Shown here piece by piece: positions 1 through 64,000 of a stretch of 64,000 nucleotides of DNA. The stretch comes from Clostridia bacterium. Lineage in GTDB: Bacteria; Bacillota; Clostridia; Christensenellales; Aristaeellaceae. Where the stretch lies: the NCBI GenBank assembly GCA_017545905.1, contig JAFWXL010000053.1, positions 25,309 through 89,308 on the forward strand. The letters are read 5' to 3'. Position numbers and translations under genes: made by a program. Under the pieces are notes generated by a model. It made no database searches. It was not told the DNA's origin and saw nothing but the letters and a program-made list of their open reading frames with translations. Each line of letters begins with the position of its first letter. Within the stretch, counting starts at the first letter, position 1.

Positions 1-723
1 CAGGTTTCCGTGATCCGCCGTGATCATCACGACGTAATCCTTTGCAGCAGCTTCTTTGACCAGTTTAGCAAGATTCTCGCTCACACATTTTGCCGCCTCC
101 AGCTTCGCGCCATTGTCGGACGTATGGCCGATCACGTCGCCATTGGCAAAGTTGACGACCGCAAAGTCATGCTTACCCAGCTCGCTGATCACCTTCTCTG
201 TGACCTCCGGCAGGCTCAGCTGCGGCACCGTTTCAAACTTCACGCCTCTCGGTGACGGAATGCGGATATCCGTCTCTCCCGGATACGGCTCATTGTTGCC
301 GCCGTTGAAAAAGAACGTCACATGCGCGTATTTTTCCGATTCCGCACAGTGCAGCTGCGTCTTTCCCGCCTCGCTGAGCGCCTGCGCCAGCGTGTCGGTC
401 AGCTTAGCCGGGCCGAATGCCACCGGCATGCCTGCAAATTTCTCATGATATAACGTGAACAGCACAAAATGCAGATCCCTGCGCTGCTCGCGCTGCACAG
501 CAGAAAATGCACTGTCTGTAAACATCTCTGTCAGTTCGATTTCACGTTCGCCGCGCCGGCAGCAGAACACGACCGTGTCTCCGTCCTGCACCTTGCCTAC
601 CGGCGTTCCCTGCGCATCAACAGCCACAAGCGGCTCCATGTAATAATCAGCGCCGCCCTGAGCATATGCTTCTTTGATTGCAGCGGCCAGGCTGACGCCG
701 CCGCGTTCTTTTTTGACCGCCAT
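1..723 (-). CDS. Cofactor-independent phosphoglycerate mutase, C-terminal part (N-terminal third absent; runs off left edge)
   Basis: The translation matches the middle and C-terminal parts of 2,3-bisphosphoglycerate-independent phosphoglycerate mutase, which interconverts 3- and 2-phosphoglycerate. Visible landmarks are the paired arginines of the substrate site (CRRGER), the SEKYAHVTFFFNGG block with its lysine, the metal site FANGDVIGH and, at the window edge, the second metal site ITADHGN. The frame opens at an ATG with an AGGGAG ribosome site and lies 1 nt after the upstream gene, so it looks like the last gene of the ABC operon. In the usual enzyme about 200 residues precede this point and carry the catalytic serine and several ligands. 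They are missing, and an in-frame TGA at 787-789 excludes an upstream extension. It could be a pseudogene, an inactive paralogue or one half of a split enzyme. The 3' end is not visible. Confidence 0.8.
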   Translation of the reverse strand, partial: MAVKKERGGVSLAAAIKEAYAQGGADYYMEPLVAVDAQGTPVGKVQDGDTVVFCCRRGEREIELTEMFTDSAFSAVQREQRRDLHFVLFTLYHEKFAGMPVAFGPAKLTDTLAQALSEAGKTQLHCAESEKYAHVTFFFNGGNNEPYPGETDIRIPSPRGVKFETVPQLSLPEVTEKVISELGKHDFAVVNFANGDVIGHTSDNGAKLEAAKCVSENLAKLVKEAAAKDYVVMITADHGNL

Positions 724-724
724 A

Positions 725-1273
725 TTATTTTTCTCCCTCTCTGCAGTAAAAACTCTGCCGCATTTTCGGCTTTTCTGCCTTTTCCATCATCTCGCGCATT
801 TCCTTCACATACCTGCGCCATACATAGCAGGTAGCCCCTGCGCCCATCGTCAGCGGGACAACGGCAAGCTGAATAAACAGCGTAAAGAAGAAACCATACT
901 CCCCGATTTCAAGCACGCAAAGCGTCAATCCTCCCAAGACAAGAAACGCAAACACGAGGAATGCAAACGCAGCAGGCGCAAGCGCCTTATTCCGTGCAGC
1001 TCTCTGGCAAAGCAGGCAAATCGCCGTACCCAGAACCGAAGGGAGGATACATTCCAGCACGCCGGCAAGCAGCGGCGAAACGCCCGCAAACAGATGCTCA
1101 ATCGGATCAATCAGCAGCACAAAGCTAAGGCCGTATGCGGCGAGGAACACGAAGCTCAAGGCAAACGCATAGAGCAGAAACGTACTTTTAATCTTTCCGT
1201 TCTCAACGAGTGTGAACATATCCCAGAAAGTGTGTTTCTTTTCCGCTGCCACCTGCTGTGTCCTCCGCCGCAT
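725..1273 (-). CDS. Small polytopic membrane protein, unknown function
   Basis: This encodes 182 residues with about four hydrophobic membrane segments (roughly residues 30-55, 65-90, 108-130 and 133-155) and short charged ends. I do not recognise the family. It sits between the substrate-binding protein gene (42 nt upstream) and the phosphoglycerate mutase fragment (1 nt downstream), so it is probably transcribed with the ABC operon. The ATG at 1273 has only a weak ribosome site. A GGAGG lies about 20 nt upstream, too far to be ideal. Because it travels with an ABC system it could be an accessory membrane component, but nothing in the sequence proves that. Confidence 0.6.
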   Translation of the reverse strand: MRRRTQQVAAEKKHTFWDMFTLVENGKIKSTFLLYAFALSFVFLAAYGLSFVLLIDPIEHLFAGVSPLLAGVLECILPSVLGTAICLLCQRAARNKALAPAAFAFLVFAFLVLGGLTLCVLEIGEYGFFFTLFIQLAVVPLTMGAGATCYVWRRYVKEMREMMEKAEKPKMRQSFYCREGEK

Positions 1274-1315
1274 ACGGCTCAGTTATTTCTTATTTCCTCC
1301 ACTCGGGGATGCGTT

Positions 1316-2539
1316 TTACTTGGTAAACGCGTCGCTCCAGTAGACCCAGAAATCGTTGATGTCGAGATAGGTGTCGTAAACTTCCTGCGTATTCAGGGCC
1401 ACGATCTGAATCTGGTCGAGACCGATCTCGTTGGACTCGTCCACATAGTCGTCGCGCATGAACCAGCAGCCCAGGCGGGTGAACACGTCAAGCGCCTTGG
1501 TGTCGCCGTTCGCGCCGCCCATCAGGTAGTGCATGAACAGGCGCGCGCCATACGGATTGTCGGTCTGCGTCACGAGATAGAGATTCTTCGGGTTGGAGAG
1601 AGACGCATAAGGCTTCATCTCGGTGACCCAAGCCAGCGGCCAGTTGTTCTCATCGCGCTGGTCAAGCTTGTTGGCAGTGGCAAAGCCCAGCGCCGGAACC
1701 TCGGATTCCGCAACAGCCTGTACGATTTCATCGCCGTCAGAGATAAAGCCGACTTCGAGCTGCGCCAGACGATAGAGGAACTCATACGCAGCATTCTTCT
1801 CCGGAACCGGGATCACAGTCGCGTCATAGGTGTACTCCAGCTCCTTGCCGTACTTCTCCAGATAAGCAGCTTCGAGCTCGTCGGAGTAGCACGCCAGGTT
1901 TGCATAGAACGCCATGTAAGAGGTGTCGCCGGAGATATTCTTGCAGTAGATCTTGAACTTCTGGACGCCGTTTTCGTCGAGCTCAATGATGTCCCACCAG
2001 TTGTCAATCGGCGCGCCGTCCGGGAACTGGGCAGTGTTATAGAACCAGATGTTCAGGGCTTCGTACAGCGGCAGGGCTTCCTGCAGCTTCTCAGCCGGGA
2101 TGTGCGCGATCACTTCGTCCGGATAATAGGCCTGCACCCAGCCGTCCGGATACCATTCATTGTAAATGGTAGCAACAGCGTCATTGACCGCCAGCACGTC
2201 CGCGGTGATATTGCCGGTGTCCTGCTCGGTGGCAACCTTCTCCTGAATCTCGGACGGCGTCAGGGTGTAGTTTTCAACCTTCAGTTCAGGATACTCAGCC
2301 ATGAACTTATCGGCAGCCTTGGCCATCTTGCTGGTTTCGGAATAGATGACGATCGGGCCCTTTTCTTCCTTAGCCTTCTCATAGAGCTCGGCAGCAGTCA
2401 GGCTGTTGAGCTCCGGATCAGCCAGCGCGATGCTGGCGCTCACTTCAAGGCCGGACGGGAGCGTGACGGTCTCTGCCAGCGAAGCGAGCGGGCACAGCGT
2501 CAGGCAGAGCACAGTGACGAGGATCAGGATCTTCTTCAT
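1316..2539 (-). CDS. ABC transporter substrate-binding protein (family 1, Fe3+/AfuA-like)
   Basis: This 407-residue protein starts with a signal peptide (MKKILILVTVLC followed by an AxA-type site near residue 22) and has no lipobox cysteine. The body resembles extracellular solute-binding proteins of the iron(III)/2-aminoethylphosphonate/spermidine group: an IVIYSETS strand near the N-terminus, then a two-lobed fold with ADVLAVND and LNIWFYNT segments. It should capture solute outside the membrane for the permease and ATPase encoded just upstream in the same operon. AAAGGAG lies 7 nt before the ATG. The ligand cannot be deduced: iron, a phosphonate, a polyamine or a sugar phosphate are all possible for this family. 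Confidence 0.85.
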   Translation of the reverse strand: MKKILILVTVLCLTLCPLASLAETVTLPSGLEVSASIALADPELNSLTAAELYEKAKEEKGPIVIYSETSKMAKAADKFMAEYPELKVENYTLTPSEIQEKVATEQDTGNITADVLAVNDAVATIYNEWYPDGWVQAYYPDEVIAHIPAEKLQEALPLYEALNIWFYNTAQFPDGAPIDNWWDIIELDENGVQKFKIYCKNISGDTSYMAFYANLACYSDELEAAYLEKYGKELEYTYDATVIPVPEKNAAYEFLYRLAQLEVGFISDGDEIVQAVAESEVPALGFATANKLDQRDENNWPLAWVTEMKPYASLSNPKNLYLVTQTDNPYGARLFMHYLMGGANGDTKALDVFTRLGCWFMRDDYVDESNEIGLDQIQIVALNTQEVYDTYLDINDFWVYWSDAFTK

Positions 2540-2615
2540 GATGGTTCTCCTTTCTTATTTGGGGTGTCGATCAAACCGGCATGCCAGCCGGATGAAGCTA
2601 AAGCAAAAGAGAAAA

Positions 2616-3731
2616 TCAGACGGCAAACTTGACCAGCTTTTCGGACTTCGCATCGTAGACGTTGAACTTGTCCGGGTCGATCTTCAGATACACCGGCTGG
2701 TTCATGGTGTACATCTGAATGCCGATCTGCTTGACAAGCAGTTCATCCTCGCTGCAAACGACGGTGATCAGTGTTTCGGAGCCAGCCGGCTGGTCAGCAT
2801 AAACCTTCGCTTCAACCATGCCCTCGCCAGCTTCCCTGTGCATCTCGATCTGCTCGGGGCGGATACCGATCACACAGTCGAATTCGCCTGCGGGCGCCGC
2901 TTCTGTGACGTCCTTCTTCGGGAAAGTGAAATTGCCGAGGCTGCAGGCAACCTTCATCTCGCCGCCCTCGTACTTCGCCTTTCCGTTGATGAAGTTAATG
3001 CGCGGGTTGCCGATAAAATCCGCAGCCATGAGCGTCGCCGGATTGGTATACAGATCCAGCGGCTTGGCCACCTGAATCAGCTCGCCCGCAGAGAACAGAG
3101 CGATCTTCGTGGACATCGTCATGGCCTCGATCTGGTCATGGGTAACGTAGATGATCGTGGTGCCCATCTCGTTGTGCAAACGCTTGAGCTCAGCACGCAT
3201 GTCGATGCGCAGCTTCGCGTCGAGGTTGGAAAGCGGCTCGTCGAGCAGCAGGATCTTGGAATGACCCGCAATCGCGCGCGCCATCGCCACGCGCTGCTGC
3301 TGGCCGCCGGAGAGCTCGCTGGGATAGCGGTCGGCATACTGCGCGATGCGCATCTTTTCAAGCGCATCCATGACCTGCATCTTGATCTGTTCCTTCTTCA
3401 TCTTCTTAATCTTGAGACCGAAGGCAACGTTGTCAAACACGGTCATATGCGGCCACAGCGCATAGCTCTGGAACACCAGATTGAGTTCGCGCTTACCCGG
3501 CTCAAGAAAGAACGCGTCATTTGCGTTGATCACTTCCTTGCCGTCCATGGTCATGGTGCCGTTCTGCGGCTTTTCAAGGCCGGAGATGATGCGCAGCGTC
3601 GTCGTCTTGCCGCAGCCGGACGGGCCCAGAAGCGTCATGAAATCGCCGTCCTCAATCGTGAGGTTCAGATTCTTAAGGACATGGTTATTGCCGTAAAATT
3701 TATCGATATTCTTCAGTTCAATTCTTCCCAC
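2616..3731 (-). CDS. ABC transporter ATP-binding protein (FbpC/PotA/UgpC type)
   Basis: This 371-residue ATPase powers import through the adjacent fused permease. Walker A GPSGCGKTT is at residues 36-44, the signature LSGGQQQR at about 139-146, Walker B ILLLDEPLSNLD follows, and the switch histidine is in VTHDQIEAM. The last ~120 residues form a TOBE-like regulatory region, as in Fe3+, spermidine and sugar importers. The start is GTG at 3731, preceded by an AAGGAAGG site 8 nt away. It lies 26 nt after the permease gene and 76 nt before the binding-protein gene, in the order permease, ATPase, binding protein. Confidence 0.92.
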   Translation of the reverse strand: MGRIELKNIDKFYGNNHVLKNLNLTIEDGDFMTLLGPSGCGKTTTLRIISGLEKPQNGTMTMDGKEVINANDAFFLEPGKRELNLVFQSYALWPHMTVFDNVAFGLKIKKMKKEQIKMQVMDALEKMRIAQYADRYPSELSGGQQQRVAMARAIAGHSKILLLDEPLSNLDAKLRIDMRAELKRLHNEMGTTIIYVTHDQIEAMTMSTKIALFSAGELIQVAKPLDLYTNPATLMAADFIGNPRINFINGKAKYEGGEMKVACSLGNFTFPKKDVTEAAPAGEFDCVIGIRPEQIEMHREAGEGMVEAKVYADQPAGSETLITVVCSEDELLVKQIGIQMYTMNQPVYLKIDPDKFNVYDAKSEKLVKFAV

Positions 3732-3757
3732 GGTTTCTGCCTTCCTTTCTGAGCGCC

Positions 3758-5578
3758 TCAGCCCATGCTCTTGCTGATGTCTGCGTGGAATACCTTATTG
3801 GCAATCAGGTACGACAACATAATGAACACAACCATTACGATGGAGATTGCATCCGCCATCTGCGGCAGCGCATCCGCCGAGTATACGAACGCCAGATAAG
3901 AGAGCGTACGGGTACTGGGCGTCATCAGCAGGGCGATGACATCGAGCTCCTTGGCGATGGTGATAAACACCAGCATCATGCCGGAAAGGAAGCCGTTCTT
4001 GGACAGCGGAAGCACAATCCTGAAAATCCGCTGCCAGAAGCTCGCTCCGGCTACATCCGCCGCCTCTTCAAGCTCAGTGCTGATCTGCATCATATTTGCC
4101 ATGCCCGAGCGGGAGGCAAACGGGAAGTGCTTGACCACACTGACCAGCACAACCAGCGCAAATGTGCCATAGAGCGAAGGGATCGGTCCATGCTTCACGG
4201 AGAACATGCCCAGGAAGATCGCACCAAAGGCAATCGATGGAATCAGATACGGGACGAAAACCAGCTGCTCAATCAGCGAACCATACCACTTGCCGCGGCC
4301 GCGGGTGGATACATAGCCAAAGAACTGACCGCAGAACGCCGTGATGATCGAGGCGATCACCGTCAGGCGCACGGTATTCCACAGCGCCTTGGTGAAGTCC
4401 GGGTTCTTGAAGATACCCGGGAAGTTGACGTTCTTAGGAGCCTCACTCAGGTCTCCGATCCAGTTATACAGCGTCAAATTGTCCAATCCGTAGCCGGCTC
4501 CGGTACTCACCTGGAAACTCTCCAGCACCAGAATCATCATCGGCACAAACAGCGCCACAATCAGGAACACAATCAGGAAGATCATCAGCGGATACTTTGC
4601 TTTGCCCAGATGCAGCACGTTGCTGTGGCCGCCCTTGCCGCCGATAGTGGCATAGGACTTGCGCGTGCCGGTGATGATCTTATTGGCAAAGATGCAGCCG
4701 GAAGCCATGAAGACCATCAGCAGCGCCATCGCGTAGCCAATGCCCTTCGTACCGGCGCCCAGCGCGTCGTACATGCGGGTGGAAAGCGTGTAATAGCCAA
4801 TGCGCAGACCGAGGTTTGCCGGCACGCCGTACGCGCCGAGCGTCTTGCTCAGCGTCATGATCAGACCGGAAAGCACCGCCGGCAGCACCAGCGGCAGCGT
4901 GATGCTGCGGATAATCTGCAGCTTGTTCGCGCCCTGAATCTCGCCCATCTCCTCCAGCTCGCTGTTGATCGACTGCAGCGTGCCGGAAACCATGATATAC
5001 GAATACGCGTAATAGTGCAGCACCATGACCATGATGATGGCCACCGGACCGTACGCCAGCCAGTCCGGCACGGCTATGCCAAGGCCCTCAAGAAAGCCCG
5101 GAGAGCCGCCGCGCGCATTGCGGAAAACACTCAGCCATGCCATCGACTTGCACCACGACGGGATCATATACGGCACGATAATCAGCAGCGAAAGAACGCT
5201 CTTGCCCGGCAGGTCGCTTCGCACCATCAGCCACGCCATAATGCTGCCAAATGGCACGGCGATCAGGCAAGTGAAGAACGAAATCAGCAGCGAATGAGAA
5301 AGCGGCCGCCAGAATGTCGCCATGGAAAGCTTACTGGCAAACAGGTACTTCCAGTAATACAGCGTAAAATCGCCGACCTGACCGCCTGCGCGCCTCGCTT
5401 CGGCACGGGCAAGCGTAAACGTCGTCTTCAAAACGCTGACCAACGGCACAGCGACCAGACAAATCAGCATCACCAGTGAAATCAGCACAATCAGATTGAA
5501 CGGGTTGGTGACAACACTCAGCACCAGATTCTTGAGCCGCTTCGCCGTCATGGGTTTCTTTGGCGCTTTCCCAGACAC
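3758..5578 (-). CDS. ABC transporter permease, fused two-domain (FbpB/ThiP-like)
   Basis: This is about 606 residues with two binding-protein-dependent permease (MetI-like) domains in one chain, so a single polypeptide can supply the whole membrane channel. Each half carries an EAA-type loop for ATPase contact (ELEEMGEIQGANKLQ in the first, ELEEAADVAGASFWQ in the second) among about twelve membrane segments. The frame is open upstream to a GTG at 5644, but that has a weak ribosome site. I prefer the GTG at 5576-5578, where GAGGTGG lies 4 nt upstream. It is the first gene of the operon, behind an AT-rich leader. The substrate is unknown. Confidence 0.88.
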   Translation of the reverse strand: MSGKAPKKPMTAKRLKNLVLSVVTNPFNLIVLISLVMLICLVAVPLVSVLKTTFTLARAEARRAGGQVGDFTLYYWKYLFASKLSMATFWRPLSHSLLISFFTCLIAVPFGSIMAWLMVRSDLPGKSVLSLLIIVPYMIPSWCKSMAWLSVFRNARGGSPGFLEGLGIAVPDWLAYGPVAIIMVMVLHYYAYSYIMVSGTLQSINSELEEMGEIQGANKLQIIRSITLPLVLPAVLSGLIMTLSKTLGAYGVPANLGLRIGYYTLSTRMYDALGAGTKGIGYAMALLMVFMASGCIFANKIITGTRKSYATIGGKGGHSNVLHLGKAKYPLMIFLIVFLIVALFVPMMILVLESFQVSTGAGYGLDNLTLYNWIGDLSEAPKNVNFPGIFKNPDFTKALWNTVRLTVIASIITAFCGQFFGYVSTRGRGKWYGSLIEQLVFVPYLIPSIAFGAIFLGMFSVKHGPIPSLYGTFALVVLVSVVKHFPFASRSGMANMMQISTELEEAADVAGASFWQRIFRIVLPLSKNGFLSGMMLVFITIAKELDVIALLMTPSTRTLSYLAFVYSADALPQMADAISIVMVVFIMLSYLIANKVFHADISKSMG

Positions 5579-5886
5579 ATGACCACCTCTTTCTAACAGT
5601 CGCGCTGTATATTTCGATACATTTTCTTTCCGGAATCCTAGCACTTTTTCCCATTTTTATTATCTTATCACTGAAAAAGATAAAAATCAATCACTTTAGT
5701 GTTTGTTTCCGGGAATGATATCAATTCTTTATACTGTTTTATCGGATTCCGGTTCCATGCGCCTCTCCATGCCCATTCCTTCATAGAGAGAAAGGCCGTA
5801 TGCCGCCAGAATCCTCGCCGCATACAGCCTTTCTTCCAAAGGAGAAATGAATCTTTCAGACTACAACCGACATTCCGCTCCGCAAA
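5579..5886 (-). promoter_or_regulatory. Intergenic region: terminator of the second ABC operon and AT-rich promoter of the first
   Basis: No gene is supported here. At 5788-5834 an inverted repeat (AAAGGC..GTATGC pairing with GCATAC..GCCTTT, one G-T wobble) follows the end of the ATPase gene at 5887 and looks like a factor-independent terminator on the minus strand, although its T-run is interrupted. From about 5640 to 5760 the DNA is AT-rich and suits a promoter for the permease gene. I could not fix convincing -35 and -10 boxes. Confidence 0.5.
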
Positions 5887-6990
5887 TCAGACCAGCGTCC
5901 TGCGTTCACGCTCCTGCTCGCTGGCGTCCTTCTGTGCAGAGTACCAGATCGGATTGGCAAAGCGAAGATAGCAGGGATCGCCTGCGCGGAACATGTTACG
6001 ATGAGGCGCCTGCACACGCACCGTCTGATCGCCCAGCGCAACGATGTACTCCGTAAAATCTGTCAGGAACACGCGCTTGACCACCGTGCCCGGGATACCT
6101 TCATCTCGGCTGATCTCAATCGTGTTGGGGCGGGTTGCCAGAAGCATTTCCTTTTCGCTCGTCTTGGGAGCGTCCATGCCCAGCGGCGCACTGTGATCGC
6201 CCTTAAGGTAGACCCTGCCGCCGGAGAGTTCGACATGCGTGAAATTCGACTGGCCGAGGAAACTGTGGACAAACTTATCCGTCGGGTTGTTGTACAGCTC
6301 CGTCGGCGTACCGATCTGCTTGACGACGCCCATGTCCATCACCAGCATGCGGTCCGACAGAGCCATCGCCTCGCTCTGATCATGTGTGACGAAAATAATG
6401 GTGAAGTTGAATTCCTTCTGAAGCTTCTTGATTTCAAAGCGCATGGTTTCGCGCAGCTTGGGATCCAGATTGGACAGCGGCTCGTCAAGAAGCATAACCT
6501 TCGGGCTGGTCACAATGGCGCGCGCAAGCGCGATGCGCTGCTGCTGGCCGCCGGACAGATCGGACGGAAAGACCTTCTCCATGCCATCGAGGCTGCAGTG
6601 CTTGAGCGCCTTGGCCACGCGCTCGCGGATCTGCGCGGCAGGCACCTTCTTGACCTTGAGCGGATAAGCGACATTGTCAAAGATATTCATGTGCGGCCAG
6701 ACGGCGAACGCCTGGAACACCATGCCCAGGCCGCGCTCTTCCGGCGGCACATACAGGTTCTTCGAGCGGATGGACACAGGTCTGCCGCCCAGATAGATCT
6801 CGCCCTCAGAGAGATCCTCAAAGCCGGCGATCATACGCAGCGTGGTGGTCTTGCCGCAGCCGGAGGGACCAAGGAAGGAGAAGCATTCGCCTTCCTTGAC
6901 GTTAAGATTGAAATTATCCACCGCGGTAACAGTGCCCAGCGTCTTCGTTGTGAAGCGCTTGGTCACGTTTTTCAGGACAATCTGATCCAT
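5887..6990 (-). CDS. ABC transporter ATP-binding protein (second system, ATPase 1)
   Basis: This is 367 residues of the FbpC/PotA type. Walker A GPSGCGKTT is at 41-49, the signature LSGGQQQR follows, then Walker B VMLLDEPLSNLD, the VTHDQSEAM switch and a TOBE-like tail. It is the last gene of an operon that reads binding protein, ATPase 2, permease, ATPase 1. A GGGAG ribosome site overlaps the end of the permease gene 3 nt upstream. It differs clearly in sequence from the other ATPase of the same operon (8718-9809), so the transporter may use a mixed ATPase pair. A terminator-like hairpin lies just downstream. Confidence 0.9.
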   Translation of the reverse strand: MDQIVLKNVTKRFTTKTLGTVTAVDNFNLNVKEGECFSFLGPSGCGKTTTLRMIAGFEDLSEGEIYLGGRPVSIRSKNLYVPPEERGLGMVFQAFAVWPHMNIFDNVAYPLKVKKVPAAQIRERVAKALKHCSLDGMEKVFPSDLSGGQQQRIALARAIVTSPKVMLLDEPLSNLDPKLRETMRFEIKKLQKEFNFTIIFVTHDQSEAMALSDRMLVMDMGVVKQIGTPTELYNNPTDKFVHSFLGQSNFTHVELSGGRVYLKGDHSAPLGMDAPKTSEKEMLLATRPNTIEISRDEGIPGTVVKRVFLTDFTEYIVALGDQTVRVQAPHRNMFRAGDPCYLRFANPIWYSAQKDASEQERERRTLV

Positions 6991-6993
6991 ACC

Positions 6994-8721
6994 TTACACT
7001 CCCTTCCGGTCGCGGGTGATATACTTGACCACGCCGTTGCAGACCATGATGATGACAATCGCCACGACGGACAGCGCAGCCGCCTGCGTCATGTAGCCGT
7101 TATCGCGCAGGTTCTGAATCGCAACGCCGAGCGTACGGCTGTTGGGGCCGTAAAGCAGGACGGAGGTCGTCAGTTCGCGCATGGCGGGCAGAAACACGAG
7201 GAAGAAGCTGGAAATCATCGCAGGCTTGATCAGCGGCAGCGTCACGTCGGAGAGAGACTCCATGTGCGTCGCGCCGCAGGCACGGCTGGCGTCCTCAAGC
7301 GAGATATGCACCTGCTGCAAAGAAGCCGAGCAGCTCTTGAGCGTATAGGACAGGTAGCGCGCAATATACGCCACAAGGATGATCCAGATGGAGTTATAAA
7401 GCGTGATGCCGAACACCGCGCCGGACCATGCAAGGATACAGCCGATGGCCATAACCGTACCCGGCAGAGAATACGGCAGAACAGCCAGCGTCTCCAGCAG
7501 ACCGCTTCCCCTGGGCTTGACCTTATAGATGACGTAGGAAAGCATGACGCCCAGGAACAGGCAGATAAAGCCGGAGCTGAAGCCGAGGAACAGAGAGTTT
7601 TTGATGGAATCCGTCACGGACTTGTTGCCCACGAGGATCTTCGTATAGTTGGCGAAGGTGAAATTCTCCATTGCAAACGGCAGGCCGTATGCGCGCAGCA
7701 GGCTGACCAGCACGATGATGACCAGCGGCGCAAGGACGACCAGCATCAGGAAAACCAGAGAGAACACCAGCAGCGGATACTTCGCCGCGCGCAGCTTGAT
7801 CAGCGTCGGGCGCATGGACTTACCCTTGATGATGTCATAGCGGCCAGCCTTGAGCAGCTTGCGCTGGACAAACAACGCGATCGATACGACGATCACCAGC
7901 ACGACGGACAGCGCCGTCGCCTCGCGGATTCCCTGGAAATCGCCGCCGGCGCGATTGACCAGATCGACGATCTTTGTGGGCAGCGTGAAGATGTTCTTCG
8001 AGCTGCCGACCATACGCGGAATGCCGTAGTTGGACAGGGACGTGATCAGCACCAGCAGCGTGCCGGAGGAAATCGCAGGAATCGTCAGCGGAAGCGTGAT
8101 CGTGCGAATGACGTGCCACTGCCTCGCACCGGCAATGCGGGCAGATTCCTCCAGCGTCGGGTCCATACGCTCAAGCGCAGAAACCACCTGCATATACACA
8201 AACGGGAAGTAATATACAACCTCGATAACGATGATGCCCCATATCGTATTGATATTGAAAGGCGCATTTTTGAGATTGAATATATCCATGAGGAACCGGT
8301 TCACATAGCCGCCGCGGCCCGAGAACATCATATCCCATGCCATCGCGGCAAGGAACGGCGGGATCATGAACGGGATAGAGAAGAGCCAGCGCATCAGGCC
8401 CTTCATCGGAATGTCGCTGCGGCCAAGCAGCCATGCAAAGAACACGCCGATGATTGTCGCAAAGATTGTAGAAACCACCGCAATGATGACGGTATTCTTC
8501 ATAGCCGCGAGGTTCTCTTCGCGGAAGATGACGCGGCGGAACATCTCCAGATCGATCTGTGTGCCGTCCCAGAATGTGTTGTAGATGATCATGACCACAG
8601 GCAGGATGACGACCGTTGTCATGATCAGGAAACACAGCGCCGTCATCGCCTGATCAAGGCCGAAGCGCTTGCCGTCCTGGCGGGCAAGATCAGAGTTTTT
8701 TCTGGTGAAGGACATACTCAT
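6994..8721 (-). CDS. ABC transporter permease, fused two-domain (second system)
   Basis: This 575-residue membrane protein has two permease domains and about twelve membrane segments. ATPase-contacting loops are visible in both halves (LEESARIAGARQWH and LEDASRACGATHME). A GGGGGAGG ribosome site precedes the ATG, and the gene overlaps the end of ATPase 2 by 4 nt, which indicates translational coupling. The family is that of iron(III), 2-aminoethylphosphonate and thiamine importers. The cargo cannot be read from the sequence. Confidence 0.9.
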   Translation of the reverse strand: MSMSFTRKNSDLARQDGKRFGLDQAMTALCFLIMTTVVILPVVMIIYNTFWDGTQIDLEMFRRVIFREENLAAMKNTVIIAVVSTIFATIIGVFFAWLLGRSDIPMKGLMRWLFSIPFMIPPFLAAMAWDMMFSGRGGYVNRFLMDIFNLKNAPFNINTIWGIIVIEVVYYFPFVYMQVVSALERMDPTLEESARIAGARQWHVIRTITLPLTIPAISSGTLLVLITSLSNYGIPRMVGSSKNIFTLPTKIVDLVNRAGGDFQGIREATALSVVLVIVVSIALFVQRKLLKAGRYDIIKGKSMRPTLIKLRAAKYPLLVFSLVFLMLVVLAPLVIIVLVSLLRAYGLPFAMENFTFANYTKILVGNKSVTDSIKNSLFLGFSSGFICLFLGVMLSYVIYKVKPRGSGLLETLAVLPYSLPGTVMAIGCILAWSGAVFGITLYNSIWIILVAYIARYLSYTLKSCSASLQQVHISLEDASRACGATHMESLSDVTLPLIKPAMISSFFLVFLPAMRELTTSVLLYGPNSRTLGVAIQNLRDNGYMTQAAALSVVAIVIIMVCNGVVKYITRDRKGV

Positions 8722-9809
8722 TTGCGTACCTCCCCCTCTTCAGCGTCGTAATACTTCTCGTTCAGGAAGCGCAGGCCCACTGTCTCGCCTTCCTTATATT
8801 CGCGTCCATCAAGAGAATCAAGCATGGAGCGCTGCACACGCAGCTCGGCATCCCCGATGCGGATAAAATAATTAAACAGCGTACCGAGAAAAACAGCCTG
8901 CGTAATCTCGCCCTTGATCGGGCTCTCGTCATCAAAGATGATATCCATCGGGCGGATGCCCATGACGCATGGCCTATCGCTGATAAATCCCTCAGGCTTC
9001 TGCTGCGCAAAGCAGCGGTCCGCGCGCTTTTCATAGACATAATAGCATCCCTGATCCTCGATCACCGGGATAAAATTGCTCACGCCGATAAAGCTGAAGA
9101 CGAAGCGGTTCGCCGGGCGCTCAATGATCTCCTCGTCGGTGCCAATCTGGCAGATATCGCCGGTCGGCTCCATGATGACCACGCGGTCACACAGCTGCAG
9201 CGCAGCTTCCTGATCGTGGGTGATGTAGATGATGGTGGTGTGCAGTTTCTGCTGCAGGATGCGGATTTCATCGAGCATGCCCTCGCGCAGCTTGGCGTCG
9301 AGGTTGGTGATCGGCTCGTCCATGATGATGACGTCATTCGAGGACGTCAGTGCACGCGCAATCGCCACGCGCTGCTGCTGGCCGCCGGAGAGCTGCGCCG
9401 GCATATGCTTTTCATAGCCGGTCATGCGCACCTGCTCAAGCGCCTGACGGGTCAGTTTATCGATATCCGCCTTGGGAACCTTGCGCTTTTTGAGCGGATA
9501 GGCCACGTTGTCATACACGGACAGATGCGGCCAGACCGCATAATCCTGAAAAACGATGCCCAGGCGGCGGGTCTCCGGCGGACGGTTGACGCGCTTTTTC
9601 TTGCTGTAAACCAGATTGTCATTGATATAGATATCGCCTTCATCCGGATTGATGAAGCCGCCAAGGCTGCGCACCAGAGATGTTTTGCCGCAGCCGGACG
9701 GGCCGACGATGCCGAGGATCTCTCCCTCCTGCACATCCAGAGAGAAGTCTTTGACAACCGTGTGATTGCCATAACGGACAGTCACATGGTCGAACCTGAT
9801 CTTTGCCAA
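8718..9809 (-). CDS. ABC transporter ATP-binding protein (second system, ATPase 2)
   Basis: This is 363 residues. Walker A GPSGCGKTS is at 36-44, the signature LSGGQQQR follows, Walker B is VIIMDEPITNLD and the switch is ITHDQEAAL. The C-terminal third is TOBE-like. The start is a TTG at 9807-9809 with AAAGGAG about 10 nt upstream, and no better ATG is in frame. It sits between the binding-protein gene and the permease gene and overlaps the latter by 4 nt. Walker B and the switch region differ from those of ATPase 1, which argues against a recent duplication. Confidence 0.88.
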   Translation of the reverse strand: MAKIRFDHVTVRYGNHTVVKDFSLDVQEGEILGIVGPSGCGKTSLVRSLGGFINPDEGDIYINDNLVYSKKKRVNRPPETRRLGIVFQDYAVWPHLSVYDNVAYPLKKRKVPKADIDKLTRQALEQVRMTGYEKHMPAQLSGGQQQRVAIARALTSSNDVIIMDEPITNLDAKLREGMLDEIRILQQKLHTTIIYITHDQEAALQLCDRVVIMEPTGDICQIGTDEEIIERPANRFVFSFIGVSNFIPVIEDQGCYYVYEKRADRCFAQQKPEGFISDRPCVMGIRPMDIIFDDESPIKGEITQAVFLGTLFNYFIRIGDAELRVQRSMLDSLDGREYKEGETVGLRFLNEKYYDAEEGEVRK

Positions 9810-9864
9810 TTCTCTCAGGCTCCTTTCTTTGCTGACAGAATCATTGCAATACTGACGAAAATCG

Positions 9865-9891
9865 CCGGCTGCAGATCACCCGCAGCCGGCG
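9865..9891 (-). terminator. Intercistronic hairpin after the substrate-binding protein gene
   Basis: A perfect 9-bp stem (GCCGGCTGC with GCAGCCGGC) encloses a 9-nt loop and is followed on the minus strand by GATTTTCG. It lies between the binding-protein stop (9926) and the ATPase start (9809). Such hairpins often act as partial terminators or RNA stabilisers that leave more binding protein than membrane components. That role is inferred. Confidence 0.6.
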
Positions 9892-9925
9892 ACCGGTTTG
9901 TGTGAATCAACCGATGAGCAGTTTC

Positions 9926-10924
9926 TTACTTCTTGAAGATGCCGTCGAAGCGGTCGAGCAGCTCGGTGCTGGTCGCAGACAGATCAGCAAAGTCGATCGG
10001 CATGCAGTTGGCAGCGATGAAGGAAGAATCCAGCATGCCTTCCGGCAGTTCGACGCCGGAGACGACCGGAGTGGTGTTGAACTTGGTCAGGATCAGCTGG
10101 CCGCCCTGCGGATCGAGGATGAAGTCATAGAGCAGCTTCGCCAGTTCGAGGTTCGGCGCGCCGGTCGGAATGCAGATCGGGGCAGCCATGGCGACCATAT
10201 CGGTGGTATCCTTGTAGTTGATCGGGGAACCGGAAGCCATCAGGTTGCGGGTATTGTAGTCCAGGCCGATGGCCAGCTTGTAGGAACCGGAGGCAACCTT
10301 GTTGTTGACCGCGCCGGAGGAGGACTCAAGCTCAGCGCCGTTCGCCTTGAGCTTCTCAAAGAACTCCCAGCCGTACTTCTCGTTGTTCACGAACGCATAA
10401 ACCAGAGCGCGGGTGGACGCAGAGCCGGACGGATCGGACAGAAGGATCTGGTTGTAGAAGTTTTCGGTCAGCAGACCGTCATAGTTCGCCGGAACCTCGT
10501 CATCAGAGCAGGCGATGGTGGAGTAGGTCATGCCGAAGACCAGCATGCGGGCGCCGGTGAAGTAGCCGTCCGGATCCTTGAACTGCGGATCGATCTTCTC
10601 AGCGAACGGAGAAACATACTTTTCCAGCTGGCCGTTGTTCTTCAGGCCGATGGTGGTGGAGAAATCCGCCGGCCAGAACACGTCGCACGCGACGGTGCCG
10701 GACTGGAACTCGGTAGCAAGCTTAGTGACGCACTTGCCGGAGGTGGCGGCGTAGAAGTCGAGCTGAACATTGGGATACTTCGCCTCAAAGGCTTCCTTGA
10801 TCGCCAGAACGACGTCCTCACCGGCGGAGGAGTACATCATCACGCTGCCGGACGGTTCGGCAACGGCAAAGGAGGCGGCGCACAGCAGCACGCACGAGAG
10901 CAACAGGGCAAACAGCTTTTTCAT
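9926..10924 (-). CDS. ABC transporter substrate-binding protein (second system, Fe3+/phosphonate-type)
   Basis: This secreted or cell-surface binding protein of about 332 residues has a signal peptide (MKKLFALLLSCVLLC, cleavage near AVAEP). It begins its mature part with the SVMMYSSAGED strand typical of AfuA/PhnS-like family 1 proteins. The frame continues 15 codons further upstream, but GAGG sits 8-9 nt before the ATG at 10924, so that start is preferred. It is the first and probably most expressed gene of its operon, divergent from an AraC-type regulator at 11137. A hairpin follows the stop. Ligand unknown. Confidence 0.87.
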   Translation of the reverse strand: MKKLFALLLSCVLLCAASFAVAEPSGSVMMYSSAGEDVVLAIKEAFEAKYPNVQLDFYAATSGKCVTKLATEFQSGTVACDVFWPADFSTTIGLKNNGQLEKYVSPFAEKIDPQFKDPDGYFTGARMLVFGMTYSTIACSDDEVPANYDGLLTENFYNQILLSDPSGSASTRALVYAFVNNEKYGWEFFEKLKANGAELESSSGAVNNKVASGSYKLAIGLDYNTRNLMASGSPINYKDTTDMVAMAAPICIPTGAPNLELAKLLYDFILDPQGGQLILTKFNTTPVVSGVELPEGMLDSSFIAANCMPIDFADLSATSTELLDRFDGIFKK

Positions 10925-10988
10925 GGTCATTTCCTCACTTTCTTCTTTTGATCCGGTTTGATCGGACACCGGAACACGAGCTGTTTTC

Positions 10989-11017
10989 TTTATAAATCAA
11001 ATCCAGATATCCGTAAA
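10989..11017 (-). promoter_or_regulatory. Promoter of the second ABC operon
   Basis: On the minus strand TTTACG (11012-11017) and TATAAA (10989-10994) are separated by exactly 17 nt, upstream of the binding-protein gene. The spacing and the -10 box fit a housekeeping sigma factor. The site is shared intergenic DNA with the divergent regulator gene, so the regulator could bind here. Confidence 0.5.
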
Positions 11018-11098
11018 TCGCAAAAATCATATTTATTCACTATTCTACGGATTTCAAATATTCTTCTTTCAAACATTTCTTCTCATGTCGATTTATGG

Positions 11099-11129
11099 TA
11101 TACTTTTCTTAATCTTCCATGCAGGAGGG
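11099..11129 (+). promoter_or_regulatory. -10 box and ribosome site that fix the regulator start
   Basis: TATACT at 11099-11104 is a good -10 box; the -35 region is weak. The AGGAGGG at 11123-11129 is ideally placed for the TTG at 11137 but lies inside any protein begun at the upstream ATG (11119), so TTG is the likely start. Confidence 0.45.
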
Positions 11130-11136
11130 CATTTTC

Positions 11137-13350
11137 TTGACTTTTCTGACAAAATTGTTCAAAAATCAAACCCGCCAGCGTATGCTGCTCGTCAGCGTTG
11201 CTTCGCTCACGCTCATACTTTGTATGTTCTGGGGGCTGTACAGCAGCTATCAGCAGGCGCTTCTGCAGTCCATTCATACCCTCAATATGGATTTTGTCAC
11301 GCAGGTCAACAGCACCGCCGCCTCCGCAGAAAACGTTCTGCGCAACTTTGCCGCGCAGATTTACAACATGCACGCCGTCTCCAAAATGCGCACATATGAA
11401 TCCATCAGCAACTCCGAGATGATCGAAGGCCTGCGTATTCTCAACGACTTTACCGCCTCAAGTACGGTGCTCGACTCCATCTACGTCTATAACGGTAAGC
11501 AGGACTACATCTATTCCACCATGTCCGCCGGCGCAGTCAGCGATCATGCCGACGCATTTAAGGATACTGACGCCGTGAGCATGCTCAAAAAACGCGCGGC
11601 CAATCAGCGCATGATTCCCATTCCCCGCATGAGCGCCGTATCCAGCAGCACAGCCAACCGCCAAATGATCTCGCTCATGATCTTTGACATCGTGGACGGG
11701 CATATCCCCGGCGACAACGCCATGATGCTCAATATCAGCAGCGAATGGTTCTCCGAGCTGTATTTCGGCAAAGAACCGGATGCTTCCGCGTTTATCGTCG
11801 ATGAAGAAGGCCGGCTTTTCCTTGCCGCTCATGATCTTGACAATGACAACTGTCAGGAAATCCTCTCCCGCCTGACAGCCGCCGGTGCGCTGGAAAACAC
11901 AAACGGCTATCTGACCTTCCATATGGATGATGGAGAAAAACAACTCTGCTTCTATTCGCGAATGCCCGGTCGCAGCTGGACATATGTGCGCGCCATACCC
12001 TATGCCAAATATCTCTCTGGCCTGTCGGATATGCACGGCACAGTCAACATTTTCTTCATATTCATCTTTCTTCTTGCCGGCGCCGCCTCCCTGATTGTCT
12101 CCTACCGCATCATCTTTCCCTTCCGCTATATCCAGAACAAGCTCTCCATGCATGCCCCTGAATCCAGCTCAAACGACCCTATCGACCAGCTCAACGAGCT
12201 TGTCCGCCAGAGTGCCGATTCCACCCATATCAAAAACGCTCTGCGCACCATGCTTCGCGAAGAAGACCTTCGCGGGCGGCTCATGGGCTACAACCAGCCG
12301 GAAGAAAACAGCGTCAGCAGCGATGAATATGCCCTTCGGCCCGGCATGCCCATTACTCCGCTTCTGGTATCCAGCATCCGCGTTCAGCCCATGCTCGACG
12401 CCATACGCCCGCTCTGCGCTCACTGTGAAGGCGTCACCCTCACCGGTGATCATACGGTGCTGCTGCTGCAGCCGGATGATGATGCTGTTCTGACGACGTT
12501 ATGCGATAAACTGCTCGCTCTCCTCCCCGGACGTCATATCTTTGTCGGCTGGCCTGCCGCAGAGGAACAGGAGCTGCGCATGATCTACGAGCGGCTTTTT
12601 CAGTTCTACAAGCTTTACTTTCTCTATCCCGACCAATCCGTACATCTGATCACAAACGATATGACGCTTGAGGATTTCTCCGTTTCCTGCGAGCCGTATA
12701 TTGAGCACATCCTCAGCGCGCTCAGAGCCGGCAACCTCGAATCCACACTCAAAGAATATGCCGTTTTCATCGACGCACTGCCCGGAAAGGATCACAAGAG
12801 CGTGATCGCCGCGCTCACGCAGCTTGCGCGTTCCGTTCTCAGGATCTACTACGAGCATTTCCCCGATGCACAGCCGCCTTATAAGGCCGCACGCGCACAG
12901 TACAATTCGTCGCTTACCTCGCTCTCAAACATCACGGAGCTTGAACCCGTATTCAGCCGCTGGTTTCTGGAGATTACCGAACACGTGCGCCATGAGCGCC
13001 GCAGCCGACAGTCCCAGAATATCGATGAAGTCGTTCAGCTCATCCATAACCGCTATCAGGATCCTGCGCTCAATTCCCAGTTCCTGGCCGACAGCATCGG
13101 CATGTCCTCCGCCTATCTCAGCCGGATTTTCAAGCAGGCCTTAGGCGTATCCATTGCCGACTATATCAATCAGCTGCGTATTGAGGAGGCCAAACGCCTG
13201 CTGACGCAGACAGACATCAAGGTGATGGATCTGGGCGCGCAGCTCGGTGTGGAAAACATGCAGTATTTCTTCGTCCGCTTCAAGCAGGCAACCGGCCTTA
13301 CGCCGCGGCAGTACCGTATGCAGCACAAGCAGGAAAACAGTCAGAACTGA
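11137..13350 (+). CDS. Membrane-anchored AraC-family regulator with extracellular sensor domain
   Basis: This is about 737 residues. A membrane segment near residues 15-38 is followed by an extracellular region of roughly 260 residues (Cache-like), a second strongly hydrophobic segment around 300-325, a cytoplasmic linker, and a C-terminal AraC DNA-binding domain (about the last 100 residues, with LADSIGMSSAYLSRIFKQ and a second helix-turn-helix ending TPRQYRMQHK). This layout, without kinase or receiver, is found in one-component regulators of sugar and nutrient uptake in Bacillota. It is divergent from the second ABC operon and probably controls it. The TTG start is chosen because AGGAGGG lies 7 nt upstream. 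Confidence 0.88.
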   Translation: MTFLTKLFKNQTRQRMLLVSVASLTLILCMFWGLYSSYQQALLQSIHTLNMDFVTQVNSTAASAENVLRNFAAQIYNMHAVSKMRTYESISNSEMIEGLRILNDFTASSTVLDSIYVYNGKQDYIYSTMSAGAVSDHADAFKDTDAVSMLKKRAANQRMIPIPRMSAVSSSTANRQMISLMIFDIVDGHIPGDNAMMLNISSEWFSELYFGKEPDASAFIVDEEGRLFLAAHDLDNDNCQEILSRLTAAGALENTNGYLTFHMDDGEKQLCFYSRMPGRSWTYVRAIPYAKYLSGLSDMHGTVNIFFIFIFLLAGAASLIVSYRIIFPFRYIQNKLSMHAPESSSNDPIDQLNELVRQSADSTHIKNALRTMLREEDLRGRLMGYNQPEENSVSSDEYALRPGMPITPLLVSSIRVQPMLDAIRPLCAHCEGVTLTGDHTVLLLQPDDDAVLTTLCDKLLALLPGRHIFVGWPAAEEQELRMIYERLFQFYKLYFLYPDQSVHLITNDMTLEDFSVSCEPYIEHILSALRAGNLESTLKEYAVFIDALPGKDHKSVIAALTQLARSVLRIYYEHFPDAQPPYKAARAQYNSSLTSLSNITELEPVFSRWFLEITEHVRHERRSRQSQNIDEVVQLIHNRYQDPALNSQFLADSIGMSSAYLSRIFKQALGVSIADYINQLRIEEAKRLLTQTDIKVMDLGAQLGVENMQYFFVRFKQATGLTPRQYRMQHKQENSQN

Positions 13351-13367
13351 ACGAGGAGGTTATCGCC

Positions 13368-14636
13368 ATGAACCATACTCCCGCCCTGACCGCGCTGGGC
13401 GGCAGCGCAGAAAACGGCCGCAACTGCTATCTTCTGTCTTCTCCTGCCAGCAATATCCTGCTGGACTGCGGCGTCAAGCGCGTCGTCACCGGCGAATACG
13501 TCGGCGAATACCCGCTGCTCACGCGCGAAATCGCCGCAGGAATCGACGCTGTGTTTCTCTCCCATGCGCATGAGGATCACTGCGCAGCGCTGCCGCTGCT
13601 TTATGCGCTGGGGTATGACGGCTGTGTCTACGGCTCTCAGGAGACCATTGATGCTGCGCCTGCGATGATCAAAAAATGGATCACGTTCGTCAAAAAGCAT
13701 CATGGCACGCTTCCCTTTACCGACGAAGACGCTGCACGTATCCGCTATAAACCGCTGTCTCTTGGTTCAGGATACTTGAAAGATATGCGTATCATGACAG
13801 GGCGCAGCGGACATACCATCGGCAGCATGTGGATTGCGCTCGGCTATGAACATACTGGCTGGCAGCTGTTTTATTCCGGAGATATGTGCACGTGTGCAGC
13901 CTCCCTTGCTTACGATATTCCGCCTGCATGCGGTTTTGCCGTTCTCAACTGCGCCTACGCCGGGCAGATACTTGATCAGGACGCCCAGTACCACATGCTT
14001 ACAGCACTCGCCGAAAAAACGGTCCGCGACAGCGGCGTTCTGCTCCTTCCCGTTCCACCGACGGGACGCGGCTGCGACATGCTCCTTCATCTGGCAGACA
14101 CGTTCCCGCATGCGCAGATTTACGCCGCACAGAGCATCGTGTCCAACGCGCGCGCCCTCTTCAGCAAGAGCGAATGGCTGCGCGGCAGCCCGAAGGACGC
14201 TGCGGCGCTCGATACCGTGCATACGCTCAATACCGCCGAAGAATACGCTGCAGCCTGCAGCGATGCGCCGTGTATCCTCTTGGTGACCGATGGCATGCTT
14301 ACCACAGAGCATGGTCAGCTCTGTCTGCGGCTGCTCGGACAGAGCGATAAAAATCACGTCGTCATCTCCGGTCATGCCGCACCCGGCACAATGGGCAGCA
14401 ACCTGCTTGACAATGCATGGCGAAAGGAACACGCCCTGGCCATTCAGGCAGGCAAGATGGTCATTAAGGTGCATCTTGACGACCGTGATGCGCTCGCCAT
14501 GCAGGAACGCCTTTGCGCGAAACATACGGTGTTCTTCCATGCTCCGGCCCGGCATTGCCAGCGTGTGATTGCCGCATACGCTGAATCCGGCTTTTCCGCC
14601 GGTATACTATCTCCCGGAAATACCCTTTATCTATAA
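13368..14636 (+). CDS. MBL-fold metallo-hydrolase, beta-CASP/exonuclease-like
   Basis: This 422-residue cytoplasmic protein begins 17 nt after the regulator, with GAGGAGG upstream of its ATG. It has the metallo-beta-lactamase metal motif LSHAHEDHCAALP at about residues 64-76, a later histidine in RSGHTIGSMW and an aspartate in FYSGDM, the expected order for a di-metal site. The second half (LLVTDGMLTT, VVISGHAAPGTMG) resembles the beta-CASP insertion and C-terminal RNA-processing portion of RNase J/CPSF-like enzymes, but it is divergent. RNA or nucleic acid is a likely substrate class. The link to the upstream regulator is by position only. Confidence 0.75.
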   Translation: MNHTPALTALGGSAENGRNCYLLSSPASNILLDCGVKRVVTGEYVGEYPLLTREIAAGIDAVFLSHAHEDHCAALPLLYALGYDGCVYGSQETIDAAPAMIKKWITFVKKHHGTLPFTDEDAARIRYKPLSLGSGYLKDMRIMTGRSGHTIGSMWIALGYEHTGWQLFYSGDMCTCAASLAYDIPPACGFAVLNCAYAGQILDQDAQYHMLTALAEKTVRDSGVLLLPVPPTGRGCDMLLHLADTFPHAQIYAAQSIVSNARALFSKSEWLRGSPKDAAALDTVHTLNTAEEYAAACSDAPCILLVTDGMLTTEHGQLCLRLLGQSDKNHVVISGHAAPGTMGSNLLDNAWRKEHALAIQAGKMVIKVHLDDRDALAMQERLCAKHTVFFHAPARHCQRVIAAYAESGFSAGILSPGNTLYL

Positions 14637-14760
14637 AACCGCGGGGGACTGTATGCACTGCGTCTTCAACGCAAATGTGCGGACTGCATCGCAAGACATA
14701 TTAACCAGATTGTAGTTATTTCACTTGTTTTCTGCTCAAATACACCAATTGAACACAAAA

Positions 14761-14798
14761 CCATCAGGCATTGCATCAATACCTGATGGTTTTTTTTG
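14761..14798 (+). terminator. Terminator after the MBL hydrolase gene; part of a repeated element
   Basis: The stem CCATCAGG/CCTGATGG (14761-14768 with 14782-14789) is followed by nine T. The A-rich left flank may also terminate minus-strand transcripts. A near copy occurs at 47077-47109, each copy next to a tRNA 3'-half remnant. The stretch 14637-14760 holds no gene that I can support. Confidence 0.8.
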
Positions 14799-14846
14799 GT
14801 TGCTCAAGACGGAATCGAACTATCGGCCTGCCGGGTATGGGTGAAC
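14797..14846 (-). pseudogene. tRNA 3'-half remnant (copy 1, degraded)
   Basis: On the minus strand this reads like the 3' half of a tRNA: anticodon-stem-like CCCGG, a variable loop, a T-arm with TTCGATT, a 7-nt acceptor strand TTGAGCA, a discriminator A and encoded CCA. There is no matching 5' acceptor strand or D-arm, and one T-stem pair is broken, so it is not a functional tRNA. The sequence from the terminator through here is a diverged copy of 47077-47162. The rest of 14847-14974 shows nothing recognisable. Confidence 0.55.
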
Positions 14847-14974
14847 CAGCATATACTTGACTTACGCATCTGTACCTGCATGACAGAATTACCCGAGGCT
14901 TTCAGCCCAGCATACCCACATAAAAAGGATGCCTTCCGGGCGGATGCATTTTCCCAAGCATCGCCCCCAAATCA

Positions 14975-15388
14975 TCACAGCACCATGAGCAAAGTGCCAG
15001 CCGCGATCAATCCACAGCCAAGAATTGACTTGAGCGTAAACTGTTCATGCAGGATCACTGCAGCCAGAATCATCGTAATCACAACGCTGAGCTTATCAAC
15101 AGGAACAACCTTGGAAGCCTCGCCAATTTGCAGAGCCTTGTAGTAACATAGCCACGAAGCACCCGTTGCCAGCCCCGAAAGGATCAGGAATACCCAGCTT
15201 CGCCGGCTGATCCCGGTAATACCATTCAGAGAATTGGTTAGAAAAACCATGCCCCAGGAAAGGATCAGCACAACAGCTGTACGGATTGCAGTAGCAAGAT
15301 TCGAATTTACCCCGTCAATTCCGATTTTGGCAAGAATAGAGGTCAATGCCGCAAAAAGAGAGGATGCAAATGCCAGAACAAACCACAT
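14975..15388 (-). CDS. EamA/DMT-family transporter, single-domain (EmrE-like length)
   Basis: This is about 137 residues with five hydrophobic segments, typical of one EamA repeat (ending ILGCGLIAAGTLLMVL). Full-length DMT exporters have two repeats, so this half-size form presumably works as a dimer. AGGAGGG lies 6 nt before the ATG at 15388, so that start is preferred to an upstream one. It follows enolase by 27 nt on the same strand and may be co-transcribed with it. Substrate unknown. Confidence 0.8.
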   Translation of the reverse strand: MWFVLAFASSLFAALTSILAKIGIDGVNSNLATAIRTAVVLILSWGMVFLTNSLNGITGISRRSWVFLILSGLATGASWLCYYKALQIGEASKVVPVDKLSVVITMILAAVILHEQFTLKSILGCGLIAAGTLLMVL

Positions 15389-15415
15389 AACCCGCCCTCC
15401 TCTGTTCATCTATGC

Positions 15416-16723
<1,308 letters not shown>

Positions 16724-16740
16724 TTAATAATTTCAATATA

Positions 16741-16746
16741 AGTATA
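16741..16746 (-). promoter_or_regulatory. Extended -10 box of the enolase promoter
   Basis: On the minus strand TGG-TATACT forms an extended -10 element about 32 nt upstream of the enolase ATG, in very AT-rich DNA. No strong -35 box is at standard spacing, which extended -10 promoters tolerate. Confidence 0.5.
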
Positions 16747-16896
16747 CCACAAAAATACAAATTTTCCGTAACTTTATCACTCCCGCGATAAATTTAAGTT
16801 CACACAGAGTACCTGTATATACAATGAAAGCCTTGAAATTGCCCGCGCTCACCTCACATCCTGCATAGACACGATATGTGACAAAAACAGAAAAAG

Positions 16897-16914
16897 CCGC
16901 TTCAAACGAAGCGG
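16897..16914 (-). terminator. Terminator hairpin upstream of enolase
   Basis: On the minus strand CCGCTTC-GTTT-GAAGCGG is followed by CTTTTTC, a compact factor-independent terminator. It is the second of two terminators between the transporter gene at 17068 and enolase. The rest of 16747-17067 shows no gene. Confidence 0.7.
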
Positions 16915-16948
16915 ACAAACATCAGCTTGAGCAAAACAGACAAAAAAG

Positions 16949-16978
16949 AACTCACCAAGCATTTCTACTTGGTGAGTT
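16949..16978 (-). terminator. Terminator after the TauE-family gene
   Basis: A perfect 11-bp stem (AACTCACCAAG with CTTGGTGAGTT) has an 8-nt loop and on the minus strand is followed by CTTTTTTG. It lies about 90 nt after the stop of the gene at 17068. Confidence 0.75.
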
Positions 16979-17067
16979 TGTGGCTAAAGGAGCAAATTGT
17001 AATACAGGGAACGGACACAGATTTGGGAAGATACATTCCCGTCCCGTGTGCGCTTTCGCTTATTCTC

Positions 17068-17847
17068 TTACATCCACTTGATCGCATTGTAGCAGCAGAT
17101 CAGGAAGATCACAACGAGCAGGCCGGAGAACAGCTTGTCCGTCGTCTCGGCGGAGAGCTTCCTGTGCAGCTTCGCGGAAACAAAGCCGCCGATTGCGCCC
17201 GCGGCGACCATCGCCAGCAGGACGGGCATTTCAAACGCAGGCACGCTGCCCGTCGCAAGGCTTACAATCAGGCTCATAACCTGGCTCATCAGGATGATCA
17301 GGATGGAATTGACCGCAGCCTGCTTGGTACCCATGGAGAAGAAATAATACAGCACAGCCAGATTCATCGGGCCGCCGCCGATGCCCAGGAACGAAGAGCA
17401 CATGCCCAGCAGCAGGCCGATCACGGCAGCGACAGACGTGCTGCGCACATCCTTGGTGCGGATGCGCGCCTTGTTGCGGACATAGGCCAGCGTGCCCAGC
17501 ACCATCAGACCCAGCACGATCGCCTGAATCATGCCCACCAGCTGATCCGCGCCCACGGCTTGCTTGATCATTTCAAACAGGCGCTTGCCCAGCACGCCGC
17601 CCACAGCCGCGCCAAGACCCAGCGGAATGCTGCGCTTTGCGTCCAGCTCGTTGGTCCTGCGGTTTTTGTATACCGAAATCAGCGACATCGCAAGAACGGT
17701 CAGCCCCGAAAGAAACGACACCGTCGATACGCTCATGATGCCCGTCGCATCCAGCAGCGGCTTGATCACCACGCCGCCGCCGATACCGCAGATGCCGCCG
17801 ATCGTACTGGCCAGCAAACAAACTACAAATACAAACACAATGGTCAT
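17068..17847 (-). CDS. TauE/SafE-family anion exporter
   Basis: This 259-residue protein has about eight membrane segments and the glycine-rich repeated motif of the TauE/SafE family (GGICGIGGGVVIKP in the first half, FLGIGGGPMNLAVL in the second). Family members are known or predicted to export sulfite, sulfoacetate or other organic anions. A GGGAG site precedes the ATG. It follows the LarA-like gene by 82 nt with a hairpin between, so it may belong to the aldolase, triosephosphate isomerase and LarA operon. Export of a product of that pathway is a reasonable guess only. Confidence 0.88.
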   Translation of the reverse strand: MTIVFVFVVCLLASTIGGICGIGGGVVIKPLLDATGIMSVSTVSFLSGLTVLAMSLISVYKNRRTNELDAKRSIPLGLGAAVGGVLGKRLFEMIKQAVGADQLVGMIQAIVLGLMVLGTLAYVRNKARIRTKDVRSTSVAAVIGLLLGMCSSFLGIGGGPMNLAVLYYFFSMGTKQAAVNSILIILMSQVMSLIVSLATGSVPAFEMPVLLAMVAAGAIGGFVSAKLHRKLSAETTDKLFSGLLVVIFLICCYNAIKWM

Positions 17848-17870
17848 ATGCTTCTCCCAAACATATAATC

Positions 17871-17900
17871 GCCATGGAGCTCTTTGCAGAGCTCCATGGC
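17871..17900 (-). terminator. Hairpin after the LarA-like gene
   Basis: This is a perfect 13-bp palindromic stem (GCCATGGAGCTCT with its complement) with a 4-nt loop between the LarA-like stop and the exporter start. There is no T-run on the minus strand, so it may be an attenuator or RNA-stabilising hairpin rather than a full terminator. Confidence 0.55.
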
Positions 17901-17929
17901 GCAGTAAATCAACAGGAGCGTTTCGTGTT

Positions 17930-19426
17930 TCAGCAGCCGCACGGATGCGCCGGAGCGTCGTCGCGGAAGTGGCTGTTTTCCGCCGGATCCTTCATGCACA
18001 GGTGAACAGCCGTGGTCTTGAAGGTCAGCGGCAGCGCGAGGATATTCGGGTTCTCGCCGACATACTTGCGCTTGGCGTCCTCCAGCGCTTCCTCAACAGT
18101 TGCGCGGGTCTTGAGACCCATGCCGCGGGCGATGCCCGGCTCGCGCGCGCCGACGATATAGATCGCGCTGGTATGCATCTCCGCCAGATGGCCGCAGGAC
18201 ATCATCGAGAAGCCATGGAACGGATGGAACGCATTGGCAAAGCGGTACTTGCGGATGTACTCTGCATTGGTTGCGAAGTACTCTCCGTAGCGGTTCATAT
18301 CCGGCAGAGTCTGCATGTAATCGTGCTGGAACATCTCATAGAGCTCCTTGAGGTACGGCCAGCGTTCCTCGTGGAACCAGCCGTCACAGATGGAAGGCAC
18401 GATAAACACGCACTTGTCGGAAAGCACGCGCTTATGGCGGATAACCTGCGCAGAGAGCGCCTGCATCATCTGGATGGGGTTGGTGCCCATGCCGTTGCCG
18501 TAGTGGAAATTGGTCGGCATACCGAAGACGACCACGTCATACTTCTTCTCCGCCCAGTGCACGTAGGTGCGCCTGTCCGCGTCCTTCCAGGCGATGGGCT
18601 GCATCTCCTTCGCCCAGCCGGAGTAGATGGAAATCTGACGGGACTTGCTGTCCAGCACCGCATCGCAGCAGAAGTACTTCTTGCCCATCTTCTCTTCCAT
18701 GAACATGCCCTGCTGATCGAACTTGTCACGCATGACGGAATTCGTGGAAACCGGCACAAAGTCGTCCTGATGCATGACCTGCGGCACATGGTGCGCAGAG
18801 ATGGAGCGCCAGTGGGTGATGCCGGTGGCGCAGTGCTTGTAGCCGCCGGAATAGCCGCCGTAGGGATTGCCCTGCGTATGGCCGATGAGGATAGCGATGT
18901 CCGCATCATAGACGTATTTGTTCATGATGACATGATCGCCGTTGGGCGCAAAGCCGAGATCCACCAGATGCTCGTAATCCTCGGAGTCGTGGCTGGTGAT
19001 CTGGCCGCTCTTATAGAACTCGTTAAAGAGCTTCTCGCCCAGAATGGTCTTCATCTCCGGCACGGTTGCGCGCGGATGCAGGCCGTTGGAGAAGATCAGC
19101 AGCACGTCCTTCTTCTCCACGCCGTTTGCATACAGCTCGTCCAGGCACGCCGTGATGGCGACCTTGCGATGGCTGGTCTCCTGATTGCCGCCCTTGACGA
19201 TATCCGGAATGACGAAGACGACCTTCTTGCCCTTGCCCGCATAGCTTGCCAGCGGCTCCATGCCGATGGGATTGCGGATGGACTTCAGCGTCTCGTTGTA
19301 GAGCGTATCCCAGTCCTGCGGCAGGCAGGCCGGATCGGCGACGGTTTCACCGGGGATAAAGACGTCGGTATTGTCCGGCAGGTTTGCGCTCATCACGCCA
19401 TTGCCGTATTCAAAATCAAGCTTCAT
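17930..19426 (-). CDS. LarA-family nickel-dependent 2-hydroxyacid racemase/epimerase-like protein
   Basis: This is about 498 residues with the LarA (DUF2088) fold. A conserved GGYSGGYKH segment resembles the motif whose lysine holds the nickel-pincer nucleotide in lactate racemase, followed by a histidine-rich stretch. Family members racemise lactate, malate or other 2-hydroxyacids, or epimerise sugar acids. It is about 70 residues longer than lactate racemase and diverges strongly, so lactate may not be its substrate. The ATG at 19426 is chosen because AGGAG lies 7 nt upstream. It starts 11 nt after the triosephosphate isomerase gene. No LarB, LarC or LarE cofactor genes are in the window. 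The C-terminus carries an odd HPCGC tail. Confidence 0.78.
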   Translation of the reverse strand: MKLDFEYGNGVMSANLPDNTDVFIPGETVADPACLPQDWDTLYNETLKSIRNPIGMEPLASYAGKGKKVVFVIPDIVKGGNQETSHRKVAITACLDELYANGVEKKDVLLIFSNGLHPRATVPEMKTILGEKLFNEFYKSGQITSHDSEDYEHLVDLGFAPNGDHVIMNKYVYDADIAILIGHTQGNPYGGYSGGYKHCATGITHWRSISAHHVPQVMHQDDFVPVSTNSVMRDKFDQQGMFMEEKMGKKYFCCDAVLDSKSRQISIYSGWAKEMQPIAWKDADRRTYVHWAEKKYDVVVFGMPTNFHYGNGMGTNPIQMMQALSAQVIRHKRVLSDKCVFIVPSICDGWFHEERWPYLKELYEMFQHDYMQTLPDMNRYGEYFATNAEYIRKYRFANAFHPFHGFSMMSCGHLAEMHTSAIYIVGAREPGIARGMGLKTRATVEEALEDAKRKYVGENPNILALPLTFKTTAVHLCMKDPAENSHFRDDAPAHPCGC

Positions 19427-19437
19427 ACTCTTTCTCC

Positions 19438-20283
19438 TCACTTGCCCATGTATTTCTTGATGATCTCCAGATACTCATCCGGATAGAAGCCAATCTCGCC
19501 GGCAAAGCGGGTCAGCGCGATCAATCCGCCGTCAATCTCCTCGATGGAAGCGAGCATCTCGGCATTGTCCTTCTTCAGGCCGCCGCCGTAGACGACGTCC
19601 ATGCCGCCGGTCTGTTCCTTGACAAAGCGCGCAATCTTCTCGATATACGGCTTATCCGCCGGGGTCTTGCCCGGTCCGATGGACCAGATCGGCTCATAGG
19701 CGATCACCACACGGCTCTTATCCACGCCCTCAAGACCGATGGCAAGCTGATTGCCCAGCACGCTCTGCCAGGCCTCCTGCTCCTCGCTCTTCTCGCCGAT
19801 GCAGTACAGCACGCTCATGCCGCGCGCAAGCGCCGCCTTGATCTCGGCGTTCAGCAGGCGGTTGACCGCAGCAGCCGCAGCCTCGCCGGTGACGCCCGCC
19901 TCGGCGAGCACGCCCATCTTGTCGTTGCGTTCCTCACAGTGGCCGATCAGCACGCTCTCACAGCCCATCGCCACGGCAGCGGATGCCGGACGGTTCGTGG
20001 TGAACGCGCCGAAATTGCCGCCCACAGCCGTATCCATGCGGTACACGCCCTGGCACCCCAGCTTCACAGCGCTGCCCGGCTTTTTGGCCGCAGCAGCAGA
20101 AAGCAAATGCGCCTCCGGCAGATACATGGCAAACTCCACCTCGGCAGAATCATACGCCGCAAGGCCGTCCTGCGTGCCGGAGACGATCGCCGCGCCCCAT
20201 TCCTTCATGGGCGCCAGACGGTTTACGCCGCCCATATCGACCGGCACGTCAAAGCGCTTGAGATTCAGAAAGATATGCTTCAT
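19438..20283 (-). CDS. Triosephosphate isomerase, divergent
   Basis: This 281-residue TIM-barrel protein has the catalytic lysine in LNLKRF, the histidine in GHCEER (usually GHSERR), the glutamate in AYEPIWSIG, the flexible loop GPGKT and the phosphate-binding YGGG. Chemistry on dihydroxyacetone phosphate/glyceraldehyde 3-phosphate is therefore plausible. It is about 30 residues longer than typical TpiA and unusual around the signature, and its neighbours are an aldolase and a LarA-like protein. A specialised isomerase for another phosphorylated sugar is possible. The GGAGGG ribosome site lies inside the end of the upstream aldolase gene. Confidence 0.85.
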   Translation of the reverse strand: MKHIFLNLKRFDVPVDMGGVNRLAPMKEWGAAIVSGTQDGLAAYDSAEVEFAMYLPEAHLLSAAAAKKPGSAVKLGCQGVYRMDTAVGGNFGAFTTNRPASAAVAMGCESVLIGHCEERNDKMGVLAEAGVTGEAAAAAVNRLLNAEIKAALARGMSVLYCIGEKSEEQEAWQSVLGNQLAIGLEGVDKSRVVIAYEPIWSIGPGKTPADKPYIEKIARFVKEQTGGMDVVYGGGLKKDNAEMLASIEEIDGGLIALTRFAGEIGFYPDEYLEIIKKYMGK

Positions 20284-20286
20284 GGA

Positions 20287-21441
20287 TCAGATGCCCTCCT
20301 TCTTATAGAGCTCAGCCATCTGCTCGCAGGTCACGACCTCGATCAGGTGGCTCTTGCGGTAGCTGCCGAACTGCACCAGCAGCGGCGCAACAGACTCAAT
20401 CACGCCGTCCTGCATGCAGCGCACGATCTTCGCCACATCCTCGTCCGGGATGTTGCCGTGCATGATGGTATCCATGATGGATGCCACATAGTTGCGCGGA
20501 TCAAAGTTCTTGGGGTTGGCAATCAGATCCCTGTAGAGCTGGCCGATGGACTTGCTGTCCTTCAGCTCCGGATGATCGCGGAAGAGCTCCATGATGTTGC
20601 GGGTATTGGCCAGACGGATATCCGTATCCACGTTGATCTTGTCGATGCCCGCGCGGGAAACATCCGCCAGCTGTGCCGGGTCGATGCCATAGGCGTTCTC
20701 GAGCTTGCCGCCCATCGCGTTGATCTGCTCCACATACTCCTGCGGCACAGTGGAGGAACCGTGGCTGACCAGATAGCCGCGGATGCCCTCGTGACGCATG
20801 CACTCCTTCGTCGCGATTGCGATTTCGCGGCGGATGCGGGTATCCTTGCCCTTGTTGGCGCCGTGGCACGTGCCGTAGCTGATGGCCAACGCATCGCACT
20901 TGGTCTTCTTGAAGAAGTCGACCGCCTGCATCGGGTTGGTATAGGTCGAAGTCGCGCTGAACACGTGATCCTCCACGCCGGCCAGCACACCCAGCTCGCC
21001 CTCCACGCTCACGCCGTAGGGATGCGCCAGCTTGACCGCCTCGCGCGTCAGCTCAACATTCTCTTCATAGGGCAGATGGCTGCCGTCGATCATCACAGAG
21101 GTATAGCCGCCGTCGATGCAGGCCTTGATGGTTTCCAGGCTCTTGCCGTGATCCAGGTGCAGCGCAATCGGTACGATGCTCTTCTCGCCGTACTTTTTCA
21201 CCGCATCGCCGATGTTCTTCGCGCCCACGCGCTTTTCCGGCGCCTTGCCGTGCATGAAATCCAGCTCGCCGCCCATGAAGGCGTTGGACGCCTCCGCGCC
21301 CTGCAGAATCGCGCCGGAGCGCAGCAGCTCGTGAATCTGCACAGCCGCCTCAATCTGACCGACGCTGTTCATGTTGAACGCCGCCTGACCATAACCGTAC
21401 TTGTCCGCAGCCTCCAGAATCGCTGTCATAGGTACCAGCAT
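20287..21441 (-). CDS. Class II fructose-bisphosphate aldolase family protein
   Basis: This 384-residue zinc aldolase cleaves a ketose bisphosphate into dihydroxyacetone phosphate and an aldehyde. Zinc-site and phosphate motifs are visible: LDHGKS, EGELG, YGTCHGANKG (usually GTSHG), VSHGSS and INVDTD. It is longer than the usual 285-310 residues because of extra sequence near the N-terminus and at the C-terminus, so the sugar substrate may differ from fructose 1,6-bisphosphate. It is the first gene of the aldolase, TPI and LarA operon, with its own extended -10 promoter and a GGAGG site. Confidence 0.88.
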   Translation of the reverse strand: MLVPMTAILEAADKYGYGQAAFNMNSVGQIEAAVQIHELLRSGAILQGAEASNAFMGGELDFMHGKAPEKRVGAKNIGDAVKKYGEKSIVPIALHLDHGKSLETIKACIDGGYTSVMIDGSHLPYEENVELTREAVKLAHPYGVSVEGELGVLAGVEDHVFSATSTYTNPMQAVDFFKKTKCDALAISYGTCHGANKGKDTRIRREIAIATKECMRHEGIRGYLVSHGSSTVPQEYVEQINAMGGKLENAYGIDPAQLADVSRAGIDKINVDTDIRLANTRNIMELFRDHPELKDSKSIGQLYRDLIANPKNFDPRNYVASIMDTIMHGNIPDEDVAKIVRCMQDGVIESVAPLLVQFGSYRKSHLIEVVTCEQMAELYKKEGI

Positions 21442-21479
21442 ATCCGTATCCTCCGTTCAATCTGTTATTTTATACCTGT

Positions 21480-21485
21480 ATTATA
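21480..21485 (-). promoter_or_regulatory. Extended -10 promoter of the aldolase operon
   Basis: On the minus strand TGC-TATAAT forms a perfect extended -10 element 39 nt upstream of the aldolase ATG, between nagA and the aldolase gene. The -35 region is weak. It implies that aldolase, TPI and LarA form a unit separate from nagA. Confidence 0.6.
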
Positions 21486-21515
21486 GCATGAATCCTTCTG
21501 TGAAACAGTATGAAA

Positions 21516-22670
21516 TTATGCCATCCCATCGTAAACCACGTCGCCGCGCACAATCGTAGCGCGCACGCTGAGATCATCCGCCAGCAGCACGACGTCCGCA
21601 TCCTTCCCCGGCGCAAGGCTGCCCTTGAGATCGTCCATGCGCAGCAGACGCGCAGGATTCTCCGTCAGCAGCGGCAGCACATCCTCCACAGGACGTCCGG
21701 TAAACTTCACCAGATTCCTGAGCGCCTGAGCGGTCGTCAGCGTGCTTCCTGCACGCACGCCCGTATCGGCCAGCTTCGCATCGCCGTCCACAACCACGAC
21801 GTCGTTGACGCCCAGCTTGTACGCGCCGTCCGGCAGCCCCGCCGCCATGATGCTGTCCGTCACCGCGACCACCTTATCCCAGCCCTTGCATTTGAGCAGC
21901 ATGCGCACGCTGCCCGGATGCAGATGCCGTCCGTCGCAGATCGCCTCGCAGAAGCAATCGCTCTCCAGCGCCGCGCCCATGATCGCCGGCTCGTGCTGAT
22001 GGAACAGGCGCATGGCGTTGAACGTATGGGTGATGCAGCGCGCTCCGTTTTCAATCGCCTGCATGCTTGTCGCGTAGTCCGCACCGGAATGGCCAATCGC
22101 CACAACGACGTCATCCGCGATCTCCGCAATCATCTCCGGCACGCCCTCTACCTCGGGCGAAACCGTGATGTAGCGGATCACGCCGGGGAACTTCGACTGA
22201 TAGCTGCGCAGCAGAGCAGCGTCGCCTTTGCAAAGCAGATACTCCGGCATCGCGCCCTTATACGCGCTGGCGAGGAACGGGCCTTCCATGTGGGCGCCCA
22301 GCAGCTGCGCGCCATATGCGCGCTCCTTCTGCACGCCGCCGATTGCAGCCAGACACTTCTCCGTCGTCTCCTGCGTATCGGTCAGCACGCTGGCACAGAA
22401 AGCCGTCGTGCCCTGCGTAGCAAAGAAGGCGGCAATCGTCTTCAGCCCTGCCTCATCCGCCGCATTGACGTCCACATTCGCGGCGCCGTGCGTGTGCGCG
22501 TCGATAAAACCCGGACACACCATCAGGCCCGCCGCATCGATCACCTGCGCATCCGCAGCCTCAAGCTGCGCGCCGATCTCATGAATCTTTCCATCCTCGC
22601 AAAGCACGTCGAGGCCTGCAAAGCGGCCTTCAGCATATACGCGGCCGCCCCTGATCAGCAACTTACTCAT
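21516..22670 (-). CDS. nagA: N-acetylglucosamine-6-phosphate deacetylase
   Basis: This 384-residue amidohydrolase removes acetate from GlcNAc-6-phosphate to give glucosamine-6-phosphate. The metal and catalytic motifs are in order: HTHGAAN near residue 60, GHSGADY, CITHTFNAM and the catalytic aspartate in AVTDSIMAAGLPDG. Length is typical. It follows nagB by 13 nt with a GAGG ribosome site, so the two are co-transcribed and act in consecutive steps of amino-sugar use. Confidence 0.96.
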   Translation of the reverse strand: MSKLLIRGGRVYAEGRFAGLDVLCEDGKIHEIGAQLEAADAQVIDAAGLMVCPGFIDAHTHGAANVDVNAADEAGLKTIAAFFATQGTTAFCASVLTDTQETTEKCLAAIGGVQKERAYGAQLLGAHMEGPFLASAYKGAMPEYLLCKGDAALLRSYQSKFPGVIRYITVSPEVEGVPEMIAEIADDVVVAIGHSGADYATSMQAIENGARCITHTFNAMRLFHQHEPAIMGAALESDCFCEAICDGRHLHPGSVRMLLKCKGWDKVVAVTDSIMAAGLPDGAYKLGVNDVVVVDGDAKLADTGVRAGSTLTTAQALRNLVKFTGRPVEDVLPLLTENPARLLRMDDLKGSLAPGKDADVVLLADDLSVRATIVRGDVVYDGMA

Positions 22671-22683
22671 ATCGTATCCTCAC

Positions 22684-23499
22684 TCAAAACGGCTGCTGCG
22701 CCGCATTCGCATTAACAAAAATCTTTGCGTCCGGATGATTCTGGGCAATCGTCACCGGGAAATGTGCGCTCACCTCGCCATACGCCGCCTGGCGCACGAC
22801 GGAGCGATGCCAATCGCGGAAGACGCCCAAGCGAAGCTTGCGCGCACCGAGAATCTCCTTCATGCCGATGGTCACGCAGCGGCGCGGCATCGCGTCAATC
22901 GCGCCGCACAGATCGCCGATGGCATTGGCCACGCGGGTTTCACGGCTGATGGTCAGCGCGCGGGTGGGCAGCTGCGCAAATTCCTGCGCGGTCAGTTCCT
23001 CCTGCGGCTCGTTAAAGGCCAGATGACCGTTGATGCCGATACCGCCGAAAGCGATATCCACGCCGCCCAGCTTCTCAATGATCTCGCCGATATACGCCGG
23101 ATTCTTGGGATCCGGGAAGATGCGCTGCTCCTTGGGCATGAGCAGCTCTTCATCGATCTTACCGTAGACGTTGCGGTTCATAAAGCCGCGGAAAGAGAGC
23201 TTGCTGTTCTCGTCGATGTACTCGTCCTCATCGGTCAGGTACTCGTCCATATTGATGAACCAGCAGTTCTTCAGGCTCAGCCTGCGCTCACCCACCAAGC
23301 GCACGAAGATGGGATACTGGCCCACCGGGCCGACCGGGCAGATGAACACCGTGCGGCGGCCCTGCGCATTGTTCTTTTCGATCTCACGCACCATTTCCAG
23401 TGCAATCTCGTAAAACACCTCGCCGGAATCACCGAGCTTCACAAGCGGAATCTTCGCGCCCATGCCCAGCTCATCGGCAGAAAGCTGATAGTACTCCAT
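22684..23499 (-). CDS. nagB: Glucosamine-6-phosphate deaminase/isomerase
   Basis: This 271-residue protein converts glucosamine-6-phosphate to fructose-6-phosphate and ammonia. The sugar-binding MDEYL motif, the GGIGINGHLAFNEP loop and the C-terminal VTIGMKEIL segment are all present. The NagB family also contains 6-phosphogluconolactonases, but the NGHLAFNEP motif supports the deaminase. The start has GAAGGAG upstream. It lies between the response-regulator gene and nagA, which ties amino-sugar catabolism to the two-component system. Confidence 0.93.
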   Translation of the reverse strand: MEYYQLSADELGMGAKIPLVKLGDSGEVFYEIALEMVREIEKNNAQGRRTVFICPVGPVGQYPIFVRLVGERRLSLKNCWFINMDEYLTDEDEYIDENSKLSFRGFMNRNVYGKIDEELLMPKEQRIFPDPKNPAYIGEIIEKLGGVDIAFGGIGINGHLAFNEPQEELTAQEFAQLPTRALTISRETRVANAIGDLCGAIDAMPRRCVTIGMKEILGARKLRLGVFRDWHRSVVRQAAYGEVSAHFPVTIAQNHPDAKIFVNANAAQQPF

Positions 23500-23525
23500 A
23501 TCGCATTCTCCTTCTCTCAGTCAGT

Positions 23526-24194
23526 TTAAAACAGTTGTTCAACGCCAAGCTGATGAATCATCTCGACGATTTCCTTCGTTCTGGAACACCCAAACTTACG
23601 CAGCAGTCCCTTGATCTGCGTCTTGACCGTAACGACCTCGACGCTGCGCAGCTGTGCGATCTCCTTGACCTTATATCCCTGCAGCAGGCACCGCACGAGC
23701 TGCTTTTCTGCCGGCGTCAGCTTGCCGACATTATTGATGAAAAACAGCAGACTCGCCTCTGAACGGCGCAGACGCGAATACTCCTTGAGCACCGTCTGCT
23801 GCACGCGCGCATCGAGCATCGGCTCATCCTGATACGCAGCGCGGATATGCTGCAGGATTTCCTCCTGAGCGCCGCCCTTGACGATGTAATCCACCGCGCC
23901 CGCAGCCATGGACATGAGGATCATGTTTTCCGTTTCATGGGCAGTCAGAAAGATGATCCGCGCCTGCGGCTTTTCCTTTGAAATGATCTCCGCCGCACAG
24001 ATACCGGCCGTGGCATGCTCCATCTCGATATCCACCAGCGCCACGTCAAAATCCTTCTCCCGAGCCAAAGCCACGAGCGCCGCGCCGGAGGCCGCTTCGC
24101 CCACAACCTCCATATCCGCCTGTGCATTGATCGTCTCGCACAGGTCCTCCCGCAGCAGATCAAAATCCTCCGCGACGATCAGATGAATCGGCAT
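23526..24194 (-). CDS. LuxR/NarL-type response regulator
   Basis: This is about 222 residues. The receiver domain (about 1-120) has acidic residues in LIVAEDFDLL and the phospho-acceptor aspartate in DVALVDIEM. The C-terminal LuxR-type helix-turn-helix starts with LTPAEKQLVRCLLQG and continues through VKTQIKGLLRKFG. The ATG at 24194 is chosen because AAAGGTG precedes it by 8 nt and the receiver domain begins there; the longer open frame reads into the pgi end. Its likely kinase is at 25468-26970, with pgi in between. It probably controls this amino-sugar/glycolysis cluster. Confidence 0.9.
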   Translation of the reverse strand: MPIHLIVAEDFDLLREDLCETINAQADMEVVGEAASGAALVALAREKDFDVALVDIEMEHATAGICAAEIISKEKPQARIIFLTAHETENMILMSMAAGAVDYIVKGGAQEEILQHIRAAYQDEPMLDARVQQTVLKEYSRLRRSEASLLFFINNVGKLTPAEKQLVRCLLQGYKVKEIAQLRSVEVVTVKTQIKGLLRKFGCSRTKEIVEMIHQLGVEQLF

Positions 24195-24213
24195 GTCAGC
24201 ACACCTTTCTTTT

Positions 24214-25446
24214 TTACTTGCCCAGGATCGCAAACATACTGCGCTTATACGCCTCCACGCCCTCCTGATCGAACGGATTGACGCCAAGCAGCTGGCCGCT
24301 CACCGCGCAGGCCGCCATGAACATGTAGTAAAGCTGACCCATCGCATACTCATCCACGCGCTCCACCGTCAGCACCGCGCAGGGCACGCCGCCTTCGCTG
24401 TGCGCCGCAATCGTCGCGCGCTGCGCGGCGTCGTTGATGAACGTAAAATCCCGTCCATCCAGATAATCAAAACCGTCGCGCGCAGCTTTGTCTTCGGGCA
24501 CAGGCACGCAGCCGCCGTCATCCCTGACGCAAATGAACGTTTCCAGCATCCGCCTCGGTCCCGCCTGCACATACTGTCCGATGGAGTGCAGGTCCTCAGA
24601 ATAGATGCTGTATGCCGGGAAGATGCCCTTGCCGTCCTTGCCCTCGCTCTCGCCGAAGAGCTGACGCCACCAGCGCGCCAGCCGCTCAAAGCGCGGCTCA
24701 AAGCTCACCAGCATCTCTGTATCAAATCCCGCGCTGCCCAGCGCATTGCGCCATGCCGCATAGGCAAACGCCGGATTGTTTTCTTCTTCAAGGATGCGCC
24801 TTTGCATGTCCATGCCGCCGCGAAGATACGCATCCACGTCAAGCCCGGCAGCCGCAATCGGCAGCAGACCCACTACGGTAAACGCCGTATAGCGGCCGCC
24901 GATGGGTACCGGGAACGGCAAAAACAGATGACCGCGCTCCTTCGCCATCTCATGCAGGCGGCTCCCCACCGTTCCGGTGAGGACAACGCGGCGCGCCATT
25001 TCCTTTTCGTCATAGCGCTGCTCCATATAGCGGCGCAGCACGCGGTAATGAGAGCCAGGTTCCAGCGTTTCAAAATTCTTGGCGATCACATGCATCACCA
25101 CGCTGCGTCCCTCAAGGCGCTCCAGCGTCCTCTGCAGTTCATACGCAGACAGTGTGTTTCCCGCCCAGACGACGTCCATACCGCGCGCGCCCAGCGCATC
25201 GATCACGCCGCGCGCCGCCTGATTGCTGCCGCCCACGCCGACGACCACCAGCGTATCGGCAATCTCGCGCCACTCCTTCGCCTTCTCCTTGACTGCATCG
25301 AGATATCCTTCGGTCGCCGTCATACAGTCCAGCCAGCCCGTCACGCCGTCGTACCTGACAGGCAGGCCGGCATAGAGCGCTCTGCACTGCTTTTCGAGTG
25401 CCGCCGTATCGGCCTGAGGGCCGAAGCATTCCATCTCCATCTGCAT
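24214..25446 (-). CDS. pgi: Glucose-6-phosphate isomerase
   Basis: This 410-residue enzyme interconverts glucose-6-phosphate and fructose-6-phosphate. Recognisable sites are VVGVGGSNQAARG (phosphate binding), the PVPIGGRYTAFT segment, the catalytic glutamate region FGESEGKDGKG, EDLHSIGQYVQAGPR and a late lysine region. The length matches short bacterial Pgi. An AGGGAGG site precedes the ATG. It is wedged between a histidine kinase gene (21 nt upstream) and a response regulator gene (19 nt downstream), an unusual position. Confidence 0.95.
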   Translation of the reverse strand: MQMEMECFGPQADTAALEKQCRALYAGLPVRYDGVTGWLDCMTATEGYLDAVKEKAKEWREIADTLVVVGVGGSNQAARGVIDALGARGMDVVWAGNTLSAYELQRTLERLEGRSVVMHVIAKNFETLEPGSHYRVLRRYMEQRYDEKEMARRVVLTGTVGSRLHEMAKERGHLFLPFPVPIGGRYTAFTVVGLLPIAAAGLDVDAYLRGGMDMQRRILEEENNPAFAYAAWRNALGSAGFDTEMLVSFEPRFERLARWWRQLFGESEGKDGKGIFPAYSIYSEDLHSIGQYVQAGPRRMLETFICVRDDGGCVPVPEDKAARDGFDYLDGRDFTFINDAAQRATIAAHSEGGVPCAVLTVERVDEYAMGQLYYMFMAACAVSGQLLGVNPFDQEGVEAYKRSMFAILGK

Positions 25447-25467
25447 GTTATTTCCTCCCTGTGCGGC

Positions 25468-26970
25468 TTATCTGCCGCCGTCATAGCGCGGAAGCTGTAT
25501 GATGAAGCTGCTTCCCCTTCCAATACTGCTCTCAAGGCGCAGCACGCCCAGATGGCTTCTGACGATCGCGCGAACATAATACAAGCCCATTCCCCAGTTG
25601 GTATTGGTGTTTTTGCTCGAATAAAACGGATCGAAGATCTGCATGCGCTGCGACGCGGAAATGCCGTCGCCGCAGTCGGTCACATCGATCACCGTCCACA
25701 TTCTTTCCTGACGGCAGCAGATCCGGATCGGCTTATCCTCCCTGCCTGCCGCCATATGCGCCTCCCAGCCGTTGGTCAGCAGATTGTAAATCGCCTCCGC
25801 CATATGAACCCTGTCGCAGAGAATCTGCACGCCTTCACAGCCGCTGATCTCCAGGCTTGCCGCAGGATACTTGCGCGCAAAACGTTCCTTTGCCGCCAGA
25901 CAAACCGATTCCAACGCATGGGGAACGAGCGTGATGCTGTTTTTCTTCACACTCTGATACAGCTCCTCCATGCGAAGAAGCATCGCTTCGTTGGATTGAG
26001 AAAGGCTTCTTTGATAATCCTGCACACGGCCAAGGTCCGGGCTCTCCTTTTTGAGCTCCGCATCCAGCCGCCGCAGCAGAATCCTGTTGGCCAGCAGCTG
26101 ATTTTTGACCGAATGGACAAACACGCTGACGCCCTTGCTGGCCGCATCAAACTTGCGCTGAATGGCAACGTCTTCATGCTCCTGGCGAAAGTTCTCCTGT
26201 GCATAAAGCATCAGCGAACGGAAACCCAGCGCAAAGCAGATCAGAACCGATGCAAACACCAGCATGTAGTTGCCGAGATTCAGCGCCGGATTCAGATACC
26301 ACAGACCCTGTACGGCGCCCATGTATTCGTTGCGGTAAAAGAGATAGACCTGCGCCGGATCCTGCGGGTAATACACCGCATAGAGCAGAGACAGGCTGAT
26401 GACCATCGTGCACTTGCGCCTGAATTCCCTGCGGTAAAACGGAATGCCGATCTGCCGGTATTCATGCAGAAGAAGCGCCAGTGCCGCCAGCAGATACAGG
26501 GCAATCCACACCAGCGTCGCTTTGACGAGGATAATCAGCATCATGCGATGCCATGCAATCAGCGTTTCAAAGACGGGCGGCAGGTAGATGATCAGCGTCA
26601 GCACGGGCAGTATGCAGACCAGCGGCCTGAGCGCCCTGCGCCGGCATATCCTCGGATCGTAGGAATACTGCAGCGCCAGCAGTACGAGGATAAGAGGAAA
26701 CAGATACCGCCCCACTGCCATCGCATAGCCCAGCTGCTTGAGGCTCAGCAGCAGATACTGCAGGTTGTGCTGGATTGCCTTTGTGCCAAAGAGCATGATC
26801 TGCATGTCCTGCCCGATACCGCCCTTTTTGGCGATATAAACCAGCACGGTCATCCAGTGAAGCGCAAGCGCGAGGGTCATCGCCAGAATCAAGCCGGTTT
26901 CCCGGCTGCGCTTGCTTGAAAAGAGAACTAGGGAGAGCAGCACAAGCAGGCTGATCACCAGGATTGCCAA
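25468..26970 (-). CDS. Multi-pass membrane sensor histidine kinase
   Basis: This is about 500 residues. The N-terminal ~220 residues are strongly hydrophobic with about seven or eight membrane segments and little extracytoplasmic sequence. The kinase core follows: phospho-acceptor region VHSVKNQLLANR, N box NLLTNGWEAH, G1 DCGDGIS, F box DPFYSSK and G2 GMGLYYV. The preferred start is a TTG at 26968-26970 with GGGAGG 7 nt upstream. An in-frame upstream extension would run through an inverted repeat. Pgi and the response regulator follow in the same operon. The signal is unknown; an intramembrane or cytosolic cue suits the short loops. Confidence 0.88.
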   Translation of the reverse strand: MAILVISLLVLLSLVLFSSKRSRETGLILAMTLALALHWMTVLVYIAKKGGIGQDMQIMLFGTKAIQHNLQYLLLSLKQLGYAMAVGRYLFPLILVLLALQYSYDPRICRRRALRPLVCILPVLTLIIYLPPVFETLIAWHRMMLIILVKATLVWIALYLLAALALLLHEYRQIGIPFYRREFRRKCTMVISLSLLYAVYYPQDPAQVYLFYRNEYMGAVQGLWYLNPALNLGNYMLVFASVLICFALGFRSLMLYAQENFRQEHEDVAIQRKFDAASKGVSVFVHSVKNQLLANRILLRRLDAELKKESPDLGRVQDYQRSLSQSNEAMLLRMEELYQSVKKNSITLVPHALESVCLAAKERFARKYPAASLEISGCEGVQILCDRVHMAEAIYNLLTNGWEAHMAAGREDKPIRICCRQERMWTVIDVTDCGDGISASQRMQIFDPFYSSKNTNTNWGMGLYYVRAIVRSHLGVLRLESSIGRGSSFIIQLPRYDGGR

Positions 26971-27000
26971 TGGTTTCCCTCCCTTTCTCTCCCGACAAGA

Positions 27001-27033
27001 CAAGCAGCCCGGCTTTGCGGGCCAGGCTGCTTG
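27001..27033 (-). terminator. Hairpin between the NitT/TauT-type binding protein and the histidine kinase genes
   Basis: The stem CAAGCAGCC/GGCTGCTTG has additional internal pairing (CCCGGC/GCGGGC). It lacks a clear T-run on the minus strand, so it may only reduce read-through into the kinase gene. Confidence 0.5.
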
Positions 27034-27069
27034 CAAATGCTTTTGAATTCAGGACCTGGCGCGGGAGAA

Positions 27070-28047
27070 TTACTTGCCCGCCTCGACCATGTTGTCGAAG
27101 AGGACGTAATCGCTCACCGGAACCTCAGCGGCAACCGCGCCGGAGGCGATGAAGGAGTCCTGCTGAACCTTGTAGTAGCCCTCGATGGTGCCGTCCGCAA
27201 CAGCGGCCAGAACCTCGGCGCTGCTCGGCCAGGCGGCGTCGCCAGTCTGCGCAGCAGCGGAGGCCTCATCGGTGGCGCACTGCTGAGCAACCCACTTGGC
27301 AACCTGCTCAAAGTTCTCCGGCTTGGAGCCGAAGTCCATCGCCTTGTACAGCGCGCGGGTGAACTTGAGGACGGTCTCGGCGTTCTTCTCATAGTAGCCG
27401 CTCAGGACGATCCAGGAAGCCGGGGACACGCTGCGATGCGCGAAGGTCTTGTTGGAGCACAGGGAGATCACGTCGCCCGCGCTCGCATTGATGATGGTGG
27501 TGGTGGACGGAGACCAGCAGGCGCAGGCGTCGATGGAGCCGGACATCATGGCGGTCACCAGCGCGGAAGCGTCCATCTCATAGGCCTCGATGTCGCTCCA
27601 CTGCATGCCGGCTTCTTCAAGGGCATACTTGAGGATCATCTCGGAAGAGGTGCCGGAGGAGTAGCCAACCTTCTTGCCCTTCAGGTCAGTGATGGTCTCG
27701 ATACCGGCCTTCTTGCTGGCCAGCACGTGATCGGCGTCGCCAATCTGGGAGAAGCAGAAGATCTTCGCACGGCCGTTGATGCACAGCTTGTGCGCGCCCG
27801 GTCCGATGTAGCCCATATCGATAGAGCCGGATTCCATAGCGGCGATGATGGTCGGGCCGTCGGCGAACTCGACGAGCTGAACGTCAAGGCCTTCCTCAGC
27901 GAAGTATCCCTGATTAATGCCGGTCACAACGCTCCAGAGGCTGGCGTAGTTGGGCATGTAGGCGATGTTGAGCTTGGTGTTGGCCACAGCGGCGCCCGCC
28001 ATGCACACAAGCATCAGAACGAGAACGAGAGAGAGCAGCTTTTTCAT
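27070..28047 (-). CDS. NitT/TauT-type ABC substrate-binding protein (SsuA/ThiY-like)
   Basis: This is about 325 residues with a signal peptide (MKKLLSLVLVLMLVC, cleavage near AVAN). The mature protein begins with a LNIAYMPNYA strand and has the GIETITDLKGKKVGYSSG block typical of nitrate, sulfonate, taurine and thiamine-precursor binding proteins. A GGAGG site 8 nt upstream favours the ATG at 28047 over one 15 nt earlier. It is the last gene of the permease, ATPase, binding-protein operon. The ligand is not determinable, but small organic acids or sulfonates suit the family. Confidence 0.88.
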   Translation of the reverse strand: MKKLLSLVLVLMLVCMAGAAVANTKLNIAYMPNYASLWSVVTGINQGYFAEEGLDVQLVEFADGPTIIAAMESGSIDMGYIGPGAHKLCINGRAKIFCFSQIGDADHVLASKKAGIETITDLKGKKVGYSSGTSSEMILKYALEEAGMQWSDIEAYEMDASALVTAMMSGSIDACACWSPSTTTIINASAGDVISLCSNKTFAHRSVSPASWIVLSGYYEKNAETVLKFTRALYKAMDFGSKPENFEQVAKWVAQQCATDEASAAAQTGDAAWPSSAEVLAAVADGTIEGYYKVQQDSFIASGAVAAEVPVSDYVLFDNMVEAGK

Positions 28048-28102
28048 GGTGTGTTCCTCCATTTTATTTTTTAAGCGGACACGCGCCGCCTAAATTCGCG
28101 GT

Positions 28103-28888
28103 TTACTTCCTGACCTCAAGGTACTCCTGATAGACCTGACCCCAGATTTCATTCTTAAGCTCGATGAATTCAGGCGTCATCTTGGTCTCCTGCGTACGCG
28201 GATACGGAATATTGATATCCACGATGCGCTTGATGCGGCCCGGGCGTGCGCTCATGATAATGACCTTCTGCGCCAGAATGATCGCCTCGTCGACGTCATG
28301 GGTGATGAAGAAGCAGGTTTTCTTCTTCTTCTGCCAGGTTTCAAGCAATTCGGTCTGCAGCTGGGTACGGGTCTGCGCGTCCAGCGCGCCGAACGGCTCG
28401 TCCATCAGCAGCACCTGCGGCTCCGCCGCATACGCGCGGGCGATGGCCACGCGCTGCTTCATGCCGCCGGAAAGCTCCTTCGGATAGTGATCGGCGAACT
28501 TCGCCAGATCGACCATCTCCAGATACTTCATGGCCTCGGTTTCAGCCTCTTTGCCCTTAACGCCGCGCATTTCCAGCGCGAACATGACGTTCTTCTTGAC
28601 GGTCAGCCACGGGAAGAGCGCATACTGCTGGAAGACCACGCCGCGCTCGGTGCCTGTGCCGGTCACTTCCTTGCCATTGCAGTAGACCTTGCCCTCGGTC
28701 GGCTCAAGCAGGCCGGCGATGATGTTGAGCAGGGTCGACTTGCCGCAGCCGGACGGGCCGACCACGCAGATAAACTCGTTGTCATGAATGTCAAGGTCAA
28801 CGCCGTTGAGAGCGACCATTTCGCCGTTGCGGCCATTGAACACCTTGCGCACGCCGTCAATACGGATGCACACATTTTCCTTGTTCAT
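28103..28888 (-). CDS. NitT/TauT-type ABC transporter ATP-binding protein
   Basis: This is about 261 residues. Walker A GPSGCGKS is at 44-51, the signature LSGGMKQR follows, Walker B is VLLMDEPFGALD and the switch is ITHDVDEAI, the pattern of SsuB/TauB ATPases. The ATG at 28888 overlaps the permease stop (TGATG), which indicates coupled translation; an upstream in-frame ATG would lengthen the overlap without a better ribosome site. It energises uptake through the permease at 28888-29679. Confidence 0.92.
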   Translation of the reverse strand: MNKENVCIRIDGVRKVFNGRNGEMVALNGVDLDIHDNEFICVVGPSGCGKSTLLNIIAGLLEPTEGKVYCNGKEVTGTGTERGVVFQQYALFPWLTVKKNVMFALEMRGVKGKEAETEAMKYLEMVDLAKFADHYPKELSGGMKQRVAIARAYAAEPQVLLMDEPFGALDAQTRTQLQTELLETWQKKKKTCFFITHDVDEAIILAQKVIIMSARPGRIKRIVDINIPYPRTQETKMTPEFIELKNEIWGQVYQEYLEVRK

Positions 28889-29679
28889 CAGATCTCGCGC
28901 TTCTCCTGCCACGACGTGAGCCTCCTTTCAGCGGTCTTAATGAGCTTTTCGATGGTAATGCCGAGGATACCGATAATGATGATGTACAGCAGCATCGGCG
29001 CCGGCTCAAAGCTGTTGTTCAGGCTGCGGATACGCATGCCCAGGCCGGCAGTCGCACCGGTGGACTCTGCGGCGATCAGCGTGGTCAGCGCGACAGACGC
29101 GCCCAGACGGATCGCGGTAAGGATGAAAGGCAGCGTCGCCGGAGCGATGACGCGGATGAAGATGTCCTTATCCGTCGCGCCCAGCACGCGCGCAGCCTTG
29201 ATGAGCGTCTCGTCCACGTTGATGACGCCCTGATAGATCGTCACGCACATGGTCAGGAAGCAGGCGATGGTGATGACGATGATCTGCGGCTTGCGGCCAA
29301 CGCCGGCAGCGATAACGATCAGCGGAACATACGCCAGCGGCGGGATGTTGCGGATGAACTGGATCCACGGCTCGATGATGAAGCGCACCGGCTTATACCA
29401 CGCCATCAGGATGGCGACCGGCAGAGCGATCACAAAGCCCAGCACATAGCCGGAGAATACGGAGATGAGGCTGGAAGAGATGTCCTTCCAGAGCACGCCG
29501 CGGGTAATCATCGTGGAGATGCTGCCCAGAACCTTGAACATGTTGGGGAAGGCGCGCGATGTTGCCGGGATGATGGAGAGCACCCACCACAGCAGCATCG
29601 CCGCGAGGAAGGAAAGCAGCAGCCAGACCTTGCCGGGGATCCGGTCGGCCAGCCCGCTCTTCGAGTTGCGCTTGTCCAT
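28888..29679 (-). CDS. NitT/TauT-type ABC transporter permease
   Basis: This is about 263 residues with six membrane segments and the ATPase-contact loop around KAARVLGATDKDIF, as in SsuC/TauC. The ATG at 29679 has AAGGAG 7 nt upstream and is preferred to one 18 nt earlier. It is the first gene of a three-gene operon preceded by a TATAAT promoter element. Confidence 0.92.
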   Translation of the reverse strand: MDKRNSKSGLADRIPGKVWLLLSFLAAMLLWWVLSIIPATSRAFPNMFKVLGSISTMITRGVLWKDISSSLISVFSGYVLGFVIALPVAILMAWYKPVRFIIEPWIQFIRNIPPLAYVPLIVIAAGVGRKPQIIVITIACFLTMCVTIYQGVINVDETLIKAARVLGATDKDIFIRVIAPATLPFILTAIRLGASVALTTLIAAESTGATAGLGMRIRSLNNSFEPAPMLLYIIIIGILGITIEKLIKTAERRLTSWQEKREI

Positions 29680-29744
29680 AGACTTTCTCCTTTTCACTCA
29701 TAAAAAGCTACAGAAATTGGGGGATATGATTGTCGTTGTTTCCT

Positions 29745-29750
29745 ATTATA
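29745..29750 (-). promoter_or_regulatory. -10 box of the NitT/TauT-type operon
   Basis: A perfect TATAAT on the minus strand lies about 66 nt upstream of the permease ATG. The -35 position (TTTCTT at 17-nt spacing) is weak. Confidence 0.5.
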
Positions 29751-29804
29751 CCTCACATGTTGAACAAAAGAAAGTATGATTTTTCATCATCCTGTGTAAA
29801 TCGT

Positions 29805-30962
29805 TTATTTGAAGCTTATCATCTTCGGCAGTTCTCCGCCCAGCAGCGGCCTGCACCAATTGACAAACGCCTCCGTCACGCCGTTGCCGCGTTCGTTGAT
29901 ATAGCTGTCGGGCATTTTCTTTTCATGGAGCATCACATCGTGCACATCAATCAGTTCCGTGCGCACGCGATACGCTTCGCCTTCCTCGCGCATCAGCGCG
30001 ACCATCTTGCCGCTTTCGCCCGCCACGCAGGCACGCACTGCTTCGCGGCCCACGGCGATAGCCTCCTGCTGATCCACAGGCGACACATGCAGCATGGACG
30101 CGCGGCCGATCAGGCCCGGCTTTTCGCTTCTGGCCTTGTAGCCCAGGCGCTTGATCACCAGCATCGCCAGATGCGCGGACACATCGCCGAAGTACGTCGA
30201 GCGGCCGGAACGGAATACCGGCGGCACAATATTCTTTCCGTCCTTGTCCGTCAGGCCCTCGCTGCACACCACAACAACGCCGCGCTTCTTTTCAAGCACA
30301 GCTTTAACGTCCTCGATGTAGCGATCCTCGTCGAACGGGCGCTCCGGCAGGTAGATCAGATCCGGACCGTCCACGCCGCAGTCCCGCGCCAGCGCGGAAG
30401 CCGCCGTGATCCATCCCGCATTTCTGCCGCATGCCTCAATCACAACCACGTGAATCGGAAGCCCCTGAACATCCGCGCAGACCTCCGCCACGCTCTGAGC
30501 GATATACCGGGCAGCGCTGGCAAATCCCGGCGCATGATCCGTGACGGCGATGTCATTGTCCATCGTCTTGGGAATGCCCATCACACGGATGTCCGTACCT
30601 GCGCACGCCTGACAGATCTTGCCGCAGGTATCCATCGTTCCGTTGCCGCCATTCATGAGCACATACTTGATGCCGAAGCGCTCAAATACCGGCAGCATCG
30701 CCTCATAATGCTCCTTCTCCAGCTCGTCGCGGCTCGTCCCGATGGCGCTGCCCGGCGTGTGCAGCAGCAGCTCCAGCTGCTGCTGCCCCACATCGGTGAT
30801 GTCCTTGAGATTGCCCGCAAGCAGGCCGCCCGTTCCGCCGATAGCCGCATAGATGCGATCCACCTGCGCCTCTTCCTTCGCCTGACAGATCGCTCCGTAA
30901 AGCGATGCATTGATGACGGCAGTCGGTCCGCCGCCATGAACCAGAAGCAGATTACCAGCCAT
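29805..30962 (-). CDS. 6-phosphofructokinase, mixed ATP/PPi-type sequence
   Basis: This 385-residue enzyme of the PfkA superfamily phosphorylates fructose-6-phosphate. The N-terminal nucleotide motif is GGGPTAVIN. The usual GGDGS or GGDDS site reads GGNGTMD. The substrate motif is IPKTMDND, with a lysine that is a hallmark of pyrophosphate-dependent enzymes. The effector-like segment EACGRNAGW is present. The phosphoryl donor is therefore uncertain, and the Asn in place of the conserved first Asp of GGD is unusual. Length fits PPi-type or long PFKs. A GGGAGG site precedes the ATG, and a TATAAT box lies 41 nt upstream. Confidence 0.88.
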   Translation of the reverse strand: MAGNLLLVHGGGPTAVINASLYGAICQAKEEAQVDRIYAAIGGTGGLLAGNLKDITDVGQQQLELLLHTPGSAIGTSRDELEKEHYEAMLPVFERFGIKYVLMNGGNGTMDTCGKICQACAGTDIRVMGIPKTMDNDIAVTDHAPGFASAARYIAQSVAEVCADVQGLPIHVVVIEACGRNAGWITAASALARDCGVDGPDLIYLPERPFDEDRYIEDVKAVLEKKRGVVVVCSEGLTDKDGKNIVPPVFRSGRSTYFGDVSAHLAMLVIKRLGYKARSEKPGLIGRASMLHVSPVDQQEAIAVGREAVRACVAGESGKMVALMREEGEAYRVRTELIDVHDVMLHEKKMPDSYINERGNGVTEAFVNWCRPLLGGELPKMISFK

Positions 30963-31002
30963 ATGTACCTCCCCGTTTCATGAACGTATTGTTATATATA
31001 TC

Positions 31003-31008
31003 ATTATA
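31003..31008 (-). promoter_or_regulatory. -10 box of the phosphofructokinase gene
   Basis: TATAAT on the minus strand sits in AT-rich DNA 41 nt before the ATG. A TTTTCA-like -35 is at about 17 nt. Confidence 0.5.
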
Positions 31009-31044
31009 ATCTCCAGCCGTACAAATGAAAAGGATGGTCTTTTT

Positions 31045-32034
31045 TCATCCCTGCGCATGACCGCGGGCAGAAAGCAGCACATGCGCGCTGCCGCTGAGCA
31101 CATATTCCCCTATTCCCGCGGGCACAAACGCGCTGGCGCCCCTGTCAAGCGTCAGCCGCTCTCCGCCGAATGTGATCCCGCAGGAACCGCTCACGCAAAG
31201 AAGCGCGTGAAAGCTTCTGCCGTCAGCATGCAGCGGCATATCGCCTTCCACGTTCAGCATGCTGACGGAAAACCATTCGCAGTCCGCCAGCATGATTCTT
31301 GTGCCGCCCCGGACGACCTCTTCTTCCCGTTCGCCCATATGACACTGCGGCGCCGGCTGCAGCCTGGCTACTTCCAGCCCCTTGTCGATGTGCATTTCCC
31401 TCGGCTTGCCATCCGGGCCAAGGTAACCAAAGTCATACAGCCGATAGGTGATATCGCTGTTTTGCTGAACCTCAGCGACGACCATTCCCTCCCCGATGGC
31501 ATGCACCACGCCGGACGGAATGAAGAAGGCGTCTCCCACGCGCACTTCAAAAAAGGCCAGCAAATCACACAGCGTGCCCGCCTCAATGGCGTCGCGCACC
31601 TGCTTTTTGCTTGTATTTTCTTTAAAGCCGTAATACACGCCTGCGCCCGGCGCGGCATCGAGCACGACCCACATCTCCGTCTTTCCCTGACTGCCTTCCA
31701 CCCGCCGTGCATAGGCGTCGTCGGGATGTACCTGAAGGGCCAGCGTCCTTTTCGCGTCAATCAGCTTGATCAGCAGCGGAAATACTTCTCCCTCCAGCGC
31801 ATCCTCGTGCATCCGCTTCGGATGCTCCTGCAGATAATCGCGCAGCGTTCTGCCCTGATCAGGCCCCGATGCAATCACAGACAGCCATCCCTCATGACAG
31901 CTGACCTCCCAGCTCTCCGCCAGCGGCCTGACGTCCGTCTCCTTGCCAAAGTCGCGAAGCAGGCGCTCTCCGCCCCACGGATATGCCCGGAAAGCCGGTT
32001 TAAGCAGCATAGGGCAAATCTCTGTTTTTCTCAT
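31045..32034 (-). CDS. manA: Mannose-6-phosphate isomerase, class I
   Basis: This is about 329 residues. Zinc enzymes of this class interconvert mannose-6-phosphate and fructose-6-phosphate. The N-terminal AYPWGGERLL, zinc ligands in LQVHPDD, the glutamate region and SGVVHAIGEG are visible, and a C-terminal cupin part follows. The ATG at 32034 has GGAGA 8 nt upstream and is favoured over one eight codons earlier. It precedes phosphofructokinase on the same strand and feeds the same intermediate. Confidence 0.93.
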   Translation of the reverse strand: MRKTEICPMLLKPAFRAYPWGGERLLRDFGKETDVRPLAESWEVSCHEGWLSVIASGPDQGRTLRDYLQEHPKRMHEDALEGEVFPLLIKLIDAKRTLALQVHPDDAYARRVEGSQGKTEMWVVLDAAPGAGVYYGFKENTSKKQVRDAIEAGTLCDLLAFFEVRVGDAFFIPSGVVHAIGEGMVVAEVQQNSDITYRLYDFGYLGPDGKPREMHIDKGLEVARLQPAPQCHMGEREEEVVRGGTRIMLADCEWFSVSMLNVEGDMPLHADGRSFHALLCVSGSCGITFGGERLTLDRGASAFVPAGIGEYVLSGSAHVLLSARGHAQG

Positions 32035-32153
32035 TGGTCTTTCTCCACAGCGAGACAATGGTCAGCAAAACCATCATCGCATATCCACGCTGCGCGCCAT
32101 GCATACCGCCGCATCACCGACGCATAATCCGCAGCATATGGATCAGAATCGGG

Positions 32154-32396
32154 CTATATATGTTTTATTATAACGCTTTTCTTCGCATTCGTAAACATAC
32201 GGAACATGGACTCAAGCGTTTTGCCGCCCTGCACTTTCTCCCATATGAACACTGCATCCGCCTTCCGCTTTTCAAACATCCGCAGGAACAGCGCAATCCG
32301 CTTCTTCCTCACTTCCCGACAGGAAAGGTCCTCGTCCAGCGCCAGCAGGGTTCTGACCTCCGGCAACGCTTGACGCGGCACAATAGCGGCAGCCAT
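32154..32396 (-). pseudogene. Serine recombinase C-terminal remnant (copy 1)
   Basis: An 80-codon stretch contains a segment (LDEDLSCREVRKKR, then IALFLRMFEKRKAD) that closely matches part of the recombinase tail at 32711-33091. The flanking codons do not match, so this is a broken, diverged fragment of a second recombinase copy. From 32397 to 32710 I see no gene. Confidence 0.5.
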
Positions 32397-32710
32397 GAGA
32401 TGAAAAAAAGCCTTATGGCATAAGGCTTAAACAGATGTAATTTAACTCATCATGCGGCAGAACCAAGGGATGCCGCGGCACGATGACCGCAGCAAAAGAC
32501 GTTTTCAGTAAACTTAAATCTTAAGAGAATTATTTATAATAATTTTACACCTTTATCTGTGCAATGTACAGGGTGAATCACATAAGAATGCGAATCGCAT
32601 GCATTTTAATGCGTATCAGTACCTTTGAAAAGAAAAAACTGGGGACGATCTCCTACGTCTCCACTGCCATACACTTACCATTTTTCGCCGTAAGCCTTCA
32701 CCCATGTCAA

Positions 32711-33091
32711 TCACAACCCAATTTCCTGAACTTGTCCGCTTCTCAACTCAAATCTCAATTCTAATCTGTTATTCTCGCTAGCTGCACGCACAACCACACT
32801 TTCCACCATCGCCACAAACGTTCCAGCGTCAAACTCCACATCCGCTTCCTGCTTTTCAAACATCCGCAAGAACAGTGCAATCTGCATCTTCCTCGCTTCC
32901 CGGCTGCAAAGGTCTTCGTCGATCTCCTGAATTCTTTCCGCCGCCTGTTTGTACTCTGCACTCAGCGTATCATATTCCCGGCGATACTCCTCCTGATTAA
33001 GCTCCGTGCGCGCATTATCATTCACCAGCCGGCGAATGCGCTCATTCAGAAGGAGCATCTTTTCTTCCAGTGTCTCTAGCTCACGATTCAA
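32711..33091 (-). pseudogene. Large serine recombinase, C-terminal fragment (copy 2)
   Basis: These 126 codons match the coiled-coil and C-terminal tail of large serine recombinases from integrative elements: a charged heptad-like region (NRELETLEEKMLLLNER), then CSREARKMQIALFLRMFE and a final beta-rich tail. The resolvase catalytic domain and zinc ribbon are missing. Its 5' end overlaps the end of the primase fragment, so a deletion appears to have joined the two genes. It is probably not functional. Confidence 0.7.
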
Positions 33092-33603
33092 GTCATCTGC
33101 ATGGTCGAAAGCACGTCCGGATCATGCGGTATCAGCGTCATATCGGACAGCCGGAGCAGTCCGTTCTGGAAGTTGATAATGTCCTCGTCTGCGTTCAGAT
33201 CCTCTTCAGAAATAAAGAGGTTATCCGTGAGCAGCAGGTCATACACTTCGTTCAGCGTTCTCGTCTTCACCAGATACTCGTTGTAGTCAATGATGAACTG
33301 CTTGATCACACCCAGCATCATGATCTTTGACATCAGTCGGTAGGCTCCATCCCGGTACACATAACAGCGTGCGCCGCTCATAGCATGATCCTGCACAAAG
33401 ATGTACTGCAGATGTTCACGGACGTATTGCGCCAGCCGAGTCGGCGATACTGACTCCGCACCTGTCTGTGGATTGATCGTCACAAATGGCGGCTTTTCCT
33501 TCAAAGAATGATGGTACACGCCACGCCGGGCTGCAATACCGCATGCTTCATCAGGCGCCATTCGGGCAAAAACGATCATTCCGGGCAGCGGATCGGGCTG
33601 CAT
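33088..33603 (-). pseudogene. Phage/plasmid D5-type primase, N-terminal fragment
   Basis: These 171 codons end in the pattern INFQNGLLRLSDMTLIPHDP, typical of the D5_N region just before the helicase P-loop of P4-family primases (replication proteins of phages and integrative elements). The P-loop domain is absent because the frame ends at the junction with the recombinase tail. The same frame continues upstream across a TAG at 33628-33630 into another open stretch, but whether that belongs to the gene is uncertain. Confidence 0.6.
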
Positions 33604-33850
33604 CTCTAGGTCAGCCGCAGCGAAAAGCTACACAAACCCCGTCTCCAGAACATGCTGCGGATACACATCTGTAAACCACGTCCTCCGCGCTATATAGGAA
33701 GTCGCTCCGGCGGCTTTTTTTGTTTGTCTCATCAGCGCTGATTCTCCCCGAAATGATTGTGCTTTCGGTCGGGTTGCTATTCCCGCGGCACAGAGTGATG
33801 TATGTGTCACCGCAGGCGGGAAAAGCCGCCGTGCACAAGGAGAAAGCCTC

Positions 33851-34350
33851 ATGAAAAACCAGACTTTTGGCATCGAGATTGAAACCACCGGTTTGAGCCG
33901 CGAACGCACAGCCAAAGCCATCGCCGCCTATTTCGGCACACAGGCCCGATACGTCAACCACCATCTGGGCGGTTGGCACATCCCCATGCCGGACGGCCGC
34001 AAGTGGATCGTTGAGCGCGACGCCTCCGTGACCGATCCAGCTGCAGAGGTGGTCAGCCCAGTGTGCCGCTGGGAGGACATCGAGATGGTGCAGGCGGTTG
34101 TCCGGTGCATCAAGCAGGCTGGCGCACGGGCGGACAGCAGCTGCGGCATCCACATCCATGTAGGCCTTGGAGAGCACACCCCGCAGAGCCTCCGCCGTCT
34201 GGTGAACATTGTGAATGCCAAAGAAGACCTCCTGACCATGGCGCTTGGCATCAGCCCTAACCGCCGCCAGCGCTGGTGCAAGCCGGTCGACCCCAACTTC
34301 CTGAGGCAAATCAACCTGCGAAAGCCCGCCAGCATCTGCTTGCGAATCTC
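33851..34350 (+). pseudogene. Amidoligase (amidoligase_2) N-terminal part, truncated
   Basis: It opens with an AAGGAG site and FGIEIETTGLSRE, then YVNHHLGGWHI, an AEVVSP segment and CGIHIHVGL, the pattern of the putative amidoligase family carried by mobile elements in Clostridia. After about residue 165 (INLRKPAS) the family sequence stops and the frame runs on into out-of-frame sequence of the next gene, so the C-terminal half has been deleted. Intact members are predicted ATP-dependent amide-bond-forming enzymes. Confidence 0.75.
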
Positions 34351-34503
34351 CCCCGCAATGTGGCATGGAGGCAGACAACTCCCTCCAGCCGGGTTTCCTG
34401 ATTTTCCTTTTTCCCCGCCTGATGAGGACCCGGCGGCACCGGGTCGAAACGCAGCCTGCGTCGCGGGAAGCCGCACAGCTATCAAATCAAGGAGGCATTG
34501 CTC

Positions 34504-34722
34504 ATGGCAAAACTGGACCTTTACACCTGCATGGACATCTTCGACTGGTTCGATGACAACACATTCGAGTATATCAACCACATCCTCACCAGCAAGGCAA
34601 ACGGCGAGCAGCGCGTGCGTTCCGCCATGCCGGCTATCCTGCAGCATGCCCGCTGGCTCCTGAATCTGCACCTCGATACAGACTGCGCTTATCCGGAAGA
34701 AACCCTTCCCAAATCCGCTTGA
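34504..34722 (+). CDS. Small mobile-element protein, unknown
   Basis: This is 72 residues, acidic and probably helical, with a strong AAGGAGG site 8 nt before its ATG. It contains a LYTCMDIFDWFDDN motif. I do not recognise the family. It lies between the amidoligase remnant and the cyclotransferase gene on the same strand and is probably element cargo. Confidence 0.65.
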   Translation: MAKLDLYTCMDIFDWFDDNTFEYINHILTSKANGEQRVRSAMPAILQHARWLLNLHLDTDCAYPEETLPKSA

Positions 34723-34784
34723 CTTATCCGCCCGGCAGAGTGATGAATACGCACGACCAACCAACCCACAAGGAGGACACGAAT

Positions 34785-35237
34785 ATGAAATACATCGCTT
34801 ATGGCTCCAACATGGCACAGGATCAGATGGCACGCCGCTGCCCAGATGCCAGACTGATTAGCACAGGGTATCTTGAGCACACCAAGCTCGAATTCTACCT
34901 GCACGCGACGGTTGAGCGCTCACAGGCCAAGGACGCACGGGTGCCGGTGGCGGTCTGTGAGATCAGCAAAGCAGACGAGGAACGGCTGGACATCTACAAA
35001 GGCTTCCCCAGCTACTACATCAAGGCCCAGCGCAAGGTGCGGATGATGGACGGTTCTGAAATCCGCGGCATGATCTACCTGATGAACTACCTGCGCATGT
35101 CGCCGCCCGCCAGCGAATACTATGACGGCATTGAAACGGCATACATGAAGCTTGGCTTTAAGGAAGACATCGAGAAGGTACTCATGCCGGCGCTCGACCG
35201 CAGCTGGCAGCGCAAGAAGCAGATGAGCAAAAGGTGA
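34785..35237 (+). CDS. Gamma-glutamylcyclotransferase (AIG2-like) family protein
   Basis: This is 150 residues with the N-terminal YGSNM motif of the AIG2/GGCT fold and a DIYKGFPSYY segment with the expected acidic site region. GGCT-fold enzymes cyclise gamma-glutamyl groups to release 5-oxoproline. The family is known to be paired with amidoligase_2 genes on mobile elements, and the pairing is seen here, although the amidoligase is broken. AAGGAGG precedes the ATG at 34785. Confidence 0.85.
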   Translation: MKYIAYGSNMAQDQMARRCPDARLISTGYLEHTKLEFYLHATVERSQAKDARVPVAVCEISKADEERLDIYKGFPSYYIKAQRKVRMMDGSEIRGMIYLMNYLRMSPPASEYYDGIETAYMKLGFKEDIEKVLMPALDRSWQRKKQMSKR

Positions 35238-35433
35238 CCAAGCACCTGCAACGCTTGCCGCTCTCCAATCGAGGGCGGCCTTTTGCCGTCATACGAAAAA
35301 AGCAGCCTGTGCGGCTGCCGTTATGATGATTCGGTTACTGTTTTTGTAAGAGTGCTGCCCACGCTACGATGGCTATAAGTGATCATTTGCTGATGCGCTT
35401 TCAAATCAAGCAAAGCCTGCTTGGCATGATTGG

Positions 35434-35742
35434 TCATGGGGAATCCTTCTTGCTGGGCAGCGGCCTGCTGAGCATCTCATGCAGCACACGCCCGCCGTCC
35501 AGAAAGCCATGGATGTACATCTCGATCGCCAGCGCACCGCTTCGGGTAAAGTGTGCGTCTGCATACTCTTCGATCAGGTGCGCATGCTCTAGGCAAAGCT
35601 CTGCAAGCCTGTTTTCCAGTTCATCCGTCCGCTGCAAGCCTTCTATGAAAATGGGATAATCGGCCGGGTGGCGCTTCATGGCATTCGATTCTGTCCATCT
35701 GCCATGTAGCAACGTCGGTCGCGTACTGGTAAAGGACGTCAT
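35434..35742 (-). CDS. Small helical mobile-element protein (DUF6809-like)
   Basis: These are up to 102 codons. The region LAELCLEHAHLIEEYADAH followed by YIHGFLDGGRVLHEML resembles the C-terminal helices of DUF6809-type proteins common on Clostridial elements. The start is unclear. A well-placed ribosome site (GGGAGG) instead serves an ATG at about 35758 in another frame that reads MALDLKDDVLYQY, so the gene may contain a frameshift. Between 35238 and 35433 there is only the end of the element cargo. Confidence 0.45.
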   Translation of the reverse strand: MTSFTSTRPTLLHGRWTESNAMKRHPADYPIFIEGLQRTDELENRLAELCLEHAHLIEEYADAHFTRSGALAIEMYIHGFLDGGRVLHEMLSRPLPSKKDSP

Positions 35743-35750
35743 CTTTCAAA

Positions 35751-36545
35751 TCAAGCGCCATACATTTCACCTGCCTCCCTAAGATCCCTGCGCAATTGAG
35801 CGTACTTCGCTCTGTGCGCCTCTGCATCTATTGCTGACCGAAATGCGCAGTTGCCGCGCAGGTTAGACAGCAGGCATTTACGCAGCGCCTTATGCTCAGG
35901 ACCAGTCAGGCCAAGCCTGATCAGCCAGCCGTGCATGATGTATTTCTCGTTCTCCTACGGATGGTATGCCGGGAATACTCGCGTAGCTGCTTTGGCTGAC
36001 TGCACGACATGCTGGAGGAAAGTCTGCACAGCTTCCAAATCGGCGTGAGGATCAGCCTTGAATGTGATGCTGTCCCATGCGATGTCAATACCGTTAAGGT
36101 CACCAAAGTCTTTCAAATCCTGCATGGCCTGTACTGCCTCATCCATTGTGTCGGCGGGTGCGGTGCCTATTGCACTTTCGGGTATGTGCAGCGCGGACAT
36201 GCCGCAAGCCTTTCTGATCAGCCATTGTTTGCTGTACAGCATACTAAGCAGGTTCCGAAGATTCACCGGCGTGTATCCCTCCAGCGGAATCTGGATGCCT
36301 GATGCTGTGCTGTCCACCGGCTCTTGAATCTGCTTAGGCTGTGCGGCGACGATGCCCTGCATCTCCAGAAAAGGAAAGATCCCGTCCAGATCATCTCCGG
36401 ACAGGATCCCTTCACGCGACAGGTGGATGTCGCCGATCTGATATGCAAATGTGGGCGGGCCAAGGTAGACGGCGCGGGTATTTATGTACTGTGCCAGTGC
36501 GCCAGCCAGCTCCCGGCGGTTAATGATGTTCGTTTCAATCGTCAT
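35751..36545 (-). pseudogene. Mobile-element 'virulence-related' type protein interrupted by one in-frame TAG
   Basis: The first 196 codons (36545-35958) start after AAGGAGGG and contain MTIETNIINRR, an AVYLGPPTFAYQIG block and IQIPLEGYTPVNLRNL, the pattern of a protein often labelled virulence-related on Clostridial integrative elements. A TAG stands at 35955-35957. The frame then continues without a shift for 67 more codons (ENEKYIMHGWLIRLGL... LLSNLRGNCAF), which I recognise as the normal C-terminal part of this kind of protein. A CAG-to-TAG change would explain it. It is either a nonsense mutation or a suppressed or reassigned amber codon. Confidence 0.65.
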
Positions 36546-36682
36546 GATATGCCCTCCTTTCTTGGGTAGGACATTCATCACTCTGAACGGAGGAAAAGTC
36601 AAGTCAGATTTCAGCACTGATTCTGCATCCTAGACAGCACGGCTGAAATTCATGCACCAAAGATCGTATCAGACAAACTCCG

Positions 36683-38716
36683 TCACCAGAGTCTGAACAA
36701 TCTTGCACTAACGCCGCTGAGAGTCACTTCCAGCGCGCCGTCCGCATAGCTCATCGGCACAGCAAACGCTTTTGGATAGATGAGCTCAGCCTCTTGATAG
36801 CTCCTCATCGGGATTCGTATCGTTTCTTCGCCCTCGCAAGTATGCCAGAGGGCCATGTATGCCTCGTTTTCGCAGCGCACACCCACGCACAGGAACGGAT
36901 CGCCGAACGCGCCCAAGCCGATCGGCCAGAAGGGCATACCGGTCTTGAGCTTATCCACAATCTCCATGTGGGTTGCAATGCCCTCGCTCACCAATGCCAG
37001 CCTCTCCTTGGAGAGTTCCGCCAGATGGCCGCTCTGATGGATGCGCAAAAGCATCGCGGAGACCATGTTGAAGATAGTTTCCTCCTCGTCGCCATCACGC
37101 TTGGGATAGCTCCAGATCGCCGCCTGCTCCGGCGTGACCGCAGTCATGCAGTTACAGGCGATAGCCGCCATCTTGACGTAGTCGTCCTGATCGGTGACGG
37201 ACTGGATGGAATGGCGACTCAGATGCGAATACTCCATGCGCATGCCGCCGGAGGAGCAATTCTCAATCACCAGATCCGGATAACGCGCAAACACGTCGTC
37301 GATCCACTTGAGATACGCGCGCGTATGCTCCAGCAGGCCAGTGCCCGCTGTGTCCGTATTCAGCTGCGTGCCCACGCCGGCGTTGATGTTGTAGTCCATC
37401 TTGATATAGCCGACGCCGTATTCCTGAACCAAACGATCCACAACCTCATTGGCATGCGCCACGACGGCAGGATTGCGGAAATCCAGCTGATAGCGGCTAT
37501 GATCGATCACGCGGCGGCCCTCAATCTGGAAGAACCAATCATCCGGCACTTCCTTCGCCATGGAACACTCAATGCCCATGACCTCGATCTCCAGCCATAG
37601 TCCCGGGATCATGCCCTTTTGGCGAATGTAATCGAGCACCTCTTTGATGCCGCCCGGGAAGCGCCCCTTTGCCGGAAGCCAGCGGCCCACGCCATCCCAC
37701 CAGGGGCCGTCGTCGTACCAGCCGCAGTCGATGCAGTAATACCGGCACCCGGCCTCGGCCGCAGCGTCGATGAGCGGGAATTCCTTTTCCGTCGTCGGAT
37801 CACCCCACAGGCAGTTCATATAATCATTGAAGATGACGCTGGGATGCTCGTTGTCCGCATTGGGTCTGCGGATGCGGCGGCGGTATGCCGTCATCTCGCA
37901 GACGCTCTGTTCAAAATCACGGCCAAACGTCAGCGCACAGGGCACGGAAACAAATGTCTCGCCCGGATTCAGGCGCTTCAGAAACTGATGCTCCTGCCAG
38001 CTTGGGCCGCTCAGGCGCAGATACAGCTGATTCTTGAGATCGCTGACCTCCCAGCACCAGCTGCCGGACGTCTCAATCTGCCAGAGCATCGCGCCGTCCG
38101 CCTGCAAAAACGCGCCCATGGGCAGATGCTCGCTGCATGCCCAAGTACCTGTTGATGAAAGTGCGATGCGCTTCATGGAGAAGCTGTTTACCGGATCATA
38201 GCCCAATTCATGCAGCGTGTTCGTCTTCCACTGGCACTCCCCATACCATGTATTGTGCGGAATTGCCATGCTGTAATCGCCGCGGCTTCCGCCTTCATCA
38301 TGACCGATGCCGGTGAGCGCAAAGGAGGAGATATATTCCAGCGGAAAACGCGAGGCGGAGATATTGGTCACCTCGTTCCACACGCGAAGCGCCTTCACCC
38401 CGTCGTAGAACTGCCAGAAGGTTTTTACCTCGATCTCGTCCGTCGCCTGCACCATCTCAAACAGATCGCCCTGTTCATTGCGCGCGAGGCTGTGGCCGAC
38501 ATAGCGAAGATCGCTGCCCGGCGCACAGAGCGTGTGCTTGCTGGCGTGGTGATCGTTGTGGTTATATCCGGATCCCTGAAGCTCTACAAGCGGATACCAT
38601 TTCGTGATCTCGCCGCGCGGGCGCTCGACAGACGAGCAGTTATGCAGCGCAACAAAGCCGTTTTCGCAAATCTCGATATCGACATAAATGCCGTTTCTTT
38701 CAAAGCGGATATCCAT
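36683..38716 (-). CDS. Alpha-galactosidase, GH36 family
   Basis: This is 677 residues with no signal peptide, so it is cytoplasmic. Family GH36 enzymes hydrolyse terminal alpha-galactosides such as melibiose and raffinose. The nucleophile aspartate lies in YIKMDYN (about residue 441) and the acid/base in VTDQDD (about 510), with IENCSSGGMRMEYS between them. Length is typical of the short GH36 group. It follows the sugar permease genes by 6 nt with an AAAGGA site, so the imported sugar is probably an alpha-galactoside cleaved inside the cell. Confidence 0.94.
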   Translation of the reverse strand: MDIRFERNGIYVDIEICENGFVALHNCSSVERPRGEITKWYPLVELQGSGYNHNDHHASKHTLCAPGSDLRYVGHSLARNEQGDLFEMVQATDEIEVKTFWQFYDGVKALRVWNEVTNISASRFPLEYISSFALTGIGHDEGGSRGDYSMAIPHNTWYGECQWKTNTLHELGYDPVNSFSMKRIALSSTGTWACSEHLPMGAFLQADGAMLWQIETSGSWCWEVSDLKNQLYLRLSGPSWQEHQFLKRLNPGETFVSVPCALTFGRDFEQSVCEMTAYRRRIRRPNADNEHPSVIFNDYMNCLWGDPTTEKEFPLIDAAAEAGCRYYCIDCGWYDDGPWWDGVGRWLPAKGRFPGGIKEVLDYIRQKGMIPGLWLEIEVMGIECSMAKEVPDDWFFQIEGRRVIDHSRYQLDFRNPAVVAHANEVVDRLVQEYGVGYIKMDYNINAGVGTQLNTDTAGTGLLEHTRAYLKWIDDVFARYPDLVIENCSSGGMRMEYSHLSRHSIQSVTDQDDYVKMAAIACNCMTAVTPEQAAIWSYPKRDGDEEETIFNMVSAMLLRIHQSGHLAELSKERLALVSEGIATHMEIVDKLKTGMPFWPIGLGAFGDPFLCVGVRCENEAYMALWHTCEGEETIRIPMRSYQEAELIYPKAFAVPMSYADGALEVTLSGVSARLFRLW

Positions 38717-38722
38717 AAGCCA

Positions 38723-39592
38723 TTATCCTTTCACAGCGCCGACGGTCATGCCCTTGATGAAGTACTTCTGCAGGGAAACGAACAGGATCGTGATCGGCAG
38801 AACCGAGATGACGATCGCAGCAAACGCCGTCGAATAGTCGCTCGACTGGGCGGAGAATAGACTCTGTATCGCAACGGTCAGCGTCTTGAGCCGGTTCGTG
38901 CTCACATACAGGCTGCTCATCAGGTAATCGTTCCAGATCTGGAAGGACTGCATGATGATCAGCGTCGCCATGGCGGGCTTGAGCAGCGGGAAGACGATGG
39001 TAAAATACGTCCTGTAGATCGAGCATCCGTCGATACGTGCCGCCTCCTCCAGCTCCACAGGCACGGTGGACATGAAGCTGGTCATCAAAAACACGCCGAA
39101 GGAGATATTCGTGGCGACGTACATGAGGATGACGCCGATGCGCGAATTGACCAGACCGGTGGAATAGCCGACGATATAGATCGGCAGGAACAGCGCCTGC
39201 GCCGGAATGAGGATGCCAATGATAAAATACAGATACGCAAACTGGAAGAACTTGCCCTTGTTGCGCGCAATCGCCCATGCCGCCGCGCCGCACAGCAGCG
39301 CCAGAATCAGCACGGAAACGATGGTATACAGCGCAGTGTTGAAGAAGGTCACTTCCAGATTGAGCTTTTTGTATGCGTTTTCGTAGTTGGTCAGGTTCAG
39401 GCTCTGGGGCAGCGCCAGCGGATTGCCGACGTAGAGCTCCTTCTTCGTCTTGAAGGAATAATTGAGGATGATCAGCAGCGGCGCAAGGAACAGCGCAGAA
39501 GCGCCCAGCATGACAAGCTGCGTAATCCACAGGGCAGGTGTGAATTTCACCTTCTCCCTGATCTTGGGTTCTTTGGTCTTACGGCTCATCAC
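38723..39592 (-). CDS. Carbohydrate ABC transporter permease (MalG type)
   Basis: This is 289 residues with six membrane segments and the ATPase-contact loop ELEEAARIDGCSIYRT, the hallmark of MalG-like sugar permeases. The start may be GTG at 39592 or ATG at 39589; GGGAGG suits either. It overlaps the MalF-type stop by a few bases. The ATPase is not encoded in this cluster, so a shared MsmK-type ATPase elsewhere is likely. Confidence 0.93.
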   Translation of the reverse strand: MMSRKTKEPKIREKVKFTPALWITQLVMLGASALFLAPLLIILNYSFKTKKELYVGNPLALPQSLNLTNYENAYKKLNLEVTFFNTALYTIVSVLILALLCGAAAWAIARNKGKFFQFAYLYFIIGILIPAQALFLPIYIVGYSTGLVNSRIGVILMYVATNISFGVFLMTSFMSTVPVELEEAARIDGCSIYRTYFTIVFPLLKPAMATLIIMQSFQIWNDYLMSSLYVSTNRLKTLTVAIQSLFSAQSSDYSTAFAAIVISVLPITILFVSLQKYFIKGMTVGAVKG

Positions 39593-40476
39593 ATCTGCAC
39601 CTCCCTCTTCTTGAGCACCTTCACCTGAAGGAAGGCAACCAGCAGCAGCGCAAAGACCACGGAGATCGTCAGCGCCGAACCGTAGCCGTACTGCCTGCCG
39701 TTGATCGCGGTGGAATACGTGTAATAGATGATCGAGGTGGACGCGCGGCCCGGGCCGCCGTTGGTGGAGGCGACGAGCAGATCATACACCTTGAGCGAGC
39801 CGGTGGTGATGCCGACGATACAGATCGTCAGCGCCGGAGCGAGCATGGGAATCGTGATATTGATGAACTGGCGCACGGCGTTCGCGCCGTCGACCTTCGC
39901 CGCCTCGTAGAGATCGGACGGGATCGACTGCAGCGCAGCGAGATAGATCAGCATCCAATAGCCGATCCACTGCCAGTTATTGGCGATGAGCAAGCCCTGA
40001 AGAACCGTTTCCTCCTTGCCAAGGAGCATCGCCAGGCTGCCCTGCAGGCCCATAAGCTTAAAGAGCGCAGGCAGCACATTGCCATAAAGCTTCAGCCAGA
40101 CAAAGCCGACGACGACAGCGCTGATCAGACACGGCACAAAGAAAATCGTGCGCATGAGCTTCTGGCCCTTGATGCCGCTGTCCAGCGCCACAGCCATGAA
40201 AATCGCCGCCACATTCTGGATGATCGTATTCCAGAGGGTGAAGCGGATGGTGAACCACCATGCGTTCCTGGCATATGGATCGGAAAAGAGCTTGACATAG
40301 TTGCCAAGGCCGATGAACGGCTTTTCCACCGTCATGCCATCCCAGCTCGTCAGCGAATAATAAAACGACAAAAACATCGGAACGATCAATCCAAAGGTGA
40401 AGATGATCATCCCGGGCAGCACCAGAGAGAGATACTGCATCTGCTGCTTGCGCAGGCTCGGGCTCATTTTGCGCAT
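39589..40476 (-). CDS. Carbohydrate ABC transporter permease (MalF type)
   Basis: This is about 295 residues with six membrane segments and the loop DLYEAAKVDGANAVRQ that contacts the ATPase. The ATG at 40476 is preferred because GGAGG lies 8 nt upstream. It pairs with the MalG-type permease encoded directly downstream to form the channel for the sugar captured by the binding protein at 40695-41933. Confidence 0.93.
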   Translation of the reverse strand: MRKMSPSLRKQQMQYLSLVLPGMIIFTFGLIVPMFLSFYYSLTSWDGMTVEKPFIGLGNYVKLFSDPYARNAWWFTIRFTLWNTIIQNVAAIFMAVALDSGIKGQKLMRTIFFVPCLISAVVVGFVWLKLYGNVLPALFKLMGLQGSLAMLLGKEETVLQGLLIANNWQWIGYWMLIYLAALQSIPSDLYEAAKVDGANAVRQFINITIPMLAPALTICIVGITTGSLKVYDLLVASTNGGPGRASTSIIYYTYSTAINGRQYGYGSALTISVVFALLLVAFLQVKVLKKREVQM

Positions 40477-40646
40477 GGCTTTCGCCTCCAGAATCGAGTA
40501 GATAAGAAAAGATTTAAACACTCAAGCAGAAAAGGTAACGTTGGGCTGCCGCCCAAACCCGCTCGGGGACATTGTCCCCGAACCCCTTCTTCGCTTCGCG
40601 CGGACAATCCGCTTTTTTGAGGAAATAACGCCTGTATAGAGGGAAA

Positions 40647-40678
40647 GCGGGCGGCTCTCCTTGGGGAAAACCGCCCGC
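40647..40678 (-). terminator. Intercistronic hairpin after the sugar-binding protein gene
   Basis: The stem GCGGGCGG/CCGCCCGC has a 16-nt loop and is followed on the minus strand by TTTCC. It stands just after the binding-protein stop, within the 218-nt gap before MalF. Two smaller palindromes (TTGGGC/GCCCAA and CGGGGAC/GTCCCCG) lie at about 40541-40587. It probably limits read-through so that more binding protein is made. Confidence 0.6.
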
Positions 40679-40694
40679 CGTATAGGTATAAGGA

Positions 40695-41933
40695 TTACTT
40701 GCTGTTGTCGCGGCGCGCGTCGGAAGCCTTGAGCACTTCCTCGATGGTGAGCTTGCCCTGCAGATACTCAGCGATATCCTTGGCATTCTCCTCCTGGAAG
40801 CCGCCCCAGACCAGCTGGTTGTTGCCCAGGTTGACGTCCTGAATCATACCGGCAGCGGCGTAAGCGTCGATGTCGGTCTGGCTCGGGTTGGCGAAGGTCG
40901 GCGCAACGTCCTTGACCATCGGCGCGGTCATGGTGTGGTCATAGATGGCAACCTGCAGGTCCTTATCGGTGGCGATCACTTCGAAGACCTTGTTGATCGC
41001 ATCCTGGTATTCGCTCTTCGCGCTGGCCATGAAGGTGATGTTCGGCTCAAAGAGGAGCTTCGCATCGCCGGTCTGGTTCGGGAACGGGAAGATGCCGAAG
41101 TCGTAGCTCTCGTCGATGCCCAGGAAGTTCTGGATGGACCAGGAACCGGACACCTTCATCGCGGCTTCGCCCATAACCATCTTGGCGTCGCAGGCGGTCT
41201 GCTCGAGGGAGAAGGTCTCGTCGGTCCAGGTGTTGTCATAGATCAGCTTGTTGTATTCGTAAGCGGTCTTGTATTCCGGGCTGGTCTCAAAGCTGACCTT
41301 GCCGGCACGGAAGTCGTCGCCCCAGACGGCGTTCTTGTTGAACACGTCGTTGACGGCGAACTGCATGGTCACGTTGCCGATGGACCAGGTATCCACCATG
41401 TGAGAGGCGAACGGGGTGATGCCGTTGGCCTTGAGGGTCTCGATGACGGCGGCGAGCTCCTCATGGGTCTTCGGAACGGACAAGCCCAGCTCGTTGAAGA
41501 TCTCGCGGCTGTAGTAGACACCCTGATACAGACAGTTGAAGGTCATGCCCAGCACCTTGCCATCCAGGGTGACGCCTTCCTTCGCGGCGTCCAGGATGTT
41601 GTCCATGTAGGGCTGTGCGGTCAGATCCGCCAGCAGGCCGAGGGAGCCGTAGGTGGAGACGTCCTGCGCCTTGCCGATCATGATATCCGGCAGACCGGAC
41701 TGCATGTACACCTGCATCTTCGGCTGGAAATCGTTGCCCCAGTCGACGCATTCCCACTCGAGCTTGATTTCCGGATACTTCTTGGCAAGCGCTTCGTCGA
41801 TCATATCCTCGATGCCCGCGTCCGTCGTGGACTGGCCGGCGAGCACGCGAAGGGTGATCTCCTCAGCCTGCGCAAACGCGCACAGGGACAGCACGAGGGC
41901 CATCGCCAGCAGAAGGGATACAAACTTCTTCAT
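40695..41933 (-). CDS. Carbohydrate ABC transporter substrate-binding protein
   Basis: This 412-residue family 1 solute-binding protein has a signal peptide ending near AQAEE and no lipobox. The mature part begins ITLRVLAGQST, with VDWGNDF, PDIMIGKAQDV and a GSWSIQ segment. AGGAGG precedes the ATG. It leads the operon binding protein, MalF, MalG, alpha-galactosidase, which points to an alpha-galactoside ligand. It is closely paralogous to the lipoprotein at 42061-43329. Confidence 0.92.
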   Translation of the reverse strand: MKKFVSLLLAMALVLSLCAFAQAEEITLRVLAGQSTTDAGIEDMIDEALAKKYPEIKLEWECVDWGNDFQPKMQVYMQSGLPDIMIGKAQDVSTYGSLGLLADLTAQPYMDNILDAAKEGVTLDGKVLGMTFNCLYQGVYYSREIFNELGLSVPKTHEELAAVIETLKANGITPFASHMVDTWSIGNVTMQFAVNDVFNKNAVWGDDFRAGKVSFETSPEYKTAYEYNKLIYDNTWTDETFSLEQTACDAKMVMGEAAMKVSGSWSIQNFLGIDESYDFGIFPFPNQTGDAKLLFEPNITFMASAKSEYQDAINKVFEVIATDKDLQVAIYDHTMTAPMVKDVAPTFANPSQTDIDAYAAAGMIQDVNLGNNQLVWGGFQEENAKDIAEYLQGKLTIEEVLKASDARRDNSK

Positions 41934-42060
41934 AACAGTTTCCTCCTTGCGATATTTCGGGGACTCGCCCCTTTTCTGTCTATCATCATACTATGGCCAG
42001 TGCAAGGAAAAATAGGAATATTTTGTCAGATTCACTTGGACAAATTTGTATCAATTGCTT

Positions 42061-43329
42061 TTACTGCGCCTGCGTGCTGCTCTGTGTGCGCAGCGCGTCC
42101 CATTGGTCAAGCACATCATCCAGCGTCTGCTCTCCGCGAAGATGGGCAAGCAGCAGCTCCGCACAGTCATACTGGAACGCCCAGATCAGCTGATTGTTGC
42201 CTATGGACGCGCTGACGATTCTTCCCGCCTCGCGGTAGCGCTCAATGTCCTCGCGGATCATATCCAGCGAGTCCACCGTCACGCCTTTCAGGCAGGTATC
42301 CGTCTGCGTGAATGCGCAGACCGTCTGCGCCAGTTCCTCGTCGGCAAGCAGCATCTCAAAGATATCGTCAATCAGCGCATCATATCTGGTTGTCGCGCCC
42401 TTCATGAATGTGATGTTCGGTTCAGCGATCAGCTTGGCGTCGCCTGTCGCATTTGGATAGGGGAAAATGCCGATCTTGCGGTAAGGGGCCACTGACTTGA
42501 GCGCCTGCACGGACCAGCTTCCGCCCAGATACATGACGGCTTCCTCCCCGGCGAAGCGCAGATCGCTCTCACTCTGGGTCACCTGCATGGCGTCGTTCCA
42601 TGTATTCTGATACTGATAGACTACCTTCTGCGCACAGCGCCGGTAGGCGGAGTCCGCAAAGGATACCTCGCCCGCACGCAGACGGTCGCCCCAATCGGGT
42701 TCTTTGGAAAAGACGTCGCCAATGGCAAATTGCATCAGGATGTTTCCCGTATGCCATGTCTCCTGAAAATGGGCGGCGAAGGGCGTTCTTCCAACGCTTT
42801 GCAGTCTGTCCACGATGGCTGCAAGCTCCTCTTCCGTCGTCGGCACCTCAAAGTTATAGCGCCAGAAGATATTCTTATTGTAGAGCACGCCCTGATAGAG
42901 CTGATTATACACCAGGCCATAGAGCTTTCCGTCTATCATGCCTGCCTCTGCAGCCTCATCCACCAGATGATCGCCGAGCTTCTGCGGGAATACGCCCAGC
43001 GCGCCCGTCGGATAAAACGCCTGCACGTCCTGTGCTTTGCCGATGATGATGTCCGGCGCTTCGCCGGAGGAAATCATCGCGTTGAGCCGCACGGAGAAAC
43101 GCTCGCCCCAGTCGACATTCTCCCATTCCAGCTCTACATTCGGGAACTCCTTTTCGATTCTTTCGTGAATCAGATCCGCCATGCCGGGATCACTGGTGGA
43201 TTCTCCGGCAAGTACCGTCAGCAGCACCTTTTCTTCCTGCCTCGGCGCTTCGGGCGCAGGCACAATGGCGCATCCCGAAAGCGCCGCGCACAGCGCAAGC
43301 AAGCCCATCGCCAGCCAGACTCTTTTCAC
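42061..43329 (-). CDS. Binding-protein-like lipoprotein of a two-component operon
   Basis: This is 422 residues with a lipoprotein signal peptide (lipobox LSGC near residue 20), so it is anchored to the outer face of the membrane. It aligns along its whole length with the transport binding protein 130 nt downstream: VLAGEST, WENVDWG, GKAQDVQ, LYQGVLY and GSWSVQ are all shared. The GTG start overlaps the response-regulator stop (GTGA), so it is translated with the YesM/YesN pair rather than with the transporter. It may serve as a sugar-sensing partner of the kinase. That is inferred from the gene arrangement. Confidence 0.88.
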   Translation of the reverse strand: MKRVWLAMGLLALCAALSGCAIVPAPEAPRQEEKVLLTVLAGESTSDPGMADLIHERIEKEFPNVELEWENVDWGERFSVRLNAMISSGEAPDIIIGKAQDVQAFYPTGALGVFPQKLGDHLVDEAAEAGMIDGKLYGLVYNQLYQGVLYNKNIFWRYNFEVPTTEEELAAIVDRLQSVGRTPFAAHFQETWHTGNILMQFAIGDVFSKEPDWGDRLRAGEVSFADSAYRRCAQKVVYQYQNTWNDAMQVTQSESDLRFAGEEAVMYLGGSWSVQALKSVAPYRKIGIFPYPNATGDAKLIAEPNITFMKGATTRYDALIDDIFEMLLADEELAQTVCAFTQTDTCLKGVTVDSLDMIREDIERYREAGRIVSASIGNNQLIWAFQYDCAELLLAHLRGEQTLDDVLDQWDALRTQSSTQAQ

Positions 43330-44948
43330 CGCAATTCCTCCTCCCTGTATGCGCGAGGGCTCTTGCCTTCCATGCGCTTGAAGACCCGGCTGAAATACGC
43401 ATAGTCGTCATAGCCGACCATCTGCGCCACATCCGTGATGTTCATATCCCGTTGGGCAAGCAGCTTCTTGGCCTGCTTCATGCGCCTCGACGCCAGATAG
43501 AGCATGAGGTTGCAGCCGACCTGCTGCTTGAACATGCGAGAAAGATAGCTGTCGTCTACATGAAAGCGCTGCGCGAGCGTATTCAGAGAGATCGCTTCAT
43601 CGTAATGCGCGTCGATATATTCGCGCACGCGCTGCACAGTATGGCGCATCCCCTCGCTGCCGCCGTCGCTGTGTGCAGAAACAAAGTATTCGTCCATCAT
43701 CTGGGCAAACAGGCTGTGCAGCTGATCGAGTTCCATGCTATCCACGGCGCTGAGCATCATCTCCTGCAGATTATCAAACGCCGCGCGCTGTGCGCCGCTG
43801 CGGTCATCCTCCATGAGATGCTGCAAAATCCATGTGATCCCGTTCACGCTGTGCATCAGCTCCATCACCGTCCAGCCCTCTTCGCGGCAGTGATAGATGC
43901 CCGTCTGCCCGAGCAGACGCTCAAAGCGTTCGCGCTGCTGCGCCCGGGCCGCATGCTCCAGCTGATGGACCATGTCGGCGCTGATGCGCTGGATCATAGG
44001 CTGCACCTGTGCGCCGGCGGAAAACCCGACCTCCATCTCGCCGCCGCATTTCATCGAGGACAGACATCTGCGCACCTCGTCATAGGCCCGCCGCAGATCA
44101 CGGAAGGAAAAATAGCTTTCAGACACCATCGCCCTCGGCTGCACATGCGAAAGCGCAGCCAGCTGCGAGAGCGTATCCGGCAGAAAACCGCGCAGCGCGG
44201 CCTCATCCAACTCGGTAATCAGCAAAAAGTGATTCGCATGATACAGGTCGTGAATCACCAGCTTATTCCCCGATGGAACCATTCCAGACAGCGCTGTTTT
44301 GATTCTGTACACCGCCTCAGCCGCGCTGGCCGGCAGCTGGCCTTCGCCCAGATGCTGCATAAAACCCGGAAGGCGCACCAGCGCCACGCGATAACTGGAA
44401 AACGCCGCCTCATAATCAAAGAGGCTGGCTTCCATGCTCTGCAGCTTCTCCTGATGGCGCGCATCGTGCAGCCACTGAGAAAACTCACGATCCAGCACCA
44501 TCGAAGCGGCCAGATTCAGCTTTTCCTGTTCTGCGCTGCGTTCCTTCCGCCTGCGTGTGAGCGCCAGCACATGCTCCGTCGCCCGCGCAATCGCCTCCAT
44601 CAGCTTGCTGCGGTTCAGCGGCTTGAGCACGTAATCCAGCGCGCCCAGCAGCAGCGCCTTATGCACATATTCAAAATCGCTGTATCCGCTCAGTACCAGA
44701 ATGGCCGTGCTTGGCCAGCGGCTGCGCAGATGCTCCATCAGCTCCACGCCGGAGAGATAGGGCATGTTGATATCGGTAATCACGATATCCGCCGGACTTT
44801 TCTCCATTTGGGCCAGCGCGTCCTCGCCGTCCGTGGCCATGGGCGCAAGTTCCAGTCCCAGCGCATCCCAGTCGATGATCGTGCGCATGTTTTCTCTGAT
44901 CCAGTATTCATCATCCGCGACGAGCACCCGCAGCTTTTTATTCTCCAT
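43326..44948 (-). CDS. AraC-type response regulator (YesN-like)
   Basis: This is 540 residues. The receiver domain (about 1-120) has VADDEYWIREN, the phospho-acceptor aspartate in VITDINMPYLSG and the lysine in DYVLKPL. A middle region of about 300 residues follows, and a C-terminal AraC DNA-binding domain (LAQRFHVDDSYLSRMFKQQ, YDDYAYFSRVFK) ends at the stop. The ATG overlaps the kinase stop. It is expected to activate the adjacent galactoside transport and hydrolysis operon. Confidence 0.94.
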   Translation of the reverse strand: MENKKLRVLVADDEYWIRENMRTIIDWDALGLELAPMATDGEDALAQMEKSPADIVITDINMPYLSGVELMEHLRSRWPSTAILVLSGYSDFEYVHKALLLGALDYVLKPLNRSKLMEAIARATEHVLALTRRRKERSAEQEKLNLAASMVLDREFSQWLHDARHQEKLQSMEASLFDYEAAFSSYRVALVRLPGFMQHLGEGQLPASAAEAVYRIKTALSGMVPSGNKLVIHDLYHANHFLLITELDEAALRGFLPDTLSQLAALSHVQPRAMVSESYFSFRDLRRAYDEVRRCLSSMKCGGEMEVGFSAGAQVQPMIQRISADMVHQLEHAARAQQRERFERLLGQTGIYHCREEGWTVMELMHSVNGITWILQHLMEDDRSGAQRAAFDNLQEMMLSAVDSMELDQLHSLFAQMMDEYFVSAHSDGGSEGMRHTVQRVREYIDAHYDEAISLNTLAQRFHVDDSYLSRMFKQQVGCNLMLYLASRRMKQAKKLLAQRDMNITDVAQMVGYDDYAYFSRVFKRMEGKSPRAYREEELR

Positions 44949-46731
44949 GATCCGTTTCCTCCTGTATCAGTGGAATATGGAGCGTCACCGTCGTGCCTTC
45001 CTGCTCTCCGCTTTCCACCTCGAGGCCATATTCCCGGCCAAAGAGCAGCTTGAGACGCGCAGCGATATTGATCAGACCGATCGACGTGCCCGTGCTCAGC
45101 GCCTGCTCGGAATCCATTGTCCGGACCTTTTCAAGCATTTCCTCGGACATGCCCACACCGTTATCCTCGATAATCAGCAGAATTTCCGCATCCGTCTTAT
45201 GGGCTCGAATCCCAATGTTCTTTTCGCCGCGCTTGTTGCGCAGGCCGTGGGAGATCGCATTTTCCACCAATGGCTGCAGGGAAAGCCGCGGAACGCGCAT
45301 CTTCAGCACATCCGCCGGAATATCAATGGCCAAATGAATAGAATCATTCATGCGCACGTTCATCACGAACATATAGTTCTTCAGATGCTTGAGCTCATCC
45401 GAAATCGACGCGAGCGGCTCGTCCATGCGCAGGCTGTAGCGGAACAAATCGGAGAGCGCATGGCACAGCGTTGATACAATCTGACAGTCGTGGAGCATCG
45501 CGATTGCGCTCATGGTATCCAGCGTATTATACAGGAAATGCGGATTGACCTGCGTCTGAAGCGCTTTGTATTTTGTGTCATTGAGCTGAATTGCCGTCCG
45601 ATATTCCCGGGCAATCAGGTCCTCGATCCTGTCAAGCATGCTGTTAAATGTGCTGCCCAGCTTATTGAGCTCATCCTGTCGCATTTCAGGCAGGCGCAGC
45701 TGCGTTTCACCCTGCCGGATGCGGTTCATGGTATCCGCCATCTGGTCAAGCGGGCGCGTCAGTCCCCGGGAGATAAAGATGAACAGCACAACAAAGAGCA
45801 CCAGCACCAGCACAAAGACGAGAATGGTGCTGCTTAAAAGCATCGCCTGATTGGTATTGAGTGCGCTGGAAGGGATGAGTGAATAAAGCGTCAGACCGTA
45901 TTTGCGCACAGGCGCAGAATACAGCGAGTGACTGTCATGCTGCTCGGGGAGCACATCGCCTTCCTGCGCACGCCGGGACAGACTTTCCATCAGCGAAACC
46001 GTTTCTCCACTATCTGGAAGTACACTGGAGATCAGGCTCTTTCCCTGCGGCTGCAGCCATACGGCTTGTTCGTCGGCATAGCGATACTTGCGCATCAGGC
46101 TTTCCAATCCTTTGGGATCCACGTCGCAGACCATATATCCCACCGGCGTCTGTGCGTTTTCCAGAATGCGCAGGATACAGCGAACCAGACGCAGTTCCCG
46201 CTTATCGTTTTGGTAGCTGGTGACCGCCATGACCGATGGATTGGACGCCACAATATCCTGCACGCCTTCGGCGCTGCCCTTCATGCTGTGATCGTAGATA
46301 TCCACAGGATAGGTATAGATCGGCGTCTGCGCATGGCGATAGGAACTCACAAGCCTGTGATCCATCGTATAGATATACAACGCTACCAGATTCTCGTCCG
46401 AATCAAATGCGCTGTCCGCCATTTCATAGGCCAGTGCGGCGTATTTGCGCGCAAGTGCATCAGCGTCTCGATGATCCGCCAGATCGCACACAAATGATTT
46501 ATGCTCATAAATAGTAATCAGACTATTTTCAATTCTCTTGAGGCGATCATATACGTCATCCGAAAGGTTTTCCAGCGTTCTCCGGTTGATCTGTGCCGTC
46601 TGCGCAGAAATCACCGAAGAGGAAGACGCTGTAAAGAGCACCAACTGCAGCAGCATAGCCAGCACCATACAGCCCACACACGAGAGCAGTATGGATGATT
46701 TGAGGCTCCATGTCTTTCTGAAGAGCTGCAT
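44938..46731 (-). CDS. Sensor histidine kinase (YesM-like)
   Basis: This is about 597 residues. An N-terminal membrane segment (about 12-35) is followed by an extracellular Cache-like sensor of some 240 residues, a second membrane segment near 295-320, a HAMP domain, a His_kinase domain with VNPHFLYNTLDTM, and an ATPase domain with ENAISHGL and DNGVGM. The ATG at 46731 fits the AAGGTG site better than the GTG at 46740. It forms an operon with the regulator and the lipoprotein. The 46732-47076 region upstream is AT-rich and has no gene. Confidence 0.93.
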   Translation of the reverse strand: MQLFRKTWSLKSSILLSCVGCMVLAMLLQLVLFTASSSSVISAQTAQINRRTLENLSDDVYDRLKRIENSLITIYEHKSFVCDLADHRDADALARKYAALAYEMADSAFDSDENLVALYIYTMDHRLVSSYRHAQTPIYTYPVDIYDHSMKGSAEGVQDIVASNPSVMAVTSYQNDKRELRLVRCILRILENAQTPVGYMVCDVDPKGLESLMRKYRYADEQAVWLQPQGKSLISSVLPDSGETVSLMESLSRRAQEGDVLPEQHDSHSLYSAPVRKYGLTLYSLIPSSALNTNQAMLLSSTILVFVLVLVLFVVLFIFISRGLTRPLDQMADTMNRIRQGETQLRLPEMRQDELNKLGSTFNSMLDRIEDLIAREYRTAIQLNDTKYKALQTQVNPHFLYNTLDTMSAIAMLHDCQIVSTLCHALSDLFRYSLRMDEPLASISDELKHLKNYMFVMNVRMNDSIHLAIDIPADVLKMRVPRLSLQPLVENAISHGLRNKRGEKNIGIRAHKTDAEILLIIEDNGVGMSEEMLEKVRTMDSEQALSTGTSIGLINIAARLKLLFGREYGLEVESGEQEGTTVTLHIPLIQEETDHGE

Positions 46732-47076
46732 ATCGATCACCTTCCCGATTTGTCACTTCTCTTTTTTCCATTATATACGAGAGACCAAACAGGAGCAACC
46801 AATAGCCAATACTTCATATTAAAATTAAGGACGAGGATGGCATTTCTCTTTAGAAATATCGTCAGGTTTCTCTCATACTCGGGACGTTTCCCCCAAGTGG
46901 GTGCAAAATATCTGCCCACGAAAATTTGTTCTTCTGCTGTTTTCCTCTCTCAAGCCCTTACCCGGTTCAAACCCACCATGCAAAACAGCGCTAACCGTCT
47001 CAAATCTCCTCAAAAACAGTCCAAATTGTGCTTAATCTACTTAATTTCCGCTTAAAAAACAAATGAACACAAAAAA

Positions 47077-47109
47077 ATCCATCAGGCATTGTATCAATAC
47101 CTGATGGAT
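47077..47109 (-). terminator. Terminator downstream of the giant surface-protein gene; part of a repeated element
   Basis: The 10-bp stem ATCCATCAGG/CCTGATGGAT is followed on the minus strand by seven T. It is a near copy of the hairpin at 14761-14798, including its neighbouring tRNA remnant and a TGAACACAAAA flank. Confidence 0.8.
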
Positions 47110-47112
47110 TTC

Positions 47113-47162
47113 TGGTGGCTCAAGACGGATTCGAACCATCGACCTGCCGGGTATGAACACCC
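47113..47162 (-). pseudogene. tRNA 3'-half remnant (copy 2, intact 3' half)
   Basis: On the minus strand the T-arm is complete (GATGG-TTCGAAT-CCGTC pairs fully), followed by the 7-nt acceptor strand TTGAGCC, discriminator A and encoded CCA. Upstream, a TTGGG/CCCGG stem around TTCATA resembles a Met-type anticodon arm with an 8-nt loop, but no D-arm or 5' acceptor strand (GGCTCAA) follows. Such 3' halves are what integration into a tRNA gene leaves behind. From 47163 to 47306 there is no gene. Confidence 0.6.
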
Positions 47163-47306
47163 AATTCATTTACAAAATACCAGAAATAAGATAGATGTGG
47201 GCTGTATCCGACAAAAGCCCTTAAAGCCTCCCTTATTCCTTTCAGCGCCTCCTGAGCATTCCTGCGCTGCCCCATCCTTTACCGCAAGTAAGCCCAGGTC
47301 ATCCGC

Positions 47307-50300
47307 TCATTTTGATCTTACGCGTGTTTTTTTGCGCACAAGCATCCATGCAACCGCCAACGACAGCATGGCAGTCAACAGCTTCAATGGTGTTTCATCT
47401 CCGGTATCCGGAATCACAACATTGGTGATCACGCCGCCGTCATAAGCACATTCGCCCGGCTCACCATGGTTGGTGTAAAAGGGAACATAGCCTGCCATGG
47501 GTTCTTCCACAACGCTGTACTTTGCCAGCTTACCGTCCACAGCAACGGGCAGGTTGTGGTAGTGATACCAACCTTCGCTGTCTGGCTTGGGCGTTTTGCG
47601 GTTCATGATCTCACCGTTGCAGTACAGCGTCAATTTGATCTCCGGCTTAGGGCCGTCGCCAAGGCCACGCCAGACCTTCTGAACACTGAAACTCCTGATT
47701 GCCTTGTTGATGATCGTGCCGCCATGATAGATCTCCGACGTCGCCTCTTTATACGGCTCGATGTTGTTGTAGATGGTCAGGTAGCCGTCCATATACGTTT
47801 CCTTCGCGGAATAGATGATCGGCAAACCGGATGCATCATAGAGCGGAAGGTTGGAATAGGCATAGACATTGCCGCTGCGCTCGCAGTTCGGCTGAGGATC
47901 CAGCTTTTCGCCGTTGGCATACAGCGTCAAAATGATACCGTCGCCCTCGTCGCCTCGCCAAACCTTCCTCACCTGGAACACCGTGGTGATCAGCCTATTG
48001 ACGATATCGACATGGTTTCCGCCCTGAACCACCTCGCCTTCCACACGATTCGAGTCAAGGCCATTCATCGTGATCCTGAATCGCGGATCCTCCGCCTCCT
48101 CAACTTCATAGTGCATGCCTGGGATCAGCCCATCGATGATCATGGTCTGGCCGTGTGCCAGCAGAACGGGCTCGCCGCTGATCAGTCTGCCAGAAACATC
48201 GCCGATGGTATACGGGAAGATCTTGTGAGAGACGCTTCCATCCGTATTGAAGACGTGCACCGTAATCGTGAATGTTTCCTCGGTCACACAGCCTTGAACC
48301 GTCTTGGTAATCGACAGCGTTTCCAGATAGAGGTTGTCAAAGGCGATGCTGTCCACCGCTTCGCCGTCAAGGGTGATCACGTGATACACATTCAGCGTGC
48401 CATCGCCCGCATCGCTCACGTCCACGGTAACCGTATACACGCTCGTGTCGAGAACAAAGATATCCTGCTCCACGTTCTTCTCACGTACGGTATAGACATG
48501 GCGACCCACGTCATTCAGCGTATAGCGCAGTTCCGGGAAGACGATCTCGCTCAATTCGTTGCAGACCGTCTTCGTCTCACCATTCTCATCACTCAGGATA
48601 AACTCAAACACCTGACCATGCGCAGGACTCTCGCCATTGACCGTCTTTCTGGCGGTCAGCGTCAGCGTACCGGCAGCTTCATAGGTATTCACGAAGTTCA
48701 GCTCCGTGCTGTTCTCACTCGGCGTCGCCTTCAGCGTGCCGTCGCCATTGTCGCTTACCTCAACTGTCACTGTGTATTCGCGATCGTCCACTGTGACGCC
48801 CGCACCGCTTTCGCTGCTTTCCTTCACGGTATAGGTATGGCTTCCAACATCCGACAGCGTATACGCAATACTCGGGTACTTGATCTTTCCCTGGGCATCG
48901 TTTTTCGCCTCGGCGATCAACTTATCGCCTTCGCTGATGGTAAAGGTGAATACATCCTTTGCCGTCAGTTCCCGGCCCGTCATGCGCTTCGTTCCTGCAA
49001 AGGTCACAGAGCCGCTCGCCGCGTAGGTGTTCACAAACGCTGCCTGATGCGCTTCGCCGCGCAGAATCGTGCCGCTTTCGCCGCTGAAGCTCTGCGTATA
49101 GCCGGGCTCCTGCTGCTCTGCGACACTGTACTTCACGCCGATGGGCAGGCCGATCAGCCGCGCCGTCTCACCATGCTTGAGGGTGAAAGTCAGCTCGCCG
49201 GCCGCATTTGCCGTGATGGTTTCCCTCTCTCCGGCCTTTTCAATCGTGAATGCTCCCGTCACGGGCGCTCCCACCTGGGTCAGCGCCACGGTGAATGTGA
49301 AGTCCTTGATCTGGCTTCCGTTCACCACGCTCTTGCTCACATCCAGCACGCCCAGCACCACATTGGTGATGGTTGTCTCGCTGCCCTCGGTTGCGCTGGC
49401 GCCGACATAGCCGACAACCGGAACCTCGCGCACGTCGTAGACATAGGGCACGCCATCTTCATCAAAGGCAAGAAGGTTTGCAAAGGTATGCTTCCATCCG
49501 CATCCCTCATTCAGCGTCACGGCATCAACCTTTTCAGCGTTGCGATACAATTCGGCAGTGATGCTGGCTGGGCGGATCCCCAGCTTGTTGTCCTCATCCT
49601 GCCAGACCTTTTCCACGCTGATGCTGGTCTTGTCGCTGTACGTGTTGTGGAACTGAATGGAGTCGTTCAGATCATCCGTCACCGTCAGCGTGCCGTCGCC
49701 GTTATCTGTGATGGTCAGTCTTACGGTGTACACCGTTTCGTCATAAGTGACGCCCGGGGCTCCGTCCTTCTTCTCCGAGATGGTGTACGTCTTCGTGCCC
49801 ACATCCGCCTCTGTGAACTGAAGCGCCGGGAAGGCAATCTTGCCCTGCGTATTGTTCACAGCAGTCATCAGCTGCTTGCCGTTTTCATCCGTCAGCACGA
49901 ACTCAAACTCGCCGTCGACAAGATCGCGGCCCGTCAGCACCTTGCTCGCCGACAGGGTATATTCTCCCTGCGCGCTGTAGGTGTTGGTGAACACAGCATT
50001 TGCGGTTTGGCCCATCACAATGTTGCCCGCTGCGCCGGATGCCGACTGGGTGAAGCCGGGCGCCTGTGCCTCCACAATACTGTAGTTTGCGCCGTGGGGC
50101 AGGCCGGAGACGATCACCGTTTCGCCATCCTCAAGGGTCAGCGAAGCGGATCCCGCCTCGTCAAGCGTCAGCATGCCCTCGCCCATAGAATATTCGCCGG
50201 TAATCGGCTTCCCACTGGCGTCGGTCATGGTCAGGGTGAACGCAAATTCCTTCTGCGCGTTTGTCGGAGCATTCAGCACCTCTTTGCTGATGCTCAGCTC

Positions 50301-53300
50301 ACCGGTCTTCACGCGATTGATGAAGGTTCTGAATTCCGCATTGCCGGTGGTTTCATCCTGCCTGCGATACGTTGCCGTGTCCAGCTCGCCCTTGCCTTCC
50401 TTATCCTCAGCGGTCACGGTGACGAAAACCTTCTCCTTGCTGCTTACGATGGTGGGATCGGTGGGATCGGTGCTCTCCGTCTCGGTGATGACATACATCC
50501 AGGTTCCTTCTTCACCGTACGTCGGCAGATCAAACAGGATGGTACCGTTCGCGTTATTGGTCACCGTAGAGATCCATTCGCCCCGCTTGTCCGCCGCGTT
50601 CTCATCATAGCGATGCAGATTAAAGGTGAACTCGCCCGCCTCCAGCTCGCGACCAATCAGCGCCTTTCTTGCCTGAAGGGAAATTCTGCCGCTGGCCGCG
50701 TACGTATTGGCAAACGCAACCGTATCCGTCACATTCGCCTGAATGGTTCCGGTATATACGTTTTCATCCAGCGTCCAGCCGGGATACGTGCCCGTCTCCT
50801 GCGCCTTATAGTGAACGCCGGCAGGAATGCCCGTCAGGGTCACGCTCTGGCAGCCCTGAAGGGACACATTGGCCTGTCCATTCGTCACGGTCAGCGTCTG
50901 CGTGCCCATGGTGAGCTCACCACTCCAGGGCCTGTACTTGCTGTCCGTAAAGGAAAGCGCCATCGTGAACGCCTGATTTTTTGCCGCTGCCGTTTCACCC
51001 GAGATGCTCTTGCTGATCTGCAGGCTGCCGGTCTTGGTGGTGTTGTTGAATACAGGCAGATCGACTTCTTGATCATTCTTTTTATAGGTCACTGACGTAT
51101 AATCGAAGGTTGTAGCGTTAGTCCCCACCAGTTGCACTTCTACATTATAGTGCGTGTCATCATAGTTGATATTCGGGTCCCGCTTTTCTTCGTCCACCAC
51201 CTCGATAATTGTGTAGTAATGCCTGGCTGGATTTAATGCCGTATATACAATGGGCTTAAAGCTGATCTCGGAGCCGATGCTGGTCACGGTCTGCAGCACC
51301 TCACTCCCTTTCTTAAGGACAAAGGTATACTCCTGATCCGGATCCGGCGCCTTACCATCCAGCAACTTTTGGGCTTTCAGGGTCACGCTCGCCTTTTGCA
51401 GCGAGTATTCATTGGTAAACACAGCCTCACTGGTCTCAAGCGGCACAATCTCTCCGGCATCGCCGCTGCTTTCAAGCAGCAGCCAGCCCTTGGGAACCAC
51501 TTCCGATACCTTATAGGTTGTGCCTGCGGGCAGGTTCTTCAGCAGAATGCTCTCGCCAGCCTCAAGGCTGACGGTAATGGTCCTTCCGTCCTCGGAGCGG
51601 GTCGGCTCCACCTTCTTCCACTGGGCCACAAGGGTTACGACCTGATCCTTCACATAGCCGCTGTTTGCAGGAATCGTGACCATGTCATCGATAACCGGAT
51701 AGGTTTTCGTGCCATCGGTGAAGCTGACCAGCTCATGGGCATAGCGGGTAAATTCCACCGGATTGAACGAATACGCGTCGCCGACCGTAACCTTCTTCGA
51801 GGGCATGGAACCGGCGCCTTCGTTTGCATCAAAATTCAGCGTATAGCTTACAGTCTCCCAGGTCCATGTGCCGGCATGGCCACCCTGCGTGAATACCTCT
51901 ACACCGGTCAAGGGGGAGGCGGCGTCATCATCTAACTTCACCCACTTGCCAGTATATCTGTTATTTATATTATTTATATTCGGATCCCTAGGCCATGCAT
52001 TGTTATGATCTTTGTTGAACTTCGTGGCATTTCCAATCGTAACCGTGCTCAGGTTCGGACAAGATGCAAAACAACTGGCTGAGCGCGCCATTTTGCTCGT
52101 ATCAAAGTTTCTGATATCCAATGTTGTCAGGCTGCTGCAATATGCAAACATGAACTGCATGTCTACTACGTTTACTGTGTTAAAACTGCTCAGATCAAGT
52201 GTCATCAAGCTTTCGCAGGCTTCAAACATCTCTGTCATGGTTTGGACATTCGTGGTGCTAAAGCTGCTCAGATCCAGCGACTTAAGGCTGGAACAACCCC
52301 TGAACATTTCTTGCATGTGACGGACATTCGTGGTTCTAAAGCTGCTCAGATCAAGCGATTCCAGCGCAGTACATGTCTTGAACATGCCAATCATGCTCGT
52401 AACATTACTGGTATTAAACGCTCTCAGATCCAGCGACTTAAGGCTGGAACAACCCCTGAACATTTCGAACATGCCAGTATCTGTTTCATTCACATCTCTG
52501 TATGTCACACTTTGGGTATTAAAGCCGGGCAGTTCCAGTTCCGTCAGGCTTTCGCAATACTTGAACATCCTATTCATGTCCGTGACATTCTGAGTATTGA
52601 ACGTGCGCACGTTCAGGCTCGTAAGTGCCTCGCACTCCGAGAACATTTTGCTCATGCCCGTGCCGCTGCTGGTATCAAAGGTTTTCAGATCCAGCGACGT
52701 CAGCGCAAAGCATTTCTCAAACATGCTGTTGAAGCCCCTCACATCGCTGGTGTCGAAGCTGCTCAGATCCAGCGACGTCAGCGTCTGGCAATTCGCAAAC
52801 ATGCTGCTCATGCCTATTGCCTTGCCAGTATCAAAGCTGCTCAGATTCAGCCACTCAAGACTAGTACAGCCGCTGAACATGCTGGAGAAATACTCAGACT
52901 GATGTGTATCGAATGTCTTCAGATCCAGCGATGTCAGGCTCGAGCAGCTGCCGAACATTTGACTCATATCTGTCATGGCGCTGGTGTCCAGCTTCGACAA
53001 GTCTATCGAGGCCAGATTTGTCATTCCATTGAAGAAGTATGCGCCAGACGCCGGTTTAATGTCGCCCTTCATCTCAACGGCAGTAACGCTGGCACAATCG
53101 TTATGCCAGGGTCTTAGTTGGTTGAGGTTAACGTTTTTAATCGTTTCATCAACCAGATAATAGATCCGATCATTAGCTTGAACCCGCTTGGCCTCTCCAA
53201 GATCAAATGTATTGCCATCGGGGTCTTTCGACTCACTGCTGCGGAAGAAGGTGAGCTTACCACCAACCAGCATGGCATATGCCTTTCCAGTCAGATCCTG

Positions 53301-56300
53301 AGCAGTATACCAGGAACTCCCGTCCACAACGGGCGCAGTCGTGGGGCTGGGCGACAGCTCCGGCTTGGGCGTGGGGGTGGGCGTCGGCTCCGGCGTCGTG
53401 GTGGGCGTCGGGGTGGGCACAGCGCTGATCGTTTCATATTCAAGCGTCTCCACCGCATGGCTCAGCTCGATATTGAAGGTAAACACCTCGCGGGAATTGC
53501 TGCTGCCCTTATTCTCCGGCACGATCTTCTCCACGCTCAGATTACCCGGTTTGACCGTGTTGCTGAACACAGGGGTCGTAGCAGAGCCGGTGATCGTCAG
53601 TTCGCCAAGCATCTCCTTTTCGCCGTAGCACGTAGGGCAGATATTCATGGAATTATTGACAATGCGCCAGAATGGTTCAGTGCTCACATCCGACTCCTGA
53701 ACGTGTACCCAATATCCATCGGATTGACTAGGATAACTCCAAAAACACTCCACATACTTATCGGTAACCATTTTATTATAGCCTTCCGCATAAAGAGAAC
53801 AGGCGGTTTCACCCAACTCCAGTCCGGTTCCCTTACAATGCGAACAATAACCTTCACCTGCCCATCGCGCTTGACATTCGTTGCACAGGAGAATCTTACT
53901 CTTCAAATTCTGAAAACTAGCATAACGTACAGGATTTGAACACTGACTTCCTATAATTCCTACTTCTGCCCCGTTAATTGTGGTAAGACTGCCACTGGAC
54001 CATTCAACAGAATATGCGGTAAAACCATTTCCAGCGCATCGAGTACAGAGCTTATATGCGCGCGTTGCCTTCTGTCCACTCTGCGTAAAGCTGAGGGTGC
54101 CATCGCCATTGTCAAACACTTTGATCGTGATCAGATATTCCTCGTTGGAATAATTGACGGTCGGGTCCGAGCCCTGCTTCTCGCGGATCACGTAAGTATA
54201 GCCCGCGGCATTCTGCTCATCCAAGGAAATGTGCTTCTGATTAAACTCGAGCGGCGGGAACACGATGTTGCCCTCGGCGTCGTTGGTCACCGTGGCGATC
54301 TTCGTGCCCAGCTTGTTCGCCTTTTTCTCATTATACTGGTACAGCTCGAAGGTGAATTCGCCTTCCTTCAGTGCGCGGCCCTCCAGCGCCTTCCATGCCC
54401 TGAGGGTCACGCTGCCGCTGGCCGTATATCGGTTTTCAAAGGTCAATCCCGGCTTATCTTCACCCTTCTCATTGAGGATGGTCGGGGTCACGGTCATGGT
54501 GCCGTCGCCGTTATCCGTCACAGATACGCTCACGTTGTATGTATGCGGATCTGCCTGATAGCCCGCCTTGCCGCCGTCCACCTCTTGGATGATATAATGG
54601 AAGGTCTGTCCATGATCCGCCTGCGTGTATTCCAGCTGGCCAAAGATCGCCTCCGCATTCGATACGATCTCCTCTGTGCCGCTGCCGCCGGTGGTGCCGG
54701 TCTCTTCATCCGGCGCACCCACGCGGGCGGTACGGATGACTTTACCATAGTCGGGGCTGCCCGGGTTATTATCCACCAGTTCAAAGCGGAACTGATTCTT
54801 GCGGATGGCCTGGCCGCGGAGCTCCTTGCTCACGGTAAGCTGTGCCGCGCCCGTTGCGGCATAGGTATTCACAAAGTCCGCATGGGCCGTCTGACCCGCG
54901 CGAATCACGCCCTCAGCGCCGGTGGCGGTGCTGGTGAAGCCGGGCGCCTCGGTCTCAATCACCTGATAGCCGCTCTCGGAGGGCAGATCGGAAACCACCA
55001 GCTTCTGCCTATGCCCAAGCTGCACGTCATCGCCGCTGGTTACCATGCCGCTGCTGACCTCAGTCCACTGGCCGCCGCTCTCCTGCATAATGACATAGGG
55101 ATAGCGCTCCAGCAGCGGCGCCGACGGGGCGTCCGGATCGGTCTGCTCCTCCAGCAGCACCAGCGTGAAGGTGAACGTCTGATCTTCACCCACATCCGTG
55201 GCATGTTCAACCGTTTTGGTCACCTCAAGAGAGCCCACGGGAATATAGGTGTTTGTCACCTGCGTATAGCCGTTGGCTTCGCCCATATACTTGGGCACAT
55301 ATTCCTCTTTAATGGTGTAGATATATTCCCTGCCGCCGTAGGCGTACTTATCCATCTGGCCGAAGTTATACGTCCAGTCGCCGTTCCTGTCGGGCATAAC
55401 CTCGCGTGCGGCAATCTTCTCGCCGTCGCGATAGAGCGTGATCACGACCATGCTCGGGCGCACACCCGCGGCATTCTCGTCGTCGTTCCACTGCTTCGTG
55501 CCGGAGATCTCCACCTGTTCATTGGGATGCACGTTCAGCAGGGTATAACTGTTCACGCCCTCATACTGAACCTTCGGGGTATAGCCGGCAACCGGCTCCT
55601 CCCTGAAGGAATACAGCCAGCGGACGCCATTCTCGTCCGTGGTATCCATCTGCATGAATTCCCAGCACCAGTTGTTGCTGTCATCCAGCGTCACGGTCAG
55701 CGGTTCCCCGTTCCTGATCACAGGCTCCGCGTCGCCAGCACTGCCCGCCAGGCGGCGCATCACGGTCACAGTCACGGAATCCGGGCGCATGCCGTCGTGG
55801 TTATTCTGATCCACCCAAGCCTTCTTCACAGCCAGGGTTTCCGGCATGATGCCCACGCGCGTGTACTCGTTGTGGATCAGCGCACTGGTCGTCCAGCTGA
55901 AGGTTTCCGTGACGCCGTCGGACGCAGTATATGCTTTGCCCGAGGTCAGCCTCACAGTCGCGTTGTTGTAGGCATACATGTTGTTGGCCGGATTCTTCGC
56001 CGCCTGCCAGTCAACCTGCGTCGGATCCTCGCTGCTGCGGGCATAGGCTCCCTTGGCGCTGAACTTCGTTTCGTCGCCGTGGTCATCCGGTGCGCGCATC
56101 TGCAGATAAGCCGACACGGATTCATCCGCACGCAGAATGAATGCCTGTCCTTCTGCCGTGCGGCTGGCGTCGATGGCAATCGCGGTCACGGACAGGGTTT
56201 CCGGCACGATCCACACGCCGGTTTCATCAAGCTCGACCTCTGTCCAGAGGCTGGCGTCCGTCAGGTCATAATTGCCGGTCATCTCCGGCGCAGCAGCTAT

Positions 56301-57527
56301 CTCGGCGCCGATGGCCACTTTTCTGCTCTGGCCGCCAAACTGCACGCCCGGCACCTGAGAATACAGCAGCCTGGGCGCTGCGCCCAGCGCGACAAATTCG
56401 CTCAGATCCACCTGCAGCAGCGTGCCGCGCCACTGGCCCTTGCCCTGCCAGTCGCCGTTCCATTCCTTGCGTGCCTCAACATGGTCTTTATCTTGCAGCT
56501 GGCTTTCGGTTGCGCTTTCGCCGCTGCCTGGCACATAGTTTTCAAGTCCGTCGTAGATCACGATATCCTTGGAAGCGGTATCGAGCTGGTTATCAACCTG
56601 CAGACGGTAGGTATAGGTATTGCCCTCGTACACCGACACCTGCTCCTGATCGCCAATGCCCTGCGTCCAGATATTCACCAGATCATCCCTGACCTCTTTG
56701 GAGAAGCTGGAAACGGAAGCTGTCAGCGCGGACACAACATTGGTGCACTTTCCGTATACAAAGCGATTCTCATCCGTATTGGGATCAAGGTTGGTCAGCG
56801 CGCTGACGATATCCGCCGGCATGTCGGGCGTCTGCGTGTTGTTGCCGCTGGCCGGAGTATCCGGACAGCCCAGCTGATTTTTGATGGTGCCCAGCGTGCC
56901 GTCCGGCAGATTCTCCACCGCGGATTCAAACACGACATAGTTCGTCAGTTCCGAGCCATATTCTTCCAGATCATCCCAGGTGTATGCCGCTTCAAAGTTA
57001 AGCGTCGGCTGATCTGCATATCCGCGGCTGTTGAAGATATACTGCGGGGAGAGTTCCGCCTCCACGACGAGCAGAATGCGCCCCGTGTTGCGGTAGTTAT
57101 TCACGGTGTATACATTGGTGATGGTGTCGCCGGGGCGCAGCGCAATGGTATCCAGCAGCGGCGTCACGCGCGGCGGCAGCAGATCATACCAGACGCCGCT
57201 GGTCTGCGCGGGGATGATCCCTGCACGCACGGCATCCATGTATTCGATGTGATCCCTCAGGTTGCTCTGCGCGCTCATGATCGCCTGATAAGGGATCTTT
57301 AGGCGCGCATTTTCATTATCTGTTTTGATATCACCATGAATACGCTTATGCAGCGAAACGCCATAGTTCGCCGCCTCATAGGTGGCCAGGGAGTAATTGA
57401 ACCCTTCAAACACCGAAGTCTGCGTCGAGATATTCGTGTTATGATCCACCCAGCCATAAGCATGCATAGCGACGTCGTTTTTGAATTTGGTGGTCGGGCT
57501 CTCGCTGCGCGCAAGCATTTCCTCCAC
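47307..57527 (-). CDS. Giant surface protein, main part: Cna-B and Spy0128/FctA-like isopeptide domains, BspA-type repeats, IPDTG anchor
   Basis: These 3406 codons continue, in the same frame and one codon after a TAG, the secreted protein encoded at 57531-59507. There is no usable ribosome site of its own. In order: Cna-B-like domains, several pilin-type isopeptide domains, a cysteine-rich insert (about residues 1160-1306), a Thr-Pro linker, about 13 BspA-type leucine-rich repeats (about 1495-1840), an InlB B-repeat-like segment (about 1890-1970), then many more pilin and Cna-B domains. The C-terminus is a sorting signal: IPDTG, a hydrophobic stretch and RKK. Cross-linked domains make long stiff stalks on the cell wall. 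No sortase gene is in the window. Confidence 0.85.
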   Translation of the reverse strand: MEEMLARSESPTTKFKNDVAMHAYGWVDHNTNISTQTSVFEGFNYSLATYEAANYGVSLHKRIHGDIKTDNENARLKIPYQAIMSAQSNLRDHIEYMDAVRAGIIPAQTSGVWYDLLPPRVTPLLDTIALRPGDTITNVYTVNNYRNTGRILLVVEAELSPQYIFNSRGYADQPTLNFEAAYTWDDLEEYGSELTNYVVFESAVENLPDGTLGTIKNQLGCPDTPASGNNTQTPDMPADIVSALTNLDPNTDENRFVYGKCTNVVSALTASVSSFSKEVRDDLVNIWTQGIGDQEQVSVYEGNTYTYRLQVDNQLDTASKDIVIYDGLENYVPGSGESATESQLQDKDHVEARKEWNGDWQGKGQWRGTLLQVDLSEFVALGAAPRLLYSQVPGVQFGGQSRKVAIGAEIAAAPEMTGNYDLTDASLWTEVELDETGVWIVPETLSVTAIAIDASRTAEGQAFILRADESVSAYLQMRAPDDHGDETKFSAKGAYARSSEDPTQVDWQAAKNPANNMYAYNNATVRLTSGKAYTASDGVTETFSWTTSALIHNEYTRVGIMPETLAVKKAWVDQNNHDGMRPDSVTVTVMRRLAGSAGDAEPVIRNGEPLTVTLDDSNNWCWEFMQMDTTDENGVRWLYSFREEPVAGYTPKVQYEGVNSYTLLNVHPNEQVEISGTKQWNDDENAAGVRPSMVVITLYRDGEKIAAREVMPDRNGDWTYNFGQMDKYAYGGREYIYTIKEEYVPKYMGEANGYTQVTNTYIPVGSLEVTKTVEHATDVGEDQTFTFTLVLLEEQTDPDAPSAPLLERYPYVIMQESGGQWTEVSSGMVTSGDDVQLGHRQKLVVSDLPSESGYQVIETEAPGFTSTATGAEGVIRAGQTAHADFVNTYAATGAAQLTVSKELRGQAIRKNQFRFELVDNNPGSPDYGKVIRTARVGAPDEETGTTGGSGTEEIVSNAEAIFGQLEYTQADHGQTFHYIIQEVDGGKAGYQADPHTYNVSVSVTDNGDGTMTVTPTILNEKGEDKPGLTFENRYTASGSVTLRAWKALEGRALKEGEFTFELYQYNEKKANKLGTKIATVTNDAEGNIVFPPLEFNQKHISLDEQNAAGYTYVIREKQGSDPTVNYSNEEYLITIKVFDNGDGTLSFTQSGQKATRAYKLCTRCAGNGFTAYSVEWSSGSLTTINGAEVGIIGSQCSNPVRYASFQNLKSKILLCNECQARWAGEGYCSHCKGTGLELGETACSLYAEGYNKMVTDKYVECFWSYPSQSDGYWVHVQESDVSTEPFWRIVNNSMNICPTCYGEKEMLGELTITGSATTPVFSNTVKPGNLSVEKIVPENKGSSNSREVFTFNIELSHAVETLEYETISAVPTPTPTTTPEPTPTPTPKPELSPSPTTAPVVDGSSWYTAQDLTGKAYAMLVGGKLTFFRSSESKDPDGNTFDLGEAKRVQANDRIYYLVDETIKNVNLNQLRPWHNDCASVTAVEMKGDIKPASGAYFFNGMTNLASIDLSKLDTSAMTDMSQMFGSCSSLTSLDLKTFDTHQSEYFSSMFSGCTSLEWLNLSSFDTGKAIGMSSMFANCQTLTSLDLSSFDTSDVRGFNSMFEKCFALTSLDLKTFDTSSGTGMSKMFSECEALTSLNVRTFNTQNVTDMNRMFKYCESLTELELPGFNTQSVTYRDVNETDTGMFEMFRGCSSLKSLDLRAFNTSNVTSMIGMFKTCTALESLDLSSFRTTNVRHMQEMFRGCSSLKSLDLSSFSTTNVQTMTEMFEACESLMTLDLSSFNTVNVVDMQFMFAYCSSLTTLDIRNFDTSKMARSASCFASCPNLSTVTIGNATKFNKDHNNAWPRDPNINNINNRYTGKWVKLDDDAASPLTGVEVFTQGGHAGTWTWETVSYTLNFDANEGAGSMPSKKVTVGDAYSFNPVEFTRYAHELVSFTDGTKTYPVIDDMVTIPANSGYVKDQVVTLVAQWKKVEPTRSEDGRTITVSLEAGESILLKNLPAGTTYKVSEVVPKGWLLLESSGDAGEIVPLETSEAVFTNEYSLQKASVTLKAQKLLDGKAPDPDQEYTFVLKKGSEVLQTVTSIGSEISFKPIVYTALNPARHYYTIIEVVDEEKRDPNINYDDTHYNVEVQLVGTNATTFDYTSVTYKKNDQEVDLPVFNNTTKTGSLQISKSISGETAAAKNQAFTMALSFTDSKYRPWSGELTMGTQTLTVTNGQANVSLQGCQSVTLTGIPAGVHYKAQETGTYPGWTLDENVYTGTIQANVTDTVAFANTYAASGRISLQARKALIGRELEAGEFTFNLHRYDENAADKRGEWISTVTNNANGTILFDLPTYGEEGTWMYVITETESTDPTDPTIVSSKEKVFVTVTAEDKEGKGELDTATYRRQDETTGNAEFRTFINRVKTGELSISKEVLNAPTNAQKEFAFTLTMTDASGKPITGEYSMGEGMLTLDEAGSASLTLEDGETVIVSGLPHGANYSIVEAQAPGFTQSASGAAGNIVMGQTANAVFTNTYSAQGEYTLSASKVLTGRDLVDGEFEFVLTDENGKQLMTAVNNTQGKIAFPALQFTEADVGTKTYTISEKKDGAPGVTYDETVYTVRLTITDNGDGTLTVTDDLNDSIQFHNTYSDKTSISVEKVWQDEDNKLGIRPASITAELYRNAEKVDAVTLNEGCGWKHTFANLLAFDEDGVPYVYDVREVPVVGYVGASATEGSETTITNVVLGVLDVSKSVVNGSQIKDFTFTVALTQVGAPVTGAFTIEKAGERETITANAAGELTFTLKHGETARLIGLPIGVKYSVAEQQEPGYTQSFSGESGTILRGEAHQAAFVNTYAASGSVTFAGTKRMTGRELTAKDVFTFTISEGDKLIAEAKNDAQGKIKYPSIAYTLSDVGSHTYTVKESSESGAGVTVDDREYTVTVEVSDNGDGTLKATPSENSTELNFVNTYEAAGTLTLTARKTVNGESPAHGQVFEFILSDENGETKTVCNELSEIVFPELRYTLNDVGRHVYTVREKNVEQDIFVLDTSVYTVTVDVSDAGDGTLNVYHVITLDGEAVDSIAFDNLYLETLSITKTVQGCVTEETFTITVHVFNTDGSVSHKIFPYTIGDVSGRLISGEPVLLAHGQTMIIDGLIPGMHYEVEEAEDPRFRITMNGLDSNRVEGEVVQGGNHVDIVNRLITTVFQVRKVWRGDEGDGIILTLYANGEKLDPQPNCERSGNVYAYSNLPLYDASGLPIIYSAKETYMDGYLTIYNNIEPYKEATSEIYHGGTIINKAIRSFSVQKVWRGLGDGPKPEIKLTLYCNGEIMNRKTPKPDSEGWYHYHNLPVAVDGKLAKYSVVEEPMAGYVPFYTNHGEPGECAYDGGVITNVVIPDTGDETPLKLLTAMLSLAVAWMLVRKKTRVRSK
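52010..53040 (-). repeat. BspA-type leucine-rich repeat array inside the giant surface protein
   Basis: About 13 tandem units of roughly 75 bp encode the pattern MF..C.SL.SLDLSSF.T..V..M. The DNA units are similar enough (for example the two GGCTGGAACAACCCCTGAAC stretches near 52290 and 52443) to allow recombination. One unit (about 52470-52500) carries an insertion. The family is common in surface proteins of gut and oral bacteria and is linked to binding of host or bacterial surfaces. Confidence 0.85.
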
Positions 57528-57530
57528 GAT

Positions 57531-59507
57531 CTAGCGCACGCGGTCAGATGCCTTCATGATGATCGTCGGATATACGCGCCACTCGATCATGGCGGTATCA
57601 CAGTGCTCCGCCATCTTTCCATCAAAGACGTTGCTGGTAAAGGTATGGCGCACGTCCGTCACGTTCTGCGGGAAGAACACCGTCATCGCGCCGGTGGTGA
57701 TGTTCTGCGCCACATCCACAAACCTGAATTCGCCCAGGCCATCTGCGCCCCAGGTCGCCCTAGCGGCCTTACGCCATTCGCTCTCGCCCTTCACCTTATA
57801 CTCGATGATCAGATCCGGCGTGGGCAGCGTATTATCCGTTACGTAGGCAAACGTGCCATCGCTCCACTTGGCATAGCGCTGCTTGGTCGGCACAGAGATG
57901 CGCAGGCTTCTGAATTCAAAATCCTCGCTGGTCAGTTCCTGCTCCTCAAAGTTGAAGAAGGTCCTGAAATCCTCCGTAACTTGCGTCCAGCCCAGCTTGC
58001 CGAAGTCGCTGGCATCAAGGCCCAGGCTCTCCAGATCCGCATTGATGGCGGCGTCATTCAGCTGCTCGTAGGAAAAGCCCTTCGTTTTCTCTGTCGTCCA
58101 CGGATAACCATAGCCCGTAGATTCCACGATGAAATCCATCTCTACGTCTTGACCGTTTTCCAGCAGATTCAGCGCATAGCCATACGTCCAATCTTTCCGG
58201 TTGACGGCATGCGTCCATTTGCTCACCTCGAACGCACCGACCGGCCTGACCCACGCAATCGGCGAATAGATAATCTCCGCGCTGTCCTTCCAGCTCGTGA
58301 CCACCCGATCATCCCCGTCGACAGCCTTGTCAGACTCCGTCAGGATCCATTTCACGTTGTTATTAAGTCTGTATTCCTTCTGCTCCTGTATGGGCGCAGC
58401 AACTTCAAAAGCGTCCTTTCGATACGCAGACCACAGCTCCAGCATCTGGTTATACTGATATCCATACGACGTGGACTTCGTGTGATCCACAACATTGATG
58501 GTATAGCTTCCGTCCGTCTCAGCAACAAAATCATAATCATCGCTGCCCAGGAAAATGCCCTTCGTGGCAAACGTCAGTTCTTCGTTCTCGCCAACCAGAT
58601 AGGCGTCGCTCAGCACATCCTGAATCTTCAGGGAATACGGCTGATTGTTCGATTTGGAGGGATAGGTGTACCAGCGGACATAGATATAGTCATCCGGATC
58701 TTTGTTCTCTTCAGGAAGTCTGGCAATCAGCTTTTCGCTCAGGCCGGGATTCATTTCAAACAAATCGCCGCCCTTATGCGCGCTCAGAATCTCCGCCTTG
58801 GTATCCACCTGGGCGGTCAGCACATTGCTGGTCATCGGGATTGTATTGCCCTGATGGGTGGTCACCTCGACGTCCACCGTAATGGGAAGGCTTTCGCTCA
58901 TATCCACAATGTCGATGGGCCTGATTCCGCGGATGGCCACCTCGATAGACACGCTGGTCGCTGCACTGAGGGTACGGGTATTGGTCAGCACATAGTTATC
59001 GCCGACAAGCTGCCAGTTGAAATCCGCCTTCGTTGACGGCGCAGCCGGATATGGGATTTCCATATAGCCCAGCAGATTGGCATCATCCGGCACGCCCGCC
59101 CTTTCGCTGCCTGTGCCCTCATATGTACGGGCACGCCACACCTTTGCAGGGATGGTAATCGTAATATCTCCGGGCGCATAGTTATACTGGCCCGACATCG
59201 ACGTTTCGATCCTGTATATCATCGGCAGCTCTGCGTTGTCCGTTGCAGACAGATACAAATGCTCAGCCGTCGTCTCCGGTGCGTCAGCGCCCGCAGCCGT
59301 CTTTGTACTGTCGTGCGTGATCCACTGCACTGTGAGCGCTTCGATGGTCGTTCCATCCAGGCTGTTGCCGATGTTCTCGTCGCTCTCGGCAAACGCCATA
59401 CCCCATGATGCAAATCCCGCTGTGTTCAGACAAAGCAACATGGCAGCCATGCACAGCCACTTTGTCAGCCCGATTCCCATCTTGTTCAGCATTTTCGTTT
59501 TCAGCAC
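57531..59507 (-). CDS. Giant surface protein, N-terminal part with signal peptide (ends at in-frame TAG)
   Basis: These are 658 codons starting at GTG (59505-59507) with AGGGGA 8 nt upstream. A signal peptide (hydrophobic stretch about residues 14-40, cleavage near FAES) is followed by beta-rich adhesin-type domains. The frame ends at TAG (57531-57533), and the same frame continues from the next codon for 3406 more codons to the wall anchor. Read as one gene the product would be about 4067 residues. As it stands, this part would be secreted without any anchor. A premature stop, a programmed read-through and an amber-suppressing code are all possible. Confidence 0.8.
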   Translation of the reverse strand: MLKTKMLNKMGIGLTKWLCMAAMLLCLNTAGFASWGMAFAESDENIGNSLDGTTIEALTVQWITHDSTKTAAGADAPETTAEHLYLSATDNAELPMIYRIETSMSGQYNYAPGDITITIPAKVWRARTYEGTGSERAGVPDDANLLGYMEIPYPAAPSTKADFNWQLVGDNYVLTNTRTLSAATSVSIEVAIRGIRPIDIVDMSESLPITVDVEVTTHQGNTIPMTSNVLTAQVDTKAEILSAHKGGDLFEMNPGLSEKLIARLPEENKDPDDYIYVRWYTYPSKSNNQPYSLKIQDVLSDAYLVGENEELTFATKGIFLGSDDYDFVAETDGSYTINVVDHTKSTSYGYQYNQMLELWSAYRKDAFEVAAPIQEQKEYRLNNNVKWILTESDKAVDGDDRVVTSWKDSAEIIYSPIAWVRPVGAFEVSKWTHAVNRKDWTYGYALNLLENGQDVEMDFIVESTGYGYPWTTEKTKGFSYEQLNDAAINADLESLGLDASDFGKLGWTQVTEDFRTFFNFEEQELTSEDFEFRSLRISVPTKQRYAKWSDGTFAYVTDNTLPTPDLIIEYKVKGESEWRKAARATWGADGLGEFRFVDVAQNITTGAMTVFFPQNVTDVRHTFTSNVFDGKMAEHCDTAMIEWRVYPTIIMKASDRVR

Positions 59508-59929
59508 ACCGATTTCCCCTATCTTTCGTTACGTAAGTTCTCTTTCAGTATCTATTTTCGCTCGCATCTCGCCTCGGTCAATGCAAACGCATATAAACCA
59601 GTCAAAGATACCCGATTTTCCAAATGGGTACACTTCCCAAGTATATCTATATACAATACATTATATATTAATCCACCGCGAATGTCTACATTTATGTTAT
59701 ATCATCCTTGTCCTGAATCGACATCCTATTTATCCGATGATCCCACCACACAATTTGAGTTTCTGCTCTTATACAATGAGGAAGACCTATCCAGCGACAA
59801 TATGGAAACATGTCATTTTCTCTGCAAGGTCTATGCAACGCAGAAAAAATCTTCTATACTTAAGATAGATTACAATGAACATCCAAGGCAGCGATCTTTC
59901 AGTGACGTATCAGAGCGAAAGGAAATCAT
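59508..59929. promoter_or_regulatory. AT-rich divergent intergenic region
   Basis: This stretch separates the surface-protein gene (minus) from the ADP-ribose module (plus). It holds several TATA-rich segments around 59640-59675 that suit -10 boxes in both directions, but no clean -35/-10 pair could be assigned. The second half may code for a short leader gene (59682-59933). Confidence 0.4.
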
Positions 59930-59933
59930 ATGA
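59682..59933 (+). CDS. Possible small protein coupled to the next gene
   Basis: This 83-codon open frame has a TGA stop overlapping the ATG of the next gene (ATGA), the arrangement of translationally coupled genes. It lacks a clear ribosome site and I do not recognise the sequence (it contains TQFEFLLLYNEED). It could be a real small partner, the tail of a lost gene, or chance. Confidence 0.3.
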   Translation: MSTFMLYHPCPESTSYLSDDPTTQFEFLLLYNEEDLSSDNMETCHFLCKVYATQKKSSILKIDYNEHPRQRSFSDVSERKEII

Positions 59934-61033
59934 ATATAGACAACCTCCAAGTGCTGTTCGAAAACTACATGGCGAACTTTGATCTAATCAACAGCCCTAA
60001 GCATAATGAGAATTACAAATGGGAAGCCATTGAACAAGTTCAAAGAGAATGGGATATCGATGCAGAGAACATCTCAGAGATGATCAAGCGAGCTTTCTGC
60101 AAATCCTTTAATCTGATCAATAATCGCATTGTTCAGCCTGTTTCGGGTATCGTTGCCCTGGCAAAGGTCGAACCTGAAACAATAAGAGCCGCCTTCAAAG
60201 AATTGCTGAAAGAGGATTGTGGCGATATTGATGCAAGGCAGGGACGTATACTCAGTTTCCTGGATACTTGCAACGCTCTGCTGGAAAAGCACTATCCCGG
60301 AAAATGGAAATACGTGCAGGATATGCGTTCTGTAATTGACTATCTCGCGATGATCAAGCCTGCTGAAAACTATTTGTTTAAAGCGATGACGGCTCATTAT
60401 TTTGCGAAATACATGGAATATGGCAACGATATCGGAGCAGGCCAAACCTTTAAGCTCAGGAACTATTATGAGATGTGCGATCAGCTTGTTCAGCAGATTG
60501 CGAATCATTCGGGGCTGCTCAAGATTGATGATGGCAGAACTCCGAAGTGGAAAGATCCCAGCCATCATGTATTGGCGTATGATCTGATTTACTGCCTGGG
60601 TGTATATGGCTTCACGAATGGCATGAAGATGCCTGTATCAAAAAAGAAGCATTCTCCAGCCAAGCAAAGCGCTTGCCGAGAAGAAATGACGCAGGCGCTT
60701 CAGCAGGAAATAGACGTCCTTCAGGATCAGATCGATGCGCTGGTCACTTCGCTGAGTGGTATGCTGAAATGGGATTTCACTGGCCAAACATTGAAGACAA
60801 AGGCATTTGGAGTCGTGGATATCCATCGGCAAGAAGGCAGATATGTGTATTTCACTGTCCAGGGAGCGGAGAAGAAATTCTCGATACCAGACAGTATTGC
60901 TGGAGGCTTTCTGATTCCGGAGGATACAGAGATCATAAAATCCTGTAAGCAGGAAATGGATTTGCTCAAGCAGATCGATGCTCTTGAAAAGAAGCAGAAA
61001 ATCAAGTATATGGAGATCCGACATTATCAATAA
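59930..61033 (+). CDS. Conserved-looking hypothetical protein upstream of the macro-NADAR gene
   Basis: This is 367 residues, mostly helical by appearance, with AAAGGAA before the ATG. I do not recognise the family. Notable segments are YKWEAIEQVQREWDID near the N-terminus, LINNRIVQPVSGI, a central DARQGRILSFLD and PGKWKYVQDMRSVIDYL, then a lysine-rich linker, a coiled-coil stretch (about 245-275) and a second charged helix at the C-terminus. No membrane segment or signal peptide is present. It lies 46 nt before the macro-NADAR gene on the same strand and probably works with it. Whether it is an ADP-ribosylating enzyme, a target or a sensor cannot be told from the sequence. Confidence 0.75.
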   Translation: MNIDNLQVLFENYMANFDLINSPKHNENYKWEAIEQVQREWDIDAENISEMIKRAFCKSFNLINNRIVQPVSGIVALAKVEPETIRAAFKELLKEDCGDIDARQGRILSFLDTCNALLEKHYPGKWKYVQDMRSVIDYLAMIKPAENYLFKAMTAHYFAKYMEYGNDIGAGQTFKLRNYYEMCDQLVQQIANHSGLLKIDDGRTPKWKDPSHHVLAYDLIYCLGVYGFTNGMKMPVSKKKHSPAKQSACREEMTQALQQEIDVLQDQIDALVTSLSGMLKWDFTGQTLKTKAFGVVDIHRQEGRYVYFTVQGAEKKFSIPDSIAGGFLIPEDTEIIKSCKQEMDLLKQIDALEKKQKIKYMEIRHYQ

Positions 61034-61079
61034 ATTCTTGCTCGTACATCTGATCCGACAAACGTAAGGAGAGTTTGAT

Positions 61080-62360
61080 ATGCCAGGGAACCTTCTAATC
61101 AGCAAAACGGATATCACCAGACTTGAAGTTGACTGCATTGTCAATGCTGCCAATTCACAGTTGAAGCATGGCGGTGGTGTATGCGGTGCAATTTTCCGGG
61201 CAGCAGGTGCGCATGAACTTCAAGCTGCATGTGATGTTTACGGCAGCTGCCTCACGGGTCAAGCTGTCATGACGCCTGGATTTAACTTGAAAGCGAAATA
61301 TATCATCCACGCGGTTGGCCCCGTATGGAATAGCGGAAATCAGGGAGAAGAAGCCCTGCTTAAAAGCTGCTATCAGGCATCGCTGCGTCTTGCTATGAAG
61401 CACGGCTGTAAGACGATGGCTTTTCCGCTGATTTCTTCAGGCATCTATGGCTATCCGAAGGACAAGGCTTGGAAAGCTGCGCTTACAGCAATTCGCGATT
61501 TCCAGAAAGAGAATGCTGCCTATCCAATAGACGTCACGATGGCTGTACTGGATGAAGAGGTTTATCAAATGGGTTTGTCTTTGGTGAATAAAGAGAAATC
61601 CGATGAAAGCTTTGTCTTTTTCTGGCATGAGTATGAAGCTCATGGCTGCTTCAGCCAATGGTATCCGGCTTCGTTTGTTGTTGAGGGCATCCGTTATTGT
61701 CATGCCGAGCAGTATATGATGGCAAAAAAAGCGCTGCTATTTGGTGATTTGGAATACTATGTGCGCATCATGCATGAGACTGATCCCAAAGCATGTAAAG
61801 CTTTAGGGAAAAAGGTGCGCGGTTTTGAGGCAGATGTGTGGGATGCATGCTGTGAGGAGATCGTATATCACGCCAATCTGGCAAAATTCCAGCAGAATCC
61901 ATCGCTGAGAAAAGAACTTCTGAATACCGGTGATGCTCTGTTAGCTGAAGCCAGCCCGTTGGATAAGATATGGGGTATTGGTATTGCAGCGGATCATCCC
62001 GATAGCCAGTTTCCTGATCGCTGGAAAGGAAAGAATCTGCTGGGCAAAGCACTTACGAATGTAAGGAAGCAGCTTGTTGCCGAGCAGAAAAAAGGGCGAT
62101 TTACAAACCCATGGCTATATACGGATGCCGGACGTGAAGAAAGGCTCAGACTGGGGTGCATGAGAGCTGAGGGGATTGCGCTGCATATGCTGAAAAAGCA
62201 AAAATGGTCGGATTTGAATGCTGAAGAAACTGCGCGAGCAGAACAGATCACGTGTGAAGTGCTCAGCGAAATGAATTTCTGTAAATCAGCGGATGGTGGA
62301 TACATCGATTTTGAACAGATGGATCTTGAGCGCGGAATTGTGATTAACTACGATGATTGA
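61080..62360 (+). CDS. Macro domain-NADAR domain fusion protein
   Basis: This is 426 residues with AAGGAG upstream of the ATG. Residues about 1-170 form a macro domain: IVNAANSQLKHGGGVCGAI binds ADP-ribose, and FPLISSGIYGYP is the second loop. Residues about 178-345 form a NADAR (YbiA-like) domain: FFWHEYEAHGCFSQW, CHAEQYMMAKKAL and WKGKNLLGKAL. A further ~80-residue tail follows. Macro domains bind or remove ADP-ribose, and NADAR domains act on N-glycosidic bonds and have been linked to removal of ADP-ribose from guanine in DarT-type systems. The fusion therefore probably handles ADP-ribosylated nucleic acid or NAD metabolites. It is followed by a strong terminator. Confidence 0.9.
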   Translation: MPGNLLISKTDITRLEVDCIVNAANSQLKHGGGVCGAIFRAAGAHELQAACDVYGSCLTGQAVMTPGFNLKAKYIIHAVGPVWNSGNQGEEALLKSCYQASLRLAMKHGCKTMAFPLISSGIYGYPKDKAWKAALTAIRDFQKENAAYPIDVTMAVLDEEVYQMGLSLVNKEKSDESFVFFWHEYEAHGCFSQWYPASFVVEGIRYCHAEQYMMAKKALLFGDLEYYVRIMHETDPKACKALGKKVRGFEADVWDACCEEIVYHANLAKFQQNPSLRKELLNTGDALLAEASPLDKIWGIGIAADHPDSQFPDRWKGKNLLGKALTNVRKQLVAEQKKGRFTNPWLYTDAGREERLRLGCMRAEGIALHMLKKQKWSDLNAEETARAEQITCEVLSEMNFCKSADGGYIDFEQMDLERGIVINYDD

Positions 62361-62442
62361 TATGCGGATGACAATTGAGATGCTGCTTCGTGCGCTCTGC
62401 CGAGCGAAGCGAGGCAAAAAACTCCCCGCCCGAAAACTATAT

Positions 62443-62480
62443 ATGCCGGAAGCAGAATAATCTGCCTCCGGCATTTTTTA
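62443..62480 (+). terminator. Terminator of the ADP-ribose module
   Basis: The stem ATGCCGGA.GCAGA pairs with TCTGC.TCCGGCAT (one mismatch), with a 4-nt loop followed by a TTTTTT run. It lies about 80 nt after the macro-NADAR stop. Confidence 0.85.
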
Positions 62481-62485
62481 TTTCG

Positions 62486-62685
62486 TTACCACTCGCCATC
62501 AAAGGAATCTGGTATCTCTTGACTGTCAAAGAAGCTTGTATCATCTGCGATGTCTGTAGTATCTCTCGTAAATCCATCGCATGTTGCCCCGATATAGCCG
62601 CCATTGGCGCTATAAGGACCCCCATTTTTTTGCAAAAACTATGTCATTCGCTGAACCCCCGCGACCGAAGGGAGCAGCGGGGTTC
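62486..62685 (-). other. Non-coding or remnant region with a short protein-like frame and a hairpin
   Basis: On the minus strand a frame ending at TAA (62486-62488) reads protein-like for about 50 codons (GGPYSANGGYIGATCDGF, then IADDTSFFDSQEIPDSF) but has a TAG at 62639-62641, two codons after an ATG and without a ribosome site. A GAACCCC/GGGGTTC hairpin lies at 62653-62685. It may be the tail of a lost gene. From 62686 to 62978 nothing else is recognisable. Confidence 0.3.
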
Positions 62686-62978
62686 AAGCGTTGATCGGTA
62701 AGAGTGATTCTATTAACTATACTCTTTATCTTCTTCCTCTTCTTTCACACAGGAAGTCGCCGGAGACGCCTTGAATGAGCATATTTTGTTCTGCCCAACA
62801 GAAAATGAGCGGTCCGAAGGCAACTCATGTACCGTGTACAGGAATTACAACCATAGCATCTGAACTTGTATTCCAATACAAGTCTCCTTTCGGAAAGAAG
62901 CAGCTTATCCTCTCCAAAAATTGGTGCAGACGCCGAAGACAAGCTCCGGCGTCTGCAAGAGAAAATAAGAAGGAAGGC

Positions 62979-64000
62979 TTAGCCAATATAGCCCGCGAAC
63001 AGGAACGCAAACGTATAGGAAGCGATCGCCACGGACAGCCAGGTGATACCACCCAGCGCGATGGGCTTGAGGCCCTTGGAGAAAACATCCTTGAACTTGA
63101 TCTTGAAACCGACGCCCGCAAGCGCAGCAGCAAAGAGATACTTGCCCAGCTTGCCCAGCAGGGAAACGCCCTTGGCGCTGAAGATACCCGCAGTATTCAG
63201 GCCCGCCATCACGACGAACCAGAGAATGAACATCGGGAAGGTCTTCTTCACGACCGCCAGCACGCTGTCGTTCTGCGCAGCAGCGCCGTTCTTCTTCGCG
63301 CGGCCAGCCATCACCAGCGTCCACACCAGCGCAACAAAGATCAGCATCGTGGTACGCACCAGCTTGACATTAAGCGCGCCCTGGAACGCCGGATCTCCAA
63401 TCATAGCCTGATAAGTCGCCTGAGCACCGGCAACAGAGGAGGTATCATTGATCGCAGTACCGGCGACGAACGCGAACTGATTCGGCGTGAAGCCCAGCGC
63501 AGAGATCAGATAGGGATAGCTGAACGCTGCAAGCGTATCAAACAGGAAGATGGCCGCCATGGCGAAAGCAATCTCCGCCTCGTGCGCCTTGATGATGCGG
63601 CTCAGGGTCGCAATCGCAGTGCCGCCGCAGATGCAGGTACCGCCGCCGACAAGGATGGAGGTGTTTTCAGAAACGCCAATCTTCTTGCCCACGATCATCG
63701 CAACGGTGAAGGAGAGCAGAATATTGAAGATGATCAGCGGCAGAGCGCGAACGCCGGTACCCATGATCGCCGCGAAGGAAAGCGTACCGCCGGTGGCGAT
63801 GATGCCCCAGTTGAGGAACTGCTTGGAGCAGTAGGTCGTGCCTTCCTTGAAGTCCTTGCTGATGGACGGAGTCAGATTGCACACGATCATGGAGAACAGC
63901 AGCGCAAGCATCGGACCGCCGATAACCGTGCGGCCGAACCACGCCTTCTGCAGATCGGTGCTCATGTTGGCCAGCACGCCAACGACGACGCAGAGCACAA
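62979..64000 (-). CDS. YeiH/YadS-family putative sulfate exporter-type membrane transporter (5' end off window)
   Basis: At least 340 residues are visible, close to the usual family length, with about ten membrane segments. The family motif is present as GGGTCICGGTAIATLS, with GTAINDTSSVAGA later. The frame is open to the right edge, so the true start lies just beyond. Members of this family (PF03601) are annotated as sulfate or anion exporters, but few have been tested. The gene stands alone, 618 nt from the ADP-ribose module. Confidence 0.9.
   Translation of the reverse strand, partial: VLCVVVGVLANMSTDLQKAWFGRTVIGGPMLALLFSMIVCNLTPSISKDFKEGTTYCSKQFLNWGIIATGGTLSFAAIMGTGVRALPLIIFNILLSFTVAMIVGKKIGVSENTSILVGGGTCICGGTAIATLSRIIKAHEAEIAFAMAAIFLFDTLAAFSYPYLISALGFTPNQFAFVAGTAINDTSSVAGAQATYQAMIGDPAFQGALNVKLVRTTMLIFVALVWTLVMAGRAKKNGAAAQNDSVLAVVKKTFPMFILWFVVMAGLNTAGIFSAKGVSLLGKLGKYLFAAALAGVGFKIKFKDVFSKGLKPIALGGITWLSVAIASYTFAFLFAGYIG

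What the first reader, a model, noticed from the sequence alone, without database searches (positions are those of the whole stretch)
57525..57536. A roughly 12-kb surface-protein gene is split only by one in-frame TAG
The frame with signal peptide (57531-59507) ends at TAG, and exactly the same frame resumes at the next codon and stays open for 3406 codons to a wall-anchor signal. The downstream part has no signal peptide and no properly spaced ribosome site, and the upstream part has no anchor, so only the joined product of about 4067 residues makes biological sense. More than 10 kb stays open after the stop, so either the mutation is very recent, or the stop is read through or switched (phase variation), or TAG is a sense codon here.
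Basis: partly seen in the sequence, partly recalled or inferred. Interest (0 to 1): 0.75.

Follow-up and report, generated by a model that had tools for sequence, protein, structure and literature searches.

The report
Giant surface-protein gene, one premature stop
A very long cell-surface protein gene in a draft gut-type Clostridia genome is cut by a single early stop codon, most likely a recent inactivating mutation or possibly an assembly error, rather than a new way of reading the genetic code.

Summary
In detail: on the minus strand a 658-codon frame with a signal peptide ends at TAG (57533-57531), and the same frame stays open for 3407 more codons to a wall-anchor signal. The joined frame is the right gene model. 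Of 40 matches to an intact relative's fragment in 308 genomes of the family, 31 span the TAG column. Only our gene has a stop; the other 30 do not.

TAG is not a sense codon here. Release factor 1 is present, no PylS or CUA tRNA was found in an assembly 78% complete, and TAG ends 6 of 337 other predicted genes in a 436-kb sample. No repeat, second copy or conserved stop supports switching or readthrough, and RNA folds are near-ordinary.

The best explanation is a recent nonsense allele, fixed or polymorphic, in a patchily distributed giant adhesin-like gene. A consensus error cannot be excluded without reads. It is an ordinary event in an unusually long gene. Two side facts are mildly interesting: this genome strongly avoids CTAG and rarely uses TAG as a stop, and the gene has an excess of CTAG.

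The parts
57534..59507 (-). upstream piece, 658 codons from GTG: signal peptide plus N-terminal region with no Pfam or NCBIfam hit
   Evidence: matched at 27-50% identity by 10 of 10 homologous frames compared (4 of them paralogues from one genome)
57531..57533 (-). in-frame TAG (inside a CTAG tetranucleotide)
   Evidence: the only stop among 31 junction-spanning matches
47307..57530 (-). downstream piece, 3407 codons plus TGA: FctA, DUF7601 and Cna_B domains and a PARCEL/DUF285 leucine-rich repeat block
47307..47414 (-). C-terminal IPDTGD sorting-signal-like motif, hydrophobic stretch and basic tail
   Evidence: read by eye; same layout by eye in the 5 of 7 longer relative frames that are complete; a sortase gene is in the genome
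57516..57527 (-). possible but poor restart site after the TAG: GTG at 57527, and GGAGG two bases before ATG 57518-57516
   Evidence: read by eye

Best explanation
This is an allele of a single-copy giant gene for a sortase-anchored surface protein, in a draft genome that looks like a gut Clostridia metagenome bin. It carries one recent nonsense substitution, either fixed in the strain or polymorphic in the sampled population. Translation would end at TAG by RF1 and give a secreted, unanchored fragment of 658 residues. The stalk and the C-terminal anchor would not be made beyond background readthrough, so the giant protein is effectively off. Shown: one gene split by one stop, intact relatives, and TAG acting as an ordinary stop in this genome. 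Inferred: that the base is real, that it is recent, and that no full product is made.
For: Intact relatives: 40 matches in 27 of 308 family genomes (own included); 31 span the TAG column and only this genome has a stop there. In 22 of 23 relative frames with both flanks aligned, exactly one residue stands between the flanks (29 loci given, some of them the same gene twice). Of 7 longer relative frames, the 5 complete ones run from leader to anchor in one frame of 3509-4161 codons and 2 run open to a contig end. TAG is a normal stop: RF1 at 509 bits; TAG ends 6 of 337 other predicted genes, 3 of 291 if only well-scoring genes count, among them a LacI-family gene whose domain matches span 7-340 of its 344 residues and a YabP gene followed in frame by a separate YqfD gene. 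TAG is what a random nonsense change would mostly give: 730 of the 1282 single substitutions that make a stop in this gene make TAG, against 6 of 337 native stops. The gene is patchy and probably dispensable: 3 of 29 same-genus genomes, 27 of 308 in the family. Belinky et al. 2021 (PMC7918605; [quoted passage not shown]
Against: No reads or second assembly were available, so the base itself is unverified. The frame downstream shows no further lesion. That is expected if the stop is recent, but equally if it is an error or if the full protein is still made. About 0.85% neutral divergence would be needed before three further nonsense changes were expected, so the openness only bounds the age. 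Belinky et al. also argue that many in-frame stops are not pseudogenes, that readthrough may be frequent, and that such stops may lower expression (abstract); this leans towards the readthrough rival.
Confidence: 0.74

Rival explanations
1. Consensus or assembly artefact: the draft genome mixes strains or holds a wrong base, and the organism's gene is intact.
For: The genome is a draft of 115 contigs, 77.8% complete, 3.1% contaminated. The TAG sits in a CTAG, a tetranucleotide nearly absent from this genome (o/e 0.03 in the 436-kb sample).
Against: No other predicted gene in the sample showed strong coding signal on both sides of a TAG. Of 33 other in-frame neighbours after any stop, the 5 checked with Pfam look like separate genes; 28 were not checked that way. 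Five other CTAGs in the same gene cause no stop.
Confidence: 0.17
2. Regulated readthrough or a reversible on/off stop that sets how much giant protein is displayed.
For: The downstream frame is fully open. The position tolerates many residues in relatives (8 kinds in 19 distinct rows). The first 50 nt from the TAG fold somewhat better than shuffles (z -1.6; 9 of 200 shuffles as good). Belinky et al. suggest readthrough of in-frame stops may be frequent (PMC7918605 abstract).
Against: 0 of the 30 other spanning matches have a stop there. The 100-nt downstream and junction folds are ordinary (z 0.57 and -0.27). No inverted repeat, notable tract or second copy was found. No CUA tRNA was found.
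Confidence: 0.06
3. Two separate proteins: a secreted fragment, and a downstream product restarted at GTG 57527 or ATG 57518.
For: Start codons and a GGAGG lie within 15 bases after the TAG.
Against: The spacing is poor, and the downstream product would carry a wall anchor but no signal peptide (by eye). Relatives encode one chain.
Confidence: 0.02
4. TAG is a sense codon in this organism (pyrrolysine or other reassignment).
For: TAG is very rare as a terminator here: 6 of 337 other genes, against 554 of 4058 stop triplets in intergenic DNA, both strands.
Against: RF1 is present. The only PylS-model match is 21.4 bits, under the 178-bit cut-off. No CUA tRNA was found. With TAG read as sense, 17 of 330 predicted genes (121,587 codons) had an internal TAG and only this one had strong coding on both sides. 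TAG ends complete genes.
Confidence: 0.01

Closest known systems
Sortase-anchored giant surface proteins with Cna_B/FctA isopeptide domains (Gram-positive adhesins and pilin-like stalks; the general description is recalled)
   Same: Signal peptide, repeated FctA/Cna_B/DUF7601 domains, IPDTGD-type anchor; a sortase gene in the genome
   Different: The N-terminal 658 residues match no Pfam or NCBIfam family and only a chance-level PDB sequence, and in this copy leader and anchor are separated by a stop
Natural premature-stop alleles of Listeria inlA (PMC5131979, abstract and outline seen; that InlA is LPXTG-anchored is recalled)
   Same: A premature stop in a surface-protein gene that is intact in other isolates
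   Different: There many isolates show the polymorphism; here only one draft-genome copy is known
In-frame stop codons in bacterial coding genes surveyed by Belinky et al. 2021 (PMC7918605, abstract and parts read)
   Same: An isolated in-frame stop with an open, conserved frame behind it
   Different: The large-scale survey focused on stops shared by two or more species; this one is seen in one genome

Membership tests
Sortase-anchored isopeptide-domain surface protein | isopeptide-forming Cna_B/FctA domains | tested here: met
   FctA 2.1e-98 (7 stretches), Cna_B 2.9e-71 (5 stretches); isopeptide residues not checked
Sortase-anchored isopeptide-domain surface protein | signal peptide and C-terminal sorting signal on one chain | tested here: not met
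   seen by eye on separate sides of the TAG; on one chain in the 5 relative frames that are complete. The gene belongs to the family by homology; the product expected from this copy does not
Sortase-anchored isopeptide-domain surface protein | sortase in the genome | tested here: met
   one PF04203 match, 42.3 bits, over cut-off
Recently inactivated gene (nonsense allele) | single inactivating lesion, relatives intact | tested here: met
   1 of 31 junction-spanning matches has a stop, the own copy; no further stop in 3407 codons
Recently inactivated gene (nonsense allele) | stop present in the reads / in the strain | not testable with these tools
Programmed readthrough gene | stop conserved at the same place among relatives | tested here: not met
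   0 of 30 others
Programmed readthrough gene | stimulating structure after the stop | tested here: inconclusive
   z 0.57 (100 nt), -1.60 (50 nt), -0.27 (junction)
Phase-variable gene | repeat tract, inverted repeat or donor copy at the site | tested here: not met
   only the self-match for 401 bases; two short imperfect direct repeats and no inverted repeats within 300 bases on each side
Pyrrolysine TAG decoding | PylS and tRNA-CUA | tested here: not met
   assembly 78% complete
Genome-wide TAG reassignment | RF1 lost and in-frame TAG in many genes | tested here: not met

The most novel reading that the evidence does not exclude
In a genome that rarely uses TAG as a stop and strongly avoids CTAG, a CTAG-borne amber codon in a giant adhesin acts as a low-level readthrough valve: a secreted 658-residue fragment is the main product and a small share of chains becomes the full anchored fibre.
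Probability: 0.05. Interest if true: 0.55.

Novelty: new member of a known kind. Interest (0 to 1): 0.18.

Why it matters
It is a clean example of how a giant gut-bacterial surface protein could be switched off by one codon, and of why in-frame stops in draft genomes should be checked against reads before recoding is invoked. The TAG/CTAG avoidance in this lineage would make further amber stops easy to spot.

Tried and rejected
Pyrrolysine or code change: rejected. The tRNA-CUA-like pattern gave 1 match, and it lies in a tRNA-Arg (anticodon TCT) gene. Three tRNA matches at contig ends were not called by ARAGORN and were read by eye: L049 has a GGT anticodon, and the second tRNAs in L041 and L042 have CTC.

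Switching by recombination or a mutagenic retroelement: the 401 bases around the TAG have no second copy in this genome, and nothing notable was found around the site. No search for reverse transcriptases was made.

A widespread-error genome: 34 of the 338 predicted genes in the sample have an in-frame open extension of at least 60 codons with coding score over 20, the window gene among them. Of the other 33, 5 pairs were checked with Pfam. Four carry different families on the two sides (YabP/YqfD; histidinol dehydrogenase/aminotransferase and TelA/Abi_2; transporter component/melibiase). In the fifth the downstream side is a complete alanine racemase and the upstream side has no hit. The other 28 were only looked at in the listing.

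A second assembly: the genome collection gave 5 loci, each 42-50% identical in its best segment, and the viral collection gave none. Both answers warn that records of this genome or very near ones may be left out, so this is weak evidence of absence.

PDB sequences for the N-terminal piece: only one chance-level match, E 0.79.

Paper searches, listings only unless stated: readthrough plus adhesin gave one unrelated review; CTAG avoidance gave 5 papers, none opened; inlA stops gave 17, of which one was opened; readthrough and pseudogenes gave 11, of which one was opened; rumen adhesin-like proteins gave 10, mostly on archaea, none opened; premature stops in metagenome-assembled genomes gave one, not opened. 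No claim of absence in print is made. No structure was predicted.

Full report
Observation. On the minus strand a frame opens at GTG 59507, runs 658 codons and ends at TAG 57533-57531. The next codon continues the same frame to TGA at 47309-47307, 3407 codons later. The whole frame is 4066 codon positions, the TAG included. The upstream piece begins with a signal peptide; the downstream piece ends with IPDTGD, a hydrophobic stretch and a basic tail (by eye). Pfam finds FctA (7 stretches), DUF7601 (6), Cna_B (5) and DUF285/LRR repeats in the downstream piece and nothing in the upstream piece. NCBIfam adds PARCEL repeats (11 stretches) and the streptococcal pilin isopeptide domain (7). By architecture this is the gene of a giant, isopeptide-stiffened, wall-anchored, adhesin-like surface protein (inference).

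Where it is. The window is the last 64,000 bases of an 89,308-base contig of a draft genome: 2.53 Mb, 115 contigs, 77.8% complete, 3.1% contaminated. Its relatives by this gene are Clostridia metagenome-assembled genomes, among them water-buffalo cecum and water-deer rectum bins (record titles). That the window comes from a gut metagenome bin is inferred from this.

The gene model. Homologues of the upstream piece occur in 4 of 100 genomes searched, own genome included, and in 3 of 29 genomes of the genus. Of 7 longer relative frames read, 5 are complete single frames of 3509 to 4161 codons with an anchor, and 2 run open to a contig end. A 505-residue fragment of one intact relative, spanning the junction, was searched against 308 genomes of the family: 27 genomes, 40 matches. 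In a few genomes (such as G041 and G163) only 4 of the 5-6 candidates were scored. By their query ranges, 31 of the 40 span the TAG column (query position 104); the other 9 start beyond it. Of the 31, one is the query itself, 29 are other loci and one is our gene; only our gene has a stop. Of 29 relative loci given to a script, some of them the same gene fetched twice, 23 frames had both flanks aligned. In 22 of these exactly one residue stands between the flanks; in the 23rd there are 11. The column is variable: 8 residue kinds in 19 distinct rows. So the TAG replaces one tolerant codon in one long gene; it does not mark a natural gene boundary.

Is TAG a stop here? Yes. prfA is present at 509 bits, over its cut-off. 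The only match to the PylS model is 21.4 bits against a cut-off of 178. Of 44 tRNA matches, none carries a CUA anticodon: most were called by ARAGORN, and three cut off at contig ends were read by eye as GGT, CTC and CTC. A CUA-type pattern found only tRNA-Arg TCT. In 436 kb of this genome (window plus 19 stretches, about 17% of the assembly) a simple codon-usage gene finder called 338 genes: TGA 184, TAA 147, TAG 7 including this one. With a coding score over 30 it is TGA 158, TAA 130, TAG 4 including this one. TAG-ended genes include a LacI regulator with domain matches spanning 7-340 of its 344 residues, and a YabP gene followed in frame by a separate YqfD gene. When TAG was treated as sense, 17 of 330 predicted genes had an internal TAG, and only this gene had strong coding signal on both sides (197.6 and 866.8; the next best, 16.8 and 28.2, is the YabP/YqfD pair). 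The missing 22% of the genome is the caveat. Related genomes use TAG somewhat more: 20 of 239 genes in seven small samples, from 0 of 33 to 4 of 22.

Why TAG. Among the 1282 single substitutions that would create a stop in this gene, 730 give TAG, whereas only 6 of 337 other genes end in TAG. A random nonsense change therefore fits better than a natural terminator. The TAG sits in CTAG, which is depleted to 0.03 of expectation in this genome sample and to 0.00-0.13 in seven related samples of 20-80 kb. The gene itself holds 6 of the 44 CTAGs in the sample. About 1.1 would be expected at the rate of the rest (Poisson P about 0.001), and seven relatives' genes hold 0 or 1. The gene also has lower G+C (0.549, against 0.579 in the sample). 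Its best match is L078, from another genus of the family (G277), ahead of the two same-genus copies. With the patchy distribution, this is consistent with a recently acquired accessory gene in which a nonsense change would be tolerated. That part is inference; no tree was built.

Switching and readthrough. The 401 bases around the TAG have no second copy in the genome, and repeats near the site are short and ordinary. RNA folding after the stop is unremarkable at 100 nt (z 0.57) and across the junction (z -0.27), and somewhat stable at 50 nt (z -1.60, 9 of 200 shuffles as good). No other spanning match has a stop there. Little supports a regulated stop, though a small readthrough level cannot be excluded.

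Conclusion. The best-supported mechanism is a recent nonsense allele that ends translation after a 658-residue secreted fragment and abolishes the anchored giant protein. The FctA search shows no second giant gene in this assembly: of 7 matches, 6 lie in this gene and one in a 219-residue frame. The main rival is a wrong or mixed consensus base. Belinky et al. (PMC7918605; abstract, section 2.1 and part 1 of 2 of the Discussion read) describe in-frame stops as widespread and mostly short-lived; they also argue that many are not pseudogenes and that readthrough may be frequent, which keeps the readthrough rival alive. Premature stops in a surface-protein gene are known from inlA (PMC5131979, abstract and outline). 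The finding is real as sequence but ordinary as biology.

Noticed in passing
whole genome sample (window plus L058-L076): TAG is a very rare terminator (6 of 337 genes other than the one in question) although TAG makes up 554 of 4058 stop triplets in intergenic DNA; CTAG is depleted to 0.03 of expectation, and also in 7 related genomes sampled (0.00-0.13). The cause is unknown.
   Followed up: partly
47307-59507: The giant gene holds 6 CTAGs (7 relatives' genes hold 0-1 each), suggesting foreign origin or relaxed avoidance.
   Followed up: partly
14797-14821 and 47113-47137 (minus strand): Two tRNA-like 3' halves ending in ACCA, same orientation, 32.3 kb apart, the only two found in this genome assembly with up to 3 mismatches; ARAGORN and Rfam call nothing there. 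Both are followed by a CCATCAGGTATTG stretch; at 47113 this stretch starts an inverted repeat with a T run (seen by eye).
   Followed up: partly
32700-36650: Low-coding stretch with 5 CTAGs and a D5_N fragment, looks like a mobile-element remnant.
   Followed up: no
59930-62360 (plus strand): A 367-residue frame without Pfam or NCBIfam hit beside a Macro plus NADAR domain gene, in a low-G+C stretch.
   Followed up: no
L033, L035, L036, L037: A relative in another genus of the family (G041) carries four paralogues of this giant gene, each in an open frame of over 4100 codons.
   Followed up: no
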